Assembly: GCF_030518215.1 (NCBI RefSeq)
Contig: NZ_JAULRT010000032.1
Coordinates: 186,001 to 250,000 of the forward strand
Length of the DNA stretch: 64,000 bases
From: Gilvimarinus algae
GTDB taxonomy: Bacteria; Pseudomonadota; Gammaproteobacteria; Pseudomonadales; Cellvibrionaceae
Direction of reading: 5' to 3'
Of the stretch, positions 1 to 64,000 are shown in pieces. The translations under genes and the position numbers were made by a program. The notes below the pieces were generated by a model. That model did no database searches and was not told the DNA's origin. It worked only from the letters and a program-made list of their open reading frames with translations. Position 1 is the first letter of the stretch, and every line of letters begins with the position of its first letter.

Positions 1-3000
1 CTCGCGCTGTTTTTGCTCGGTATAGGCTTGCTCCATTTGCTGGCGGCTTTCGTCCAGAGACTGGTTGAACTCGGCGATATCACTGGGAGCAAGGTGCAGG
101 TTCATCTCATCCATCAAACCGATCAGTGGCGATTGTGTCTGCAGTTGTGCAGCCTGCAACTCATCGGGCTCAGCGTCAGTATTGCTTTGCGAGGATTCGG
201 GGTCGTCGTCCGGCTCTTGGTACTCGAACATTGAATCCGCCTCGGGCAGCTCGGCGGGGAGGTTCGGTGGCAATAAACTGGCCGGATCGAGAATCAGCTC
301 GTTTTCCGGCACGGCGGTTTCCGGCTCCGGCCGGCTGCCAGTGTCGATGGGCGGCGGAGGCATCACCTCGATGTCCACGTCGGGTGTGGACGGATCCTCC
401 GGGCCCGAACCACCGCCGCCCGGCGTGAGAGGGTTATCGGTGGGTGGGTTTGTCTCATCGCCAGTCTCCTGCACCTGGATAATCAAGGAGCGCTCGACCC
501 AGGCGCCCTGATCATCGGTAGCCCGCAGCGTGATTACCGTGACGCCGCCGGCGGAGCCACTGGCATTGATCAGCAGTGAACCGGTTGCACTGTCCAGCCC
601 CACCACTTGCGCGACCTGCGGGTTACTGTTGGCGGTGACCGCGTAGTTGAGCTCGTAGCCCTGTTCGACATCGAAAAAACCGCCCCAAAAACCGGCGGGA
701 ATCGTCCCCGATTGTGCGTCCATCACAACGTCATTGAGGCTCATGTCGGTGACCACGGGCGGGTCATTTACGGCGGCGACAAACACGCGCAACCTGGCCT
801 CAAGTTGGGCGCCCTCAGCCGTGCTCGCCTGCAAGGTGATCAGGCTCTGGCCATTGGCGTTGGCGGCGTAATCGAGTACCAGCGTACCGTTTTGCGGGTT
901 GAGAGTGACGCTGGAAAACAGCTCGCTATTGCTGTTACCCGCGACGGACACGCTCACAGCGTCTGTACCCAGCGCATCGGCAAGCTCGGACCAGAGCGCC
1001 ACGGTGGTGTTCTCCGCATCTTCAAGCACATTAATGTCGTCGAGCACTACGGAGGCCGGCGGGGCTGGGCGTATGGTTAGGGTAAAGAAATCCTCGGCTG
1101 GCGGTGAGCTGCTGCCATCGCTGGCGCGCAGTGTCAGCGCCAATTCGCCGCTGTCACCAGGGCCCGGTGTACCGCTCAACAGGCCGTTGACGACATCAAA
1201 GTTCAACCAGGGCGGGAGCGCCGAGCCATCGGCCCGGAGCATCACCAGTGTCAGCGGATCGCCGTCGGCATCGGCAAACACATCGTCCGGCAGCGTGAGA
1301 GAAAAGGGCTCGCTCACCTGAGCCATCTGGTCGGCAAGAGGATTCACCAGCTCTGGTGGTTGGTTACTGTCCAGTACTGTGAGCACAAAGGTGTCGCTGA
1401 CACTTTCGTCGCCCAGCGTGGCGGTGAGTGTCAGGCTCAGTGTGCCTATGTCAGCGTCTGTGGCAACGCCTGAAAGGGTAAGGGTTTGTGGATCAAAGTT
1501 AAGCCATGCGGGTAGGGCTCCGCCTTGGGTTTGCAGTGTGTATTGGGGTGTGCTGCCCTGCGGAAAACTAAAGGTATCCGCAGCCAGGGTATAGCGATAG
1601 GAAACACCCGAGTCCGTTCGCTGGTCGGGAACGGGCTGGTTTAAGCGCAGTTCGGCCTCCGCCTCGGCGATGACCAGTTCAAAAGTGTCGCTGGCGCTGG
1701 CGCCGTCCGGGTCTTCTGCTCGGATTTCAAGGATAAAGCGACCAGCTTGCGGCGACTGGCTAACAAACTCGCCGGTGCCGGCATCGAAGCTCAGCCAGTC
1801 GGGCAAAGCACTGCCGCCGAGCAGACGGGCGGACAATTGCAGCGGGTCGCCATCGGGGTCGATAAAGGTATTGGCCGGCAATCGAAATTGCAGCGGCAGG
1901 TTTTCGCTGCCGGCTTGATCGCTCAGCGGCAGGTTCAGGCGCGGCGCGTCATTAACCGCCGCCACCGCGACAGTGAAATCGGCACTGGCCGGTGCGCCGC
2001 CATTGCCATCGTCTGCCAGTACGCGAATGTCCAGCGGCTGTGTGTCGTTGTTACCCGGCGTGCCGCTGAACGTTCTGGTGGCGGTATCAAAATTGAGCCA
2101 GCTCGGCAGCGCTGTGCCGCTGGTGAGTGTGGCGGAGTAGCTCAGAAGGTCGCCGTCGCCGTCGGCAAACGTGTTGACCGGTACCTGAAAGGAAAAGAGC
2201 TCACCCTCGGTGGCGAGCTGATCGGCGAGCGGGTTGACAAGCTGCGGGCTGTCGTTGGTGTTGAGTACCACAATGTCGAAGACTTGCACCGCTGGTATGC
2301 CGCCGTTGCCGTCGTCTGCGAACAGCTCAATGCTAAGCGTGCCCACATCGGCATTGCCCGGTGTGCCGGTAAAGCTGCGCGTTGTGACATCAAAACTCAA
2401 CCAGGCTGGCAGTGCGCCGCCGCCAGCGAGCTGCGCGCTGTAGCTCAGGGCATCGCCGTCGTCATCGGCAAACGTGTTGGCGGCAAACTGAAAGTTAAAA
2501 GCGGTATCTTCTGTCGCTGTCTGGTTGGCAATGGGGTTGGCCACTTGTGGGTCATCATTTATGTTGACGACCTCTAAGGAAAACACATTGCTGGTGGCGC
2601 TGCCGCCATTGCCATCGCTGGCGACCACTTCAATGCTGAGGGTGCCGGTATCGGCATTGGCGGGCGTGCCGCTGAAGGTGCGGGTGGCGCTGTCGAAGCT
2701 GAGCCAGGCCGGCAGCGCCGCGCCGCCGCTCAGACGCGCTGTGTAGCTGAGGGCATCGCCATCGTCGTCACTGAAAACCGTGTTGGCAAACTGAAAACTA
2801 AAGGGAGTGTCTTCGGTGGCCTGTTGATCGGCGATGGTCTCGACGGCGACTGGGGCGTCGTTGGTGTTGATGACCGTGAGGACGAAGCTATCCATGGCTG
2901 CCGCGCCGCCTTTACCGTCGCTGGCAATGAGCTCTATGGTGATACTGCCAACGTCGTCATTGGTTGGGGTGCCGCTAAAGGTGCGGGTGGCGCTATTAAA

Positions 3001-6000
3001 GTTGAGCCAGCTCGGCAGTGCGCCGCCGCCAACGAGCTGAGCAGTGTAGGCCAGTGAGTCAGCATCGTCGTCGCGAAAGGTGGCGGTGGAAAACTGAAAG
3101 CTGTAGGGCGTGTCTTCCGTCGCGACTTGGTCGGCAATCGGCTGCACGAGCTGAGGGTCATCATTGGTATCGATGACTTCCAGCAGGAAAGTATCGACTG
3201 CGGGGCTGCCGCCGTTACCGTCACTGGCGATGACCTCGATCACCAGTGTTCCCGCATCGGCTCCGGTGGGGGTGCCGCTGAAAGTACGCGAGGCCGCGTC
3301 AAAGCTGAGCCAGTCGGGCAGTGCCGCGCCGCCAGCGAGCTGGGCGCTGTAACTCAGAAGGTCCAGATCGGAGTCGCCAAAGGTATTGGGGGGGAATGTG
3401 TAGCTGTAGGGCTCATTGTCGTTTGTGGTTTGGTCGGGTATTGGATACTCGACAATCGGATCATCGTTGGTATTGGCGATGACGAGTTCGAAGGATTCTT
3501 TGGCGATGCCACCATGGCCATCATTGGCAAAAACATCAATGGTCCAGGTAATGGAATCGCTCTCACCCGGTGTGCCATAAAAACGTCGGTTGGCCGCATC
3601 GAAGGTCAACCAAGGGGGCAGAGGGTCACCGCCCGACAGTAACGCCGAATAAGCCAGGGAATCGCCATCGGCATCGGTAAAGGTGTTGGCGGCGAAGGTA
3701 AAATCAAAGAACACGTCCTCGGCGCCGCTTTGGTCTGGGATGGCGTTGCTGATGAGGGGCGTAGTGTTGGTGCCGGCGACTTGAAAGGCGAGGTCGCGCC
3801 CTGGATCGCCGATGCCGTTGTGATTGTAGTATTGATAGCCTGCGTAGACATCGGTGTTGTGTATGCCGACAAAGACCAGTGGGTCGGCATTGCTGCCGCT
3901 GGCGGCCACGCGAATAAAATACTCTTGGCCGACATTCAGCTCCGTGTTGCCCATGTCGAACGATTGCCAAGACAGCGTATCGGTCAGCACATCGGAGGAT
4001 AAGGTGTTGGAGGCGAGCACACTGCCGCCGTAACCGCTTAACAACTCGAGCGTGACAGTTTGTGTCGATGTATCGATGGCGCCGGGGTTGGCGCGCAGCA
4101 GTACGGATATGTTGTCGACCACATAGGTGCCGCTGCCATCGTTTTCGGCAAAGCTTTGATAGGCGTCCTGCCCGGCGGCAATGCCGGTGCTGTCGGCGGC
4201 TGCGCCCGAGCTTTCAAAAATTTCATCGTCGTCCGCCGGCTGTCCTGCAACGGTCAGGGTGAAGCTGTCACTGGCCGGTGTACCGCCATTGCCGTCGTCG
4301 GCGAAAACCTCAATATCAACAGCGCCTATATCGCCATTGCCCGGAGTGCCGCTAAAGGTTCGGGTTGTGCTGTCGAAGTTCAGCCAGCTTGGCAGTGCGC
4401 CGCCGCCAACCAGGGCGGCGGAATAACTGAGTACATCGCCGGCGTCTTCGTCGCCGAAATAGTCGGCGGGAATGGTAAAGCTGGTGGCGTTGTTTTCCGT
4501 TGCAATTTGATCTCGCAGTGGGAAGCGCACAAAAGGATCGTCGTTGGTGTTGACGATGGTCAGGGTAAAGGTGTCGGTGCTGCTCGCACCGTGATTGTCG
4601 ATGGCGATGACTTCGACATTCATGGTGCCGATATCGTCGGCGCGCGGTGTGCCACTGAATGTCAGGGTCTGATCGTTGAAGACCAGCCAGTCGAGTGAGC
4701 CGCCGCCGGCGAGCTGAGCGCGGTAGCGCAGAGTGTCATTGTTGTCCGGGTCGGAAAACATGTTGGCCGGCAGGGTGTAGCTGAAAGGCGCATCCTCGGC
4801 AATGGTCTGGTCGGTGGTGGGGTTATTCAGCACGGGGCCAAGGTTCACACCGTCGTCTTCGCTGACTTTGAACGCCAAGTCCCAGCCATCGGTATTAATG
4901 GCACCGCCATCGATATAGGCTGCACCGTTGTAGCGGTTGCTGTTGTGCGAACCCACCAGGATTTCACCGTCGTTGGCATCGGTGCTGACACGAATGTAGT
5001 AGGCCTGACCATCGTTGAGGTTGATCTCGGCAAAACTGAAGGTGTGCCATTCAAATCCTGTGTCGCTGATCTGTGCCGACTCGATACTGGCGCTGGCGAG
5101 AGCGGCGCCATCCCAGGCGTCACTGATTTGTACGGTCACTGTCTGCGGCTCTGCACTTTGATAACGGGCCAGTTGCAGCGAGACTTCGTTGACGGCGTAG
5201 GTACTGCCGGGGCTGTCGTAGACGTACACCTGGCCGACGTTATTGCTGGCCGAAACATTCAGAAACTGATTGCCGCTGTCGACGAACACATGATTGGTAT
5301 CAATCAGCAGGCTTTTCCAGTGACTCAGGGCGAGGCTGCTGCCCAGGCTGTTTGACTCGACTTGCCCGGTGTGAAATTCCAGCTCCCAGTCACCGCCCAG
5401 CTCGCTGTGGCCGGTCGCATCAGTGCTGGCGGCGACGTCGGCACCTGTTAGATCGCCTATCCTGGTCAGTAGGCTGTGGCCCTGTGGGTTGGCGGCGAGG
5501 TGGCATCCGTAAAGGAGTATGTCGGCGCTTTCGCTTAAGCTGTTACGCCATTCGGCGAGCGGTTGGCTGTAGGTCTCAATGGTGGCGTCATTGAGCTGAG
5601 TGTTACCCAGCTGCAGGCTGCCCGCGTTGCTGTGAGTGAGAATATGCAGACTATCCAGATTGCGGTAGGTCTCAAGTAGGGTACTGATCTGCTCAATGCC
5701 GCTGGAGTCGCCGTCGATAAAGACAATATCTGTCTGGTTATGACTGGCGTCTTGTGCCAGTGAGTCGGCCAGTTGTTGGTAATCGTCAACCCGGGTGTCG
5801 ATGATGATTAACTGTCGCGTCTCGAGCCTTGACTGGCGGGCGGCATCATCATTGTCTGGGTCGGCGCTGTGGTAAACCTGCAGCAAGTCCGTCTGGTGGG
5901 CGCTGTCGAGCAGCAACCAGTCTTCTGAGTAGGTGTCGTCCAGCAATAGGCCATCCGCTGTTGCAGAGAACAGCAAGCGCGGTTCAAGAGGCTCGATTAA

Positions 6001-6036
6001 CGGTCGCCTCCTGTGACCTGGCGCCTTTAGTGGCAT
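1..6036 (-). CDS. Giant LEPR/DUF4347 Ig-cadherin repeat surface protein (3' end beyond window)
   Basis: An open frame runs from the ATG at 6036 to the left edge without a stop, giving at least 2,012 residues. The start has AGGAG eight bases upstream. Residues 17-25 read LEPRLLFSA, the LEPR-type N-terminal motif of very large repetitive surface proteins. Residues about 50-235 are a DUF4347 domain with His135 (THSNAG) and Cys178 (LLYGCHLA). Then come a ~150-residue beta-rich module, two Ig-like repeats, a second copy of that module, nine more Ig-like repeats, and two diverged repeats. The visible end is a Pro/Glu/Asp-rich linker followed by Gln/Glu-rich, possibly coiled-coil sequence. There is no classical signal peptide; residues 8-12 are basic. 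A role as an exported adhesin or surface protein is inferred. It is the last gene of a co-directional cluster of membrane-fusion proteins and an M50 protease, which may export or mature it. Confidence 0.85.
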   Translation of the reverse strand, partial: MPLKAPGHRRRPLIEPLEPRLLFSATADGLLLDDTYSEDWLLLDSAHQTDLLQVYHSADPDNDDAARQSRLETRQLIIIDTRVDDYQQLADSLAQDASHNQTDIVFIDGDSSGIEQISTLLETYRNLDSLHILTHSNAGSLQLGNTQLNDATIETYSQPLAEWRNSLSESADILLYGCHLAANPQGHSLLTRIGDLTGADVAASTDATGHSELGGDWELEFHTGQVESNSLGSSLALSHWKSLLIDTNHVFVDSGNQFLNVSASNNVGQVYVYDSPGSTYAVNEVSLQLARYQSAEPQTVTVQISDAWDGAALASASIESAQISDTGFEWHTFSFAEINLNDGQAYYIRVSTDANDGEILVGSHNSNRYNGAAYIDGGAINTDGWDLAFKVSEDDGVNLGPVLNNPTTDQTIAEDAPFSYTLPANMFSDPDNNDTLRYRAQLAGGGSLDWLVFNDQTLTFSGTPRADDIGTMNVEVIAIDNHGASSTDTFTLTIVNTNDDPFVRFPLRDQIATENNATSFTIPADYFGDEDAGDVLSYSAALVGGGALPSWLNFDSTTRTFSGTPGNGDIGAVDIEVFADDGNGGTPASDSFTLTVAGQPADDDEIFESSGAAADSTGIAAGQDAYQSFAENDGSGTYVVDNISVLLRANPGAIDTSTQTVTLELLSGYGGSVLASNTLSSDVLTDTLSWQSFDMGNTELNVGQEYFIRVAASGSNADPLVFVGIHNTDVYAGYQYYNHNGIGDPGRDLAFQVAGTNTTPLISNAIPDQSGAEDVFFDFTFAANTFTDADGDSLAYSALLSGGDPLPPWLTFDAANRRFYGTPGESDSITWTIDVFANDGHGGIAKESFELVIANTNDDPIVEYPIPDQTTNDNEPYSYTFPPNTFGDSDLDLLSYSAQLAGGAALPDWLSFDAASRTFSGTPTGADAGTLVIEVIASDGNGGSPAVDTFLLEVIDTNDDPQLVQPIADQVATEDTPYSFQFSTATFRDDDADSLAYTAQLVGGGALPSWLNFNSATRTFSGTPTNDDVGSITIELIASDGKGGAAAMDSFVLTVINTNDAPVAVETIADQQATEDTPFSFQFANTVFSDDDGDALSYTARLSGGAALPAWLSFDSATRTFSGTPANADTGTLSIEVVASDGNGGSATSNVFSLEVVNINDDPQVANPIANQTATEDTAFNFQFAANTFADDDGDALSYSAQLAGGGALPAWLSFDVTTRSFTGTPGNADVGTLSIELFADDGNGGIPAVQVFDIVVLNTNDSPQLVNPLADQLATEGELFSFQVPVNTFADGDGDLLSYSATLTSGTALPSWLNFDTATRTFSGTPGNNDTQPLDIRVLADDGNGGAPASADFTVAVAAVNDAPRLNLPLSDQAGSENLPLQFRLPANTFIDPDGDPLQLSARLLGGSALPDWLSFDAGTGEFVSQSPQAGRFILEIRAEDPDGASASDTFELVIAEAEAELRLNQPVPDQRTDSGVSYRYTLAADTFSFPQGSTPQYTLQTQGGALPAWLNFDPQTLTLSGVATDADIGTLSLTLTATLGDESVSDTFVLTVLDSNQPPELVNPLADQMAQVSEPFSLTLPDDVFADADGDPLTLVMLRADGSALPPWLNFDVVNGLLSGTPGPGDSGELALTLRASDGSSSPPAEDFFTLTIRPAPPASVVLDDINVLEDAENTTVALWSELADALGTDAVSVSVAGNSNSELFSSVTLNPQNGTLVLDYAANANGQSLITLQASTAEGAQLEARLRVFVAAVNDPPVVTDMSLNDVVMDAQSGTIPAGFWGGFFDVEQGYELNYAVTANSNPQVAQVVGLDSATGSLLINASGSAGGVTVITLRATDDQGAWVERSLIIQVQETGDETNPPTDNPLTPGGGGSGPEDPSTPDVDIEVMPPPPIDTGSRPEPETAVPENELILDPASLLPPNLPAELPEADSMFEYQEPDDDPESSQSNTDAEPDELQAAQLQTQSPLIGLMDEMNLHLAPSDIAEFNQSLDESRQQMEQAYTEQKQRE
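1070..4845 (-). repeat. Array of eleven ~100-residue Ig/dystroglycan-cadherin-like repeats in the giant protein
   Basis: Repeat units of about 300 bp encode a common pattern: (L/V)xxPxxDQxATED near the start, SYSAxLxGGxALPxWLxFD in the middle, then RTFSGTPxxxDxG and a closing DGNGGxP segment. This is typical of putative-Ig (He_PIG) or dystroglycan-type cadherin folds. I count eleven units. Two lie before and nine after an inserted module at about 3770-4225. Units between about 1930 and 3430 are especially similar even at DNA level, suggesting recent duplication or homogenisation. Two more diverged units lie at about 460-1070. Boundaries are approximate because I read them by eye. Confidence 0.8.
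3770..4225 (-). repeat. Beta-rich module, copy 2, in giant protein
   Basis: Residues about 604-756 repeat the order of motifs of copy 1 at lower identity. The copy sits between Ig-like repeats 2 and 3, so the architecture is module, 2 repeats, module, 9 repeats. This implies a duplication of a module-plus-repeat segment during growth of the gene. Confidence 0.6.
4845..5325 (-). repeat. Beta-rich module, copy 1, in giant protein
   Basis: Residues about 238-397 contain an elements-in-order pattern shared with copy 2: a V(Y/N)xxSxxLxR-like strand, a QTVTVQ/QTVTLE strand, ALASAS/VLASNT, a W-x-SF turn, LNDGQAYYIRVS/LNVGQEYFIRVA, VGSHNSN/VGIHNTD and DLAFKV/DLAFQV at the end. It looks like a jelly-roll or carbohydrate-binding-like fold, but I do not recognise a named family. 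Confidence 0.6.
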
Positions 6037-6127
6037 GGGTGGCTCCTGAATGGGGTGTCCCCGGTTGAATGGCCTTTCCCTGTCACTGCATTTAGTGTGT
6101 TGACATCCTACTTCCAGTGTAGATTCT

Positions 6128-6143
6128 AGCGCCAAACGGCGCT
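6128..6143. other. Short perfect hairpin in the spacer upstream of the giant gene
   Basis: AGCGCC, a four-base AAAC loop, then GGCGCT. It lies in the 161-bp gap (6037-6197) between the adaptor gene and the giant gene. No T-run follows on either strand, so it is not a standard terminator; it may be a leader structure or a transcript-stability element. I see no other clear signal in that gap apart from the giant gene's ribosome binding site. Confidence 0.3.
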
Positions 6144-6197
6144 GCCGGGTGATGTGCTGACAGAACAATTTATCGCAAAAAATCGCTACTTATAACC

Positions 6198-7022
6198 TTA
6201 GGGCGCTTCAATACCCGAAAACTTCAGGGTGCAGCGCAAGCCGCTGGGCACTGACTGCTCCGGGTTGGGGAAGATCAGCTCAATACCAAAGGTGTTACTG
6301 GGCCCGTCGATGGTACGGTCAACCCTATCGACCTCCAGCGCTACACTCTGGCTGCGCTGGGCCAGCTCCGGGGTGAGCGCGGCGCGCGTCCCCGGGACAA
6401 TCTTCCCGTAGAGCGAGGCAGGGGCATAGGCTTTAACCCGCAGGGGGTCCAGCTGCGCCACCCTGACCACAGGCTCGCTGTCGATGTGCTCACCGGGCTC
6501 TTTGAATCGTTCCACAACAACGCCGGCCGTGGAACTGGTGATCGTATAGCGGGCCAGGTTCTGCTCGGCGCGCTCGTGCTCCAGTTGCGCTTGGCGCTGG
6601 CGATCTTTTGCCTGCTCAAGGCGCTGCCGGGCCAGGGCGTATTCGGTGGTCACTTTGTCGAGTTCGGCGGCCGAGGCGGCGTTCTTTTTCTGCAGATCGG
6701 TGACCCGGTCGAGGCTGCGCTCGGCAAACTCCAGCGCCAGCTGTTGTGCGGTAATGTCACTGGTGAGCTCGGCCTGGAGCTTGCGTAGTTGCACGGTCGC
6801 GGCCTCCAAGCCGGACTCGAGCCGGGCAATTACATCGCCGGCGTTTACCTGAGAATTTTTCTCCACCAGCACATCGCTCAACACCCCTTCTACAGCGCTG
6901 CTGATGTCCACCTCGACAAAGGGCTCAATGCGACAGTTGAGGTTGAGTGGCTCGCTCAGGGCGGGCAGTGCGGTCAGTGCGAGGCACAGCGGTAAGCATC
7001 GAAAAATAGAAACTGTTCTCAT
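6198..7022 (-). CDS. HlyD/RND-type periplasmic adaptor (small membrane-fusion protein)
   Basis: This 274-residue protein has an N-terminal signal peptide with likely cleavage after ALS at residues 21-23. A lipoyl/barrel-sandwich half follows (EGVLSDVLVEKNSQVNAGDVIARLES). Residues about 70-155 form a long Gln/Glu/Arg-rich alpha-hairpin. The second lipoyl half (ITSSTAGVVVERFKEPGEHID) and a beta-barrel region close the protein. The family bridges inner-membrane transporters and outer-membrane channels. It is the third gene of the minus-strand cluster, 67 bp after the M50 gene. No RND pump, ABC transporter or TolC gene accompanies it in the window, so its partner is either beyond the left edge or one of the neighbouring HlyD-fused proteins. 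That last point is inference. Confidence 0.85.
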   Translation of the reverse strand: MRTVSIFRCLPLCLALTALPALSEPLNLNCRIEPFVEVDISSAVEGVLSDVLVEKNSQVNAGDVIARLESGLEAATVQLRKLQAELTSDITAQQLALEFAERSLDRVTDLQKKNAASAAELDKVTTEYALARQRLEQAKDRQRQAQLEHERAEQNLARYTITSSTAGVVVERFKEPGEHIDSEPVVRVAQLDPLRVKAYAPASLYGKIVPGTRAALTPELAQRSQSVALEVDRVDRTIDGPSNTFGIELIFPNPEQSVPSGLRCTLKFSGIEAP

Positions 7023-7089
7023 GGCTGCCTGTTTTTCATTTATTTATTTCCTTGATCTTAGCATAGGTCCTGCGGAGTGTTTTTTGGCA

Positions 7090-9219
7090 TTAGTGGTCCA
7101 GCTGGCTGATGAACAGTTGACGCAGGGCCCGCCACCAGCGAAAGGCCAGAGGTTCGGGTGCGTGATGGAACTGCAAATAGGCCCTCTGACCGTAGTGTTG
7201 ATCAGTGAGAGGCTCATCGAGGATCACGTCCACAAGGAACACCATTTGTTCTGTGGTGGTGCCCGACTCGTCTTTCAGGCTAACGGCAAGGTTGCCGCCG
7301 CCAAGACTGCCCAGTACGGCGCTGGGCAGAGTGAATGTGCCCCCGGGAACCTCGCTCGATATTCGGCCGTGGTACGTCTGCGACAATACGCCTGCCAATT
7401 TGATTTCGATGTCGCGGGTGGCTTCACGCACCAAACCAATTTGCTGTTGAGTCAGTGCAACCCGAATCTTTCGCGCTTTAGCCGGTACCACATACGCCAG
7501 GATGTCGCCCTCGCGCAGGTACTGACCGACAAGCTCATGGTGGTCGGCAAAATACACTCTGCCAGCACTCGGGCTGGTAAGGGTCAAAGAGGTGAGCTGG
7601 CGATCTAAGTGCTCGAGCTCGCTTTGCAGCGCGCGGATTTGCTCAGACACAATGCCCGCTTCTGAGCGATTTTGGGCCCAGCTTTGCTGATACTGGAGCT
7701 TGAATTTCTCAAGATCGAGCGCCGCTATTTGCCGCTCATGCTTTAACTCTTCATTGCGCAAAACGGCGAGCGGCTGTCCGACTGCTGCGGTTTGGCCGTG
7801 AGTGGCCTCTAAGGTCTCAACAAATCCCGGCGCTGTTGCCAAGGCCCGGCTATCCTCCGGCAGCCAGACAACGCCATTCGCCTCTGTGGCCAGAGGCAGC
7901 GGCAGCACAAACAGCACAACAAGCAACATCGCAGGCGCCGCGATCAGAAAGCTGATCGCGCGGCTTCGCTGGCCTTTGAGCTGCGAGAAGCTTTGGCGCA
8001 GACTTTTACTCGCCGGCAGCAGCAGTTGAAAGAACAGCATCCACACTGCCAGAACGAGCGCGAGCGCCAATGAATAGCCGGCAATAAGATAGAAAATAAC
8101 GGCGAAAATAAGCCAGCGGTAGCCGAGCGCCAAAAGACCGTAGAGCGTCAGCGCCAGGGCTCCTCTGCGGTTGTGAGCCACCGCCCTGGTGCTTGCCAGA
8201 CCTAAGCCGTAGCGGTTCAACAGATACGCCAGCTGCGACTTTGCCCGGGCGGCTAGATTGGGCGTTTCGAGAGCGTCGCAGAGTAAGTGGTAACCATCGA
8301 ACTTGAGCAGCGGATTGCCGTTGAACAAAAGCGTGGAAATACTGCCCAGGAGCACGACGTTATAGAGCAGTTTCTGGATCAGTCCGGGCTCAACCGCCAG
8401 CCACAAAAGCAGCGCTACGGCGGCGAGGAACAGCTCAACCGCCATGCCAGCCGCACCCACCATAAGGCGGCGGTGCTTCTGTGCAAAACCAGAAGCGGCG
8501 GTAGCGTCCATGTAGGGTAGGGGAACGCCAAGAATAAATACCACACCGCAGTCGTAGATCTCACCGCCCCACACTTTTGTGAACAGGCCGTGCCCCAGTT
8601 CGTGCACGATTTTTAACGCGGGGTAGGTCAGCCAGAGTAGCAACAGGTTGCTTGGGCTCAGCAGCACTTCAAGGCTGGTGCTGCTGAGCTCTTCCCAGTG
8701 CACAAACGCCTGTATCAGTGCCCAGCCGACAATCCCCAGCCAGAGCAAGCCCATGGTCCGGCTCGCGAGAATTCGGGCCAGCCATTGAAGCCTGCTCAGC
8801 CATGGGTCCGGGCTGCCGAAGGATATGCGCCAGGTAATGGGGTTGGCGAGACGTTGAAGCCAGCGGCGTTTGCGCGAGTCAGTGCGCCGTTGGAACAGTG
8901 CATTGACGTCGGCAGGTAGGTCGCAAATCAACAAATCCGCCACATAGAGATATTGCAGCAGAGCCAGGGCATCGGCTTGTTCGGGCAGCGGCTGGTGGCC
9001 TTGAGCCTCGAGCCGGTGACGGGCAACGGCGAGCAGTTGCGCGAGAGTTTTGTGCCCGTCCATGGCCTCGAGCATTTCATAGGCGGCGGGGTCGAGCTTA
9101 TGGAATCGCGCTTTGGCTTTGTCGTGCAAGACATAGGCTTGTTGCCCTTGGTAAAGGCGCGGCTGGATCTCGATATGACGGACCAGCGATGGGCGCAGTG
9201 AACGGAGTTTATCCCACAC
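7090..9219 (-). CDS. PqqD-like / M50 zinc metalloprotease / HlyD fusion membrane protein
   Basis: This 709-residue protein starts with GTG three bases after the upstream stop, suggesting translational coupling. Residues about 15-105 resemble a PqqD-type peptide-binding domain (RFHKLDPAAYEMLEAMDG). A multi-pass membrane region follows, with the M50 zinc motif HELGH at 206-210 and the second-site motif NGNPLLKFDGY at 300-310. Further membrane segments extend to about residue 450. The C-terminal third is HlyD-like, with a lipoyl half, a helical hairpin and a second half (TSPSAGRVYFADHHELVGQYLREGD). The order matches the family annotated as putative peptide zinc metalloprotease proteins. Both zinc-site motifs are intact, so protease activity is likely. 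Its substrate is unknown; the giant protein downstream is the obvious candidate. Confidence 0.88.
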   Translation of the reverse strand: MWDKLRSLRPSLVRHIEIQPRLYQGQQAYVLHDKAKARFHKLDPAAYEMLEAMDGHKTLAQLLAVARHRLEAQGHQPLPEQADALALLQYLYVADLLICDLPADVNALFQRRTDSRKRRWLQRLANPITWRISFGSPDPWLSRLQWLARILASRTMGLLWLGIVGWALIQAFVHWEELSSTSLEVLLSPSNLLLLWLTYPALKIVHELGHGLFTKVWGGEIYDCGVVFILGVPLPYMDATAASGFAQKHRRLMVGAAGMAVELFLAAVALLLWLAVEPGLIQKLLYNVVLLGSISTLLFNGNPLLKFDGYHLLCDALETPNLAARAKSQLAYLLNRYGLGLASTRAVAHNRRGALALTLYGLLALGYRWLIFAVIFYLIAGYSLALALVLAVWMLFFQLLLPASKSLRQSFSQLKGQRSRAISFLIAAPAMLLVVLFVLPLPLATEANGVVWLPEDSRALATAPGFVETLEATHGQTAAVGQPLAVLRNEELKHERQIAALDLEKFKLQYQQSWAQNRSEAGIVSEQIRALQSELEHLDRQLTSLTLTSPSAGRVYFADHHELVGQYLREGDILAYVVPAKARKIRVALTQQQIGLVREATRDIEIKLAGVLSQTYHGRISSEVPGGTFTLPSAVLGSLGGGNLAVSLKDESGTTTEQMVFLVDVILDEPLTDQHYGQRAYLQFHHAPEPLAFRWWRALRQLFISQLDH

Positions 9220-9222
9220 GGC

Positions 9223-10902
9223 TTACCACCAGAGCGCGAGCCGAAGCCAATCGATGATGTCATGAAGCCAAATCCAGGCGAGCGAGCGTTTACCCGCTCT
9301 GATTTTTGCGGTTCCTGTCATGCCGGGTCTTAACAGGTCGCTGGGCGCTCTGAGCTGAGCTTCAACGCGAAAATAATTGCGTCCGGCTCTGACGCTGCTG
9401 ACCGGAGTAATGCGCTCCACGGTGAATCCAAAGCGCTGCTCCGGGAGGCTGACCAGCGCAACAGACCCCTCTTGCTCGAGTGCGACTTTTGCGATGTCAC
9501 GCTCGTCGACGTAAATCACCACCCGAAAGCCATCTGTGCTCGCAACTTCAAACAAAATGTCGCCGCGATTGACCGGCCGGCCAAGGGATTGGCTGATGTC
9601 GTCTGACACGAGCAGGCCGGAAATGGGAGAGCTCAGCTCTGTGCGCTCCAGAGTTTCATCGAGCAGGGCCAGGCGGGCCTGTGCCTGCTCGATTTGGGTG
9701 GATTTGATTGCGGCTTCGGCGCGTTCACCGTTGGCCAGGGCGTTGTTGTATTCCTGTCGATACTGCTGCAGTTCACTTACCTGTTGGCGGCGCTCGAGTT
9801 GCAGGTCGTTCTGTTTTAGGCGCGCCAGAATCTGGCCCTCTTGCACCGTATCTCCGGGGCGAGCACTTATGGACTCCAGATAGCCGTCCAGGGCGGCGGT
9901 GATGCTGACCTTGCGGCTGCCCTCAAGCTCGGCTTGGCCGGCAATGCGGTACTCAAAGGGCAAGCTCAGGATCAGGGCCAGCGTCAGCAAGGCGCCTCCG
10001 GCAGCCCAGAGCAGACCGCGGCGGTTCTGCCTTAAAGCCTGCTTTACCCATCCGGCGTTCCCGCCACCGGTGCGCAGGGCCAGCCACTGAGCGAGGGCGG
10101 GCAGCAGCGATTCGAGTTGGCGCTGCGCACTTTCTCCCTCCGTGTGTCTGTCTTGGAACATCAGAGTGATGACGCCCTGAGTGTGCTCGCCGCTGCGCAG
10201 CAGCAGCGACTCCACCCGCTTATATCCGGTTTCGCGTAGTAGCTGGCGGTGAGCGTCCAGCTCTGGTTTGTCTATATCGGGGGCGCTAATATTGCTGTTA
10301 GCGCGATTCAGGCAGCTCTCTTCCATGGCGCGAGTTAGCCTGCGGTAATCATCGGTGTGACGATTGATCTCGGCGGTGTTGGATATCGCCAAGATACGGG
10401 TTTTCTTTGCCCCGTAACTGGCCAGAGCTACCCGATCGGCGCCGAGCTGGTGGCAGAGTCGGTTGACGAGCAGGTTGGCGGCCTCATCCAGGTCGCGCGC
10501 TCGCAGAAGCTCATACAGTAATGGCTCCGTGGCCGGAGTTTGCTCGACGGTGCAAAGAGGCAGCCACTTTTCCGCCCACTTGATCTTTGCGAGGCTGCGC
10601 GTCAAACGCGCGCGGTTCTGTACAGTGGCGGTGATCACTGTCACGCCCCACAACCGCTCGCCGCTGAACAACGGGTGCGCTAGGGCGACATCCCGGCCGT
10701 GTTGACTGAGGCTCAATCTGCCACTCGCCTTGGCCTTTTGCCCCGCCTGCACTAACTCCCGCTCTGGTACTTGGCCCTCGGGCCAGCTTGCGAGGATCTT
10801 GAGATGGCCTTGCTCGAGCTGAAACAAAACCGCCTTTTGCGTGTCTGGCAAAAGGTGGCGCAGCAGTTGAAGCCAGCTGGTGTAAGAGGGCGTATTTGGC
10901 AT
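9223..10902 (-). CDS. GAF-HlyD membrane-fusion protein
   Basis: This 559-residue protein has an N-terminal cytosolic half of about 265 residues. It contains a GAF-like segment (RDLDEAANLLVNRLCHQLGADRVALA onward). A single membrane span follows at about residues 280-300 (RRGLLWAAGGALLTLALILSLPF). The rest is a HlyD fold: lipoyl half, coiled-coil hairpin, second half and beta-barrel with a FRVVIYVDERD segment. The frame stays open to 11004, but I prefer the ATG at 10902. An upstream ATG at 10947 lies inside a good -10 hexamer, and GAGG sits just before 10902. It is the first gene of the cluster. An intracellular sensory domain on an adaptor suggests the export step could be gated by a cytosolic signal, which is inference. 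Confidence 0.82.
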   Translation of the reverse strand: MPNTPSYTSWLQLLRHLLPDTQKAVLFQLEQGHLKILASWPEGQVPERELVQAGQKAKASGRLSLSQHGRDVALAHPLFSGERLWGVTVITATVQNRARLTRSLAKIKWAEKWLPLCTVEQTPATEPLLYELLRARDLDEAANLLVNRLCHQLGADRVALASYGAKKTRILAISNTAEINRHTDDYRRLTRAMEESCLNRANSNISAPDIDKPELDAHRQLLRETGYKRVESLLLRSGEHTQGVITLMFQDRHTEGESAQRQLESLLPALAQWLALRTGGGNAGWVKQALRQNRRGLLWAAGGALLTLALILSLPFEYRIAGQAELEGSRKVSITAALDGYLESISARPGDTVQEGQILARLKQNDLQLERRQQVSELQQYRQEYNNALANGERAEAAIKSTQIEQAQARLALLDETLERTELSSPISGLLVSDDISQSLGRPVNRGDILFEVASTDGFRVVIYVDERDIAKVALEQEGSVALVSLPEQRFGFTVERITPVSSVRAGRNYFRVEAQLRAPSDLLRPGMTGTAKIRAGKRSLAWIWLHDIIDWLRLALWW

Positions 10903-10942
10903 ATTCCTCACTATAGGCCAGTTTGTTATCGCTTTTTTATCT

Positions 10943-10972
10943 ATCATATAAGCGAATGGCGCAATATGCCAC
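10943..10972 (-). promoter_or_regulatory. Candidate sigma70 promoter of the GAF-HlyD/M50/giant-protein cluster
   Basis: On the minus strand, -35 GTGGCA (10972-10967) and -10 TATGAT (10948-10943) are 18 bp apart. Transcription would begin near 10936, leaving a short leader before the ATG at 10902. Confidence 0.45.
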
Positions 10973-11061
10973 ATTTGTGTGATATTTGAGCGGCAGGAGG
11001 CCAACCCAACCCGCTCTTCGACTAGACTCTCGGGCGCAAGGTATCGGTGCTATTAATGTTT

Positions 11062-11073
11062 GACAACGTTGTC
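11062..11073. promoter_or_regulatory. LacI/GalR-type operator palindrome
   Basis: GACAACGTTGTC is a perfect 12-bp palindrome with the central CG and AAC/GTT arms typical of LacI-family sites. It lies 28 bp before a TATACT hexamer (11101-11106) and 142 bp before the sugar transporter. That placement suits a repressor of the transporter. No LacI-family gene is in the window, so the regulator would act in trans. The 10903-11215 gap otherwise holds only the two candidate promoters. Confidence 0.6.
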
Positions 11074-11100
11074 TTTGCGGGGTACTGTCGCCGATACGGG

Positions 11101-11106
11101 TATACT
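11101..11106 (+). promoter_or_regulatory. Candidate -10 box for sugar transporter
   Basis: TATACT matches the sigma70 -10 consensus at five of six bases. I see no good -35 at 16-18 bp. The LacI-type palindrome just upstream would overlap polymerase binding. Confidence 0.35.
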
Positions 11107-11215
11107 TGCTGTACGAAGGCGAAGACTTCAGAGTGCAAGGGCATCTATAACCTCAAAGAATAACGACGCTGAAATGCCTGCATTAGCGGGTATGGCTGGA
11201 ATTGGGTAAATCGAT

Positions 11216-12574
11216 ATGACTGAGCAAAAATCATCGCAGTTTAGCGGAAGTGTGGCTGTGCCTATGGCCATCGTGGCTGGCCTGTTCTTTATTTTCGGGT
11301 TTATCACTTGGCTGAACGGGGCGCTTGTGCCCTTCTTGCAGACCCTGTGCGACCTTTCCGCGTTTCAGGCTATGTTGGTGGCCTCGGCTTTCTATATCGC
11401 CTATGTGGTGATGGCGCTACCTATGGCGACGATCATCGAGCGTACCGGCTATAAAAATGGTATGTCCCTCGGTCTGTTTATTGCGGCCGTAGGTGCTCTG
11501 ATTGTGATTCCAGCGGCCTATGCGCGCGAGTTTTCGATTTTCCTGCTGGCTCAATTTGTTATAGGCTCGGGCTTGACCATTTTACAGACGGCCTCCAACC
11601 CTTATGTCGTGAAGTTGGGGCCAGCAGAATCTGCAGCGGTGCGCATCAGCGTCATGGGTACGCTCAATAAGGGCGCGGGCATTGTCGCGCCTATTGTGTT
11701 TTCCATCTTAGTACTTTCCGGCATTGATGGTGTATCAGAGGCAGAACTTGCCGTTTTGAGTGAGTCGGCACGCGATGCCAAGCTTGATGAGTTGTCTCAG
11801 CAGTTGGTCGGCCCCTACATTGGCATGGCTATTAGTCTGGTAGTCCTGGGGCTCGCAATGTTCTTTGCGCCCATCCCCGATATTGAAGACGAAGTACTCG
11901 AGGGGCAGGAAAACGACAGCATCAGTATGAGCGGTGTTTTCCAGTTTCCGTCGTTGGTTTTCGGTGCCCTGGCCTTGTTTTTCTACGTGGGCGTCGAGGT
12001 GATTGCGGGCGATGCGATCGGACTTTTGGGTAAGCAAGCTGGCTTGCCGAACTCTATTAACTCATCCCTGACGTCGCTGACCATGGTATTCATGGTGATT
12101 GGCTACATTACCGGTATGCTGACAATTCCGAGATTTATCAGCCAGCAGGCCGCTTTGATGTTGTCGGCGGTGCTGGGGATTATTTTCTCGCTGCTGGTGA
12201 TTGTGATGCCGCTTGAACTGAATGTGGCTCCGGGTCAGACGGCGACTTTTGCCGATATTCCGCCGGCGGTTTATTGCGTAGCCTTGATGGGGCTGGCTAA
12301 TGCTATGTGCTGGCCGACGATCTGGCCGCTAGCGCTGAACGGCCTGGGGCGCTATACCTCAAAAGGTGCGGCTCTGTTGATCATGGGTATTGCCGGTGGT
12401 GCGGTACTGCCGCCTATTTACGGTCACTTTGCCGATACCGGAGATGGCCAGCTGGCGTTCCTGGTGGCGGTGCCAGCTTACTTGTTTATCTTGTTCTATG
12501 CGCTGAAAGGTCACAAGATGGTGCGTTGGAAGAACGGTGATGCCAGCAACGCTGAGGCCGCCGAGCGCGCTTAA
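11216..12574 (+). CDS. FHS-family sugar:H+ symporter (glucose/galactose/fucose-type MFS permease)
   Basis: This 452-residue, roughly twelve-span inner-membrane protein carries family features. These are FGFITWLNGALVPFLQ in the first span and the LQTASNPYVVKLGP block with the RISVMGTLNKGAG segment near span five, as in FucP/GluP proteins. The substrate cannot be fixed from sequence; hexoses or amino sugars are likely. It is monocistronic and preceded by a LacI-type operator. A bidirectional terminator lies between it and the convergent deacetylase gene. Confidence 0.88.
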   Translation: MTEQKSSQFSGSVAVPMAIVAGLFFIFGFITWLNGALVPFLQTLCDLSAFQAMLVASAFYIAYVVMALPMATIIERTGYKNGMSLGLFIAAVGALIVIPAAYAREFSIFLLAQFVIGSGLTILQTASNPYVVKLGPAESAAVRISVMGTLNKGAGIVAPIVFSILVLSGIDGVSEAELAVLSESARDAKLDELSQQLVGPYIGMAISLVVLGLAMFFAPIPDIEDEVLEGQENDSISMSGVFQFPSLVFGALALFFYVGVEVIAGDAIGLLGKQAGLPNSINSSLTSLTMVFMVIGYITGMLTIPRFISQQAALMLSAVLGIIFSLLVIVMPLELNVAPGQTATFADIPPAVYCVALMGLANAMCWPTIWPLALNGLGRYTSKGAALLIMGIAGGAVLPPIYGHFADTGDGQLAFLVAVPAYLFILFYALKGHKMVRWKNGDASNAEAAERA

Positions 12575-12601
12575 GCTTGCACAGTTGCCGGTTACGAAGG
12601 A

Positions 12602-12629
12602 AAAGCCCAGACCAATGTCTGGGCTTTTT
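12602..12629. terminator. Bidirectional rho-independent terminator
   Basis: AAAGCCCAGAC pairs with GTCTGGGCTTT around a short CAAT loop. A T-run follows on the plus strand, and an A-run on the other side would serve the minus strand. It lies between the transporter stop and the convergent deacetylase stop (12630). Confidence 0.9.
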
Positions 12630-13409
12630 TTATTTGTCTGCGGGCTGCTGCGCATTGACGTGGCGCATGATGGTCCTGTAGGTGTCTGTCCAGTAAATAT
12701 CGCGGTTGGCATCGAGAAACGTGAGCAGCTCGGCGTGGGCTTCACTGGAAACCGCGAGATGATCGCCACCGATTCCGTGAAAAATAATTTGAATTAGCCC
12801 TCCATCTTTTGCCTCACGTTTTACAAAGTCAATCAACTCTTTGCCGCTTTGCCCGTCTGGCAGTGCCAGGGAAGAAAATCCCTTTGGCAGGCTTGTCTCT
12901 GCACCTTTAATGGAAATAAACAAATCGCGTACGTCCGGGAGATAATTTCCGTCACTGGTTTCGGTATGTCCGCAAGGCGGTGTGAAAGTACGCTCTTGCT
13001 GGCCGTCGATGGCCAGCAAATAACCGTTGGCCAGCATGACTTCTGCGCGCATTTGGGCCCGGGTGCGTTTGTCCATATCATTAAAGGGGAGCACCCAGTC
13101 AGTGCCCGGCTGTGATTTGCTACAGGGGTGATAGAGCGTGTGGTTGCCAAGTTCATGGCCATTGGCCGCTGCGGTGCGCCATTCGCCCAGGCGTGCGCTA
13201 ACGACGTCGGAGGCGAGCGTCAGATAGAAAGAGCCTCTCAGGTTGTGTTGTTCCAGAGCCGGTATGGCATTGTCCAGTTGGCTGTTGAGCGCGTCGTCGT
13301 AGGAGAGACTGACGGCGGCCTTCTGACCGTTAGGCCAGGTGATCGTTGCTGAAGAGGCGGCGCTTGAGCAAAACAGCAAAGCGGCCGCTGCCCAGAGTGG
13401 TCTTTTCAT
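12630..13409 (-). CDS. Exported NodB-type polysaccharide deacetylase family protein
   Basis: This 259-residue protein has a Sec signal peptide (cleavage near SSAASSA, residues 15-21). The NodB fold starts with SLSYDDA, whose Asp pair is the metal/catalytic motif 1. HELGNHTLYH follows and supplies the metal-binding histidines of motif 2. A later FHGIGGDH segment could provide the C-terminal catalytic His. The family removes N- or O-acetyl groups from polysaccharides or peptidoglycan. A conserved TPPCGHTE stretch stands where motif 3 is expected. It is convergent with a sugar transporter, which fits carbohydrate processing, but the substrate is unknown. Confidence 0.85.
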   Translation of the reverse strand: MKRPLWAAAALLFCSSAASSATITWPNGQKAAVSLSYDDALNSQLDNAIPALEQHNLRGSFYLTLASDVVSARLGEWRTAAANGHELGNHTLYHPCSKSQPGTDWVLPFNDMDKRTRAQMRAEVMLANGYLLAIDGQQERTFTPPCGHTETSDGNYLPDVRDLFISIKGAETSLPKGFSSLALPDGQSGKELIDFVKREAKDGGLIQIIFHGIGGDHLAVSSEAHAELLTFLDANRDIYWTDTYRTIMRHVNAQQPADK

Positions 13410-13491
13410 TATCGTTCCTCTGAAGTGGGTGAGGCCTGAGAGTAGCCGATTTAGCCCGGCTGAGCCAGAGTTCAGCCGGGCACTCTAGAGG

Positions 13492-14352
13492 CTACTGCAG
13501 GGGCAGATAAATTTTAGTCACCAGCTGCGGGGGTGGCGTGTCGCGCGGATCGTTCAGATACTCTTCAAAGGGGGGTTCATTGCGGGCCTCCCGACCGGAA
13601 TGGGGCAGCCAGGAGCCATAGAGCCATTCATAAACCTGCTCAAGATCGGAGTAGGGACCAGTAAAAGTTAGCACTGCGCATTCCCCACCGCCTACCGCGG
13701 CGCAGGTGAAACCGGTGGGCAGGTCGTCTCCGGTGGTGCTGATGCCGGCCAGAGCCCGCAATTGGCTTTTGTCTTCAGAGCCTGGGTCATCGTAGTAGAT
13801 ACCAATGCTACGTGTGTCCGGTCCAAGCAGGCTGTGGCTTGAGGCCAGGGCGAATAGCTTTTCAAAGGTTTGACCAATATCCAAATAATCGCCTTGATGC
13901 GGTAAACCGGCAAGCGATACCGGAGTGACTTGGCTGATTTCAACGTTGTAGTTCATAGGGTAGTCCTTGAATTGAGTGGGGGTTGTCGAAGTCCAGTCTC
14001 CCGCTGGCAGTCGACGCTGTCTAAATCGGCTGGGTGGCTCGCCATAGGTGGTGGTAAAGGCGCGGGTCAGCGCTTGCGCACTCGCGTAACCGACTTCCTG
14101 GGCAATGGTTGCCACTGGGTGTGAACTCCGGCTGAGCAGACAGGCCGCTTGGTGCAGGCGCAGACGTTTGAGGCTCTGGTGCAGGCTCTCGCGCATCAGC
14201 TCCCGATAAATTCTCTGGAAGTGAAAGGGAGAAAAGTGGGCGATCTCGGCCAGTTTCTCAGCATCGAGATCCTCACCGAGGTGGTGCCAGAGATAATCCA
14301 ACACGCGAACAACGCGCTCGCGGTATTGCTCGAGGGTTACCGGCTTTCTCAT
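13492..14352 (-). CDS. AraC-family regulator with GyrI-like effector-binding domain
   Basis: The first ~110 residues are two AraC/XylS helix-turn-helix motifs (DLDAEKLAEIAHFSPFHFQRIYRE and PVATIAQEVGYASAQALTRAF). The remaining ~150 residues are a GyrI/SbmC-like small-molecule-binding domain. This resembles Rob/SoxS-like regulators of the multidrug or stress type. I start at the ATG at 14352 because AGGGAGAG lies just upstream; an in-frame ATG at 14409 lacks such a site. It is divergent from the lipoprotein gene at 14603. Targets are not evident. Confidence 0.85.
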   Translation of the reverse strand: MRKPVTLEQYRERVVRVLDYLWHHLGEDLDAEKLAEIAHFSPFHFQRIYRELMRESLHQSLKRLRLHQAACLLSRSSHPVATIAQEVGYASAQALTRAFTTTYGEPPSRFRQRRLPAGDWTSTTPTQFKDYPMNYNVEISQVTPVSLAGLPHQGDYLDIGQTFEKLFALASSHSLLGPDTRSIGIYYDDPGSEDKSQLRALAGISTTGDDLPTGFTCAAVGGGECAVLTFTGPYSDLEQVYEWLYGSWLPHSGREARNEPPFEEYLNDPRDTPPPQLVTKIYLPLQ

Positions 14353-14530
14353 TTTACTCTCCCTTCTCTTCGCGCAAAGCGCTGTCTGATCGTCACTGTA
14401 TCTTTTCACTGCTTGATAAATCCTGCGGACTTTTTCTTGACGTTGCCGTTGTCATATTTGCAAAGACTTTACTAGGAATGGATTTTTACATGCTTCACGC
14501 TACTCGACTTTACGTTTAGTTGATTGATTT

Positions 14531-14549
14531 CAAAAGAGTTTTTCTTTTG
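14531..14549. promoter_or_regulatory. Inverted repeat in the divergent AraC/lipoprotein spacer
   Basis: CAAAAGA, five bases, then TCTTTTG, immediately followed by a TATGAA hexamer. It could be an operator or a leader hairpin upstream of the lipoprotein gene. Nothing else stands out in 14353-14602. Confidence 0.3.
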
Positions 14550-14602
14550 GTATGAAACCTGCTCTAGCCTGCGCAACAGTCGGCAAATTATGGTGAAGGC
14601 AT

Positions 14603-16633
14603 ATGAATAATTTTACGGATGGCATTTCCCGCAAGACACGTTTGGTCAGTGCGCTCATGGCAGCCGCTTTGTTGGGGGCGTGTGGCGGAGGTTCTGACAG
14701 CGGCGGGAGTTCATCCTCGGTGGTGACATCGAGTTCGCAATCGAGTGTTTCTTCTGAATCATCGCAAAGCAGCTCGGAATCTTCCAGCAGTGCCGGCGGT
14801 GGAAATACAGCGCCTCTGGTGGATGCCGGAGTTGATATGTCGGTCGCCGCCGGAGAGGCCGTGACCCTCACCGCTCAAGCGCAGGACGACGACGGTGAAG
14901 TGGTATCCCTCATTTGGGAGCAGGTATCCGGCCCTAGAACGCCGCTTAATCCCGTGGATATCGATGAGGGGGTTTATTCTTTTCAAGCGCCTAATACCGG
15001 TGTTGATGCCACCGCGGCTATGCAATTTCGACTGACTGCTATGGACGATGATGGCGCTGCGAGTTCGGATACCGTTATGGTCACTGTGTCTCGAGTGAAC
15101 CAGCCGCCGGTGGTGGAAGTGGGCAATTTCCGCACCGTCGCTGACCAGAGCACAGTGACATTAAGTGCGACGGCTTATGACCCGGATGGCGAGATCGTCA
15201 GCTATCAGTGGCAGCAAGTGGATGGTATGGCCGTCGAGCTGAGCAACGCCACCAGTAATACGGCGAGTTTTACTTTGCCGGCACTTGAACAGCAAGAGCG
15301 TTTGCGCTTTTCACTTAGAGTTGAAGACGGTGAAGGCGCATCGGCTTCTGATGCCATTACGATTGTAGTGGCCAGTTCAGATGCTCCCATTGTGTCATTG
15401 GATTTCCCGCCAGTGAAGGGTGTATTTAATGGCTCAGATATCGACGTTTTCGGGAGTGTTAATCTTGCCGAAAGCGCCGAGCTTGACCGTGTAGTTGTCG
15501 ACGCGGGAGTGGCACCTGTGACGGCTACCATTACAGAGGATGGCCACTGGCGGGCCTCAGGCGTGCTTCTGCCAGAAGGCGTAGCCAGTGCCACAGTAGA
15601 GATCGCGGCCTACGACAATCAGGGGCGTGTCGGCTACGCCGAGTCCGAGCTTCGCCTCGGTGAGAATCTGCGTACCGGGTCAGGAGAGCTTTGGATTCAA
15701 TCTACCGCCATGGTGTTGTCTCCTGCCGGAGATCAGGCGTGGGTCTTGGCTGAAGGCACTCAGGAGAGTGACCGCAAGCTCTTGGCGATTGATTTGACCA
15801 CTGGTCACAGAACATCGAACATTACAAATTTCTCCGACCCGGAGCAGGGTCAGTCTGCTTCAAACTACACAGATATGGTTTACGACCCCAATTCCAATCA
15901 ATTTTATCTAAGCGCTTGGCGCGAGGAGGAAGTTGAAGATTCAGAGACCGGAGAAAGCTATTTACAGGCGATCGGTAGTTTGCACACTGTCAATGCGACC
16001 TCAGGTGTGCGGGCACAACTAGAGCTTTCGGGGCCTGAGGGGTTTGAGCTTCTTGCTCCTCAAGGTCTCTTTCTGCGCAATAGTGAAACTCTCTATGTGG
16101 CTGATGAATATGGTGCTCAAGTTTTAAAGGTCAATCCTGTATCCGGGGAGACCCAGGTGTTAGCTGATATCAATACATCGCTTGAGGCCCTAAATGCCCC
16201 AGTACAGGTCGCTTGGAGCGAGAGCAGTCAGCAACTGTTGGTAATGCAGAGCTCGACCGGAGCGGTCGATATGCTTGGGCTCGACCTAACCCAATCTCCC
16301 GCTTTCTCAAATCTTATTTCTGAGGGGGAAGATATATCCTTCGGTCCAGTGCCCTTAGAGTCCTCCGAAAGCTTGATAGTGGACGACTCTAGTTTACGCG
16401 CATTTGTTCTAACAACTGCGGCTGACAATGTCACGGAGGTCGACATTGCGTCCGGAGAGCGTGCCATCTTAGTGGAAGACGTTGATCCCCAAGGGGAGCA
16501 GTCCAAGGACATGGTGTACCACCCCACCAGCGGCGTACTCTACACTGTGGGCGGTGAGGACTATTACCAGCAGCTGTTGGCTGTAGATCCTGACAGCGGC
16601 GACAAAGTGGTTGTCAGTACCAGCCGCTTTTAA
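14603..16633 (+). CDS. Ser-rich-linker lipoprotein with PKD/Ig-like repeats and C-terminal propeller-like region
   Basis: This 676-residue protein has a lipobox LLGAC with Cys27, so it is probably a lipoprotein. Residues about 31-63 are a Ser-rich spacer, as seen in secreted proteins of carbohydrate-degrading Cellvibrionaceae. Two PKD/REJ-like domains follow at about residues 70-160 and 165-255 (PLVDAGxDxSVAAGEAVTLTA; DPDGEIVSYQWQQVDG). Residues about 260-345 are another beta domain. The C-terminal ~330 residues contain repeated LAID, LHTVN, LYVADEYGAQVLKVNPVSG and LYTVGGEDYYQQLLAVDP segments, like blades of a beta-propeller. A binding or scaffold role at the cell surface is inferred. Its stop shares TTAA with the convergent permease gene, and no terminator separates them. 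Confidence 0.82.
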   Translation: MNNFTDGISRKTRLVSALMAAALLGACGGGSDSGGSSSSVVTSSSQSSVSSESSQSSSESSSSAGGGNTAPLVDAGVDMSVAAGEAVTLTAQAQDDDGEVVSLIWEQVSGPRTPLNPVDIDEGVYSFQAPNTGVDATAAMQFRLTAMDDDGAASSDTVMVTVSRVNQPPVVEVGNFRTVADQSTVTLSATAYDPDGEIVSYQWQQVDGMAVELSNATSNTASFTLPALEQQERLRFSLRVEDGEGASASDAITIVVASSDAPIVSLDFPPVKGVFNGSDIDVFGSVNLAESAELDRVVVDAGVAPVTATITEDGHWRASGVLLPEGVASATVEIAAYDNQGRVGYAESELRLGENLRTGSGELWIQSTAMVLSPAGDQAWVLAEGTQESDRKLLAIDLTTGHRTSNITNFSDPEQGQSASNYTDMVYDPNSNQFYLSAWREEEVEDSETGESYLQAIGSLHTVNATSGVRAQLELSGPEGFELLAPQGLFLRNSETLYVADEYGAQVLKVNPVSGETQVLADINTSLEALNAPVQVAWSESSQQLLVMQSSTGAVDMLGLDLTQSPAFSNLISEGEDISFGPVPLESSESLIVDDSSLRAFVLTTAADNVTEVDIASGERAILVEDVDPQGEQSKDMVYHPTSGVLYTVGGEDYYQQLLAVDPDSGDKVVVSTSRF

Positions 16634-17676
16634 TCTCCCTGCTCCGGGCGGAGATCCCGTCCGGAGTCCGCTTTTGCTTGAGCCTCGGCAACCAGGACAT
16701 TGCCCCAGGAGCGTAGCTTTTCAAACCCCCCTAGGCACACAATCACTGCAACCATGGCGGCGACAATGCCCCAGAGCCCGAGCGACTCTTTCTCGGCAAA
16801 GCAGGTCCAGACAAACTGGCCAACGCAGAGGGTAGCAACCACCAGCAGTGTAGGTTTGCGGCCTATCAGCTCGACGATAAACACGCCCAGAGGTGCGCCC
16901 AGGGCGACCACGGGTGCTGCGGCTAGCCAATTTTCGTAGACGCCAGGCTGCCAACTGTTGCTCAGGCTCTTTAGGCCGACCCCGTAAACCGAGTTAAAGG
17001 CCATGATGACCACCGAGGTGGGGATCGCGATTTTCAGGTCGGCACGGCACAGCAGCACCAAGGCGGCGTAAATGACCATGTCGATGCCTACGCCCGTCAC
17101 CGACACGGCGAGGGCGCTCGCGCCCAGGCCCAGGGCAAAACCGACTTTGTGATCCCAGTGTTCATCAAAGTCGGTCATGCCGGTATGCCCGGCAATCTCG
17201 CCAATACGGTACAGGTGTAAAAGGCCAAAACTGCCCCAAATCACTGCGAAGGCGACTTTGATCCACAAATCTGTAAACAGTGGGGCGAGGAAGAAAATGC
17301 CCAGCGGTGTACCAAGTAAGGCCCCGACCGTTGCCCCTTTGAGCAGTGACCAGGCCAGAGGCTGACGCCGGGCAAAAATAAAAATGCTGGCGCTTACCAT
17401 GCCAATGGATTGCACGGCGAAGCTGAAATCGCGGCCAAGGCTTGCCGGCAAGTCAAAGAACAACACCAGTACAGGGAACCCCACGGTGCCGCCGCCCATT
17501 GGGGTGGAGCCAGCGGCGTAGCTGCCGGCGGCCATGGCGAGGGCTATTGGCCAGTGGTCTTTGGCGGCCTCCCAGGCCCCTTCGGCCTGAATGAGCCAAA
17601 ACCAGGTGGCGTAGAACAGTGCCAGCCACAGGAACCAGACCCAAAGGTGGGTTTTGGGGCGGGGATGAATGGACAT
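16630..17676 (-). CDS. TSUP-family (TauE/SafE) membrane permease
   Basis: This 348-residue multi-pass protein contains the family's glycine-rich GSTPMGGGTVGFP segment and the GLGASALAVSVTGVGIDMVIYAALVLL core. The family exports or imports sulfite, sulfoacetate, taurine-derived or other organosulfur anions. I prefer the ATG at 17676; a GTG at 17718 in the same frame has no visible ribosome binding site. The tail after residue ~335 is charged and cytosolic. The stop overlaps the convergent lipoprotein stop by a few bases. The substrate cannot be told from sequence. Confidence 0.82.
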   Translation of the reverse strand: MSIHPRPKTHLWVWFLWLALFYATWFWLIQAEGAWEAAKDHWPIALAMAAGSYAAGSTPMGGGTVGFPVLVLFFDLPASLGRDFSFAVQSIGMVSASIFIFARRQPLAWSLLKGATVGALLGTPLGIFFLAPLFTDLWIKVAFAVIWGSFGLLHLYRIGEIAGHTGMTDFDEHWDHKVGFALGLGASALAVSVTGVGIDMVIYAALVLLCRADLKIAIPTSVVIMAFNSVYGVGLKSLSNSWQPGVYENWLAAAPVVALGAPLGVFIVELIGRKPTLLVVATLCVGQFVWTCFAEKESLGLWGIVAAMVAVIVCLGGFEKLRSWGNVLVAEAQAKADSGRDLRPEQGD

Positions 17677-17753
17677 AGTCGCGTGAAACTCCAGCCACAC
17701 CTGTGCCAGCAGCGGCACGGTTTGGGCGCTATCATACGTTAAAGGCGGTCATT

Positions 17754-17782
17754 TTGGGATTTGCGCCTAAGTCAGCTATGAT
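17754..17782 (+). promoter_or_regulatory. Sigma70 promoter of the EAL gene
   Basis: -35 TTGGGA (17754-17759), a 17-bp spacer and -10 TATGAT (17777-17782), 40 bp before the ATG. Confidence 0.6.
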
Positions 17783-17822
17783 CGCATCTGTGGCGGAAAT
17801 TTCAACTTAAGGAGTCCCTGGC

Positions 17823-18593
17823 ATGATGCAAGCGCCCAGTCCATCCGATTATCAGCCCCTGGCCTGCCGGGCCTGTGTCCATGGTGATGCCCTCGGGTTT
17901 GACTTCTCCATGGCGTTCCAGCCGATTGTGGATGTGGCGCGTCGGGAGGTGATTGGCTACGAGGCGCTATGCCGCGGCCTGGCCGGGGAGGGCGCCGCTG
18001 CGGTTATGGCGCAAGTAAACGACAGCAACTTGTACCGTTTTGACCAAACCTGCCGCGTCAAGGCCATCGAGCTCGCGGCTCGTCTGGGTCTTGAGGGCTA
18101 CTTGAGCATTAACTTCTTGCCCAACGCGGTCTACCGCCCCGAGCTGTGTATTCGAACAACCCTTGAGGCCGCCCGCCAGTATGATTTTCCGATTGAGCGC
18201 ATTGTCTTCGAAATTACCGAGGTCGAGCGAGTTCGCGACAGTGAACATCTGCATACGATAGTCGAGTACTACCAGCGCTCCGGGTTTAAGACGGCGTTGG
18301 ACGATTTTGGCGCGGGTTACGCTGGGTTAAACCTGTTGTCGAGCTTCCAGCCGGACTTACTCAAGCTGGATCGGCAGCTGATTAGCCAGATAGACCGCAA
18401 TCCGGTAAAAGCAACGATCGTTCGGCACACAGTCGCCATGTGTCTCGACCTGGGTATCACGCCTTTGGCCGAAGGGGTGGAGACCACGGAGGAGTTGGCG
18501 TTTCTTCTGGGTTGTGGTGTTGAGCGTTTTCAGGGCTACCTGTTTGCACGCCCCGGGTTCGAGACGCTGCCGGTCGTTCGCTGGCCCTCCTGA
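17823..18593 (+). CDS. Stand-alone EAL-domain c-di-GMP phosphodiesterase
   Basis: This 256-residue cytosolic protein is nearly all EAL domain. The signature residues are present: Glu47-Ala-Leu in YEALCRG, the Asn of SINFLPN, Glu of FEITE, the Asp pair in LDDFGAGYAGL, the Lys of LLKLD and EGVET. It is therefore likely an active enzyme hydrolysing cyclic di-GMP to pGpG. The ~25-residue N-terminus has two cysteines (LACRACVHGD) that could be a small redox or metal feature. AAGGAG precedes the ATG at good spacing. It lies just upstream of the ectoine operon, with a GGDEF cyclase on the operon's other side. Confidence 0.9.
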   Translation: MMQAPSPSDYQPLACRACVHGDALGFDFSMAFQPIVDVARREVIGYEALCRGLAGEGAAAVMAQVNDSNLYRFDQTCRVKAIELAARLGLEGYLSINFLPNAVYRPELCIRTTLEAARQYDFPIERIVFEITEVERVRDSEHLHTIVEYYQRSGFKTALDDFGAGYAGLNLLSSFQPDLLKLDRQLISQIDRNPVKATIVRHTVAMCLDLGITPLAEGVETTEELAFLLGCGVERFQGYLFARPGFETLPVVRWPS

Positions 18594-18731
18594 TTGGCCC
18601 GGTGAGTAGCGCTCTCGTTGCGACGCCTTAATCTTCGCCGCAGTGGTTTGACTCGCAAGCGCTATTGTCAATCCTTATTGCTCGCCCCCCCGGCTCATCG
18701 CGGCCAATAACGTGTGAAATTTACAATTCCT

Positions 18732-18754
18732 TGCGCCCTTTCGGGGCGCATTTT
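18732..18754 (+). terminator. Probable terminator of the EAL gene
   Basis: TGCGCCC pairs with GGGCGCA across a TTTCG loop, followed by TTTT. It lies in the 300-bp gap 18594-18893, which otherwise holds only a weak promoter candidate and no gene I can support. Confidence 0.6.
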
Positions 18755-18819
18755 CCATTCTGCCTTGCTTCGTGCCCTGTATTAGTGGCTTTTTTGCTAA
18801 ATAACGCGCTTTTCATCCA

Positions 18820-18849
18820 TTGGAACAACCCTTGCGTAGTGTCTAGTAT
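18820..18849 (+). promoter_or_regulatory. Weak candidate promoter of the ectoine-catabolism operon
   Basis: TTGGAA (18820-18825), an 18-bp spacer and TAGTAT (18844-18849), four of six matches each, 45 bp before the first gene. Confidence 0.3.
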
Positions 18850-18893
18850 GACAAAGTGTTAGCGATTCATCACCGGTTAACCACGGGAGATTT

Positions 18894-20051
18894 ATGACGC
18901 AATACTGGCAACAGCTGATGAATGAGGCGCAGCAGCTTCGGCGTCAACTTCACAGCGAGCCCGAGCTTGGCTGGCAGGAGACGGATACGGCGGCGCGCAT
19001 ACGTGATCGGCTGACGCGCTTGGATATACCCTGGCGCGCCTGCGCTGCAACTGGCACTGTGGCGACACTGCGAGCGGACGCGCAGGGCTGGCACACTGCG
19101 CTGCGCGGGGATATTGATGCACTGCCGATTCATGAGCGCACCGAGCTGACCTGGCAATCAAATCGCGCAGGCTGTATGCACGCCTGTGGCCACGATGGCC
19201 ATACAGCGACCTTGCTGACCACCGCTGCCTGGCTGAAGCGTAATGAGGCTCATCTAAAGGGACCCGTCACCTTGATTTTTCAGCCGGCCGAAGAGGGCGG
19301 ACACGGTGCCCGCGAGATGATCAACGATGGCGCCCTCGAGGGCGTCGAACGCATTTATGGTTGGCATAACTGGCCGGCTATCGAGTTTGGCAAGCTGGTG
19401 TGTCCCGATGGCATCGTCATGTGCGGCAATGGCACCTTCGAGGTTGCTCTGACCGGCGTGGGCGGCCACGCCAGTCAGCCTGAACTGTGCCGCGACCCTG
19501 TACTTGCGGCCAGTGCGCTGGTGCAGGCCCTGCAACAAATTGTCAGCCGCCGTCTGGCTCCACAGCAGGCCACGGTGGTGAGCGTAACCTCCATCGACGC
19601 GCCCAGCGCGCCGACGGTGATTCCGGAAAAGGCCGTGATTGGTGGCAGCATCCGCGTGTCTGATCAGAGCGCGCGTGAACGGGTCAACGCGCTCATTGAA
19701 GACATCGCGCAACAGGTTGCCGCCGCTTACGGCGTCGAGGCAAGCGTCACCATCACCCCGCGTTATCACCCGACCATCAATCACCCATCTGCGGCACAAT
19801 CGGTGCGCGAGGCGTGGGGCGAATTGTATGGAAGCGATTCACTGGACCATTCCACCGCTGTGCCGATTATGGCGTCGGAAGATTTTAGCTATTACCTGCG
19901 CGAAATTCCCGGCGCCTTTGCCCTTATCGGGGCGGACGATGGAGAAGCGCATCGCCACCCCTGTCATAGCCCCTATTACGACTTTAACGACCGTTTACTG
20001 GAGCCTGTCACCCGACTTTATAGCCAGTTGGTTCAGGCGCCTCTACCTTAG
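18894..20051 (+). CDS. doeB2: M20 amidohydrolase, probable N-alpha-acetyl-diaminobutyrate deacetylase
   Basis: This 385-residue member of the M20D aminoacylase/hippurate-hydrolase group has a metal site visible in MHACGHDGH. The catalytic and metal Glu pair lies in FQPAEEGGHGA, followed by a dimerisation-domain GVGGHAS motif and a C-terminal MASEDFSYYL. It is the first gene of a tight operon whose other members are ectoine hydrolase, diaminobutyrate transaminase and semialdehyde dehydrogenase. The missing pathway step is deacetylation of N-alpha-acetyl-L-2,4-diaminobutyrate, which this enzyme most likely performs, as for proteins called DoeB2. The classical DoeB of Halomonas is from the aspartoacylase family, so this is the alternative type. 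Function is assigned largely by context. Confidence 0.75.
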   Translation: MTQYWQQLMNEAQQLRRQLHSEPELGWQETDTAARIRDRLTRLDIPWRACAATGTVATLRADAQGWHTALRGDIDALPIHERTELTWQSNRAGCMHACGHDGHTATLLTTAAWLKRNEAHLKGPVTLIFQPAEEGGHGAREMINDGALEGVERIYGWHNWPAIEFGKLVCPDGIVMCGNGTFEVALTGVGGHASQPELCRDPVLAASALVQALQQIVSRRLAPQQATVVSVTSIDAPSAPTVIPEKAVIGGSIRVSDQSARERVNALIEDIAQQVAAAYGVEASVTITPRYHPTINHPSAAQSVREAWGELYGSDSLDHSTAVPIMASEDFSYYLREIPGAFALIGADDGEAHRHPCHSPYYDFNDRLLEPVTRLYSQLVQAPLP

Positions 20052-20088
20052 TGGACACCCTGCCGCTAGTGTAATCTAGGAGAAAGTT

Positions 20089-21363
20089 ATGAGCATATTT
20101 GAACAGCGTGAGTCAGAAATCCGCGGTTACTGCCGTGTTTACCCTGTGGTGTTCGATACCGCGAGTAATGCCAGGCAGGTGGACGATCAGGGGCGTGAGT
20201 ATATTGATTTTTTCGCTGGCGCCGGTGTGTTGAATTTCGGCCACAACAACGAGCGCATGAAGCGAGCGGTGATTGACTACATTGAAGCGGACGGTGTCAC
20301 GCACAGTTTGGATATGCATAGCACGGCCAAGCGCCGTTTTATGGAAAAATTCACCAAGGTCATCCTTGAGCCCCGCGGCATGCCGCACAAAATGCAGTTT
20401 ATGGGGCCTACCGGTACCAACTCGGTAGAGGCCGCGTTAAAAATCGCTCGTCGTGCTACTGGGCGCCGCGAGATCGTCGCTTTTACCCACGGCTTTCACG
20501 GCATGACACTTGGGGCTTTGGCCTGCACGGCAAACCAGGCGTTTCGCGGCGCCGCCGGTGTGCCGCTTGAGCATGTATCTCACTATCCGTTTGGCTGTGA
20601 GAAAACCTGTGCGGGATGCGAGCTCGGCTGTGGTCAGGGAACGATTGAGCAAATGCGCGCGCTCTACAGCGACAGCTCCAGTGGCATTTTGCCGCCCGCC
20701 GCATTTTTGGTCGAGACCATTCAGGCTGAAGGCGGCGTGAACGTAGCAAGTGAAGCCTGGTTGCAGAGCCTGGCCGCACTGGCCAAAGACGTGGGCTCGC
20801 TGTTAATTATTGATGATATTCAGGTGGGCTGCGGGCGCACTGGCTCTTACTTTAGTTTCGATGGTATGGACCTAGATCCCGACATTGTCTGCCTGGCGAA
20901 AGGGATTGGTGGCTGGGGCACGCCCATGGCCATGAATCTGGTCAAACCCGACATTGATAAACACTGGAACCCGGGCGAGCACACGGGCACCTTCCGCGGC
21001 CAAGGACTGAGCTTTGTCGCCGGTGCGGAAGCAATCGGTTATTTCGAAGACGATGAGCTCATGGGTGAAGTTAAAACCAAGGGAAAGCTTATGCACGATA
21101 CCATTGCCCATCTGGAAGAAACTTACGCGGGCGTTCAGGTGCGCGGGCGCGGTATGGTTTATGGCATTGATGTGGGCGACGGTGCGCGCGCCAAACAAAT
21201 CGTCAGCGGTTGCTTTAACGACGGCCTCTTAGTGTCGGCCTGCGGGACCGGCGGTAAAGTGGTCAAATTGATTCCGCCGTTAACTATTCCCGACGATGAT
21301 TTGAAGCAGGGGCTGGATACTCTGATTGCCCACGTGCAAAACGTCATGGAGGCTGCGGCATGA
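20089..21363 (+). CDS. doeD: Diaminobutyrate transaminase of ectoine degradation (EctB-like)
   Basis: This 424-residue class-III PLP aminotransferase is strongly EctB-like (YIDFFAGAGVLNFGHNN, QFMGPTGTNSVEAALKIARR, FTHGFHGMTLGALA). The PLP lysine lies in CLAKGIGG. It should convert L-2,4-diaminobutyrate to aspartate semialdehyde. No ectA or ectC is nearby, and catabolic genes flank it, so DoeD rather than biosynthetic EctB is preferred. An unusual segment at 170-181 has four cysteines spaced C-x3-C-x2-C-x3-C, where EctB has no such motif as I recall it. Its stop overlaps the next start as ATGA. Confidence 0.85.
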   Translation: MSIFEQRESEIRGYCRVYPVVFDTASNARQVDDQGREYIDFFAGAGVLNFGHNNERMKRAVIDYIEADGVTHSLDMHSTAKRRFMEKFTKVILEPRGMPHKMQFMGPTGTNSVEAALKIARRATGRREIVAFTHGFHGMTLGALACTANQAFRGAAGVPLEHVSHYPFGCEKTCAGCELGCGQGTIEQMRALYSDSSSGILPPAAFLVETIQAEGGVNVASEAWLQSLAALAKDVGSLLIIDDIQVGCGRTGSYFSFDGMDLDPDIVCLAKGIGGWGTPMAMNLVKPDIDKHWNPGEHTGTFRGQGLSFVAGAEAIGYFEDDELMGEVKTKGKLMHDTIAHLEETYAGVQVRGRGMVYGIDVGDGARAKQIVSGCFNDGLLVSACGTGGKVVKLIPPLTIPDDDLKQGLDTLIAHVQNVMEAAA

Positions 21364-22637
21364 GACAGCGCGATGATATGACCTTTCCGTTTGAGGAATA
21401 CGAGCGCCGCCTGGCAGAGCTTCGTACGCGCATTGAACAGCGTCACCTCGATGCCGTGGTCATTACCGACCCGGAAAACATTATGTACTTGACGGACTAC
21501 CAGACCACTGGTTACTCCTTCTTTCAGGCTCTGGTCGTTCCGCTCGATGACGAACCCTTTATGATCACCCGCGCCATGGAGGAGTCCAACATCATCGCCC
21601 GAACCTGGGTTGAGCGAACGCGTCCCTACCCGGACACAGGCGATGCGATTCAAATGTTGGTGGACGCCCTGCGTTCATTCGGGCTGGCCGATAAGCGCAT
21701 CGGCTACGAGCGCAACAGCTATTTCTTTCCCGCCTACCAGCAGGATTGTATCCACACGACTTTGACCGACGGCAAGCTGCTCGATTGCTTTGGTATTGTT
21801 GAAGAGGGAAGGGTGTGCAAATCGCCGGTGGAGATCGAGCTCATGCGCCGCGCCGCGGCCGCCACCGAGGCCGGTATGCAGGCGGGGATTGCCGCTTGCG
21901 AGGCCGGCGCCAGCGAAAACGACATTGGCGCCGCGATCAGTGCCGGCATGTTTCGCGCTGGGGGTGAGCCGCCGGCCGTTATGCCTTATGTGACTTCCGG
22001 TCCTCGTTCCATGATCGGCCATGCCACTTGGGAGGGACGCGTCGTCCAGCCGGGTGAGCATGTGTTTCTCGAGGTGGGCGGCTGCTATCGCCGCTACCAC
22101 ACCGCAATGATGCGCACGGTGATGCTCGGTGAGTTGTCGGAGTCAATGTACAAAGCACAGGAAAAAATGAAGCACGCGCTGCAGGCCGTGCACGAGTACG
22201 TGCAACCTGGAATGACCGTTTCGGATGCGGACAATCTTGTACGCAATATTATTTCCGACAACGACGTCGGGGCCCGGCTCATTACCCGTTCGGGTTACTC
22301 CATTGGTATCGCCTTTCCACCCAGCTGGGATGAAGGTTATATCGTGAGCTTGAAACAGGGCGAGTCGGCCGTCCTGAAAGAAGGTATGACTTTTCACATC
22401 ATCCCCTGGATGTGGGGTGTGGACGGCGACAAAACCTGCGGAATATCCGACACCATTTACATCACCTCTGAAGGCTGCGAGTCCTTTTTCACACTGGATC
22501 GGGACTTCACCGTCAAGTCCGATCAGGGCGCCGCTATCACGCAAATCAGTACGCACAAAAATCGCCAGAAAAAAGCCGAGCCGAAAGTGGACGATGAGTC
22601 CAAAGACACTGGCGATGAGTCACGCAAGAACTCCTAG
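21360..22637 (+). CDS. doeA: Ectoine hydrolase (M24 family)
   Basis: This 425-residue pita-bread-fold (M24 creatinase/prolidase) protein opens the ectoine ring to N-acetyl-diaminobutyrate. Visible family features include NIMYLTDYQTTGYSFFQ near the N-terminus and the SGPRSMIGHATWEGRVVQPGEHVFLEVGG core. In the core, Asp metal ligands of peptidases are replaced, as expected for non-peptidase relatives. The C-terminal ~28 residues are a charged Lys/Asp/Ser tail beyond the usual end. The start overlaps doeD by four bases (ATGA); an internal ATG at 21378 is possible. It is the marker gene identifying this operon. Confidence 0.87.
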   Translation: MRQRDDMTFPFEEYERRLAELRTRIEQRHLDAVVITDPENIMYLTDYQTTGYSFFQALVVPLDDEPFMITRAMEESNIIARTWVERTRPYPDTGDAIQMLVDALRSFGLADKRIGYERNSYFFPAYQQDCIHTTLTDGKLLDCFGIVEEGRVCKSPVEIELMRRAAAATEAGMQAGIAACEAGASENDIGAAISAGMFRAGGEPPAVMPYVTSGPRSMIGHATWEGRVVQPGEHVFLEVGGCYRRYHTAMMRTVMLGELSESMYKAQEKMKHALQAVHEYVQPGMTVSDADNLVRNIISDNDVGARLITRSGYSIGIAFPPSWDEGYIVSLKQGESAVLKEGMTFHIIPWMWGVDGDKTCGISDTIYITSEGCESFFTLDRDFTVKSDQGAAITQISTHKNRQKKAEPKVDDESKDTGDESRKNS

Positions 22638-22645
22638 GAGACGTT

Positions 22646-24007
22646 ATGCTGCAAGCGACCAACCCTTTCACGGGCCAAAAAATTGCCGATTATCCCGCGC
22701 TCAACGACACACAGATGGTCGACCGTATCGGTGAGTGTCACAGCGCCTTTGCGAGCTGGCGCGATCGCACCTTTGCCGAACGGGCCGCTGTCCTGAAAGC
22801 CGTGGCCGGTAAGTTGCGCGAGCAGAAAACAGCGATTGCCAAGTTGATGGCCGATGAAATGGGCAAGCCGATTAAAGAGGGTGGGCCCGAAGTCGAAAAA
22901 GCCGCGCTGTGCGCCGAATTTTATGCCGACAATGCCGAGACGTTTTTACAGTCTGAGACCTTGGCCTCCGATGCCGGGCACAGTTATGTGCGCTACCAGC
23001 CACTGGGCACCTTACTGGGCATACTGCCGTGGAATGCCCCGCTATGGTTGGCCTTTCGCTATTTGGCACCGGCTTTGATGGCGGGCAATACCTGCGTTAT
23101 GAAGCACGACCCCAATGTCCCGGCCAGCGCCCAGGCAATTGCCGACGCCTTTGCCGCCGCGGGAGCGCCGGAGCACATAATGGTGAACCTGCCCGTGGCC
23201 ACGCCCCAAGTGGAAGGCGCCATTCGCGACCCACGTATTGCTGCCGTTTCCTTTACCGGCTCGGCCGTTGCCGGTGCCAAAGTGGCAGCGGTGGCCGGCA
23301 GTGAGATTAAGCCCAGTGTCCTAGAACTTGGCGGTTCTGATCCTTGCATCGTGCTCGCCGATGCCGATCTTGAAAAAGCTGCCGATATCGCTGTGCTATC
23401 GCGTATTATCAACGCGGGGCAATCTTGCATTGCCGCCAAGCGGATACTGGTGGAAAAGCCCATTTACGGCGAGTTTGTGGCCATGCTGAAAGAGCGTCTC
23501 GCGCGGCTGCAGCTGGGTGACCCAAACTTGCCCGAGACGGATGTCGGCCCCATCGCCCGCGATGATCTGCGCGAAAACTTACACCGCCAGGTCAGCGAAA
23601 CCATTGCCGCTGGCGCGCGCTGTCTGCTCGGCGGTGAACTGCCCGCCGGTGAGGGTTTCTTTTATCCCGCCACCTTACTGGTGGATGTGGGGGAGCAGAT
23701 GACGGCCTTCCGTGAAGAGACGTTTGGGCCGGTGATGGCGGTTACGCCGGTGGCCGATATCGATGAAGCCCTGAAGCTGGCAAATCAGACGCCCTATGGC
23801 TTAGGCGCCGCTATCTGGACAGCGGATACCGACAGTGCAGAGCAATGGGCCGGTACCATTGAGGCCGGGCAGGTGGCCATTAACGGCATTGTCAAAACCG
23901 ATCCGCGTCTGCCCAGTGGGGGTGTCAAGCGCTCCGGCTATGGTCGCGAATTGGGCCCCCACGGCATTAAAGAGTTTGTCAACGCCAAGCAGGTTTGGGT
24001 GAAATAA
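22646..24007 (+). CDS. doeC: NAD(P)-dependent aldehyde dehydrogenase, aspartate-semialdehyde oxidising
   Basis: This 453-residue aldehyde dehydrogenase has the expected Asn in ILPWNAP, the catalytic Glu in LELGGSDP and the nucleophilic Cys in NAGQSCIAAKR. Its closest appearance is the succinate-semialdehyde dehydrogenase group. In this operon it should oxidise aspartate semialdehyde to aspartate, the final step of ectoine use as carbon and nitrogen source. TAGGAG lies upstream, eight bases after doeA. If taken alone it could be called a succinate-semialdehyde dehydrogenase; context decides. Confidence 0.82.
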   Translation: MLQATNPFTGQKIADYPALNDTQMVDRIGECHSAFASWRDRTFAERAAVLKAVAGKLREQKTAIAKLMADEMGKPIKEGGPEVEKAALCAEFYADNAETFLQSETLASDAGHSYVRYQPLGTLLGILPWNAPLWLAFRYLAPALMAGNTCVMKHDPNVPASAQAIADAFAAAGAPEHIMVNLPVATPQVEGAIRDPRIAAVSFTGSAVAGAKVAAVAGSEIKPSVLELGGSDPCIVLADADLEKAADIAVLSRIINAGQSCIAAKRILVEKPIYGEFVAMLKERLARLQLGDPNLPETDVGPIARDDLRENLHRQVSETIAAGARCLLGGELPAGEGFFYPATLLVDVGEQMTAFREETFGPVMAVTPVADIDEALKLANQTPYGLGAAIWTADTDSAEQWAGTIEAGQVAINGIVKTDPRLPSGGVKRSGYGRELGPHGIKEFVNAKQVWVK

Positions 24008-24074
24008 GGTCTTTTGCGGCATGGGGCTATGCTAAACTAGGACGTTTTGTGCGCCACAATCGAGCTATTGTTTC

Positions 24075-25517
24075 ATGCTGCAACGAAAGTCCGTCTTCGT
24101 CCTATCTCTGAGCCTTCTCTTGCTGGTGGGTTTTGTCGCCACCAGCCTTGTGAGCTATTTGGTGGCCAGGGATTCGGTGACCACCCAGCTCGAAGAGCAG
24201 GCTCTGCCACTGACCAGCGACAATATTTACTCGGAAATCCAGCGCGACCTGCTCCAACCTCTGTTGATCTCCTCCCTGATGGCGCACGATACCTTTGTGA
24301 CAGGTTGGGTAGAAGACGGCGAGCAGGAGCTGGAAAAAATCACCGACTACCTGGCGCGCATTCAGGATAAGTACGACACCATCACGGCGTTTTTCATTTC
24401 GGATCGGACCCTCAATTACTACCACACCAGCGGTATCATTAAGCAGGTCTCGGCGCAGGACCCGAAAGATGACTGGTACTTCCGGGCCAAGGCGCTCAAC
24501 GGTGATTATGAAATCAACGTCGATCAGGACACGGTCGATCGCTCCCGCCTGAGTATTTTTGTCAATTATCGCGTTCTGGATGATCAGGGGCAGTTTATCG
24601 GCGTGACCGGGGTCGGACTGTCGGTGGACTCGGTGATGCAGCTCATCGAAAGCTATCAGCGTCGCTACGGCCGCACCATTTACTTTGTCGACCGTGAGGG
24701 GCGGGTCGCTCTGCACGGCGCAGGTTACAGTGGGGCAGACTGGCTGGGCGACAAGCCTGGGATGAATGGACTCTATACGCGTTTGCTCACCAGCCCCAGT
24801 GCCACAGTCTCATATCATCGAGGTGATGGGCACAAGGTCTACATCAACAGTCGCCTGGTGCCCGAGTTTGATTGGTATTTGATTGTTGAGCAAACGGACG
24901 ACCCCGCCCAGCAGCAAATTGAGCGGGCGCTGTGGTTTAACCTGTTGCTGTCGCTGGCCATTACACTGCTGGTGTTGTCGATCGCCTATTTCACCTTGCG
25001 TGGCTACCAGCGGCGGCTGGAGCAAATGGCCACCAAGGACAAGCTCACTGGGGCGGCCAGCCGGCAGGTGTTTGATTTGATCTTCTCGCGGGCCGTAAAA
25101 ACCGCCCAGCGTAAGGGTCAGCCGCTGGCGCTGATCAGCATGGATCTGGATCGCTTCAAGAGCGTCAATGACACCTACGGTCATCAGTGTGGCGATGAGG
25201 TGATTCGTACCTTTGCTGAGCTGGTGATCGCTCATGTGCGCGAGACAGATACTCTTTGCCGTTGGGGCGGTGAGGAGTTTCTCTTGCTGCTCGAAGACTG
25301 TGATCTCGCCCGGGCCGAACGCATTGCCGAGACCATTCGCAGCGCTTTCGAGTCCCATGTCTTTCGCTTCGGTCGCGATACCCAGCTGCTCACGGTGAGC
25401 TCGGGCGTGGCGCTCTACCGCTCCGGTGAAGGTCTCGGGCAGCTGGTGGACCGGGTTGACCAGGCGCTCTACGAGTCCAAGCGGGCGGGACGCAACCGCG
25501 TCAGCATGGCCGACTAG
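24075..25517 (+). CDS. dCache-type sensor diguanylate cyclase
   Basis: This 480-residue protein has a membrane span at about residues 8-30 and a periplasmic Cache-like domain at about 33-280. The Cache part includes YDTITAFFISDRTLNYYHTSG, DWYFRAKA and GVTGVGLSVDSV. A second span lies at about 290-310, and a GGDEF domain starts with ATKDKLTGAASRQVF. The active site is GGEEF at 398-402, preceded at the proper spacing by RETD, so an inhibitory I-site is present. It should synthesise c-di-GMP in response to an extracellular small molecule. It starts 68 bp after doeC on the same strand and could be co-transcribed. A link of the sensed ligand to ectoine is speculative. Confidence 0.9.
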   Translation: MLQRKSVFVLSLSLLLLVGFVATSLVSYLVARDSVTTQLEEQALPLTSDNIYSEIQRDLLQPLLISSLMAHDTFVTGWVEDGEQELEKITDYLARIQDKYDTITAFFISDRTLNYYHTSGIIKQVSAQDPKDDWYFRAKALNGDYEINVDQDTVDRSRLSIFVNYRVLDDQGQFIGVTGVGLSVDSVMQLIESYQRRYGRTIYFVDREGRVALHGAGYSGADWLGDKPGMNGLYTRLLTSPSATVSYHRGDGHKVYINSRLVPEFDWYLIVEQTDDPAQQQIERALWFNLLLSLAITLLVLSIAYFTLRGYQRRLEQMATKDKLTGAASRQVFDLIFSRAVKTAQRKGQPLALISMDLDRFKSVNDTYGHQCGDEVIRTFAELVIAHVRETDTLCRWGGEEFLLLLEDCDLARAERIAETIRSAFESHVFRFGRDTQLLTVSSGVALYRSGEGLGQLVDRVDQALYESKRAGRNRVSMAD

Positions 25518-25563
25518 TCCTAAGGGGGTGTTGAGTTGCAAGTGGAAGGAGCATACGGCAGAT

Positions 25564-25577
25564 TGTAACGGGTTACA
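25564..25577. promoter_or_regulatory. Palindrome upstream of the GH5 gene
   Basis: TGTAAC-GG-GTTACA is a perfect inverted repeat, 59 bp before the glycosidase ATG. It could be an operator for a carbohydrate-responsive repressor. It falls in the 118-bp gap after the cyclase gene. Confidence 0.45.
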
Positions 25578-25635
25578 TCTTGCCGTCAAGATGCTAAGCT
25601 TGCGCCAACATAAGAAAGACACTCCAGGAGACCCC

Positions 25636-27111
25636 ATGAGCCGCTCTCGGTTAATTGTCGCCGCTATCCTATGGATGAGCAGCGCCATGGCGCAGGCTTT
25701 TGATACGTTTATCACCCGCGATGAGCACCGCCTGATGGACGGCGATCAACCTTTCCGCTTTGCCGGTATTCACGCCCCCGAGTTGCATCGCATTGAAGAT
25801 GACGCCCGCGGCGTGTGCGAGGCGGACCCAAGGGGGTGGGGGCAGTACTTTCGCTGGCCCACGGCTGATGAGCAGGAAAACTGGATCAAGGCGCTGGTGA
25901 GAACTGGGCACAAGGCGATGCGCGTCTATGTGTTGTCGATTGAAACCCCCTACGATCGGGCTTGCGCTCGCGAGACGCACGTTCTCGGTCCGACCGCCCC
26001 CGGTGGCATGCCTAGACTCAATGAGGCGGCCATGGTGCATTACGACCGCATGATTTCACTGGCTGAAAAACATGGCCTGCGCTTGATTTTGCCGTTTGTG
26101 GATCACTGGAAGTGGTGGGGCGGGCGCGAGCAGTTGGCGGCGTTTTACAATGAAACGGCGGATGATTTTTACGCTACCGGCAGCCGTACCTATGCCGCCT
26201 ACCAAGATATTATTCGCCAGGTGATTAACCGCACCAACACGCTCACCGGCCGCCGGTACAAAGATGAAAAAGCCATACTGGCCTGGGAGACGGGCAATGA
26301 GCTCAAAGACTCTACCGAGCCGTTCGTAAAGAAAACCGCCGCCCTGATCAAGTCGCTGGATCAGAACCACCTGGTGATTGATGGCACCTACCTGACGGTC
26401 AATGCCTTCTCGCTCGCCGACCCCAATGTGGATATTATTTCCAATCACTTTTATACCACGAACGGCAACAATAACCCTGAGCAGGTGTTGGCTGATCTTA
26501 AGGCCATAGACGGAAAAAAAGTGTATTTGATCGGTGAGTTTGGCCTGCGCGACGCCGAAGGGCTGGACCGCATCATGCAAGCAGCGGTGCACACCGAGCA
26601 CAAGGGCGCTCGGGCGGCAGGTGCCTTTATTTGGGGCTTTCGTGGGCATCGACACAACGGAGGGTTCTACTGGCATAAAGAATACACCGGCCACTACAGT
26701 TACCGCTTGCCGGGCTTTCCCGAGGGGGAGTCCAACGAGGAAATGGCGGTTGTGAATTTGGTGCGCCGGGCGCAGGCGCAAATGGCCGGACTCGAGTCTG
26801 TCCCGCCTCTGCCCGTGCCAGAGGCGCCGATCTTGCGTGCGATCGTCGATCCGCGAGAACGCATCAATTTTATGGGTTCGCCCGTGGGGCGCTTTTACCG
26901 GATTGAGCGGGCTACTTCGGCGTCCGGCCCCTGGCAGGTGGCCGGTGATAAGGTGTCCGATGGTCTGCAGGCGTACCGACCGCTAGAGCAGGCTATTTTT
27001 GCCGATGACGCTGAACTGGTGCCCGGGCAGCCATACTACTATCGGGTCATAGCTATCAATGAGAGTGGCGAGTCGCCCCCATCCAATGTCCGGCAAGTGG
27101 TTTTGCCTTAA
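25636..27111 (+). CDS. Secreted GH5-type glycoside hydrolase (mannanase-like) with C-terminal FnIII-like domain
   Basis: The start is chosen at 25636 because AGGAG sits at 25626-25630 and a signal peptide begins there (cleavage near AMAQA, residues 17-21). The catalytic domain follows a (beta/alpha)8 pattern. The acid/base Glu222 is in WETGNEL and the nucleophile Glu301 in LIGEFG, matching family GH5; both are intact. The sequence most resembles endo-beta-1,4-mannanase or beta-mannosidase relatives, but the subfamily is uncertain. The last ~100 residues form an FnIII-like domain (YRIERATSASGPWQ, PYYYRVIAINESGES). The enzyme is secreted or periplasmic. A palindrome just upstream may be its operator. 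Confidence 0.83.
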   Translation: MSRSRLIVAAILWMSSAMAQAFDTFITRDEHRLMDGDQPFRFAGIHAPELHRIEDDARGVCEADPRGWGQYFRWPTADEQENWIKALVRTGHKAMRVYVLSIETPYDRACARETHVLGPTAPGGMPRLNEAAMVHYDRMISLAEKHGLRLILPFVDHWKWWGGREQLAAFYNETADDFYATGSRTYAAYQDIIRQVINRTNTLTGRRYKDEKAILAWETGNELKDSTEPFVKKTAALIKSLDQNHLVIDGTYLTVNAFSLADPNVDIISNHFYTTNGNNNPEQVLADLKAIDGKKVYLIGEFGLRDAEGLDRIMQAAVHTEHKGARAAGAFIWGFRGHRHNGGFYWHKEYTGHYSYRLPGFPEGESNEEMAVVNLVRRAQAQMAGLESVPPLPVPEAPILRAIVDPRERINFMGSPVGRFYRIERATSASGPWQVAGDKVSDGLQAYRPLEQAIFADDAELVPGQPYYYRVIAINESGESPPSNVRQVVLP

Positions 27112-27159
27112 TCGGGGTGCGCCGCTAGACTAGCTCAGACAGAAGTCCGGGGGCGCGCA

Positions 27160-27597
27160 ATGAAGCTGGTTAAAACAGCACGGGTATTGATAACAAACAG
27201 TTTGCCAGTGCTCCTGGGGGCGGCCCTGCTCGCCGGTTGTTCCAGTACGCCCTCCTACGGCAATGCCCCAGAGCAGCTCACCATCCGAATCCTGCCCAAT
27301 ACTAGCAAACAGTTTGTGTATCGCGTCGGTCTTTCTCCGACGATGGATCGTAACGTGAATCCGCAGGCGCGTCCCTCACGGGCGCCCGGTAAGCGTGATT
27401 ACCGGCGCCTGCAAGAGCGCACGGCTTATGTCGTGGCGGCAACCGGTTTTTGCCGCGAGGGCTATCTCGAGCTGGATTTTCGTCTGAGTAACTACGTGCA
27501 GTGGCTGCGGGGGGAGTGCCGTGAGGGCGCTTCAGAAGCGGACCTGCGAGCGTTTGCCGAGCGCAATACACTGCCGCTGAATAACCTGCCCCAGTGA
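27160..27597 (+). CDS. Small lipoprotein of unknown function
   Basis: This 145-residue protein has a clear lipobox, LLAGC, with Cys27. The mature part is about 118 residues, basic, and contains two later cysteines (GFCREGY and GECREGA) that could form a disulfide. I do not recognise a domain. It sits 48 bp after the GH5 gene and 43 bp before rlmI, on the same strand. It could be part of either transcript. Confidence 0.72.
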   Translation: MKLVKTARVLITNSLPVLLGAALLAGCSSTPSYGNAPEQLTIRILPNTSKQFVYRVGLSPTMDRNVNPQARPSRAPGKRDYRRLQERTAYVVAATGFCREGYLELDFRLSNYVQWLRGECREGASEADLRAFAERNTLPLNNLPQ

Positions 27598-27640
27598 GCA
27601 TCGGCTATACTCCGCAGCCAGCCACATTGCGGAGACCACC

Positions 27641-28837
27641 ATGAGCTTGCCAACCCTTTACCTCAACAGCCAGATGGATCGGCGTTTAAAGCGCGGCCAT
27701 CTGTGGATTTACAGCAATGAAGTGGATACCAAACGCTCGCCGCTAAAATCGCTGGAGCCGGGTACCCAGGTGCGCGTGGTCACCGCCAAGGAGCAATTGA
27801 TCGGTGTGGCTATGGTGAACCCGGCCAATCTGATTTGCGCCCGGCTTGTCAGCCGCACCGACCAGCCCATGGATGAAGAACTGTTGCGCGAGCGTTTGCG
27901 GCGCGCATTGCAGTTGCGAGACAAGGCCTTCCCCGATCCCTACTACCGGCTGGTGTTTGGCGACAGCGACTTATTGCCCGGCCTGGTGGTCGATCGATTC
28001 GCTGACTATCTCGTGGTGCAAATCGCTACGGCCGGCATGGAGGCGCTGCGCGATCTGCTGGTGCCGGTGCTGGTGGAATTGCTCAGCCCTAAGGGGATTT
28101 TGCTGGCCAACGATCACAGTGCGCGCGAGCTGGAGGGGTTGGAGCGCTACACGCAAGTGGCTTACGGCGAGGTGCCGGAATTGGTAGAGCTGGTGGAAAA
28201 TCAGACTCGCTTTCGTGTGCCGGTGCACGACGGGCAGAAAACCGGCTGGTTCTTTGATCACCGTGTCGGGCGCGAGCAGTTGCGTCGCTGGTCGGCGGGG
28301 GCGCGTGTACTGGATGTGTTTTCCTACATCGGTGGGTGGGGTGTTGAGGCTGCCACCGCCGGTGCGTCGCAGGTGCTGTGTGTCGATGCTTCGCAAAAGG
28401 CGGTAGCGCAAGTGTTGCAAAACGCTGCGCTCAATGGCGTATCTGAGAGAGTGCAGGCGCGCTGCGGCAAGGCGATTGAGGTGCTAAAGGCGTTGATCGC
28501 CGAGGGCGCCAGCTTCGATGTGGTGGTGCTAGACCCTCCGGCGTTTATCAAGCGGCGTAAGGATCAAAAGGCCGGAGAGGCGGCCTATCGCCACATCAAT
28601 GAGCTCGGGTTGCAATTATTATCGGACGGCGGCCTGTTGGTGTCCGCCTCCTGTTCCATGCACCTGGCTGAGGACACCCTGGTGGACATTGTGCGCGCCA
28701 GTGCCTGGAAGGCGGGTCGCTATGCCCGGATTATTCAGCGGCTGGGTCAGGGGCCGGATCACCCGGTTCATCCGGCGATTGTCGAGACGAACTATCTGAA
28801 AGCGGTGTTTGCCCGGGTGTTTGCGGATCCGCGCTGA
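27641..28837 (+). CDS. rlmI: 23S rRNA (cytosine-5-)-methyltransferase RlmI-type
   Basis: This 398-residue protein has an N-terminal PUA domain (about residues 5-85; RRLKRGHLWIYSNEV). A middle EEHEE-like region follows, then a class I SAM methyltransferase. Motif I is VLDVFSYIGGWG, motif IV is DPPAF and the catalytic cysteine lies in SASCSMH. The family methylates C1962 of 23S rRNA. A TATACT hexamer at 27606-27611 may be its -10 box, though no -35 is clear. Its last 107 bp overlap, tail to tail, the imelysin-like gene on the other strand. Confidence 0.9.
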   Translation: MSLPTLYLNSQMDRRLKRGHLWIYSNEVDTKRSPLKSLEPGTQVRVVTAKEQLIGVAMVNPANLICARLVSRTDQPMDEELLRERLRRALQLRDKAFPDPYYRLVFGDSDLLPGLVVDRFADYLVVQIATAGMEALRDLLVPVLVELLSPKGILLANDHSARELEGLERYTQVAYGEVPELVELVENQTRFRVPVHDGQKTGWFFDHRVGREQLRRWSAGARVLDVFSYIGGWGVEAATAGASQVLCVDASQKAVAQVLQNAALNGVSERVQARCGKAIEVLKALIAEGASFDVVVLDPPAFIKRRKDQKAGEAAYRHINELGLQLLSDGGLLVSASCSMHLAEDTLVDIVRASAWKAGRYARIIQRLGQGPDHPVHPAIVETNYLKAVFARVFADPR

Positions 28838-29888
28838 GTGTGTCGATGATGGCCTCCAGTAGCGCCTGTTCGGTTTGCTCCGCGTCTGTAGGCTCTGTTA
28901 GCGGGAGTTGCGCAAGTGTATGCAACTGCTCGCTGAGCCGGTTGATGTCGCCGATCAGCGGTATCGCCGCGCCATTGTTTGAGCCTTGAATAAAACGCCT
29001 CACTCCCTCGGCCAGCAATGGGTTTGTCGGGCAGTTGCTGGCGAACTCGCAGTGTGAGGCCGAAACCTCAGTGCTGGCGAACGCGTGCACCAGTGCCCGG
29101 CGCCACAGCTGCAGCCGGCTGTCTGGCGGCAGTCTGTTATAGATCCTCGCGCTTTCGCTGCCGGGGGATTGCCAGCGCTGCGCGAGCTCGCTTGCATCGT
29201 CACAGAGCAGTCGAGACACCAGCCTGAGCAGCTCCCGGCGTCGGTTCTCCGGTCGATCATGGGCATCGAGTGAGTCGGTGCCTGAGGTGGCTTTTGTGTA
29301 GTCGCCGGCCTGCCGCTCGCCCTGCTCGCCAAAGAGCAAAAACTCCAGTACATGCAGCCCCAGTGACGCTTCGTAGGATGAGGTCAGGCCATGCTGCTCT
29401 CGCAGATTGGTGCGGTTTATGTCCAGGGTAATGTCGTTCACGATGCCGCTGAACGGATAGCCTTGCACCGCATCCAGGTAACCTGCGGCTATGGGATAAG
29501 CGTCGATGGCGGCCAGGGTGTCGCTAAGCTCGGCAAATAAGTCCGGGCTGGTATCGGCGAGAGCCGTGACCGGTGCAGTGCCTAGCCACTGCTCGTGCAG
29601 TGATTGCCAGCGCTCTTGCGCTGCCTGCAGGTGTGTATCTGTGGGGGCTTCGAGAAACGCTAGGTTGGAAGCGTGGGCAATGTTGCAGGCTTGGGTGAAC
29701 TCAACCAGGCTGTCGCCGGCTCGCTGCCAGAGCGTCAGCGAGAATTGGCTGGCTTGCTCCGGCGAAAGCGCTGGCACCGTTGGCTCACTCGCTGGCGCGC
29801 TTTGTGCGGACTCATGTCCAGGCGCGGGTGAGCGTTCGCAGGCCGCGCTCAGTGCAAACAGTAAGATAAGAGCCAGCGGTCTGATCAC
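28731..29888 (-). CDS. Imelysin-family (M75-like) lipoprotein
   Basis: This 385-residue protein has a lipobox LSAAC with Cys17, so a lipid-anchored periplasmic or outer-membrane location is likely. The imelysin domain covers about residues 40-335. It carries the family GxHxxE motif as GLHVLE (177-182) and a YPFSGIVNDI segment. Imelysin relatives are linked to iron uptake, although peptidase activity is doubtful. The last ~45 residues are a Pro/Ser/Asp-rich tail, and the final 35 codons lie antisense to rlmI. Its start overlaps the stop of the upstream HAD gene as ATGA. Confidence 0.83.
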   Translation of the reverse strand: MIRPLALILLFALSAACERSPAPGHESAQSAPASEPTVPALSPEQASQFSLTLWQRAGDSLVEFTQACNIAHASNLAFLEAPTDTHLQAAQERWQSLHEQWLGTAPVTALADTSPDLFAELSDTLAAIDAYPIAAGYLDAVQGYPFSGIVNDITLDINRTNLREQHGLTSSYEASLGLHVLEFLLFGEQGERQAGDYTKATSGTDSLDAHDRPENRRRELLRLVSRLLCDDASELAQRWQSPGSESARIYNRLPPDSRLQLWRRALVHAFASTEVSASHCEFASNCPTNPLLAEGVRRFIQGSNNGAAIPLIGDINRLSEQLHTLAQLPLTEPTDAEQTEQALLEAIIDTLSADPQTPGQTPLSDSSSRQSPDEPGDPAPDPAAE

Positions 29889-30547
29889 TGGGCTTGCCTC
29901 AAATCAAGGGTGGGCCAGTTGCGTTCGCGGGCAATGGCGGCGAGTTGCGCGTCAGGGTTGACGGCCACCGGGTGGCTGACGGTTTCCAGCAGAGGTAAGT
30001 CGTTGATAGAGTCGCTGTAAAAGTAGCTGCCTGCAAGGCTGTGCGGCTGGTTTTTGAGCCATTGGTTCAGGTGTGTGATTTTGCCCGCGGCAAAGCAGGG
30101 CGTGCCGAGATAGTTGCCGGTGTAACGCCCATCCACCTGTTCTGGGTCGGTCGCCAGTATGTCGTCCACCCCAAGCTTCTGGGCAATGGGGCGGGTGATA
30201 AAACCGTTGGTGGCGGTAATAATCAGTAGGTAATCGCCCCGCTGTCGGTGCTCGGCCAGCAGCTGCTGGGCTGCTGGCAGGAGCATGGGTTCAATGGCGG
30301 TGGCCATAAAGTCCTGATGGATGCGCGCCCAGTCTTCGACTGAGCGCTGCGCCAGTGGCGCGAGGACAAAGCGGAGGTAGGCGTCGATGTCGAGTTCGGC
30401 GCGCTGGTAGTCCTGATAAAAGGCGTCGTTTTGTCGGCGGTACTGCGCTTCATCCACCAGCTTTTGCTCGATTAAAAATTCGCCCCAGCGGTGATCGCTG
30501 TCTCCGGCAATCAGGGTGTTGTCCAGGTCAAAAATCGCCAGTGCCAC
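29885..30547 (-). CDS. HAD-IB family phosphatase (SerB-like)
   Basis: This 220-residue protein starts at GTG 30547, chosen because GGAG lies seven bases upstream and the catalytic motif follows at once. Motif I is AIFDLDNTLIAGDSD, motif II the Thr/Asn in IITATNGFI, and motif III/IV includes FYSDSINDLPLL. The helical cap at about residues 20-100 fits subclass IB, like phosphoserine phosphatase. The natural substrate is unknown. It is translationally coupled to the imelysin-like gene. Confidence 0.85.
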   Translation of the reverse strand: MALAIFDLDNTLIAGDSDHRWGEFLIEQKLVDEAQYRRQNDAFYQDYQRAELDIDAYLRFVLAPLAQRSVEDWARIHQDFMATAIEPMLLPAAQQLLAEHRQRGDYLLIITATNGFITRPIAQKLGVDDILATDPEQVDGRYTGNYLGTPCFAAGKITHLNQWLKNQPHSLAGSYFYSDSINDLPLLETVSHPVAVNPDAQLAAIARERNWPTLDLRQAQ

Positions 30548-30756
30548 GCTCAGTCTCCGCTCAAAATGGCGTAGCATAGCGCCCGCAAGGCCGCATCGCC
30601 AGTCGCCGAGCCCGCACTGTGTGAGACGGGCCGTTTATTTCAAAGCCGGGCTCCGCGCTTAATTGCTGAGTTGACGGTATTTGTGGAACAATGCGGGGAG
30701 TTTCACTCTCCCCCGGCGAATGGGGAGCTTTACAGAACGAGTAACGGGTAAATGAT

Positions 30757-31254
30757 GTGATTGATGCCGACGGGTTTCGCCCGAATGTAGGGATAATTCT
30801 CAGCAATGACCGGGGGCAGCTGCTCTGGGCGCGGCGCGTAGGTGGACAGGATGCCTGGCAGTTTCCTCAGGGGGGGATTAACCCGCATGAAAGCCCCGAA
30901 CAGGCGCTCTATCGCGAGCTCGGTGAAGAGGTTGGCCTGATCGAGCAGGATGTGGATATTCTGGCCTGCACTCGCGGCTGGCTGCGCTACCGTTTGCCGC
31001 ACCGGCTGATCCGGCAAAACACTCAGCCTTTGTGTATTGGCCAGAAGCAAAAGTGGTTTTTGCTGCGCCTGCGCGGTGAGGATGCCAGCGTCACGCTCGA
31101 CAACGGTGGCCGGGCAGAATTTGATGATTGGCGCTGGGTCAGCTATTGGTATCCACTGGGTAAGGTGGTGGCTTTTAAGCGGGACGTCTATCGCCGGGCC
31201 CTGAAGGAGCTGGCTCCGATTCACAGCCGGCTGGAGCGTACCGGAAGCAGTTGA
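30757..31254 (+). CDS. rppH: RNA pyrophosphohydrolase
   Basis: This 165-residue Nudix hydrolase starts at GTG, followed by [17 protein letters not shown] typical of RppH. The Nudix box is complete: [23 protein letters not shown]. It removes pyrophosphate from the 5' end of mRNA and so triggers decay. It lies 72 bp upstream of ptsP, the same order as in Pseudomonas and E. coli. I expect co-transcription with ptsP. Confidence 0.95.
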
Positions 31255-31325
31255 CAAGCGCTGGGTGTACGATGCTGAATCACAGACACGGCGGCCTGGC
31301 CGCCCTTGGGGAATGACGATTTCAA

Positions 31326-33599
31326 ATGGCCTCTATGCTTAACTCGCTGCGCAGTATCGTTCAGGAAGTTAATGCCGCTCGCGACCTGCATAAGGCGCTG
31401 GGCATTATCGTCACGCGCGTCAAACAGGCCATGCACACTCAGGTGTGCTCAGTGTATCTGCGCGACCCGGCGGGTGATTATGTGCTCATGGCAACCGACG
31501 GTCTCAAGACTGAGGCCGTCGGGCAGGTTCGTCTGGCGCGCAACGAGGGTCTTGTCGGACGGGTAGTGGCGCGCGAGGAACCGGTCAACCTCGAGGACGC
31601 CGAGTCCCACCCCAGCTACCAGTACTTTCCCGAAACGGGCGAAGAGCGCTTCAGCTCCTTTCTCGGGGTACCCATTATCCACCACCGACAGGTCCTCGGT
31701 GTGCTGGTGGTTCAGCAAATCGAGCGGCGCCGCTTTGATGAAGGTGACGAGGCCTTCCTGGTCACCATGTCGGCTCAATTGGCCGGCGTCATCGCGCACG
31801 CCGAGGCCACCGGCACCATGGTGGCGGTGGGTAAGGCCGCAGCCCAGGCCAAGTTTGCCGGTGTTTCCGGCGCTGCGGGCATTGCGATCGGTGAGGCGGT
31901 GGTGGTGGCGCCCTTGGCCGATCTTAAATCTGTACCCTACCAGCGCTGCGATGACATTGAGGCCGAGATCGCATTTTTTCAGCGCTGCCTGATGGCGGTG
32001 CGTCAGGATATCAAGGGTCTGGGTGAGCAGCTGGAAGAGCGGCTCAATCGCGAAGAGCGGGCGCTCTTTGATGCCTACCTCGCGATGCTCGACGATGCCT
32101 CGCTGGGCGGTGAAGTTATCGCCAAGATCAAAGAGGGCACCTGTGCGCCCTACGCCTGGAGCGAGGTTATTCTCGAGCATGAGAATACTTTTGCCAGCAT
32201 GAGTGATGCCTATCTGCGCGAGCGGGCCACCGATGTGCGCGACCTCGGCCGGCGGGTTCTCGCCTATCTGCAGGAGTCCAACCAGCACTGTAAGATCTAC
32301 CCGGACCAGACCATTCTTATCGGCGATGACTTGACGGCCTCGATGCTGGGTGAAGTGCCCGAAGACAAGCTGGTGGGTCTGGTGTCAGTGCAGGGCTCGG
32401 GTAACTCCCACGTTGCCATTTTGGCTCGTGCCATGGGAATTCCGACGGTGATGGGTGCGGTGGATTTGCCCTACACGCGCATGGACGGCCGCCCAGTGAT
32501 CGTCGATGGTTACAAGGGGGCGGTTTACAGTGACCCTGGCCCCCAAATGCTCAAGCACTATCGGGCCATAGCGCAAGAAGAGGAAGAGCTGGTCAAGGGG
32601 CTTGAGGCGCTTAAAGATCTGCCCTGTGAAACGCTTGATAAGTACCGCTTGCCGCTCTGGGTTAATACCGGGCTGATGACCGATGTAGTGCGCTCGCTCG
32701 AGCGCGGCGCTGAAGGTGTCGGCTTGTATCGCACCGAGGTGCCTTTTTTATTGCGCGACCGCTTTCCCTCAGAGGAGGAGCAGCGCACCATTTACCGCGA
32801 GCAGCTCGAGGCGTTTGCACCCCACACCGTGACCATGCGGACATTGGATATCGGTGGGGACAAGGCCTTGCCTTACTTCCCGATTCACGAGGACAACCCT
32901 TTTCTTGGTTGGCGGGGCATTCGCGTGACCCTGGACCATCCGGAGATCTTCCTGGCGCAAATCCGGGCCATGATGAAAGCCAGCAGCGGGCTGGATAACC
33001 TGCGAATTCTCCTGCCCATGATCAGTGCGGTGCATGAGCTCGAAGAGGCCAAGGCCCTGATCTACCGCGCCTACCACGAATTGCTGGAAGAGGGGTTCGC
33101 GGTCAAGTTGCCGCCGATTGGCGTTATGATCGAGGTGCCTGCGGCCGTCTATCAGGCGCGCGAACTGGCAGCTCGGGTCGATTTCCTGTCGGTGGGCAGT
33201 AATGACCTGACCCAGTATCTGCTGGCGGTGGACCGCAACAATGCCCGGGTGGCGGATCTCTACCAAGCTTTCCACCCGGCGGTGCTGCGCGCCTTGCAGC
33301 AGGTGGTGCTGGACGGTCACACCCAGGGCGTCAGCGTTGGCATCTGTGGCGAGCTTGCCGGTGATCCGGGCGCCGCAGTGATTTTGATGGCCATGGGCTA
33401 TGATGTGCTGTCTATGAACGCCACCAACCTGCCCAAGGTTAAGTCGGTGATCCGAGCGGTCAATCTCGAACAGGCCGAAGCCTTGCTAGACGATGTGATG
33501 CGCCTGTCTGATGCTGGCGAGGTGCGCTCTCGGATCGATCAGACCCTGCGTGAGGCGGGCGTCACCCGGGTAGTGCGGCCCCTGGAGGAGGGCGATTAG
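31326..33599 (+). CDS. ptsP: PTS-Ntr enzyme I (phosphoenolpyruvate-protein phosphotransferase)
   Basis: This 757-residue protein has an N-terminal GAF domain (about residues 15-165). The EI helical and phosphohistidine domains follow, with active His362 in GSGNSHVAIL. The C-terminal PEP-binding barrel carries the GVGLYRTEVPFL, VTMRTLDIGGDK, SVGSNDLTQY and GICGELAGD motifs. It phosphorylates NPr in the nitrogen-related phosphotransferase chain. Residues 1-3 may be surplus: the internal ATG at 31335 begins MLNSLRSIVQEVN, which matches the usual family start. Neither start has a strong ribosome binding site. Confidence 0.95.
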   Translation: MASMLNSLRSIVQEVNAARDLHKALGIIVTRVKQAMHTQVCSVYLRDPAGDYVLMATDGLKTEAVGQVRLARNEGLVGRVVAREEPVNLEDAESHPSYQYFPETGEERFSSFLGVPIIHHRQVLGVLVVQQIERRRFDEGDEAFLVTMSAQLAGVIAHAEATGTMVAVGKAAAQAKFAGVSGAAGIAIGEAVVVAPLADLKSVPYQRCDDIEAEIAFFQRCLMAVRQDIKGLGEQLEERLNREERALFDAYLAMLDDASLGGEVIAKIKEGTCAPYAWSEVILEHENTFASMSDAYLRERATDVRDLGRRVLAYLQESNQHCKIYPDQTILIGDDLTASMLGEVPEDKLVGLVSVQGSGNSHVAILARAMGIPTVMGAVDLPYTRMDGRPVIVDGYKGAVYSDPGPQMLKHYRAIAQEEEELVKGLEALKDLPCETLDKYRLPLWVNTGLMTDVVRSLERGAEGVGLYRTEVPFLLRDRFPSEEEQRTIYREQLEAFAPHTVTMRTLDIGGDKALPYFPIHEDNPFLGWRGIRVTLDHPEIFLAQIRAMMKASSGLDNLRILLPMISAVHELEEAKALIYRAYHELLEEGFAVKLPPIGVMIEVPAAVYQARELAARVDFLSVGSNDLTQYLLAVDRNNARVADLYQAFHPAVLRALQQVVLDGHTQGVSVGICGELAGDPGAAVILMAMGYDVLSMNATNLPKVKSVIRAVNLEQAEALLDDVMRLSDAGEVRSRIDQTLREAGVTRVVRPLEEGD

Positions 33600-33743
33600 C
33601 TCTTTGTGATTGCCGGTGTTTGTGGCGGCCCTTGGCCGTGTCGGGATCAATGCCAGCCGAACCTGTAAGCCCGCTTGCGGTTTCGCCGGTAAGATGCCGA
33701 TGTTATGATTGCCCGCACTTTTTGATCTGGCGCCCCACTCGTT

Positions 33744-34565
33744 ATGATTACCCACCCGAACATAGACCCTGTCGCCCTGTCCATTGGTCCGCTGGATATT
33801 CACTGGTACGGTATTACGTATCTTTTTGCCTTCGCCTCAGCCTGGCTGGTGGCGATGCACCGGGCGAAGCAGCCGGGATCTCCGGTCAGCCGTGCTCAGG
33901 TGGAAAACCTGATTACCTATGGCGCTTTCGGTGTGGTGCTCGGTGGCCGTTTTGGCTACGTGGTTTTTTACAATTTTGATACCTGGATGCGCGACCCGCT
34001 CTGGCTCTTTCGCCTTTGGGAGGGCGGCATGTCTTTCCATGGGGGGTTGGTCGGTGTGCTGCTGGCCATGCTGTTTTACGCGCATCGCATACGTTTACCC
34101 TATTTGACCCTCACCGACTTTGTTGCGCCCATGGTTCCACTGGGGCTGGCGTTTGGCCGACTGGGCAATTTTATTGGTCAGGAGCTCTGGGGTCGGCCGA
34201 CGGACCTGCCCTGGGCGATGGTGTTTCCCAAGGACCCCGAGCTGCTGCCCCGCCATCCATCGCAGTTGTACCAGTTTGCTCTTGAGGGTGTGGCCCTTTT
34301 TGTCATTCTCTTTTTGTTTTCCCGCAAGCCCCGGCCGGTGGGCGCTGTGAGCGGTGTGTTTTTAATTGGTTACGCTTGTTTTCGCATTCTTGCCGAGTTC
34401 GCACGTGAGCCGGACCAGCATATTCAGTTTGATCTGTTCGGTTGGGTCACGCGCGGCCAGCTGTTGAGTTTACCCATGCTTGCACTGGGTGTGGGGCTCT
34501 TGGCCTATGCCTACGCCACGCGCTCTCTGGCCAAGCCAGCGCCAATCGCGGAGCCGAAAAAATAA
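33744..34565 (+). CDS. lgt: Prolipoprotein diacylglyceryl transferase
   Basis: This 273-residue inner-membrane protein has about seven spans. Family signatures are seen at [34 protein letters not shown] (His of the HGGL motif) and [14 protein letters not shown]. It transfers diacylglyceryl from phosphatidylglycerol to the lipobox cysteine of lipoproteins, several of which are encoded nearby. The stop overlaps the thyA start by one base (TAATG), and lgt-thyA-folA form one operon. Confidence 0.96.
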
Positions 34566-35404
34566 TGAGACAGTATCTCGACCTGATGCGCGATGTGTTG
34601 GAAAACGGCAGTGATCGGGGTGATCGCACGGGTACGGGCACCCGCTCGGTATTCGGTCGTCAGCTGCGTTTTGATTTGCAGGCGGGCTTTCCTCTGGTTA
34701 CCACCAAAACCGTACACCTCAAGAGCGTTATCGTCGAGCTGCTGTGGTTCTTACAGGGGCGCACAGATGTGCAGTGGTTACAGGAACGCGGTTGTCGGAT
34801 CTGGAACGAGTGGGCGACCGAGGACGGTGAGCTAGGGCCGGTATACGGGAAACAGTGGCGCAGCTGGGCTTGTCCCGATGGATCAACGATCGATCAAATA
34901 TCCCAGGTCATAGAGCAGATCAAGACCAAGCCAAACTCACGTCGTCTGATTGTCAGCGCCTGGAATCCGGCCGATTTACCCGACGAATCTGTAAGCCCGC
35001 AGAAAAATGTCGCTGCTGGGCGTATGGCACTGGCGGCTTGTCATACCCTCTTTCAGTTTTATGTGGTCGATGGCAAGCTTTCCTGCCAGCTCTACCAGCG
35101 CAGCGCCGATTTGTTTCTGGGGGTGCCGTTCAATATCGCCAGTTACGCTCTGCTGACACACATGATCGCCCAGCAGTGTGATCTCGACGTTGGTGATTTC
35201 GTCCATACCTTTGGCGATTGCCACCTCTATCATGATCATCTGACGGACGACATCGTCTATGCGCAGTTGGCGCGCGAGCCCCGCCCTCTGCCGCAGTTGT
35301 GCATTGCCCGGCGGCCAGAGTCCATCTTCGATTACCAGCTCGAAGACTTTACGTTTGACGGCTATGACCCACACCCGCGCATTACCGCGCCTATTTCGGT
35401 ATGA
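34565..35404 (+). CDS. thyA: Thymidylate synthase
   Basis: This 279-residue enzyme converts dUMP to dTMP with methylene-tetrahydrofolate. Recognisable segments are [29 protein letters not shown], the nucleophile Cys159 and [26 protein letters not shown]. Compared with the 264-residue E. coli enzyme it has an insertion of about 15 residues at about 140-152 ([16 protein letters not shown]). The residue before Cys159 is Ala rather than the common Pro. The start is fixed by the TAATG junction with lgt. It is coupled to folA, which regenerates its oxidised cofactor. Confidence 0.95.
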
Positions 35405-35937
35405 CATTATCCATGACGCAACCCGCTGACGTGAAAGTGGCGTTGATAGTCGGTTGCGGCTACGACAACGCCATTGGTAAGGGCAATGCGATGCCCTGGC
35501 ACTTGCCTGCCGATTTACAATACTTTAAGTGCACCACGCTGGGTAAGCCCATTATCATGGGCCGCAAAACCTATGAGTCGATTGGCCGCCCCCTGCCGGG
35601 CAGGCTCAATCTTGTGGTGAGCCGGAGCGGTGACTGGCAGGCGCCCGAGGGCGTTATCCAGGCGTCGAGCCTGGAGCAGGCCATTGACATCGCCCGTGAG
35701 CAGCGGCCGGACGAGGTGATGATTGCCGGCGGTGAGCAGATCTATCGCGCCGCCCTGGGGCTGGCGGACAAAATCTATAAAACTGAAATTGATGTGGCAG
35801 TAGAGGGGGCTGATGCCTTTTTTCCCGAGCTGCCCGAAAGCGAATGGCGGGAAATATCCCGGCAGCAAGGTGATGCGGAGGCTCCACTGTCTCACCGGTT
35901 TTTGATACTGGAGCGTGTTACTGACGCCAAATCTTAA
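35401..35937 (+). CDS. folA: Dihydrofolate reductase
   Basis: This 178-residue enzyme shows [20 protein letters not shown] (NADPH/folate site), [18 protein letters not shown] and [10 protein letters not shown]. It reduces dihydrofolate to tetrahydrofolate after thyA action. The ATG overlaps the thyA stop (ATGA); a second ATG at 35413 would remove four residues. An imperfect inverted repeat spans its stop codon. Confidence 0.95.
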
Positions 35938-35960
35938 TAATGATTTTGTATAAGATTGGC
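35926..35960. other. Inverted repeat over the folA stop codon
   Basis: GCCAAATCTTA (35926-35936) and TAAGATTGGC (35951-35960) pair over ten bases with one bulged A. No T-run follows, so it is a weak terminator or mRNA-end hairpin at best. Confidence 0.35.
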
Positions 35961-36080
35961 GGATTTAGCTACCTTGTGTGGGTTAATATTTGATCTTGTG
36001 TTACCGGCTAACTGTGATGGTGCGGCAAAGTGTTACCTTCATGATACCGAAATACACAGGCACAATGGCTTTTGGATAAA

Positions 36081-36142
36081 GCATTGAATGTGGAGGAACC
36101 CTCTTATTACAATGCTGCGTTCTTAGCTGCCTCGAAAGAGGC
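36081..36142 (+). promoter_or_regulatory. Structured 5' leader of the TonB operon
   Basis: GCATTG (36081-36086) pairs with CAATGC (36110-36115), enclosing GAGG/CCTC. A second hairpin follows: GCCTC, a GAAA tetraloop and GAGGC (36129-36142). Both lie in the 275-bp gap 35938-36212 upstream of the DUF3450 gene. They resemble mRNA leader structures. No recognised riboswitch class is evident, and I see no clear promoter hexamers in the gap. Confidence 0.4.
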
Positions 36143-36212
36143 TCAGTGGATATGCGTCTGTGGCAGCTGTCTGTCGCACAAACCTGATTGAAGCACCCGA
36201 GTTGGGGGAAAT

Positions 36213-36995
36213 ATGAAAAAGCAGCGAATGAAAGCCGTGGCTCTGACCACTGTGCTTTCTGCCGGCGCGCTCATGGGAAGCGCTGCCATGGCAGATCAAA
36301 CCCTGGACCAGATTCTCCAGGTAAGCCAGGCCAAAACTACCTTGGCTCAGGATTCTCAGCAGCGGATTGATCGTCTGGCTCAGGAAACTGAAGACCTTCT
36401 GGCCCAGTTCAAGCAGGTCAATAAGCAAATTGAAGACATGCGTCTGTACAACAGCCAACTGGAAAAGCAAATTGCCAACCAGCTGGCGGTGATCAAAGAT
36501 CTCGACGAATCCATTGAAAACGTAACGGTTATCGAGCGTCGCATTCAGCCGCTGGTACTGCGTATGCTGGATGCGCTGGAGCAGTTTGTGGAGCTGGACA
36601 AGCCTTTCAAGCTGGAAGAGCGTCTGGACCGTATCGCTATGCTGCGTAACAACCAGGAGCGTGCCGATATCTCTGTAGCGGAGAAGTTCCGTCAGGTTCT
36701 TGAAGCCTACAAAATCGAGAGTGAGTACGGCCGCTTTATCGAAGCCTATCGCGACACTCTGAACATCGGCGGTCAGGATCGTGAAGTGAACATTCTGCGC
36801 ATTGGTCGTGTTTCTCTGATGTATCAAACGACTGACACTGAGCAGTCGGGTGCCTGGGATCCGGAGCAGGCGGCATGGGTCGAGCTCGACGATTCCTATC
36901 GCAACCATATCCTCAAAGGCCTGCGCATCGCGCGCAACCAGGCCTCTAAAGACATTATGTTCGTACCTGTCCAAGCACCGGAGGCAGCGCAATGA
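36213..36995 (+). CDS. DUF3450 periplasmic protein of TonB-type operon
   Basis: This 260-residue protein has a signal peptide (cleavage near SAAMA, residues 22-27) and a coiled-coil stretch at about 45-110 rich in Gln/Glu. This is the DUF3450 family, which regularly begins operons containing ExbB, ExbD and TonB paralogues in marine gammaproteobacteria. GGGGGAA precedes the ATG. Its stop overlaps the next start as ATGA, so stoichiometric production is likely. The exact role is not known; a periplasmic helper of the motor complex is plausible. Confidence 0.88.
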   Translation: MKKQRMKAVALTTVLSAGALMGSAAMADQTLDQILQVSQAKTTLAQDSQQRIDRLAQETEDLLAQFKQVNKQIEDMRLYNSQLEKQIANQLAVIKDLDESIENVTVIERRIQPLVLRMLDALEQFVELDKPFKLEERLDRIAMLRNNQERADISVAEKFRQVLEAYKIESEYGRFIEAYRDTLNIGGQDREVNILRIGRVSLMYQTTDTEQSGAWDPEQAAWVELDDSYRNHILKGLRIARNQASKDIMFVPVQAPEAAQ

Positions 36996-38368
36996 AAATG
37001 AAGTTTGCTAAAAGCTGCCTGGTAGCAGTGGCTGCCGGCCTGATGACCACCAATATTGCCATGGCGCAAGACGACAAGGCCGCCAGCCTTGACGAGCTGC
37101 TGAACATGGTTAAAGAGTCACGCATCCAAGAAACTGCCGAGCACAAAAAGCGCGAGCAGCAATTCATGCGTGAAAAAAACAATCAGTCTTCTCTGCTGAA
37201 GCAGGCTCAGGACACTCTGGCCTCTGAAGAGCGCCGCTCTGAGCGTCTGGAGCAGACTCACGCTGACCAGGAACTGGAAGTTGAAGCCAAGCGCAAGCAG
37301 TTCAACGAGCGTCTCGGTTCTCTGCGTGAACTTTTCGGTCACCTGACCTCTACCGCTGGCGACCTGCGCGCCACCCTGAGCACTTCCTTGATCTCTGCTC
37401 AGTACCCGAATCGCGGTGAGTTCCTGACCGGTTTGATCGACAAGATGAACAGCAACACCCGTCTGCCTTCTATCGAAGAAATCGAGCGCCTGTGGTACGA
37501 GCAGCAGCGCCAGATGGTTGAGAGCGGTAAAGTGGTGAAGTTCAACGGTACCGTGATCAAGCCCAACGGCGACAAAGTGGACCAGGAAGTGGTTCGTATC
37601 GGTTCCTATAACCTGGTTTCCGACGGCAAGTACCTGAACTACATCCCCGATGGCTACAAGATGGAAGAGCTGACTCGTCAGCCCGACGCCTTCCTGAGCT
37701 CTGCAGAAGAGCTGCAAGGCGCCTCTGGTGGTCTTGTGGGTATCGGTCTTGACCCCACTGGCCCTACTGGCGGCACTCTGCTGAGCGCGCTGATCGACAG
37801 CCCCACCTGGGAAGAGCGCTGGCACCAAGGTGGTGGTGTAGGTTACGCCATTACTGTGGTTGGTATCATCGGTCTGATCATTGGCCTGTGGCGCATCATT
37901 TACCTGACTATGGTCAACGCCAAGGTGAACAGCCAGCTGAAGTCTGAAAAGGCCAACACCAACAACCCTCTGGGTCGCGTGCTGAAAGTGGCTGAAGACA
38001 ACCCGAACGTCGATGGTGAAACTCTGGAGCTCAAGCTTGAAGAGGCCGTGCTGAAAGAGCGTCCCGCCATTGAAAGTGGCTTGGCGATCCTGAAGATTAT
38101 TGCCGCTGTCGCGCCGCTGATGGGTCTGTTGGGTACCGTGGTCGGTATGATTCTGACCTTCCAGGCGATTACCATCTTTGGTGCGGGTGACCCGAAAAAT
38201 ATGGCGAGCGGTATCTCCTCAGCCTTGATTACCACCGTACTGGGTCTGGTTGTGGCTATCCCAACCGTGTTGCTGCACACCATTGTTAATGGTCGTGCCA
38301 AGCGCGTTATCCACATCCTCGAAGAACAGGCGGCGGGCATTATTGCCGAGAACGCCGAGCGTAAGTAG
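36992..38368 (+). CDS. TtpC-like large MotA/TolQ/ExbB proton-channel protein
   Basis: This 458-residue protein has a signal peptide (residues 1-25). A long periplasmic, coiled-coil-rich region covers about 30-275. The ExbB-type core follows, with spans at about 285-310, 365-390 and 408-430 (GYAITVVGIIGLIIGLW; APLMGLLGTVVGMI; ALITTVLGLVVAIPTVL). This double architecture matches TtpC, the extra component of Vibrio TonB2 systems. It should help convert proton flow into force on TonB. Confidence 0.88.
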   Translation: MKMKFAKSCLVAVAAGLMTTNIAMAQDDKAASLDELLNMVKESRIQETAEHKKREQQFMREKNNQSSLLKQAQDTLASEERRSERLEQTHADQELEVEAKRKQFNERLGSLRELFGHLTSTAGDLRATLSTSLISAQYPNRGEFLTGLIDKMNSNTRLPSIEEIERLWYEQQRQMVESGKVVKFNGTVIKPNGDKVDQEVVRIGSYNLVSDGKYLNYIPDGYKMEELTRQPDAFLSSAEELQGASGGLVGIGLDPTGPTGGTLLSALIDSPTWEERWHQGGGVGYAITVVGIIGLIIGLWRIIYLTMVNAKVNSQLKSEKANTNNPLGRVLKVAEDNPNVDGETLELKLEEAVLKERPAIESGLAILKIIAAVAPLMGLLGTVVGMILTFQAITIFGAGDPKNMASGISSALITTVLGLVVAIPTVLLHTIVNGRAKRVIHILEEQAAGIIAENAERK

Positions 38369-38378
38369 GAGATAGAGC

Positions 38379-38906
38379 ATGCTGGCATTAATGGAAGCAA
38401 TCGCAGCCATTAAAGCCTTTTTGGATCAGGGCGGTACCGTACTTGTATGGATTGCCGTCCTAACCTTTGTCATGTGGACCCTGATTTTCGAGCGGGTGTG
38501 GTATTTCAAAGGCGGTCTGAAAGGCGATGTACAAGAGGCCTTGGACGCCTGGGAGTCGCGCGCTGAGCGCAAGTCCTGGAATGCACACCAAGTTCGTCAC
38601 GCACTGATTTCCCGGGTTGAGCAGAAGGTCAACACCAATATGGACATGATCGCCACTATGGTGAGCTTGTGTCCGCTGCTCGGCCTGCTGGGTACCGTTA
38701 CCGGTATGATTGAAGTGTTTAACGTGCTGGCGATGACAGGCGGTGGTGATGCCAAGCAAATGGCTGGCGGTGTCTCCAAAGCGACAATCCCGACAATGGC
38801 GGGCATGGTTGCGGCACTGTCTGGTGTATTTGCGAATACGTATCTGACCCGTACGGCCAGTCGCGAGAATCAGTTGTTTGCCGACCACTTGACGATGGAT
38901 CACTAA
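38379..38906 (+). CDS. ExbB-type proton-channel subunit
   Basis: This 175-residue MotA/TolQ/ExbB family protein has three spans. The first is VWIAVLTFVMWTLIFERVWYF; the family-typical LCPLLGLLGTVTGMIEVFNVLA and KATIPTMAGMVAALSGVFA follow. It is the core ExbB of this system and lies ten bases after the TtpC-like gene. It is the paralogue without the periplasmic extension. Confidence 0.92.
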   Translation: MLALMEAIAAIKAFLDQGGTVLVWIAVLTFVMWTLIFERVWYFKGGLKGDVQEALDAWESRAERKSWNAHQVRHALISRVEQKVNTNMDMIATMVSLCPLLGLLGTVTGMIEVFNVLAMTGGGDAKQMAGGVSKATIPTMAGMVAALSGVFANTYLTRTASRENQLFADHLTMDH

Positions 38907-38945
38907 GGCTGGCACGACGTACCAACCAGTAATAAGAGAATTGCC

Positions 38946-39350
38946 ATGAGCAGTAGAAACGAATCTGAAGACGATCAGACCGGGGCAATCGACCTGACTC
39001 CCATGCTCGATGTGGTATTCATCATGTTGATCTTCTTCATTGTGACTGCCACGTTCATTAAAGAGACCGGGGTAGAAGTGACTCGGCCGGAAGCAACCAC
39101 TGCTGACGAAAAGAAAAACGCCAGTATTTTGATTGCAATCACCGATAACGATGAAATCTGGATCGACAAGAATCAGGTGGATCCCCGTGGGGTGCGGGCG
39201 CAGATAGAGCGTCTGCTTGCTGAAAATCCAAACGGCACTGTTGTTATTCAGGCGGATGCGGAAGCTAACGTAAAACTGTTAGCTGAAGTGGCCGATACCG
39301 CTCGTCAATTGAGTGTGAGTAACGTTGCTGTTTCAACAGTTAAGAATTAG
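38946..39350 (+). CDS. ExbD-type biopolymer transport protein
   Basis: This 134-residue protein has one membrane span. The functional aspartate is in LTPMLDVVFIMLIFF near residue 22, and a periplasmic ExbD/TolR domain follows. It forms the proton path with ExbB. AAGAGAATTGCC precedes the ATG, giving a fair ribosome binding site. Confidence 0.93.
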   Translation: MSSRNESEDDQTGAIDLTPMLDVVFIMLIFFIVTATFIKETGVEVTRPEATTADEKKNASILIAITDNDEIWIDKNQVDPRGVRAQIERLLAENPNGTVVIQADAEANVKLLAEVADTARQLSVSNVAVSTVKN

Positions 39351-39356
39351 GCCGCT

Positions 39357-39977
39357 ATGAAACTTGCAAGAGTACTAATTGCTGTCGTGTTGGCGGTGGC
39401 TACCACCTTCGGTCTTCTGTTGCTGATGCAGACGTTGATTAACTCCGACCTGGAAGCCGATCAGCAGGAAGAAATCGTCCGTATTGACGATATTCACATG
39501 CCAGAAATGGAGATCGAGACCCGCTACGAGACAGCCAAGCCGGATAAACCTGAAACCCCGGATGTGCCACCGCCGGATATTCCGGAGCCGGATTTTGAAG
39601 CGCCGGATGTCAACCCCGAAGGTCTGAACATGCAGGCGCCAAGCCTGGGTAGTGATATTCAGATCAGCACCTCGGGTATCGGCGGCGACGGCGAATATCT
39701 GCCTATCGTTAAGGTCGCCCCGCAGTATCCGCGTCGTGCCGCTCAGCGTGGTATCGAGGGCTTTGTAACGGTTGAGTTCACAGTAACCATCAATGGTTCG
39801 ACCAAAGATGTTGAAGTGATTGAGGCTATTACCAAAGACGGTGATCCGACCACCATGTTTAACAGTGCAGCCATACGTGCGGCTGAGAAGTTTAAGTACA
39901 AGCCCCGTGTCGTTGATGGCACGCCCATTGAAGTGCCGGGCGTTCGCAACCGCTTTGTATTTGAACTGGCGCAATAA
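39357..39977 (+). CDS. TonB energy transducer
   Basis: This 206-residue protein has an N-terminal span (residues 5-27), a Pro/Glu/Asp-rich spacer (about 55-100) and a C-terminal TonB domain with PQYPRRAAQRGIEGFVTVEF. The spacer is acidic rather than Lys-Pro rich. It spans the periplasm to energise outer-membrane receptors. It lies six bases after exbD. Confidence 0.93.
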   Translation: MKLARVLIAVVLAVATTFGLLLLMQTLINSDLEADQQEEIVRIDDIHMPEMEIETRYETAKPDKPETPDVPPPDIPEPDFEAPDVNPEGLNMQAPSLGSDIQISTSGIGGDGEYLPIVKVAPQYPRRAAQRGIEGFVTVEFTVTINGSTKDVEVIEAITKDGDPTTMFNSAAIRAAEKFKYKPRVVDGTPIEVPGVRNRFVFELAQ

Positions 39978-39989
39978 AAGGTGATGAGC

Positions 39990-41357
39990 ATGAAGAAGTT
40001 AACATCGACCGTTTCAGCCACCTTGCATAAAGCCGTCACTGTTGCCTTGTTTGCGGTAGTGCCTATGCTGTCTCTGGATGTTCTGGCGCTGGACGTTAAG
40101 CCGTCCAGTGCTAAGCCTCTGCAGCCGGCAGCGCAAAAACCGGATCCGCGCCGCTTGCCAGGCCTGTCACAGAGCTTTATCAAGGATTTTCAGGAAGTCT
40201 CTGAAACACTTGAGCCTACCGAAGAGGCCCTGGCTGAAGGTGCCAAGCCCAACCCCCAGCGCGCTAAGCAACTGGCGGACGAGCTTTCCAAAGACATGGA
40301 AGAGCTGAACCCTTACGAGAAGGTCATGCTCTACCAACTGTACGGGCAGATTTACTTTGAAGAAGAAAACATTCCCAAAACGATTGAAACGTTTGAGAAT
40401 ATTCTGAAGCAAAGTCCCAATTTGCCTGTGGGTATGGAAGCCCAGTACACCTATATTCTGGCGCAGCTTTATGCGCAAGAAGAGCAAGAGAAGAAAGCGG
40501 TTCAGTTTCTGGAGCGCTGGGCGAAGATGACGACGCTGATTTCATCTAACCAGTATTCTCAGATTGCTCAGGTGTATTACGGTGCCGACGATAACGAGAA
40601 AGCGCTGGCCAATATGCTCGAAGCCATTCGCTTGAATGAAGCGGAAGGCAAAATCCCTAAAGAGGATTGGCTGGGTTTCTTGCGCGCGCTCTACTTCTTT
40701 AAAGAAGATTACAACTCGACGCTCAGTGTGGTTCAGGCGCTCGTACGTCACTACCCCAAAATGAACTACTGGGGTCAGATGGCGAGTCTTTACTACGAGC
40801 TGGGCCGCCTGGAGGACTACTACCGTACTCTGGACTCCATGTACGTTATGGGTGGTCTGAAGAAGGAAAACGAGCTCAAGAGTTTGGCAGGTCACTTTAT
40901 CGAAAACGAGGCGCCTTACAAGGCGGCCAAGGTTTTGGATAAAGGTGTGAACGAGGACAAAATCGTCAAGCCCACGGCTCAGAACCTTGAATTGTTGGCC
41001 AACTCGTGGCGTTTGGCGCAAGAGACCGACAAGGCCTTGGTTGAGATGAAGCGCGCTGCTGCCAAGTCTGAAGACGGTGATCTCTACTTTAACCTCGCGC
41101 GCTTGTTGTTCGCTCGTGACGAATATGATGCAGCGGTCACCGCTGCCAGCAATGCGCTGCAAAAAGGCGGCTTGAGCCGTCCGGATTCAGTGCACCTGAC
41201 CATCGGTCAGGCAGAGCTGGCGCGTGGCAATTTCGATGAGGCGATAGACGCCTTTAAGAAAGCCTCGCGGGACAAACGCAGCCAGAAATTTGCCTCGCAG
41301 TGGATCAGCTACACCGAGAATGAGAAGAAGCGGCAGGACGCCCTGAAAGACGGCTAA
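39990..41357 (+). CDS. TPR-repeat protein of TonB operon
   Basis: This 455-residue protein starts at ATG 39990, chosen for spacing to AAAGG; GTG 39981 and ATG 39984 are in frame. A signal peptide is present (LDVLALD near residue 30). Alpha-helical TPR units run from about 100 to 440, for example NIPKTIETFENILKQSPNL, SQIAQVYYGADDNEKALANMLEAIRLN and SVHLTIGQAELARGNFDEAIDAFKKA. The final gene of such TonB operons is often a TPR protein with an unknown scaffold role. A strong terminator follows it. Confidence 0.88.
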   Translation: MKKLTSTVSATLHKAVTVALFAVVPMLSLDVLALDVKPSSAKPLQPAAQKPDPRRLPGLSQSFIKDFQEVSETLEPTEEALAEGAKPNPQRAKQLADELSKDMEELNPYEKVMLYQLYGQIYFEEENIPKTIETFENILKQSPNLPVGMEAQYTYILAQLYAQEEQEKKAVQFLERWAKMTTLISSNQYSQIAQVYYGADDNEKALANMLEAIRLNEAEGKIPKEDWLGFLRALYFFKEDYNSTLSVVQALVRHYPKMNYWGQMASLYYELGRLEDYYRTLDSMYVMGGLKKENELKSLAGHFIENEAPYKAAKVLDKGVNEDKIVKPTAQNLELLANSWRLAQETDKALVEMKRAAAKSEDGDLYFNLARLLFARDEYDAAVTAASNALQKGGLSRPDSVHLTIGQAELARGNFDEAIDAFKKASRDKRSQKFASQWISYTENEKKRQDALKDG

Positions 41358-41373
41358 TCTGACCTTTTTCGAA

Positions 41374-41413
41374 ACTCACAAAAAAACCGGCAAATGCCGG
41401 TTTTTTTGTGAGT
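41374..41413. terminator. Strong bidirectional terminator
   Basis: An 18-bp perfect stem (ACTCACAAAAAAACCGGC with its complement) encloses AAAT. The A- and T-runs make it functional in both directions, serving the TonB operon and the convergent ilvD gene. Confidence 0.93.
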
Positions 41414-41463
41414 GCTTGCTTATGGAGCGCGGCCAAGTCGTATGAGCTTGGCCACTTGGCGGT

Positions 41464-43305
41464 TTAATCCAGCTGGCTTAAGTCTCTGACTGCGCCTTTG
41501 TCTGCACTGGTGGCGAGCTTGGCGTAAGCCTTAAGCGACGCGCTGACCCGGCGCGGCCGGACTTCGACGGGTTTCCATGGGTTTTCTCTGGCCTGCATTT
41601 TCTCGCGCCGCTCTTGCAGTTCTTTGTTGCTCAATTGCACATTGATGGAGCGATTGGGGATGTCGATGCGGATGATATCGCCGGTCTCTACCAGGGCAAT
41701 AGCACCGCCAGCGGCGGCTTCGGGAGAGGCGTGGCCGATGGATAATCCTGAGGTGCCGCCGGAGAAGCGGCCGTCGGTTAACAGGGCGCAGGCCTTCCCC
41801 AGGCCCTTAGATTTAAGGTAGCTAGTGGGGTAGAGCATCTCTTGCATACCCGGGCCGCCTCGCGGTCCTTCATAGCGAATGATGACCACGTCGCCGGCCT
41901 TTACCTTGCCCTCAAGAATATTCTTTACGGCCGATTCCTGGCTCTCGACGACATGGGCCGGCCCTTCAAACACGAGTATTGAATCGTCCACACCCGCGGT
42001 CTTTACGACGCAGCCATCTTCGGCGATGTTGCCGTAGAGCACCGCGAGTCCGCCTTCGGTGGAAAAGGCGTGGTCGATATGGCGAATACAGCCGGTTTCA
42101 CGATCGCCATCAAGGCTGGGCCAGCGCGCCGCCTGACTAAAGGCCACCTGCGTTGGAACGCCGCCGGGACCGGCCTTAAAGAACTCGACCACTTCAGGGC
42201 TGGGCTCGCGCATGATGTCCCAGGTATCGAGTGCTTCTTTCATGGTGTCGCTGTGCACCGTGGGCACCGAGGTATCGAGAACGCCAGCGCGATCCAGCTC
42301 GCCGAGAATGCCCATAATGCCGCCCGCGCGATGGACATCTTCAATGTGGTACTTCTGAGTATTGGGCGCTACTTTACACAGTTGCGGGACCTCGCGTGAT
42401 ATGCGGTCGATGTCGGCCATACCGAAGTCCAGCTCTGCCTCTTGGGCCGCTGCGAGCAAGTGCAAAATAGTGTTGGTAGAGCCGCCCATGGCGATATCCA
42501 ACGCCATGGCGTTACCGAAAGCTTTTTTGCTGCCAATGGCCCGTGGCAGCAGGTGCTCTTCTTCGCCTTCGTAGTAGCGTTTGGCCAACTCGACAATACG
42601 GTGGCCCGCTTGCTTAAACAATTTTTCACGGTCGGCGTGGGTCGCCACAATGGTGCCGTTGCCCGGCAGAGACAAGCCCAGGGCCTCGGTCAGGCAGTTC
42701 ATCGAGTTGGCCGTGAACATGCCTGAACAGCTGCCACAGGTCGGGCAGGCGCTGCGCTCCACCTCGGTAAGTGTTTCATCGTCGACACTGTCGTCTGCGG
42801 CCATCACCATGGCATCAATCAGATCGAGGCCGTGATCGAGCAACTTGGTTTTGCCGGCTTCCATGGGGCCGCCGGAGACAAAAATAGCCGGGATATTCAG
42901 GCGCATAGCCGCCATCAACATTCCGGGGGTGATTTTGTCGCAATTGGAAATGCACACCAGCGCATCGGCGCAGTGGGCGTTGACCATGTACTCCACCGAG
43001 TCGGCAATAATATCGCGCGAGGGCAGCGAGTAGAGCATGCCATCGTGGCCCATGGCGATGCCGTCGTCCACCGCAATGGTATTAAATTCTTTGGCGACGC
43101 CTCCGGCCTTTTCGACTTCACGGGCGACCAATTGGCCCATGTCTTTTAGGTGGACATGGCCGGGTACAAACTGAGTAAAAGAGTTGGCGATGGCGATGAT
43201 AGGCTTTTGAAAATCGTCGTCTTTCATGCCCGTAGCGCGCCACAGGGCGCGGGCGCCGGCCATGTTGCGACCGGCGGTAGTGGTTCTGGAACGATAGGTT
43301 GGCAT
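41464..43305 (-). CDS. ilvD: Dihydroxy-acid dehydratase
   Basis: This 613-residue Fe-S enzyme of valine/isoleucine synthesis removes water from dihydroxy-isovalerate. The N-terminus [26 protein letters not shown] is typical. Cluster cysteines are in [11 protein letters not shown] and [17 protein letters not shown]. Other blocks are [12 protein letters not shown] and [22 protein letters not shown]. It is monocistronic, with the shared terminator 50 bp downstream. Confidence 0.97.
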
Positions 43306-43400
43306 AGTATCCCCGATTGCGCGGTTAAAGGCCCGGGACGCCGCCAGAGCCCAACGTTTAACCGTTAAGAATAACAGATTTCAGGGCGCATTAGGATCTC

Positions 43401-43423
43401 AAAGGCGGCAAGCTTGCGCCTTT
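43401..43423 (-). terminator. Possible hairpin terminator of argA
   Basis: AAAGGC, one bulged G, GCAAGCTTGC, then GCCTTT: an 11-bp stem just after the argA stop. The T-run is short, so termination may be weak. The rest of 43306-43430 shows nothing else clear. Confidence 0.4.
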
Positions 43424-43430
43424 GGTGGTG

Positions 43431-44750
43431 TCAGCGAATGTCCTTGAGGAACACCTTGGAGCCGCGCTTGTAGTTGTACATGGACTGGCGCTCGAGCGGC
43501 AAATCATCAATTTTGCCCGGCAAAAAACCGTGTTCGAGAAACCAGTGGGCAGTTTGAGTGGTCAGTACAAACAGCTTGCTGGTGCCGCCCTTGCGCGCCC
43601 GCTGCTCCAGCTGCTCCAGTAGCTGACTGGCGCGTCCACCTTTGCGGTACTCTGGATGAGTGGCAACGCAGGCGAGCTCTGCCACCTCGCCAAAAGGGTA
43701 GAGTGCGGCGCAAGCGATCACCGTGCCGTCTTTTTCCATAACATGAAATTTGTCAATTTCAGTTTCCAGCAGCTCCCGGGAGCGGCGCACAAGAATGCCT
43801 TGCTCTTCCAGCGGAGAGATCAACTCGAGGATGCCGCCGACGTCTTCAATGGTGGCGACGCGCAGTTGCTCGTACTGGCCCGAGTAGACCATGGTGCCCT
43901 GGCCGTCGCGGGTGAACAGCTCTCCGAGCAGAGCACCATCGGTGGTGTAATTGATCAGTTGTGCCCGCTGCACGCCCTGCAAACAGCTCAGGTAGGCGCT
44001 CTCCAGAGCCAGGTGCACCAGCTCACCGAGCGACTCCCCCCGCTCGGCGAAGTACTCCTTGCACTGGGCCAACGTAAGCTGGCGGATTAACTGTTCGTCT
44101 GTGTCATAGGCACCGTCGCTGTCGCAAAAGGCGAGCAGCTTGTCCGCTTTTAAAGCGCTGGCCACCTGGGTGGCGACATCCGCATAGGTCAGGTTGAAAA
44201 CTTCGCCAGTGGCGGAATAGCCAAGCGGTGACAGCAAGGCGATGGCCCCCGCATCTAGCGAGCGGGTCAGTTGCTGGACGTTAATCCGCCGGACCTTTCC
44301 TGTGTGCTGCAAATCGACCCCGTCCAGTACACCGTGGGGCATGGCCGAGACAAAGTTGCCGCTCAGCACCTCGATACGCGAACCGTGCATGGGTGAGTTG
44401 GGTAGCCCGGTCGATAGCGCCGCTTCCATAATGATGCGCGCCTCGCCTATGGCTTGCAGCACACTACTCAAGCTGTCCGAGTCGGTAATGCGCAGGCGTT
44501 GGTGAAACAGCGATGGCCTGCCGTCGTTTATCAGCCGCTGATCGATTTGCGGTCTTGCACCATGCACCAGCACCAACCTTACTCCGAGGCTGGCGAGCAG
44601 AGCCAGGTCGTGAATAATATTGCTGAAGTTGCTATGGCCCAGCGCTTCACCCGGCAGCATCACCACAAAGGTCTTACCCCGGTGCGCGTTGATGTAGGGC
44701 GAGGAGTGGCGAAACCACTTTACGTAGTCTTTTTGATTGCTCTCAGTCAT
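43431..44750 (-). CDS. argA: N-acetylglutamate synthase
   Basis: This 439-residue protein has an N-terminal amino-acid-kinase-like domain (about 1-285; KTFVVMLPGEAL, LVLVHGARPQIDQRL) and a C-terminal GNAT acetyltransferase (about 290-430; ATHPEYRKGGRASQLLEQL). It makes N-acetylglutamate, the first arginine precursor. The start is fixed at 44750 by the ATGA overlap with argE. It is co-transcribed with argE on the minus strand. Confidence 0.95.
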   Translation of the reverse strand: MTESNQKDYVKWFRHSSPYINAHRGKTFVVMLPGEALGHSNFSNIIHDLALLASLGVRLVLVHGARPQIDQRLINDGRPSLFHQRLRITDSDSLSSVLQAIGEARIIMEAALSTGLPNSPMHGSRIEVLSGNFVSAMPHGVLDGVDLQHTGKVRRINVQQLTRSLDAGAIALLSPLGYSATGEVFNLTYADVATQVASALKADKLLAFCDSDGAYDTDEQLIRQLTLAQCKEYFAERGESLGELVHLALESAYLSCLQGVQRAQLINYTTDGALLGELFTRDGQGTMVYSGQYEQLRVATIEDVGGILELISPLEEQGILVRRSRELLETEIDKFHVMEKDGTVIACAALYPFGEVAELACVATHPEYRKGGRASQLLEQLEQRARKGGTSKLFVLTTQTAHWFLEHGFLPGKIDDLPLERQSMYNYKRGSKVFLKDIR

Positions 44751-45916
44751 GCGATTCTGGTCTCTGCCATGCACAAGGTTTCTATCAGTCCTCGCAGGCT
44801 TTTTGCGGCCGGTGCCAGTTGGCCTATTTCAATAAATTCGTTGCTCTGATGGGCCTGATCAATCGAACCCGGCCCCATGACCACGGTCTGCATTCCCAGC
44901 TCCCGATAAAAGGGCGCCTCGGTAGCAAAGGCCACGCTGGCAGGTTGCTGGCCGGTCAGCCGCTCACAAGCCTTAATCAGCGGTGAGTCAAGATCCTGAT
45001 AAAACGGGTCTACCCCCTCGAAGAGCGTTGAGAAGACAATATCAACTTTACGCCGCTGCGCCAAAGGGGTGAGGCGGCGACTGATCTGCTCGCGCAGCTC
45101 GTCATTGTGCATGCCCGGTGTCGAGCGCAGGTCAAAGTGCAGCTCGCACTCGCCACAAATTCGGTTGGCCCCGTCGCCCCCGTGAATACAGCCGAGGTTC
45201 AGAGTGGGCAGGGCAACGGCAAACCCCGGGTTGTGATAGCGCTGCTGCAACTCGGTACGATAGTCCAACAGCTCGGCCATGACCTCGTGCATGGCCTCCA
45301 GCGCGCTATTACCCAGAGCCGGGTTGGAGGAATGTCCGGCGGAGCCAATAACCCGGATTGATTCCATGAGTATGCCTTTGTGCATATGAATCGGCGTCAT
45401 GCCGGTGGGCTCTCCGACCACGGCGTAGCGCGCCTTGAGTCCACCGCTTGCGACCAGGTGCCGGGCGCCACTCATGCTGCTCTCTTCGTCGGCCGTAGCT
45501 AGCACCATCACGGGCTGGGTCAGCTTGCTCAGGTCGATTTCACGCAGCGCCTCGAGCACGACAGGGAAAAACCCTTTCATATCGGTTGCGCCCAGGCCGT
45601 AGAGTTTGTCGTCTCTCTCGCTCAGCGTAAAAGGATCGCTTTGCCAGCGTCCCTCATCAAAGGGCACTGTGTCGCTGTGCCCGGCGAACACCAGCCCGCC
45701 GTCGCCCTGGCCCGCTGTAGCCAGCAGATTGAACTTGCCGGGGTGCTCCGGAACCGGCATGACCTCTACCTCAAACCCGTAGTCAGCCAGCCAGTTAGCC
45801 AAAAGCTCAATCACCCGCTGGTTTGACATATCCCAGCGCGGCACGGCGCAGCTTACTGAGGGCTCGGCCACCAGTTGGCGTAAAAAATCGGTGTAGCGAT
45901 TGAGGTTAAAAGGCAT
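44747..45916 (-). CDS. argE: Acetylornithine deacetylase
   Basis: This 389-residue M20 metallohydrolase shows VFAGHSDTVP (metal His/Asp), GLGATDMKGF, ATADEESSMSGA (catalytic Glu pair), VGEPTGM and a dimerisation segment with GSAGHSSNPALG. It deacetylates N-acetylornithine to ornithine. The start at 45916 follows GGAGAGGG; the frame stays open upstream to 46018 without a ribosome binding site. Its stop overlaps the argA start. Confidence 0.94.
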   Translation of the reverse strand: MPFNLNRYTDFLRQLVAEPSVSCAVPRWDMSNQRVIELLANWLADYGFEVEVMPVPEHPGKFNLLATAGQGDGGLVFAGHSDTVPFDEGRWQSDPFTLSERDDKLYGLGATDMKGFFPVVLEALREIDLSKLTQPVMVLATADEESSMSGARHLVASGGLKARYAVVGEPTGMTPIHMHKGILMESIRVIGSAGHSSNPALGNSALEAMHEVMAELLDYRTELQQRYHNPGFAVALPTLNLGCIHGGDGANRICGECELHFDLRSTPGMHNDELREQISRRLTPLAQRRKVDIVFSTLFEGVDPFYQDLDSPLIKACERLTGQQPASVAFATEAPFYRELGMQTVVMGPGSIDQAHQSNEFIEIGQLAPAAKSLRGLIETLCMAETRIA

Positions 45917-46069
45917 AACACCCTCTCCGGTAAACAGCCCGACAGTGTAATACAGCGCCGAAAATTCACAAATGGCTGGTGAAGGGCGAAAAGCGGATTT
46001 TGATACTAAGCTTGTCACTTTGGCAGGTCACTCTAGCGGTTGGTTTTCACACATTCATTTGGAGGATAT

Positions 46070-46846
46070 ATGCGTCATTATCGTGGGCGTTTTTGGATGC
46101 TGGGGGTTTTGGGGCTTTGGTTTTGCGCGCTCAATGCCGGTGCTGTGGATGTGCTCGAGTCGACGCCCGTGGGTAGCTGGCAGCAACGTGAAGAGTCCAC
46201 CATCGATCACAAGGGGCGCGAGGCCGTGGCTTTGGTCCGCAGCTCCATGATTGCTAAGGAAGAGCGCAATGGCCAGCCACACTACTGGATCGAGGTGGAG
46301 TCGCAGAATTACAAGGTCAAGAATGGAAAGCGCAAAAAGGATGGTGACATCACCATCGTCAAGGTGTTGGTATCCCAGGCGGCACTAACGGGCGACCCGG
46401 GCGACATTATGAGTAATTTGCGGGGCATCGGTGACGAAATCATCCTGCAAAGTGGTGATCAGCAGCCCATGCGTATCACCGGTGGCGGTGCCATGGCCGA
46501 TGCCATGCTCCAGGCTATGGGCACTCAAATGGATTACGACTATCGCACCGCGGGTGAAAAGGATGTCTCAGTGCCCGCCGGCACGTTTACCTGCACGGTG
46601 CACGAGGGCAGTGGTTACACGGAAATGAAAGTGATGTTCAAAACCATCAGGGTCGAGAGTGAAACGCAGATGTGCCTGTCCGGCTCAGTGCCTTTTGCGC
46701 TGGTTTCCAGTGAGTCGGAAAGTGTGACAAATGGCGATAAATCAAAAACCACGGTAAAGCTGTTGGAGTTTGGGGCCAGCGGGGCGGTATCGAAGATTAC
46801 TCAGGCGCCTGCGGATGCGCCAAGCCTGCCGAGTTTTCTCAACTGA
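46070..46846 (+). CDS. Exported protein of unknown function
   Basis: This 258-residue protein begins at 46070, with GGAGG just upstream. It has a signal peptide (WMLGVLGLWFCALNAGAVDV, residues about 9-28). The mature part is a beta-rich domain with two cysteines (FTCTVHEG and TQMCLSGS) and an Ala/Gly-rich middle (GGGAMADAMLQAMG). The end is Pro-rich (APADAPSLPSF). I cannot name the family. It is divergent from argE and convergent with the Pit transporter. Confidence 0.75.
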   Translation: MRHYRGRFWMLGVLGLWFCALNAGAVDVLESTPVGSWQQREESTIDHKGREAVALVRSSMIAKEERNGQPHYWIEVESQNYKVKNGKRKKDGDITIVKVLVSQAALTGDPGDIMSNLRGIGDEIILQSGDQQPMRITGGGAMADAMLQAMGTQMDYDYRTAGEKDVSVPAGTFTCTVHEGSGYTEMKVMFKTIRVESETQMCLSGSVPFALVSSESESVTNGDKSKTTVKLLEFGASGAVSKITQAPADAPSLPSFLN

Positions 46847-46848
46847 CA

Positions 46849-46874
46849 CTGGGGAGGGCAGTCGCCCTCCCCAG
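46849..46874. terminator. GC-rich hairpin between convergent genes
   Basis: CTGGGGAGGGC, AGTC loop, GCCCTCCCCAG: an 11-bp perfect stem lying directly between the two stop codons. It lacks a T-run on either side, so termination efficiency is uncertain. Confidence 0.6.
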
Positions 46875-46878
46875 TCGA

Positions 46879-48153
46879 TCAGCCAAAGATGCCCTTGAAG
46901 AAGAAAAAGAACAAAATGGCCAGGCCGGCACCCGCCGGCAGAGTCACGATCCAGGACATAAAAATCGAGCCCACAACACCCAGGTTAAGGGCGCCAATGC
47001 CGCGTGCCAGGCCGACGCCGAGCACTGCGCCGACCAGTGTATGAGTGGTGGAGATGGGCAGACCTGTGCCTGAGGCCAGCACCACCGTGGCTGCGGCAGC
47101 CAGCTCAGCAGCAAAGCCGCGGCTGGGGGTCAGCTCGGTGATCTTTTTGCCGATGGTGGCCATCACCTTAAAACCGTAGGTGGCAAGCCCAATCACGATA
47201 CCTACACCGCCGATCAGCAGGACCCAGCTCGGCATCACAGACTGGCTGGCGACGCCGCCGGTTTTGACCACGTTAATGACGGCCGCCATAGGGCCGACGG
47301 CGTTGGCGACATCGTTGGAGCCGTGGGCAAAGGCCATGGCACAGGCGGTGAAGACCATGAGCACTGCAAACATTTTTTCGACGTTGGCAAAGCGGTTTCC
47401 AGAGGCGGGTGTTGCCTCGGGCTTAACCCGGCGCAGCAGGTAAATGCCAAATGCGCAGACAATCCCGCCGATAACAGCGGCGATCAGGGTGCTCTCGATA
47501 AAGCTTAGGGAGAAGCCGACGTCCTTGAACACATGCTTGAGGCCCTTGAGCAGGGTGACCATGGCGATCAGAAAGCCGACGGCGAACATGTAAAAGGGAA
47601 TATAGCGTTTGGCCTGGGTAAAAGGGTCTTCGGCGTTGAGGATCAGCCGCTGCACGGAGCGGAAGATAAAAAAGGCGATGGTGCCGGCGAGCATGGGCGA
47701 GACGACCCAACTGGCCACAATAGACAGGACCTTGCCCCAGGCAACCGCCTCCACGGAGATGCCGACAGCGGCAAAGCCGACGATCGCGCCGACGATCGAG
47801 TGGGTGGTGGACACCGGCCACCCGAGGATGCTGGCCACCAGCAGCCAGGTGCCTGCGGCCAGCAACGCCGAGAGCATCCCGTACACCAGCAGATCGGGGG
47901 AGCCCGCCATAATGGCCGGGTCGACAATGCCCTTGCGAATTGTCGAGGTGACGGCGCCGCCGGCTAGGTAGGCCCCCAAAAACTCGAAAATCATGGCGAT
48001 AACGATCGCCTGCTTGATAGTCAGCGCCTTCGAGCCGACGGAAGTGCCCATGGCGTTGGCGACGTCGTTAGCGCCGACCCCCCACGCCATAAAAAGGCCA
48101 AACACACAGGCGAGTATCAGCAGAATCTGGCCGTATTCGGCAATAACGGTCAT
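46879..48153 (-). CDS. Low-affinity inorganic phosphate transporter (Pit family)
   Basis: This 424-residue, roughly ten-span protein carries the two family repeats: WGVGANDVANAMGTSVGSKAL near the N-terminus and AMAFAHGSNDVANAVGPMAA in the second half. PVSTTHSIVG and PISTTHTLVG mark the re-entrant segments. It imports metal-phosphate with protons. The DUF47 gene lies 52 bp upstream on the same strand, and the pair is the standard Pit-accessory unit. Confidence 0.94.
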   Translation of the reverse strand: MTVIAEYGQILLILACVFGLFMAWGVGANDVANAMGTSVGSKALTIKQAIVIAMIFEFLGAYLAGGAVTSTIRKGIVDPAIMAGSPDLLVYGMLSALLAAGTWLLVASILGWPVSTTHSIVGAIVGFAAVGISVEAVAWGKVLSIVASWVVSPMLAGTIAFFIFRSVQRLILNAEDPFTQAKRYIPFYMFAVGFLIAMVTLLKGLKHVFKDVGFSLSFIESTLIAAVIGGIVCAFGIYLLRRVKPEATPASGNRFANVEKMFAVLMVFTACAMAFAHGSNDVANAVGPMAAVINVVKTGGVASQSVMPSWVLLIGGVGIVIGLATYGFKVMATIGKKITELTPSRGFAAELAAAATVVLASGTGLPISTTHTLVGAVLGVGLARGIGALNLGVVGSIFMSWIVTLPAGAGLAILFFFFFKGIFG

Positions 48154-48205
48154 GAAAATTTCCCCGGTTATCTATCGTTCGTTGAGTGTTGTCGTTGTTA
48201 TCCGC

Positions 48206-48886
48206 TCAGCGGGCTAAAAGCAGTTGCAATCGGCTGCCCACTGCCTGAGCGCGGTCAGCCAGATCGCCAATCCAGTCGATAATCTGGTACAGGAACATCA
48301 CCTCCACCGCCGGTAGTTCTGACTCGAGCTTAAACAGCGCGGCCCGGATCTCAACCTGGAGTTTGTCGTTGGTGCGCTCGTACTGGTCGAGCTTTTCAAT
48401 CATGTTCTCCACCAGAGTCAACTCGCGGCCAGAAAAGCCTGCTTCCAGCAGCTCGTCCAACTCGTTAATGGCGATCAGGGCTTGCTCGGCGGTTTGCTGA
48501 GCGGAGGTGACGAACTCGGTAAAGCTCACCTGTAGGCTTGCTGGCAGCACCATTTTGCGGCCGAGCATAATGCCGGAGATGTCCTGCGCCTTATTGGCGA
48601 TGCGGTCCTGGGTGCTGAGCAGTTCGAGAAGGTCGGTGCGGGGAACGGGTAGAAAAAGGCTCTTGGGCAAATGCAGGCGCAGCTGTTTTTTCAGCTCATC
48701 GGCCCGGCGCTCAAGTTTGGAAATCTCCGCCTGGGTCGCCTCGGCGCGGGGCCAATCGCCGGCGATGACCGCCTCGATAAAATCCGGAAGCTTGCCGGAA
48801 GCCTCGACCACAGTCGCCATGTGTTCCTGCATGGGCTTGATGGGCGAGCGCCCAAACATATTGGAAAACGGGTTGCTGAAGACCAT
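48206..48886 (-). CDS. DUF47/TIGR00153 Pit-accessory protein
   Basis: This 226-residue, all-helical PhoU-like protein contains LPDFIEAVIAGDWPRAEATQAEISKLERRADELKK and LLELLSTQDRIANKAQDI, both family hallmarks. It commonly sits before a Pit gene and is thought to control phosphate entry. It is divergent from the GspE-type gene, with 138 bp between them. A TATAAG hexamer at 48920-48925 is a weak promoter candidate on the plus side. Confidence 0.9.
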   Translation of the reverse strand: MVFSNPFSNMFGRSPIKPMQEHMATVVEASGKLPDFIEAVIAGDWPRAEATQAEISKLERRADELKKQLRLHLPKSLFLPVPRTDLLELLSTQDRIANKAQDISGIMLGRKMVLPASLQVSFTEFVTSAQQTAEQALIAINELDELLEAGFSGRELTLVENMIEKLDQYERTNDKLQVEIRAALFKLESELPAVEVMFLYQIIDWIGDLADRAQAVGSRLQLLLAR

Positions 48887-49024
48887 AATGATTGTCCTTT
48901 GCTCAGAATCAGCGCGCAGTATAAGAATATTGGGCAGTCAGGTCACCCTGAATGCTGGGCCCGTGACGGATCTGCCGCCGGCAGGCTACAATCGGCCCAA
49001 GTGAGTCACCCAAGGGAGTAAACC

Positions 49025-50803
49025 ATGCCCCAGCCGCCGGCTGCAGAAAAAGTGCTGGATCTGCGATCTGTCATTGATGACCTGGTGAATGATGGCCGCA
49101 TGAGTCAGGCGGACGCCAATATACTGCTTGGAGCCAACCGCACTCGCTCGCAGACGGCGATGCACCCCTTGGCGTATGTCGCCAGCCAGGGCATTGACGA
49201 TCAGGCCCGCCCGGGCAAGCTGCTCGACGGCGAAGCGCTCACCCAGTGGATGGCCCAGCGGGCCGGATTGCCGGTCTTTCATATCGATCCACTCAAAATT
49301 GATGTCTCCAAGGTCACCTCGGTGGTGTCTTACGCTTTTGCCAAACGCCACAGTATTCTCTGTGTCGGTGTTACCCCCGACGAGGTGCTGATCGCCTGCG
49401 CCCAGCCGTTTCTCACTGGCTGGGAGCCCCAGGTCGAGCACGTTGCCCGGCGCAAGGTGACGCGGGTGTTTGCCAACCCGGCCGATGTCGCCCGCTACCA
49501 GATTGAGTTCTATACCCTGGCGCGTTCGGTCTCCGGGGCCAGCGGCGGCCCCGGGGCATCGGCCGTGACCAACTTCGAGCAGCTTGTGGATTTGAAATCC
49601 CTGGGCGATGCCGATGCCGACGACAAGCACGTGGTTAATATTGTCGACTGGTTGTTACAGTACGCTTACGATCAGCGCGCCAGCGACATTCATATTGAGC
49701 CGCGGCGTGAAGTCGGGCGGGTTCGCTTTCGCATCGACGGGGTTCTGCACGACGTCTATGAGTTCCCCGCCACTGTGGCCATGGCCGTCGTCAGCCGCTT
49801 CAAAGTGTTGGGGCGCATGAATATTGCCGAGAAGCGCAAGCCTCAGGATGGGCGCATCAAGACCCGCCGCGCCGATGACAGCGAGGTGGAGCTGCGGCTG
49901 TCGACCCTGCCCACCGCCTTTGGTGAGAAGCTGGTGATGCGGATCTTTGACCCCGAGGTCTTGTTGCGCAGCTTTCACGATTTGGGCCTGGTGGGCGACG
50001 ACTACAATCGCTGGGACGGCATGCTCAACCGGCCCAACGGGATAGTTCTGGTGACAGGCCCAACGGGCTCGGGTAAAACCACCACGCTCTATTCATCGCT
50101 GCGCAAAGTCGCGACCAGCGAGGTCAATGTCAGCACCATTGAAGACCCGATTGAGATGGTGGAGGAGCGCTTTAACCAGACACAGGTGCACCACAAAATT
50201 GAACTGGATTTCGCCGCCGGTATTCGCACCCTGATGCGTCAGGACCCGGATATCATAATGGTTGGCGAAATGCGCGACCTGGAAACCGCGCAGATGGCCG
50301 TGCAGGCGGCGCTGACCGGCCATCTGGTATTGTCCACGCTGCACACCAACGATGCCCCTGCCACCGTCGCCCGGCTGCTGGATCTGGGAATTCCCTCCTA
50401 CCTTATCAACGCCACCTTGCTCGGTATCATGGCGCAGCGTTTGGTGCGTACTCTCTGCCCGCATTGCAAGGAAGCCGGCAGTATCAAGCGAGAAGACTGG
50501 GATGCGCTGGTGGCTCCCTGGAAGGTGAACCTGCCCGATCAGGTGTACCGCCCCGTCGGTTGCCTGGAGTGTCGCAACACCGGGTATCTGGGGCGGCAGG
50601 GCATCTTTGAGATCCTGCTGCTGTCGGACACCATAAAAGAATTGATTACTGACGGCTGCAATCTGCAGACCTTGCGTAAGCAGGCCATGCGCGAGGGGAT
50701 GAGAACCCTCCGACTGTCCGGCGCCCAGAAAATAGCAGCCGGCTTGACGACCATGGAAGAAGTTCTGAGAGTGGCCCCGCCTCCCGAGCGCAGCGATCGT
50801 TAA
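49025..50803 (+). CDS. Orphan GspE/PilB-type secretion or pilus ATPase
   Basis: This 592-residue protein has an N-terminal MshEN/T2SSE-N region (about 30-190) and a RecA-like ATPase. Walker A is GPTGSGKTTTLY, the Asp box TIEDPIEM, Walker B IIMVGEMRDLETA and the His box TGHLVLSTLHTND. A CPHC...CLEC zinc-type cysteine set lies near residues 479-520 (LCPHCKEAG, GCLECRNTGY). Such ATPases power type II secretion or type IV pili. No other gsp, pil or msh gene is nearby, so its partner system is unknown. It is 16 bp upstream of glnE. Confidence 0.92.
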   Translation: MPQPPAAEKVLDLRSVIDDLVNDGRMSQADANILLGANRTRSQTAMHPLAYVASQGIDDQARPGKLLDGEALTQWMAQRAGLPVFHIDPLKIDVSKVTSVVSYAFAKRHSILCVGVTPDEVLIACAQPFLTGWEPQVEHVARRKVTRVFANPADVARYQIEFYTLARSVSGASGGPGASAVTNFEQLVDLKSLGDADADDKHVVNIVDWLLQYAYDQRASDIHIEPRREVGRVRFRIDGVLHDVYEFPATVAMAVVSRFKVLGRMNIAEKRKPQDGRIKTRRADDSEVELRLSTLPTAFGEKLVMRIFDPEVLLRSFHDLGLVGDDYNRWDGMLNRPNGIVLVTGPTGSGKTTTLYSSLRKVATSEVNVSTIEDPIEMVEERFNQTQVHHKIELDFAAGIRTLMRQDPDIIMVGEMRDLETAQMAVQAALTGHLVLSTLHTNDAPATVARLLDLGIPSYLINATLLGIMAQRLVRTLCPHCKEAGSIKREDWDALVAPWKVNLPDQVYRPVGCLECRNTGYLGRQGIFEILLLSDTIKELITDGCNLQTLRKQAMREGMRTLRLSGAQKIAAGLTTMEEVLRVAPPPERSDR

Positions 50804-50819
50804 TGATGTTGGAGACCCT

Positions 50820-53765
50820 ATGACCCAAGCGCAAGAAATTCCCGGCGCTTTGCGAGCCATCGCGGAGCAGCACCGCGAAGCGTTGATCCAGGCCTGGCAA
50901 CAAGCGAAGCTTGAGGAGTTTTCGCAGTTGCTAGCCAAGGCCCCGGCGGCGCCCGACTGGGAGCTTTTCAACGCTCAGCTCACCAAGGTACTGGCCTGTA
51001 GCGAGTTTGTGGCAAAAACCTGCCGAATCAATCCCCAGCATTTGGCCGAGCTTTTGCGCCGCGGGCGTTTGTTTGCCGCCCAGTGTGACGATGACCTCTC
51101 CCGGCTGGCAGAGTCCTTGGCTGCGTGCTCCGATGAGACCGAGCTCGAGCAGCTCGTCAGGCGCGAGCGCAATCGCGCTATGGTGCGTATCATCTGGCGC
51201 GATCTCAATCGGCTGGGGAGCATGCTTGAGATTACCGCCGAATTGTCGGCTTTTGCCGATACCGTGATACAGGCGTGCCTCAATTGGCATTACCGGGCAC
51301 TGGTTGCGCGCTACGGCGAGCCGGTAGGCCGTCAGAGCGGGCAACCTCAGCCTATGGTGGTGCTGGGTATGGGCAAGCTCGGTGCGCGCGAGCTCAATGT
51401 CTCCTCGGATATCGATCTGATATTCGCCTACCCAGAAGCCGGCGAAACCAACGGCAAGAAAAGCCTGACCAATCAGGAGTTCTTTGTCCGTTTGGGGCAA
51501 AAGTTGATCCGCAGCCTGGACGCGCAAACCGCCGACGGTTTCGTCTTCCGGGTGGATATGCGCCTGCGGCCCCACGGGCAAAGTGGCGCGCTGGTGCAGA
51601 ATTTCGACGCAATGGAGAGCTACTATCAGTCTCAGGGGCGCGATTGGGAGCGCTACGCCATGATCAAGGCGCGCCCCGTCGCCTGGGTGGCCGGTGGTGA
51701 AGCGGCCTGTGACGAGTTGATGCAAATGCTGGCGCCTTTTACCTATCGCCAGTACGTGGATTTCAGCGTGATCGAATCGCTGCGGGATATGAAAGGTTTG
51801 ATCCAGCGCCAGGTGCAGCGCAAGGGCATGGATCTGGACGTCAAGTTGGGCGAAGGCGGTATCCGCGAGGTGGAGTTCGTGGTGCAGCTGTTTCAGTTGA
51901 TTCGTGGCGGGCGCGAGACGGCGCTGCGCGAGCGTCAGGTCTGCAAACTACTGCCCATGCTGGAGCGAGAAAAATACCTGCCGCCGGGCAGTGGCGAGGC
52001 GCTGCTCAGCGCCTATGAGTTTCTGCGCAATACCGAACACGCCATACAGGGCTACCAGGACCGTCAGACGCAGTCCCTGCCGACGGATTCGACCGGCCAG
52101 CTGCGTCTCGCCTGGGCCATGGGTTTTGAGAGCTGGCAGGCTTTTTTCGATGTGCTCAGCGAGCACCGCCAGCGGGTCAACAGCGAATTTCAGCAGGTGA
52201 TTGCCGACCCGGATAGCGACTCTGCGGTAGACGATGCCGAGCTCAACGATTGGCTGGGGTTGTGGGATCACACGCTGGCAGGTGAGGAGGCGCTGGCGTT
52301 TTTGGCGGAACACGGCTGTGAGCCGGGCGAGGCGATTGTTGAGGCGCTCGCCAGCTTGCAGCAATCGCGGCAGGTGCTGGCGATGCAGGCATCCAGCCGC
52401 ACGCGCCTGGATGCCTTTGTGCCGCGGCTGTTGGCGAGTCTTGCCAGCGAGCCGGATATTGACGCCGCCGAAACGCTGCAGCGCATCCTGCCTTTTGTCG
52501 AGGCGGTTGCACGGCGCAGCGCCTACCTGGTGATGTTGGTGGAGAATCCCACAGCGCTGCGCCAGCTGGTGCACCTGAGTGCGGCCAGCCCCTGGATTGC
52601 CCACCAGCTCGCTCAGCATCCGATTCTGCTGGATGAGCTGCTGACCCCCGAAAGCCTCTACGCGCCACCGGATAAAGACGCGCTGCGCGATGAGCTGCGC
52701 CGCGAGCTCCTGCGCTTGGGCTGGGATGATCTCGAAGGCCACATGGAGTCTCTGCGCTACTTTCGCAGTGCCCACGCCCTGCGGGTGGCCGCCAGTGAGG
52801 TGACCGGTGCCCTGGCTTTGATGAAGGTCAGTGATTATCTCACCTATATCGCCGAGGTTGTTCTCGAGCACGTGCTGGTGCTCGCCTGGGAGCAGATGGT
52901 GGCGCGCCACGGCCATCCCCGCGCCGAGAGCGGCGCTGAGGAACGCGAGCCGAACCTGGTGATTGTGGGTTACGGTAAGCTCGGCGGTATCGAGCTGGGT
53001 CACGGCTCCGATCTGGATCTGGTGTTTATTCACGATACCTATGCCGGCGGCTCGACCAGCGGCGAAAAGTCGGTGGATAACCTGACCTTTTATACCCGGC
53101 TTGGGCAACGGATCATCCATATTCTCAACACTCAGACGGTCTCCGGACTGCTCTATGAGGTGGATATGCGCCTGCGCCCTTCGGGCAATTCCGGCATGCT
53201 GGTCAGCTCTCTCGGCGCCTTTGAAAAGTACCAGTTTGGTGAAGCCTGGACTTGGGAGCACCAAGCGCTGGTCAGAGCCAGACCTGTAGCGGGGAGCGAA
53301 GCCTTGGCGGCGCGCTTTGATCAGGTGCGTGAGCGTGTGCTGGGCCAGAGCCGGGAGGCGGCGACACTGCGCCGCGAGGTCATTGAAATGCGCGAAAAAA
53401 TGCGCAGTCACCTCGGTAGCGGTACAGATACGGGTAAATTTCAGCTCAAGCAGGATGCCGGAGGTATCGTCGATATTGAATTTATGGTTCAATACGCCGT
53501 TTTGGCGTGGGCCCACAAAGCACCCTCGCTCACCCGGTACACGGACAATATCCGCATTCTCGAAACTCTGGAGCGGGAGGCCTTATTGCCTGCCGAGACG
53601 GTTTCGCAACTGATTGACGCCTACAAGGCCTATCGGTCCACCGGACACCGCCTAGCGTTACAGCGCCAGGAGGCGGTACTGCAAGGTGATGATGTGTTTA
53701 GCGCTGAGCGCAGACAGGTAACTGACATCTGGCAAGAGCTGATGCTCGCGCCGGATAGCCAATGA
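50820..53765 (+). CDS. glnE: Bifunctional glutamine synthetase adenylyltransferase/adenylyl-removing enzyme
   Basis: This 981-residue protein has two nucleotidyltransferase domains. The N-terminal one shows GMGKLGARELNVSSDIDLIFAYP, and the C-terminal one GYGKLGGIELGHGSDLDLVFIHD. Each is followed by a helical regulatory domain (GGIREVEF and GGIVDIEF). It adenylylates and deadenylylates glutamine synthetase under P-II control. Both catalytic Asp pairs are present. It lies upstream of ilvE as in Pseudomonas. Confidence 0.97.
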   Translation: MTQAQEIPGALRAIAEQHREALIQAWQQAKLEEFSQLLAKAPAAPDWELFNAQLTKVLACSEFVAKTCRINPQHLAELLRRGRLFAAQCDDDLSRLAESLAACSDETELEQLVRRERNRAMVRIIWRDLNRLGSMLEITAELSAFADTVIQACLNWHYRALVARYGEPVGRQSGQPQPMVVLGMGKLGARELNVSSDIDLIFAYPEAGETNGKKSLTNQEFFVRLGQKLIRSLDAQTADGFVFRVDMRLRPHGQSGALVQNFDAMESYYQSQGRDWERYAMIKARPVAWVAGGEAACDELMQMLAPFTYRQYVDFSVIESLRDMKGLIQRQVQRKGMDLDVKLGEGGIREVEFVVQLFQLIRGGRETALRERQVCKLLPMLEREKYLPPGSGEALLSAYEFLRNTEHAIQGYQDRQTQSLPTDSTGQLRLAWAMGFESWQAFFDVLSEHRQRVNSEFQQVIADPDSDSAVDDAELNDWLGLWDHTLAGEEALAFLAEHGCEPGEAIVEALASLQQSRQVLAMQASSRTRLDAFVPRLLASLASEPDIDAAETLQRILPFVEAVARRSAYLVMLVENPTALRQLVHLSAASPWIAHQLAQHPILLDELLTPESLYAPPDKDALRDELRRELLRLGWDDLEGHMESLRYFRSAHALRVAASEVTGALALMKVSDYLTYIAEVVLEHVLVLAWEQMVARHGHPRAESGAEEREPNLVIVGYGKLGGIELGHGSDLDLVFIHDTYAGGSTSGEKSVDNLTFYTRLGQRIIHILNTQTVSGLLYEVDMRLRPSGNSGMLVSSLGAFEKYQFGEAWTWEHQALVRARPVAGSEALAARFDQVRERVLGQSREAATLRREVIEMREKMRSHLGSGTDTGKFQLKQDAGGIVDIEFMVQYAVLAWAHKAPSLTRYTDNIRILETLEREALLPAETVSQLIDAYKAYRSTGHRLALQRQEAVLQGDDVFSAERRQVTDIWQELMLAPDSQ

Positions 53766-53831
53766 CCCGCGCTGCCGTCGACCCTTGGACCACTATCCCT
53801 GTATTGAACTGAGACTTTTTAGGAGTTGGCT

Positions 53832-54761
53832 ATGTCATTTGCCGATCGCGACGGCGTAATCTGGCTGGATGGCGAACTGGTGCCCTGGCGTGACGCTCGC
53901 GTACACGTTCTGACCCACACCCTGCACTACGGCATGGGGGTGTTTGAGGGGGTTCGGGCCTACGAAACCGCTGAAGATGGCACCTGCATTTTTCGTTTGC
54001 AGGAGCACACCGATCGCCTGTTCCGCTCGGCGCACATCATGCGTATGAAGCTGCCCTACGATAAGGCCGCCCTCAACGAGGCGCAAAAGTGTGTGGTGCG
54101 GGAAAATAACTTGCACGAGAGCTACCTGCGTCCCATGGCTTTTTACGGCTCTGAGGGAATGGGTTTGCGCGCCGACAACCTGCGGGTGCACGTGATGGTG
54201 GCTGCCTGGAACTGGCCGTCCTACATGTCGCCGGAAGCCCGTGACATGGGCATCAAAGTGCGGACCTCCAGCTACACTCGTCACCACGTGAACATTTCCA
54301 TGTGCAAGGCCAAGGCGAACGGGCACTACATCAACTCCCTGCTGGCTCTGCAAGAAGCCCTCGACAGCGGGTGTGAAGAGGCGCTGCTGCTGGACAACGA
54401 AGGCTATGTGGCCGAAGGCAGTGGCGAGAACGTGTTTGTGGTGCGCGATGGCGTGATCTACACCCCCGAGCTCACTTCTTGTCTGGACGGCATCACCCGC
54501 AACACGATTTTTGCGCTGGCCAGTGAGTGTGGCTATCCCGTGCGTGAAAAGCGCATTACCCGCGATGAAGTTTATGTGGCGGACGAGGTGTTCTTTACCG
54601 GTACCGCTGCGGAGGTTTTGCCTATTCGCGAGCTCGACGGCCGAATGATCGGCGAGGGCAAGCGCGGCCCGATCACCACCGAGCTGCAGGGGTTGTATTT
54701 TGACGCGGTCAAGGGGCGCCTGCCCCAGCACAAAGGATGGTTAGCGCCGATCAAAGGTTAA
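53832..54761 (+). CDS. ilvE: Branched-chain amino acid aminotransferase
   Basis: This 309-residue fold-type IV PLP enzyme shows HTLHYGMGVFEGVRAY, ISMCKAKANGHYINSLLA (PLP Lys), EGYVAEGSGENVFVV and FFTGTAAEVLPIRELDG. It catalyses the last step of leucine, isoleucine and valine synthesis. AGGAG at 53821-53825 fixes the ATG at 53832. It is four bases upstream of the waaF start. Confidence 0.96.
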   Translation: MSFADRDGVIWLDGELVPWRDARVHVLTHTLHYGMGVFEGVRAYETAEDGTCIFRLQEHTDRLFRSAHIMRMKLPYDKAALNEAQKCVVRENNLHESYLRPMAFYGSEGMGLRADNLRVHVMVAAWNWPSYMSPEARDMGIKVRTSSYTRHHVNISMCKAKANGHYINSLLALQEALDSGCEEALLLDNEGYVAEGSGENVFVVRDGVIYTPELTSCLDGITRNTIFALASECGYPVREKRITRDEVYVADEVFFTGTAAEVLPIRELDGRMIGEGKRGPITTELQGLYFDAVKGRLPQHKGWLAPIKG

Positions 54762-54764
54762 CGC

Positions 54765-55790
54765 GTGTCCACTGAGCGCATTCTGGTCATCGGCCCGTCC
54801 TGGGTCGGCGATATGGTGATGGCGCAGTCGCTGTTTGCCACGCTGCAGCAGCGGTTTGTGCCCGAGGCGCTGGATGTGCTCGCCCCTGCCTGGAGCCGGC
54901 CGCTGACCGAGCGCATGCGGGAGGTCGGCGGCAGCATCGATATGCCGGTGGGTCACGGCAGCGTTATGCTTGGTGAGCGGTGGCGCTTGGCCCGCCAGCT
55001 TGCCAAGCGCGGTTACACACGCGCTTACGTCCTTCCCAATTCGCTCAAATCGGCGCTGATTCCGGCTTTCGCCGGTATCGACAGACGTGTCGGATGGCGC
55101 GGTGAAATGCGCTATGGCCTGCTCAATGACCTGCGTCGGTTGGAGCCTGCTCGCTACCCCTTGATGGTGGAGCGCTTTGTTGCCTTGGCCTATGAGCCCG
55201 GAGTGGCTCTGCCCGAGCATTTACCGCGGCCCTCGCTTGTGGCCGACACCGATCGCTACCCCGATTTACTGCAAACCTATGGGTTGGAGCGGCAGCGGCC
55301 AATACTGGCGCTGTGCCCCGGCGCCGAGTTCGGTCCGTCCAAGCGTTGGCCCAGCCGTCATTATTCCCGCGTGGCGGAGGCCAAGCTCGCCGAGGGCTGG
55401 CAGGTATGGGTGTTTGGCTCCGGCAAAGACGCTGCAGTCGCCCAGCGCATTTATGCGCAGCTCCCCCAGTCGCGCTCTCGCTGTCACTTGCTGGCGGGAA
55501 AAACGTCTCTGGCCGACGCCATAGATCTCTTGTCCATGGCATCGGCGGTGGTCAGCAACGATTCCGGCCTCATGCACATTGCCGCAGCGCTGAACCGGCC
55601 TCTGGTGGCAGTCTATGGCTCTACCAGTGCGGCCTTCACTCCGCCTCTGGGCTCGGCGGTGGAGACGCTCTCCTTGGCGCTTAGCTGTCAGCCCTGTTTT
55701 GCCCGGGAGTGTCCATTAGGGCATAAGCAGTGTCTGGAGGAGCTTGCGCCAGAGCAGGTGCTGGCTGCCCTGGCGCGCCTTGGCGTGTGA
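54765..55790 (+). CDS. waaF: ADP-heptose:LPS heptosyltransferase II
   Basis: This 341-residue GT9 enzyme begins with GTG and ILVIGPSWVGDMVMAQSLF. It has the WRGEMRYGLLND segment, CPGAEFGPSKRWP and a nucleotide-binding SNDSGLMHIAAAL. It adds the second heptose to the inner core of LPS. It opens the LPS block after ilvE. Confidence 0.94.
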   Translation: MSTERILVIGPSWVGDMVMAQSLFATLQQRFVPEALDVLAPAWSRPLTERMREVGGSIDMPVGHGSVMLGERWRLARQLAKRGYTRAYVLPNSLKSALIPAFAGIDRRVGWRGEMRYGLLNDLRRLEPARYPLMVERFVALAYEPGVALPEHLPRPSLVADTDRYPDLLQTYGLERQRPILALCPGAEFGPSKRWPSRHYSRVAEAKLAEGWQVWVFGSGKDAAVAQRIYAQLPQSRSRCHLLAGKTSLADAIDLLSMASAVVSNDSGLMHIAAALNRPLVAVYGSTSAAFTPPLGSAVETLSLALSCQPCFARECPLGHKQCLEELAPEQVLAALARLGV

Positions 55791-55832
55791 GCTGAGGTAT
55801 GCGTACAAGTTTTCACAGTTTGCGCTTTGGCT

Positions 55833-55853
55833 TTGCTACCTATGGCGTAGCAA
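55833..55853. other. Hairpin in waaF-waaL gap
   Basis: TTGCTAC, seven bases, GTAGCAA. It lies in the 180-bp gap 55791-55970. No T-run follows. It may be a weak attenuator or a stability element. Confidence 0.3.
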
Positions 55854-55970
55854 GTGTGATTCAATACGGGCCTTTAAGACCTTCAGTCGGTGCTGATCAT
55901 TCAGGGCCGGTTCAGCCGCTTATCGTTCAAATGGTAATACGCTATTCTTGCCAAAGGTATTCACAGGCGC

Positions 55971-57269
55971 ATGTTTCTGGAACCGGATTATAAATACATG
56001 CCAACGACCGGCATCAGTTTGCAGGGGCGACCTGTCAGGGCCTTTGTGGCCGGCTGTATCTTTCTGGCCTGCGCACTGTGTTTTGTGCTGCCCTCAGGTT
56101 ATTCCTACGGTTCGGCATTGTTGTGTCTGTCGAGCGTCCCTCTGTTGCTCTGGTTTCGTCCCGCGCTGGGCTTAAGTCGCGCCGATGGGTGGATGATAGC
56201 GGCGCTCTTATTCTACTTTGCTGTGAATGCTCTGCTGAACGCCTATCACGGACTCTCTTCCCGATATTATGAAGAGCCCAGTCGTTTTTTATTGGGTGTG
56301 GCCATTTTACTGGCGGTGATGGGTTTCGCCCCAAGCGCACGCTATTGGTGGAGTGGGCTCGTGGTTGGTACGTCGCTCGGTGGCGTAGTGGCTCTCTGGC
56401 AAATTGTTGTCGAAGGGCAGGCGAGAGCCGGCGGATTTATGAATCCAATACAGTTCGGCAATTTGTCGCTGCTAATGGGCTGCCTGTGTTTGGCAGGTCT
56501 CGGCTGGGCGCGCCACCGGCGCTGCACTGTGCAGTGGACCCTGGCGCTGTGCATTGCCGCGGTGCTGGGTATTCTCGGCTCCATGCTCTCGGGCGCGCGC
56601 GGCGGCTGGCTGGCTCTGCCGATATTGCTGGCCATTTTGTACTTTAATTTCCGCCGGCACATGAGCCGGCGTTTGCTGGCCACAGGCCTGGCGAGCTTAC
56701 TCTTATTACTGGCTGCGCTCTATGCGATTCCGCAAACGGGCATTCAGGAGCGACTCAACCGGGCGAGCACGGAGCTCGACGGCTATCTAGACCATGGCTC
56801 GGCGACCAGTTCAGTGGGGATTCGTCTGGTCATGTGGCGCTCGGTGTTGGATCTGTCTTCGGTGCGCCCTTGGGCAGGCTGGGGCGAGACCGCTTATGTT
56901 GAGCCGATGAAGGCACAGATTGAAGATGAGCGTGTACGTGCCATCGTGGGAAAGTACGATCATGTGCACAATGATACCCTCGACACTTTGATCAAGCGCG
57001 GAGCCTGGGGGTTGCTGGCGCTATTGGTTGTGTATCTAGTGCCGTTTGTCCTGTTCGCGCAGCAGCTGTATCGCGCCGACAGGCAGGCGTCGCAGTTGCG
57101 GGCCTTCGCGCTCTGCGGTGTGCTTCTGGTGGTCGGTGTGATGCTGTTTGGTCTGACTCAGGCTTTTTTTCGCCACAACAGTGGTGTCACCCTTTACGCC
57201 TTTTTCCTCGTGGTAATCTGGGGCTATATGCGCAGCGCTCATGGTCGGGATTCAGACGATGGGCGCTAA
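55971..57269 (+). CDS. O-antigen ligase-like membrane protein (Wzy_C/WaaL family)
   Basis: This 432-residue protein has about ten to twelve spans. The large periplasmic loop typical of WaaL/Wzy_C is visible at about 245-345, with RPWAGWGETAYVEPMKAQ and HVHNDTLDTLIKRGAWG. The HNDT segment is the family's functional His region. It could ligate O-antigen to core or polymerise surface polysaccharide; sequence does not decide. A start at 55998 (MPTTGIS) is also possible. It overlaps the next gene by 29 bp. Confidence 0.83.
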   Translation: MFLEPDYKYMPTTGISLQGRPVRAFVAGCIFLACALCFVLPSGYSYGSALLCLSSVPLLLWFRPALGLSRADGWMIAALLFYFAVNALLNAYHGLSSRYYEEPSRFLLGVAILLAVMGFAPSARYWWSGLVVGTSLGGVVALWQIVVEGQARAGGFMNPIQFGNLSLLMGCLCLAGLGWARHRRCTVQWTLALCIAAVLGILGSMLSGARGGWLALPILLAILYFNFRRHMSRRLLATGLASLLLLLAALYAIPQTGIQERLNRASTELDGYLDHGSATSSVGIRLVMWRSVLDLSSVRPWAGWGETAYVEPMKAQIEDERVRAIVGKYDHVHNDTLDTLIKRGAWGLLALLVVYLVPFVLFAQQLYRADRQASQLRAFALCGVLLVVGVMLFGLTQAFFRHNSGVTLYAFFLVVIWGYMRSAHGRDSDDGR

Positions 57270-58041
57270 TTCCGAGCCCGAGGATCAGGTACTGCTTTCG
57301 GCTGTACTCATTGTAAAAAATGAAAGCGATAAGTTGGCTGAGTGCCTGGAAAGCCTCTATTTTGCCGATGAAATACTGGTGCTGGACTCTGGCAGCACCG
57401 ATGATACCTGCGATATCGCTCATCGCTACGGGGCGCGGGTTGCAGTGGAGCTCGAGTGGCAAGGCTTTGGCGTACAGCGCCAAAGGGCTCAGAGCCTGGC
57501 CCGGGGGCACTGGATCCTGTGTATCGATGCCGATGAGCGTGTGACGGTGCCGCTGCGGCAGTCCATAGTGCAGGCGATCAACGGTGACGATGCGGTGTAT
57601 GAAGTCAACCGACTAAGCTGGTGCTTTGGCCGTTTTATGCGGCACACGGACATGTACCCTGACTGGATTCCCCGGCTCTATCCGCGCGCCAAGGCCGGCT
57701 TTGATGATACACGGGTACACGAGCGATTACAGAACCCGCAAAAACTACCGGTTCGCCGGCTCGACGGTGATCTGTTGCACTATGTTTATGACAGTGTGCG
57801 CCACCTTGTGAGTAAATCAGCGCTCTATTCCGAGCAGTGGGCCATCGCCCGAGCCGAGCAGGGGCGGAAAGGGTCGCTGCTCTCAGCCTGTCTGCACGGG
57901 CTGGCGTGCTTTGTCCGCATGTATGTCCTGCGTCGGGGTTTTCTCGATGGGGGACAGGGATTCTTGATTGCACTGGTTATGTCCCATGCAACCTTTGTAA
58001 AATACGCCGACCTATGGGTGCGCACCAGAACAGCGCCCTGA
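57241..58041 (+). CDS. Family 2 glycosyltransferase (WaaE/KdtX-like)
   Basis: This 266-residue GT-A enzyme shows SAVLIVKNESDKLAECLESL, the DSGSTDDT stretch, IDADERV with the metal-binding DxD-like site and YPDWIPRLYPR. A hydrophobic C-terminal segment (about 215-255) may contact the membrane. WaaE-like enzymes add glucose to the LPS inner core. The start may instead be the ATG at 57259. It overlaps the ligase-like gene by 29 bp. Confidence 0.86.
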   Translation: MVGIQTMGANSEPEDQVLLSAVLIVKNESDKLAECLESLYFADEILVLDSGSTDDTCDIAHRYGARVAVELEWQGFGVQRQRAQSLARGHWILCIDADERVTVPLRQSIVQAINGDDAVYEVNRLSWCFGRFMRHTDMYPDWIPRLYPRAKAGFDDTRVHERLQNPQKLPVRRLDGDLLHYVYDSVRHLVSKSALYSEQWAIARAEQGRKGSLLSACLHGLACFVRMYVLRRGFLDGGQGFLIALVMSHATFVKYADLWVRTRTAP

Positions 58042-58063
58042 CTCTGCAACTACAAAGGGCACT

Positions 58064-59836
58064 ATGACTTCTTCCACCAGCTCGCCAAACACCGCCTCCG
58101 AAACCGCCTCGCTGACGGTCTACCTGCGCCTACTGGGCTATATCAAGCCGCACTGGCTGAGCTTTTTGATCAGTGTTTTGGGGTTTGTCGTCTATTCGGC
58201 ATCGCAGCCGGCGATGGCTCAGTACATGGAGTACCTGCTGAATTTTATCGAGGCAGAGGAGCGCGGGCCGCTGTGGCAGCCATCGCTGATTATTATCGCC
58301 ATTATTGCTGTGCGTGGCTTCGGCGGGTTTCTGGGTAATTTCTTCATCTCCAAAGTGTCATTTCGCATTGTCGACACGCTGCGGGTCACTCTATTCAATC
58401 ACATGGTGTATTTACCGGGTGAGTTTTACGAGCGCAACGATTCGGGTAAGCTCATATCCATTATTAACTTCAATATTAATAATGTCACAACTGCTTCGAC
58501 CGAAGCGCTCAAGACCATTATCCGGGAAGGCACCACCCTCATAGGGTTATTAGCTTATTTGTTTTACAAAGACTGGGTGCTGACTCTAATCATGATGACC
58601 GTCGCCCCCATTATTGCGGTATTGGTAGGGTATGTCGGGAAACGCTTAAGACGCTTGAGCTCGAAGGTGCAGCACAGCATGGGTGATATCACCCAGGTAA
58701 CCTCAGAAATGGTCAGCGGCTATAGGGTAATGCGCAGTTTTGGTGGTGAAACCTATGAGAAAGAGCGCTTTGCTGCTGCCAGTTGGCGCAATTATTTGCA
58801 GAACGTTAAGGTTATATTTACCTCTGCGCTGAATACGCCGGTGATTCAGCTGTTAATAGCCCTGGCTATGGGGGCACTTTTGTGGGTGGCTCTAGGGCAA
58901 ATGCAAATACAAGATGCCGGTGCTTTTGTGGCTTATTTTCTGGCTGTGGGAATGGTGCAAAAAACCATGCGCCAGCTCAGTGAAGTGGTACCCGTTATTC
59001 AAAAGGGTGTCGCCGCTGCCGACAGTATTTTCCAAGTTTTGGATGAAAAGACAGAAGAAGACAATGGCGATTATGTGCCTAATCGGGTATCAGGCAAGGT
59101 ATCTGTGCGCGATTTGCATTTTACTTATCAAGGCAGTGACCGGGAAGCGCTCAAAGGCATTCAGCTCGACGTTCAGCCGGGACAGGTGGTGGCTTTGGTG
59201 GGGAAATCTGGCAGCGGCAAGTCGACCTTGATGAACTTGCTCACGCGCTTTTACTCTGGATTTGAGGGCAGTATCACTATCGACGGTACGGATATACGCG
59301 AGTTTACTTTGAAGAGCCTGAGAGCCCAGATAGCGCTGGTTACTCAGCAAGTGGTGCTGTTTAATGACACGGTTGCTGCCAATATCGCCTATGGCACACT
59401 GAATGACGCCGCCATGGACAAGGTCCGTCGAGCGGCAGATCTCGCCTACGCCTCCGAGTTTATTGATAAGCTCCCCCAAGGCTACGATACGTTTATTGGC
59501 GAAGGCGGCGCCAAGCTGTCCGGCGGTCAGCGTCAACGCTTGGCAATTGCCCGGGCTATTTTTAAAGACGCCCCCATTTTGATTCTCGACGAAGCGACGT
59601 CGGCTTTGGACAATGAGTCGGAGCGCTATATTCAGCAGGCGCTGGAAACGGTTTCTCGCGGTCGCACAACCTTTGTGGTGGCTCACCGTCTTTCTACTAT
59701 TGAGAAAGCCGACGTTATTGTCGTGATGGAGGACGGCTGTATTGTCGAGCAGGGGAGCCACGCTCAACTCATGCAAGAGCAGGGGCATTACGCTCGCCTG
59801 CACAGTGCCACCCAGTCTGATTCGCTGACCCTCTAA
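58064..59836 (+). CDS. msbA: Lipid A export ABC transporter
   Basis: This 590-residue half-transporter has six spans in the N-terminal ~330 residues and a C-terminal ATPase. Walker A is GKSGSGKST, the Q-loop TQQVVLFNDTV, the signature LSGGQRQRLAIARA, Walker B ILILDEATSALD and the H-loop VAHRLS. It flips lipid A-core across the inner membrane. It sits among core biosynthesis genes; lpxK is not adjacent in this window. Confidence 0.94.
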   Translation: MTSSTSSPNTASETASLTVYLRLLGYIKPHWLSFLISVLGFVVYSASQPAMAQYMEYLLNFIEAEERGPLWQPSLIIIAIIAVRGFGGFLGNFFISKVSFRIVDTLRVTLFNHMVYLPGEFYERNDSGKLISIINFNINNVTTASTEALKTIIREGTTLIGLLAYLFYKDWVLTLIMMTVAPIIAVLVGYVGKRLRRLSSKVQHSMGDITQVTSEMVSGYRVMRSFGGETYEKERFAAASWRNYLQNVKVIFTSALNTPVIQLLIALAMGALLWVALGQMQIQDAGAFVAYFLAVGMVQKTMRQLSEVVPVIQKGVAAADSIFQVLDEKTEEDNGDYVPNRVSGKVSVRDLHFTYQGSDREALKGIQLDVQPGQVVALVGKSGSGKSTLMNLLTRFYSGFEGSITIDGTDIREFTLKSLRAQIALVTQQVVLFNDTVAANIAYGTLNDAAMDKVRRAADLAYASEFIDKLPQGYDTFIGEGGAKLSGGQRQRLAIARAIFKDAPILILDEATSALDNESERYIQQALETVSRGRTTFVVAHRLSTIEKADVIVVMEDGCIVEQGSHAQLMQEQGHYARLHSATQSDSLTL

Positions 59837-59845
59837 GGTAGATTT

Positions 59846-61276
59846 ATGCAATTACCCATGCCGCGCTTTGATCGTTCCCAAATTCTGGTGGTAGGCGATG
59901 TCATGCTCGACCGCTACTGGCATGGTGAGACATCGCGCATATCCCCTGAGGCGCCAGTGCCCGTGGTTAATGTCGAACAGACAGAGGACCGGGCCGGTGG
60001 CGCGGGTAATGTGGCTTTGAATATCGCCGCTTTGGGGGCTGGTGCTTCGCTGCTGAGCGTCGTCGGTGATGATGAGGCCGCCGGTGTGCTCCGTGGTCAG
60101 CTTCAGGCGGCTGGCATTGCCACCAGATTTCAAGTGTCCGGGGATAAGCCCACCATTACCAAGCTGCGTGTGATGAGCCGGCATCAACAGTTGCTGCGGC
60201 TGGATTTTGAGGCCCCATTTGATCCCGCCGATTCCAGTGAGTTCGCCGAGGCGGTCGGTCAGATGATCGAGCAAGTCGGTGTGCTGGTTTTATCCGATTA
60301 TGCCAAGGGGAGCCTTGCTGACAGCCAGACTCTGATCTCGCTTGCACGCCAGGCCGGTGTTCCGGTGCTGGTGGACCCCAAGGGAACCGATTTCTCCCGC
60401 TATCGTGGTGCCACTTTGCTGACGCCAAATTTGCATGAGCTGGAAGCCGTGGTGGGTGCCTGCCGGAATGAGCAGACGCTGGTTGAAAAAGCATCGCAGT
60501 TGATGAGTGAGTTGGACTTGCAGGCGCTGTTAGTCACCCGCGGTGAACAGGGCATGACCTTGCTGCGCCCAGGGCTTCCCGAGTTGCATCTGCCGGCGCG
60601 GGCGCGTGAAGTTTTTGATGTGACTGGCGCCGGCGATACAGTGATTGCCGTTTTGGCTTCATCGGTGGCGGCAGGGTATTCGTTACCTGAGGCCACCGGA
60701 CTTGCGAATATAGCCGCCGGCATTGTAGTTGGCAAATTGGGTACCGCTACCATCAGTGGTCCGGAGCTGCGTCGTGCCGTAGGGCAGGAAAAGGGTGTGG
60801 AGCGCGGTGTCGTCAGCGTCGAGCAGTTGCTAATTGCCCTGGATGAAGCACGGCAACAAGGTGAAAAGATAGTCTTTACCAATGGCTGTTTCGATATTAT
60901 TCATGCTGGCCACGTCGGCTATTTGGAGCAGGCGCGCGAGCAGGGTGACCGACTAGTGGTAGCCATTAACAGCGATGAGTCCGTGGTGCGGCTTAAGGGG
61001 CCGTCACGGCCTATCAATCCGGTGGAACGTCGTATGGCGGTCTTGGCAGGTCTTGAGGCGGTGGATTGGGTGGTCAGTTTTACGGAAGATACACCCGAGA
61101 ATCTACTGCGTGAGTTGCGACCTGACGTTTTGGTCAAAGGCGGCGACTACACTGACGAGCAGGTGGTCGGCTGGGAAATTGTCAAGGCCTATGGCGGCGA
61201 GGTGGCTGTGCTTAAATTTTATGAAAATTGCTCGACCACTGGTATTATTAAAAAGATTCACGAAAAATCGCAGTAG
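59846..61276 (+). CDS. hldE: Bifunctional heptose-7-phosphate kinase/heptose-1-phosphate adenylyltransferase
   Basis: This 476-residue protein has a PfkB-type kinase (about 1-320; VMLDRYWHGETSRISPEAPVPVV, VTGAGDTVIA) and a nucleotidyltransferase (about 340-476; FTNGCFDIIHAGHVGYLEQA, VKGGDYTDEQVVG). It makes ADP-glycero-manno-heptose for the core. It starts nine bases after msbA and ends before a strong terminator. Confidence 0.95.
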   Translation: MQLPMPRFDRSQILVVGDVMLDRYWHGETSRISPEAPVPVVNVEQTEDRAGGAGNVALNIAALGAGASLLSVVGDDEAAGVLRGQLQAAGIATRFQVSGDKPTITKLRVMSRHQQLLRLDFEAPFDPADSSEFAEAVGQMIEQVGVLVLSDYAKGSLADSQTLISLARQAGVPVLVDPKGTDFSRYRGATLLTPNLHELEAVVGACRNEQTLVEKASQLMSELDLQALLVTRGEQGMTLLRPGLPELHLPARAREVFDVTGAGDTVIAVLASSVAAGYSLPEATGLANIAAGIVVGKLGTATISGPELRRAVGQEKGVERGVVSVEQLLIALDEARQQGEKIVFTNGCFDIIHAGHVGYLEQAREQGDRLVVAINSDESVVRLKGPSRPINPVERRMAVLAGLEAVDWVVSFTEDTPENLLRELRPDVLVKGGDYTDEQVVGWEIVKAYGGEVAVLKFYENCSTTGIIKKIHEKSQ

Positions 61277-61334
61277 AGAATCATCGCCCCCTAGGGGTGG
61301 CGTTTAAATACACAACACTTTCCAATATCGATAA

Positions 61335-61390
61335 CAAAAAAATTCCACAGCGGCCAAACGCCAAACGGCCGCTGTGGAATTTTTTTGTTT
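61335..61390. terminator. Strong terminator after hldE
   Basis: ATTCCACAGCGGCC (61342-61355) pairs with GGCCGCTGTGGAAT (61367-61380), flanked by A- and T-runs. It ends the LPS operon and separates it from the GT9 gene. Confidence 0.93.
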
Positions 61391-61437
61391 TCAGTAAGAC
61401 TAATTTATTCCAGAAGTTATAGTACAGGACGTATTGT

Positions 61438-62328
61438 ATGGCCAAGGCAATAGCGTTTGTCAGTAGTGACCGTTTGGGCGACTCCCTGATTGGTATGGTC
61501 ACGGTCAATAATTTACAGCAGGCGGGCCACGAGGTGATTGTGTTCAGTGATTACCTGTTCCAATTGCGTTGCTGGTTTCCCGGTTTTACTATTCGTCCCT
61601 ACCCCAAAAGTTTTGCCGCCACTAGTGACTGGCAGGACTTTGACAAAGTGCTGGTGTTATTTGACCGGCCCTATGTGAGCGAGCTGCGCTCGCACCACCC
61701 TCGGGTTGAGGTAATGAGTGATTCTGAGTTGTTCCGTACCCCACAGCCTATGGTAGACATTCAAATGGCTTACTGCCGACGTTACTGGGGAGTAGTCGAT
61801 CCAGTGCGGCACAATGGCATCATGGCAGCTACGGTGGGTTCCGTTGATGTCATAGATGGGCGAATAGTGATTCATCCGACCTCGGTAGACCCCTTTAAAG
61901 TCTGGCCTCAGGATAAGTTTTTACAGCTGGCAAGTGACTTGCTGGCCGAGGGTTTTGAGCCGGTGTTTGTGGTGGCACCCAGTGAAAAGGGTGCTTGGTG
62001 CTCGGCAGAAGCCGCGGGCTACAAAGTAATGAGTTTTGATTCCCTGTCCGATGTGGCCGGTTTTCTCACCCGTGCCAATTACTTTATTGGCTGCGATTCA
62101 GGTCTTGGGCATTTGGCGTCGTGCCTCGGAGTTCCCACGGTCTCCATTGCTATTCGCCGCGGCACCGCGCGCCTGTGGGCACCGTCCTGGCACATCAGCG
62201 AAGTGGTATTGGCGCCTTCATGGCTGTTTTGCCGGCCATTGAAAACCCGCTATTGGAAGCGTGCTCTAGGCCCCAAGCAAGTTATGAAAAGTTTTCGGCG
62301 TTTGGTGGCTCGCACCGAGATCGCCTAG
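61438..62328 (+). CDS. GT9-family (heptosyltransferase-like) glycosyltransferase
   Basis: This 296-residue protein starts MAKAIAFVSSDRLGDSLIGMV, resembling GT9 heptosyltransferases. The nucleotide-binding part is NYFIGCDSGLGHLASCLGVPTVSI. It is shorter than WaaC/WaaF (about 320-350), and its acceptor is unknown. It has its own transcript start beyond the hldE terminator. The region before its ATG (61391-61437) is AT-rich and probably contains the promoter. Confidence 0.82.
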   Translation: MAKAIAFVSSDRLGDSLIGMVTVNNLQQAGHEVIVFSDYLFQLRCWFPGFTIRPYPKSFAATSDWQDFDKVLVLFDRPYVSELRSHHPRVEVMSDSELFRTPQPMVDIQMAYCRRYWGVVDPVRHNGIMAATVGSVDVIDGRIVIHPTSVDPFKVWPQDKFLQLASDLLAEGFEPVFVVAPSEKGAWCSAEAAGYKVMSFDSLSDVAGFLTRANYFIGCDSGLGHLASCLGVPTVSIAIRRGTARLWAPSWHISEVVLAPSWLFCRPLKTRYWKRALGPKQVMKSFRRLVARTEIA

Positions 62329-62336
62329 GTCGCGAA

Positions 62337-63008
62337 CTAATGCCGCAAGTAGACACGGCGGTAGGCCAGAAAAGCGAGCATGAGAGTCACGGGTACACCG
62401 AGCTCAATCACCTCCTCGGTAATCGTGGTGAGCACCTCACTGTGATGCGGTAGGTGAATGCCAAAGTCGGCCAGTTTGCGGGCGGCGCCATCCAGAGCCC
62501 GGGCAATGATCAGCATGGCTCCGGCGAAGCCGGTGATCAGGGATACCGCCTCCAGCCGCAGAACACTGCCGAGCAGGGTGCGGGCATAGCGACGAATCAG
62601 GGTGATGAACAGCGCCACCACGGCCAGGATCACCAACAGAGTAATGCCCTTTTCCAGGATAGAGACGTCCGGTGCACGCAGGGTGGCGGATTTGAATAGC
62701 CCATACGTCGAAAAGCGCTTGTCAAAGTCCATCTCCCGCAGCCCCAGCAGAGTGACCGTGATAATCAGTGGCCAGTGGTGGCGGACCACATGGGAGCCTC
62801 CCAGGCACACCATCAGCGCGGCGCAGACAAAGTAGCCCATGGCCGAGGCAAAATCGATGGGGCCGCCTTCGCGCGCTGCCTGCATTGCGGCGACATCCCC
62901 GGCGCTGATGTAGTAGTACACCGTTACGGCGATGGCGATGATGACCATGGCCAGCAACAACAGATAGCGCAGTGGACGAAGGGGTAGGGCGTTGGTTGTG
63001 GTATTCAT
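62337..63008 (-). CDS. Six-span membrane protein of unknown function
   Basis: This 223-residue protein has about six hydrophobic segments (residues about 13-34, 53-70, 78-95, 120-142, 152-175, 195-215). A conserved-looking LREMDFDKRF follows the third span. I do not recognise the family beyond generic conserved membrane protein. It is convergent with the GT9 gene. Confidence 0.72.
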   Translation of the reverse strand: MNTTTNALPLRPLRYLLLLAMVIIAIAVTVYYYISAGDVAAMQAAREGGPIDFASAMGYFVCAALMVCLGGSHVVRHHWPLIITVTLLGLREMDFDKRFSTYGLFKSATLRAPDVSILEKGITLLVILAVVALFITLIRRYARTLLGSVLRLEAVSLITGFAGAMLIIARALDGAARKLADFGIHLPHHSEVLTTITEEVIELGVPVTLMLAFLAYRRVYLRH

Positions 63009-63069
63009 TCAGGCGCGCCAGTTGGAAGTTTTGGCCTGCTATTGTAGCCATCTTGCCCAAAATTGCGAG

Positions 63070-63447
63070 TTAAGGGACGAAGCGCACCGCACGAGTGTCT
63101 GGGTCGCGATCTAGCCCCGCTAGCGACAGCGCCTCTTCATACTCGCGCCAGTAATCCTCTTTGTGCTGGCAAAACGCGCGCAGCATATCCCAGGTATAGA
63201 TACCGGTGTTGTGCCCGTCGTCAAAGCTCAGCTTGATGGCGTAATTGCCTACAGGCTCCAGCTTGAGAATGGTGACCAGACGTTTGCCGTATTGCAGTTT
63301 GGCCTGGCCTGGTCCGTGGCCTTTGACCTCGGCGCTGGGGGAATGCACCCTCAAAAACTCGGCGCTCAGGCGATAGTGTTCTGCGCCGAACTGGATTTCC
63401 AGCTCGGCGCTGTCGCGGTGCAATTTTATTTTGCTGGGCGCATTCAT
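63070..63447 (-). CDS. DUF971 protein
   Basis: This 125-residue protein matches DUF971 (GBBH-like N-terminal): PSKIKLHRDSAELEIQF, an LRVHSPSAEVKGHGPGQ stretch and the closing NYAIKLSFDDGHNTGIYTWDML. Such proteins commonly follow hslVU. Its ATG overlaps the hslU stop (TGATG). The function of the free-standing domain is unknown; an Fe-S or metal link is suggested in the family. Confidence 0.9.
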   Translation of the reverse strand: MNAPSKIKLHRDSAELEIQFGAEHYRLSAEFLRVHSPSAEVKGHGPGQAKLQYGKRLVTILKLEPVGNYAIKLSFDDGHNTGIYTWDMLRAFCQHKEDYWREYEEALSLAGLDRDPDTRAVRFVP

Positions 63448-64000
63448 CAGAGAATATAGCGGCTCAGATCTTCGTTTTTAGCTAATTCACCGAGGTGGTT
63501 GTCGACATAGCCGGCGTCGATCACAAACCGCTCGCCATCGCTGCCAGCGTCAAAGGAAATTTCTTCCAGTAAGCGTTCAAGCAGGGTGTGCAGGCGTCGT
63601 GCACCAATGTTTTCGGTGCGCTCGTTCACATCAAAAGCGGTTTCGGCGATGCGACGAATTCCGTCTTTGGTGAACTCGATGTCGACGCCTTCGGTTTTTA
63701 ACAGCGCTTGCTGCTGCTCGGTGAGCGATGCCGAGGGCTCGGTGAGAATCCGCTCAAAGTCGTCCGGTGTCAGAGCGCTCAGCTCCACCCGAATGGGCAG
63801 CCGGCCCTGCAGCTCTGGAATCAGATCCGAAGGCTTGGATAAGTGAAAGGCTCCGGATGAAATAAACAGGATATGATCGGTTTTGACCATGCCGTGTTTG
63901 GTGCTGACGGTACAGCCCTCAATAAGCGGCAGGAGGTCCCGCTGCACGCCTTCGCGGGAGACATCGGCGCCGCTGGTTTCGCCGCGCTTGGCGACTTTAT
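63447..64000 (-). CDS. hslU: ATP-dependent protease ATPase subunit HslU (5' part beyond window)
   Basis: The C-terminal ~184 residues of HslU are present. They include [48 protein letters not shown] (Walker B/sensor region) and [22 protein letters not shown]. The C-terminus is EDLSRYIL, the tail that inserts into HslV. The AAA+ unfoldase works with HslV protease. The start lies right of position 64000. The DUF971 gene is coupled to it by TGATG. Confidence 0.97.

What the first reader, a model, noticed from the sequence alone, without database searches (positions are those of the whole stretch)
1..10902. Candidate dedicated export/maturation system for a giant LEPR/DUF4347 surface protein
Seen: four co-directional genes encode a GAF-HlyD protein, a PqqD-like/M50/HlyD fusion, a signal-peptide-bearing periplasmic adaptor and a giant (over 2,000-residue) repeat protein. 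The first two are coupled with a 3-base gap, and a promoter lies before the first. Known: HlyD folds bridge the periplasm, M50 proteases cut membrane substrates, and PqqD-like domains bind peptides. Inference: the three helpers form an export or processing machine for the giant protein, whose LEPR-type N-terminus lacks a normal signal peptide. No ABC, RND or TolC gene is present, so the core would be unlike type I secretion.
Basis: partly seen in the sequence, partly recalled or inferred. Interest (0 to 1): 0.82.

Follow-up and report, generated by a model that had tools for sequence, protein, structure and literature searches.

The report
Dedicated export pathway for giant proteins
A conserved gene set, built around a membrane-embedded protease fused to a pump adaptor, travels with giant bacterial proteins that share an unusual start signal, and it looks like an undescribed route for exporting them, in this bacterium linked to a second-messenger enzyme.

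Summary
The four genes are real and belong to a conserved operon. A fifth gene beyond the window edge overlaps the giant's stop: a membrane sensor-PAS-GGDEF diguanylate cyclase. The giant is 2,099 aa: LEPR leader, DUF4347, Ig-like repeats, C-terminal hydrophobic segment and basic tail. In 144 family genomes the leader, not DUF4347, tracks the machine. Of 84 DUF4347 proteins with a readable start, 61 have LEPR-type leaders: all 61 lie in genomes with the PqqD-M50-HlyD gene, 52 beside it. The 23 Sec-like ones are never beside it. A leader profile (E 0.001) hit 55 of 59 genomes with the gene and 0 of 85 without. M50 metal ligands are invariant in 30 of 30 homologues. Three architectures share the core: with a c-di-GMP enzyme (this one), a SecA-like ATPase, or TolC. 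No type I system is linked; a separate LapA-type one sits on another contig. Best reading: a leader-specific export and processing pathway without an ABC, RND or MFS engine. Association is shown; transport, cleavage and location are inferred. Ten searches of open-access papers found no description.

The parts
9223..10902 (-). GAF-HlyD protein (559 aa): GAF domain, one hydrophobic segment, HlyD adaptor
   Evidence: Pfam GAF, HlyD_D23, HlyD_3; segment by hydropathy; next core gene upstream of M50-HlyD in 78 of 79 loci
7090..9219 (-). PqqD-like / M50 intramembrane metalloprotease / HlyD fusion (709 aa)
   Evidence: GTG start, 3 bases after the previous stop
8893..9198 (-). PqqD-like (RRE-type) N-terminal domain
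   Evidence: PF05402 in 16 of 24 members at E up to 1; best PDB hits of the profile are PqqD
8590..8604 (-). HELGH zinc motif (H206, E207, H210); third ligand D308 at 8296-8298
   Evidence: invariant in 30 of 30 homologues down to 21% identity
6198..7022 (-). HlyD-family adaptor with a hydrophobic, signal-peptide-like N-terminus (274 aa)
   Evidence: RND_mfp above its cut-off; hydropathy
1..6036 (-). Giant protein (2,099 aa; last 263 bases lie left of the window, L003:6737-6999): leader, DUF4347, 11 He_PIG stretches, C-terminal hydrophobic segment and basic tail
   Evidence: CAGGAG ahead of the ATG
5962..6012 (-). LEPR-type leader (RRRPLIEPLEPRLLFSA)
   Evidence: leader profile A2 (this leader is one of its rows) E 4.3e-15; the only other hit in the genome at E up to 5 is at 0.455
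5305..5811 (-). DUF4347 domain, possible caspase/CHAT-like cysteine peptidase; His135 at 5632-5634, Cys178 at 5503-5505
   Evidence: PF14252; His and Cys in 85 of 85; fold comparison

Best explanation
The operon encodes a leader-specific export and processing pathway. (1) The giant is made with a basic, non-hydrophobic LEPR leader in place of a Sec signal peptide (seen in the sequence). (2) The PqqD-like domain of the M50-HlyD protein binds that leader, as PqqD/RRE domains bind RiPP leaders, and the M50 site cuts in or near it (inferred). (3) Three HlyD-fold proteins (GAF-HlyD, M50-HlyD and the free adaptor) form a periplasmic conduit to a TolC-type channel, which is in the operon in type C and would come from elsewhere here (inferred). 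(4) Energy would come from the dedicated SecA-like ATPase in type B and from housekeeping SecA or another source here (speculative). (5) Here the giant stays held in the inner membrane by its C-terminal hydrophobic segment, tail in the cytoplasm, next to a translationally coupled diguanylate cyclase, so that export or engagement of the giant can feed c-di-GMP signalling (inferred from gene order, overlap and charge pattern).
For: Leader-machine linkage: 61 of 61 LEPR-type DUF4347 proteins in genomes with M50-HlyD, 52 of 61 adjacent, against 0 of 23 Sec-like ones adjacent (Fisher 1.1e-13). Leader profile at E 0.001: 55 of 59 genomes with the gene, 0 of 85 without. Phylum sample of 299: both 70, DUF4347 only 13, M50 only 15, neither 201. 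GAF-HlyD is the next core gene upstream of M50 in 78 of 79 loci. In an M50 tree of 77 distinct loci the TolC-bearing loci fall in one clade (23 of 24 members, support 1.0) and the SecA-bearing ones in another (18 of 19, support 0.88) plus one locus outside it. M50 ligands 30 of 30. PqqD. The DPLP motif ends 18 of 18 giants of this kind whose end was reached, each followed by a sensor gene: 14 like our PAS-GGDEF protein, 2 GGDEF-EAL-like, 2 kinase-like with a second GGDEF-type gene (Pfam-scanned: L003, L052, L071, L075).
Against: No transport, cleavage or localisation data exist. The AF2 models are poor (mean pLDDT 53.3 and 61.9), so neither topology nor docking was tested. The locus has no ATPase and no outer-membrane channel. 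Nine LEPR giants are not adjacent to the machine; the three orphans read to their end (L102, L104, L105) have the C-terminal motif but no adjacent cyclase. Of the 48 LEPR giants counted as within 20 kb, 44 are within 1.8 kb on the same strand, but three are 10.5 to 13.9 kb away and one is on the other strand. Four M50-bearing genomes gave no leader hit at E 0.001, and four genomes without the gene gave weak ones (E 0.0027 to 0.034). A 57%-complete genome (G330) has a LEPR giant but no M50 hit. Related genomes are not independent, and the leader profile was built from proteins of M50-bearing genomes. Five of 24 TolC-clade loci showed no DUF4347 giant on the same strand in the stretch fetched. 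A type I system exists elsewhere in the genome.
Confidence: 0.62

Rival explanations
1. Maturation and signalling without transport: Sec takes the giant across the inner membrane, and M50-HlyD is a regulated intramembrane protease that cuts the giant's C-terminal segment to switch the adjacent cyclase.
For: M50 ligands are invariant; conserved C-terminal segment and tail with a coupled c-di-GMP gene.
Against: The machine tracks the N-terminal leader in all three architectures, while the DPLP end was seen only with the c-di-GMP subtype: the one TolC-clade giant read to its end lacks it (L079). Three HlyD proteins plus TolC or SecA-like genes point to transport.
Confidence: 0.17
2. The giant is a type I substrate exported by the unlinked LssB-type ABC/TolC system, and the three operon proteins only help or modify.
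For: A complete LssB-type ABC and a TolC exist on contig 24.
Against: That system has its own adjacent giants, one with a LapA retention module above cut-off; our giant did not match that model at E up to 1; related operons carry a SecA-like ATPase or their own TolC.
Confidence: 0.08
3. The LEPR leader acts after export, for example as a surface-sorting tag read by the HlyD proteins, with passage through the inner membrane by Sec.
For: NCBIfam names LEPR-XLL only as a domain; in Planctomycetes PF07595 is called a cell surface signal peptide (passage of PMC8567305; its likeness to LEPR is recalled).
Against: No Sec-type hydrophobic start was seen in the LEPR-type giants (hydropathy and eye); the PqqD-like domain precedes the membrane segments of its protein and is probably cytoplasmic (inference).
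Confidence: 0.1

Closest known systems
Type I secretion, LapA/LssB type
   Same: HlyD adaptor, giant repeat proteins, TolC in a related clade; the c-di-GMP link of LapA systems is recalled
   Different: No ABC transporter in the operon; N-terminal LEPR leader; an M50 protease fused to an adaptor; the same genome has a separate LapA-type system
Daptide / LiaK-type RiPP M50 proteases (NF041824, NF058609)
   Same: Daptide model aligned over residues 25-399 (118.8 bits), that is the PqqD-like start plus the M50 core
   Different: Below the curated cut-off of 300; fused to an HlyD domain; partners are giant proteins, not small peptides
RND/MFS/ABC tripartite pumps
   Same: HlyD/MexA/MacA-like adaptor part; TolC family in a related clade
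   Different: No energised inner-membrane transporter gene in the operon
SecA and accessory SecA2
   Same: Type B ATPase matches the SecA DEAD and preprotein cross-linking domains
   Different: About 660 aa and under the curated SecA cut-offs (552.9 against 862); not found in our operon
Tce1 (PA0256), a DUF4347 protein loaded by a type VI system
   Same: DUF4347 in PA0256 (passage of PMC8262886); His-Cys pair and putative cysteine protease (passages of PMC13323088); fold row Z 8.4
   Different: Small injected effector, not a giant with a LEPR leader
Planctomycete surface motif PF07595
   Same: Short motif named a cell surface signal
   Different: Membership not tested; resemblance recalled

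Membership tests
Type I secretion system | Cognate ABC transporter encoded with the adaptor | tested here: not met
   In the 40 kb left of the window and in the window, the type I ABC profile finds only an ABC-F-like and an MsbA-like protein; the LssB-type ABC lies on another contig
Type I secretion system | HlyD-family adaptor | tested here: met
Type I secretion system | TolC-type channel encoded nearby | tested here: not met
   The five outer-membrane-efflux proteins of the genome lie elsewhere, the nearest about 123 kb left of the window
LapA-type retained adhesin | N-terminal retention module (NF033682) | tested here: not met
   Not among the NCBIfam matches of the giant at E up to 1, while a contig-24 giant matches at 66.8 bits over a cut-off of 50
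LEPR-XLL domain proteins (NF012209) | Score over the curated cut-off | tested here: inconclusive
   16.3 bits against 17, model positions 2-15 of 24
DUF4347 (PF14252) | Score over the gathering cut-off | tested here: met
   179.2 bits against 24.6
M50 site-2-type metalloprotease | HExxH plus a third ligand Asp | tested here: met
   Invariant in 30 of 30; the Pfam M50 model matches one TolC-clade homologue (L079) but not our protein at E 0.001
PqqD/RRE domain | PF05402 over the cut-off | tested here: inconclusive
   21.3 bits against 23.4; 16 of 24 homologues match at E up to 1; PqqD structures rank first
Daptide M50 protease (NF041824) | Score over the equivalog cut-off | tested here: not met
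   118.8 against 300
Caspase-like (clan CD) cysteine peptidase | His-Cys pair on the caspase/CHAT fold | tested here: inconclusive
   His and Cys 85 of 85; SAVED-CHAT Z 9.6 and caspases near 7, but ATP citrate lyase rows reach 7 to 7.7 and the model is poor
Protein secretion system of any kind | Machine-dependent transport of the substrate | not testable with these tools
   Needs an experiment

The most novel reading that the evidence does not exclude
This is a new class of protein secretion system, present in 85 of 299 sampled Pseudomonadota-level relatives: a PqqD/RRE-intramembrane protease-adaptor fusion is the entry gate for LEPR-leader giants, with interchangeable engines and outlets (SecA-like in one clade, TolC in another). 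In the subtype seen here the exported fibre stays anchored in the inner membrane by its C-terminus and transmits surface contact directly to a diguanylate cyclase, a built-in touch sensor.
Probability: 0.3. Interest if true: 0.92.

Novelty: categorically new. Interest (0 to 1): 0.8.

Why it matters
LEPR giants (open frames beyond 12,000 aa) lack a recognisable export signal, so how they leave the cell is open. The leader-machine pairing gives a named signal, a candidate receptor domain, a protease and a gene set that can be deleted. If the export reading is right, protein export can be built on an adaptor-fused intramembrane protease without an ABC, RND or MFS engine, and here it would be tied to c-di-GMP. 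The rating 'categorically new' is for the composition, which fits none of the kinds tested here; function is unproven. If transport fails the test, the fall-back rating is a new variant of RiPP-like leader proteolysis.

Tried and rejected
DUF4347 as the export determinant: rejected, since 23 of 84 readable DUF4347 proteins start Sec-like and none is adjacent. Promoter before gene 1: not above chance. Linked type I system: none found. Pfam M50 on our own protein: no match at E 0.001, so I used motif conservation and the NCBIfam match. AF2 of leader plus DUF4347 (5 rows) and of M50-HlyD (7 rows): low confidence; Foldseek on the first gave no match at E 0.001 or better, on the second the 50 rows shown are adaptor-type proteins. 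PHROGs on M50-HlyD: nothing at E 0.001. Literature: (open-access PubMed Central only; no preprints, most subscription papers missing) listed no paper that I could see describing this gene set; listed but unread papers include PMC9611531 (LEPR-XLL) and PMC10952558 (PF07595). Planctomycetes were not sampled.

Three of 87 hits were left out as unreadable (G024 twice, G029). One second fragment of a split M50 gene (G142) was dropped before the distances. Sec-like was judged by eye and hydropathy (best 15-residue mean 1.39 or more; some LEPR frames reach 1.54 elsewhere in the frame), with no signal-peptide predictor. The 79 loci hold two repeats (L035/L046, L040/L151); the tree leaves these out (77 loci). 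Loci were chosen for an M50 match, not drawn at random. One search scored 3 candidates per genome. In the phylum sample I read starts in 7 of the 13 DUF4347-only genomes, 8 proteins: 1 Sec-like, 1 LEPR (57%-complete genome), 6 with neither leader in frame. Two giants (L047, L051) run into assembly gaps and were not counted among the 18 ends.
Full report
OBSERVATION. The window is bases 186001-250000 of a 447,980-base contig of a genome in the same family as Cellvibrio: family member G014 has an M50-HlyD locus whose coordinates and contig length equal those of a record titled Cellvibrio sp.. The four reported genes are on the minus strand with the stated coordinates. Left of the window the giant ends 263 bases beyond the edge, giving 2,099 aa, and its stop codon overlaps the start of a fifth gene of 470 aa (TGATG junction). 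That gene has two hydrophobic segments, a PAS domain and a GGDEF domain. Beyond it lie genes in the other direction (AsmA-like and MutY-like, my reading). The promoter claim fails: one weak site, 1.7 expected.

ANATOMY. Gene 1 has a GAF domain, one hydrophobic segment and an HlyD adaptor. Gene 2 has a PqqD-like start, an M50 core whose best curated match is the daptide intramembrane metalloprotease model, five hydrophobic segments and an HlyD end whose model resembles MexA and MacA. Across 30 homologues down to 21% identity the residues H206, E207, H210 and D308 never change, which argues for an active protease. Gene 3 is an adaptor with a hydrophobic, signal-peptide-like start. Gene 4 starts with a basic stretch and LEPRLLFSA, without a Sec-type hydrophobic start, then DUF4347, then Ig-like repeats, and ends with a hydrophobic segment, a DPLPIL motif and a basic tail.

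DUF4347. Its candidate catalytic His and Cys are present in 85 of 85 family members read. A weak model (mean pLDDT 53.3) compares best with a CHAT protease (Z 9.6), Tce1 (Z 8.4) and caspases (about 7), with ATP citrate lyase rows at 7 to 7.7. Passages of PMC13323088 describe Tce1 (PA0256) as a putative cysteine protease with a His-Cys pair, and a passage of PMC8262886 gives PA0256 a DUF4347 domain. So the giant may carry a cysteine peptidase domain; its role is unknown, self-processing being one option.

CONSERVATION TEST. In 144 family genomes, M50-HlyD homologues (E 1e-20) occur in 59 and DUF4347 in 65, with 87 proteins. I had DNA for the starts of 85 of the 87; one of these was unreadable, leaving 84: 61 LEPR-type and 23 Sec-like. 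All 61 LEPR-type lie in genomes with M50-HlyD. Of them 48 lie within 20 kb (44 of these within 1.8 kb on the same strand; three at 10.5 to 13.9 kb, one on the other strand), 4 more are giants of 9,587 to 12,013 aa whose reading frame runs up to the operon, and 9 are elsewhere in the genome. Of the 23 Sec-like, none is adjacent and 13 are in genomes with no M50-HlyD hit. Ten Sec-like paralogues share genomes with the machine, an internal control. A profile of the leader alone gave 66 hits at E 0.001 or better in 55 genomes, all among the 59 with M50-HlyD and none among the 85 without; up to E 0.05 four genomes without the gene show weak hits (0.0027 to 0.034). It found leaders on open frames that DUF4347 does not hit (G116 contig 1, 6,656 aa; G112 contig 40, 4,673 aa). 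Caveats: genomes are related, and the profile was built from M50-bearing genomes.

WIDER SAMPLE. In 299 genomes drawn over the phylum, M50-HlyD (profile, E 1e-30) occurred in 85 (43 of 153 genera) and DUF4347 in 83; both in 70, DUF4347 only 13, M50 only 15, neither 201 (recount; Fisher 1.5e-39). Of the 13 DUF4347-only genomes I read starts in 7: one Sec-like, one LEPR in a genome 57% complete, five with neither leader in frame (six proteins). Adjacency was not counted over this sample.

THREE ARCHITECTURES. In 79 loci chosen for an M50-HlyD match (two are repeats), GAF-HlyD is the next core gene upstream in 78. A tree of the 77 distinct M50 sequences, made without regard to neighbours, gives: a clade of 24 with TolC in 23 (support 1.0, type C); a clade of 19 with a SecA-like ATPase in 18 (support 0.88) and one more SecA-bearing locus outside it (type B, 20 loci); a clade of 24 that holds our locus (support 0.999, type A); and 9 loci outside these. 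Type A order: GAF-HlyD, M50-HlyD, HlyD, LEPR giant, sensor gene. Where the giant's end was reached, 18 of 18 have the DPLP motif and a following sensor gene: 14 in the type A clade, like our PAS-GGDEF protein, and 4 among the 9 outside it, so the c-di-GMP link occurs in two parts of the tree. Scanned with Pfam: L003 and L052 PAS-GGDEF, L071 PAS-GGDEF-EAL, L075 a histidine kinase followed by REC-GGDEF-EAL. Type B order: a DUF3467 gene in 11 of 20, GAF-HlyD, M50-HlyD, SecA-like; the one upstream giant piece that I scanned has RTX repeats (L063). Type C order: TolC, HlyD, GAF-HlyD, M50-HlyD, DUF4347 giant (19 of 24 on the same strand in the stretch fetched); TolC follows the M50 gene in some. Among adjacent pairs the residue after the LL/MF part of the leader motif is Ser in 35 of 35 A/B-type and Asp in 17 of 17 C-type cases; descent alone could explain this.

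RIVAL IN TRANS. The own genome has one SecA over the cut-off, five outer-membrane-efflux proteins elsewhere and one LssB-type type I ABC over the cut-off, on contig 24, with a TolC, an adaptor-like gene and giants beside it, one carrying a LapA retention module. The genome therefore has two giant-protein systems, and the LEPR one does not look like the type I one.

MECHANISM. Shown: composition, order, leader-machine linkage, conserved protease ligands. Recalled from general knowledge: PqqD/RRE domains bind leader peptides, M50 proteases cut within or near membranes, HlyD adaptors bridge the periplasm to TolC, SecA drives export. Inferred: leader binding, cutting, passage, retention by the C-terminal segment and coupling to c-di-GMP. 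A chain of Ig-like domains of this length would exceed the width of the periplasm if extended (general estimate), which favours surface exposure.

NOVELTY. Ten paper searches listed no description of the gene set. LEPR-XLL appears in a passage of PMC10868602 as the N-terminus of a novel giant Vibrio protein, and DUF4347 in a passage of PMC12322963 as a table entry. The review PMC8277102 (abstract in the listing only) names ABC, RND and MFS transporters as the inner-membrane parts of tripartite systems. I rate the composition categorically new, with function unproven.

Noticed in passing
L093-L097, L099, L101, L103, L106, L111: In 10 of the 17 Sec-type DUF4347 loci among L093-L112, the giant follows a gene of about 280 aa containing HFISGLPRSGSTLLA (sulfotransferase-like, recalled); several of these giants end in a beta-barrel-like ...F. 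They look like a separate surface-protein family with its own conserved neighbour.
   Followed up: no
L213:1-19042 (own genome, contig 24): A separate LssB/TolC type I system with its own giants, one with a LapA retention module.
   Followed up: partly
L060:16946-18801; L192:2103-2993: SapC-domain genes near two SecA-bearing (type B) machines, and a radical SAM gene beside one of them.
   Followed up: no
window 14603-16633: 676-aa PKD/Ig protein with a match (below the curated use of that family) to the cellulose-binding protein Sde0182 C-terminus.
   Followed up: no
window 49025-62328: A type II/IV secretion ATPase with an MshEN domain, GlnE, and an LPS-type glycosyltransferase cluster with an MsbA-like ABC transporter at 58064-59836.
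   Followed up: partly
G149 contig 1:2731072 (phylum sample): A DUF4347 protein in an open frame of 14,920 aa.
   Followed up: no
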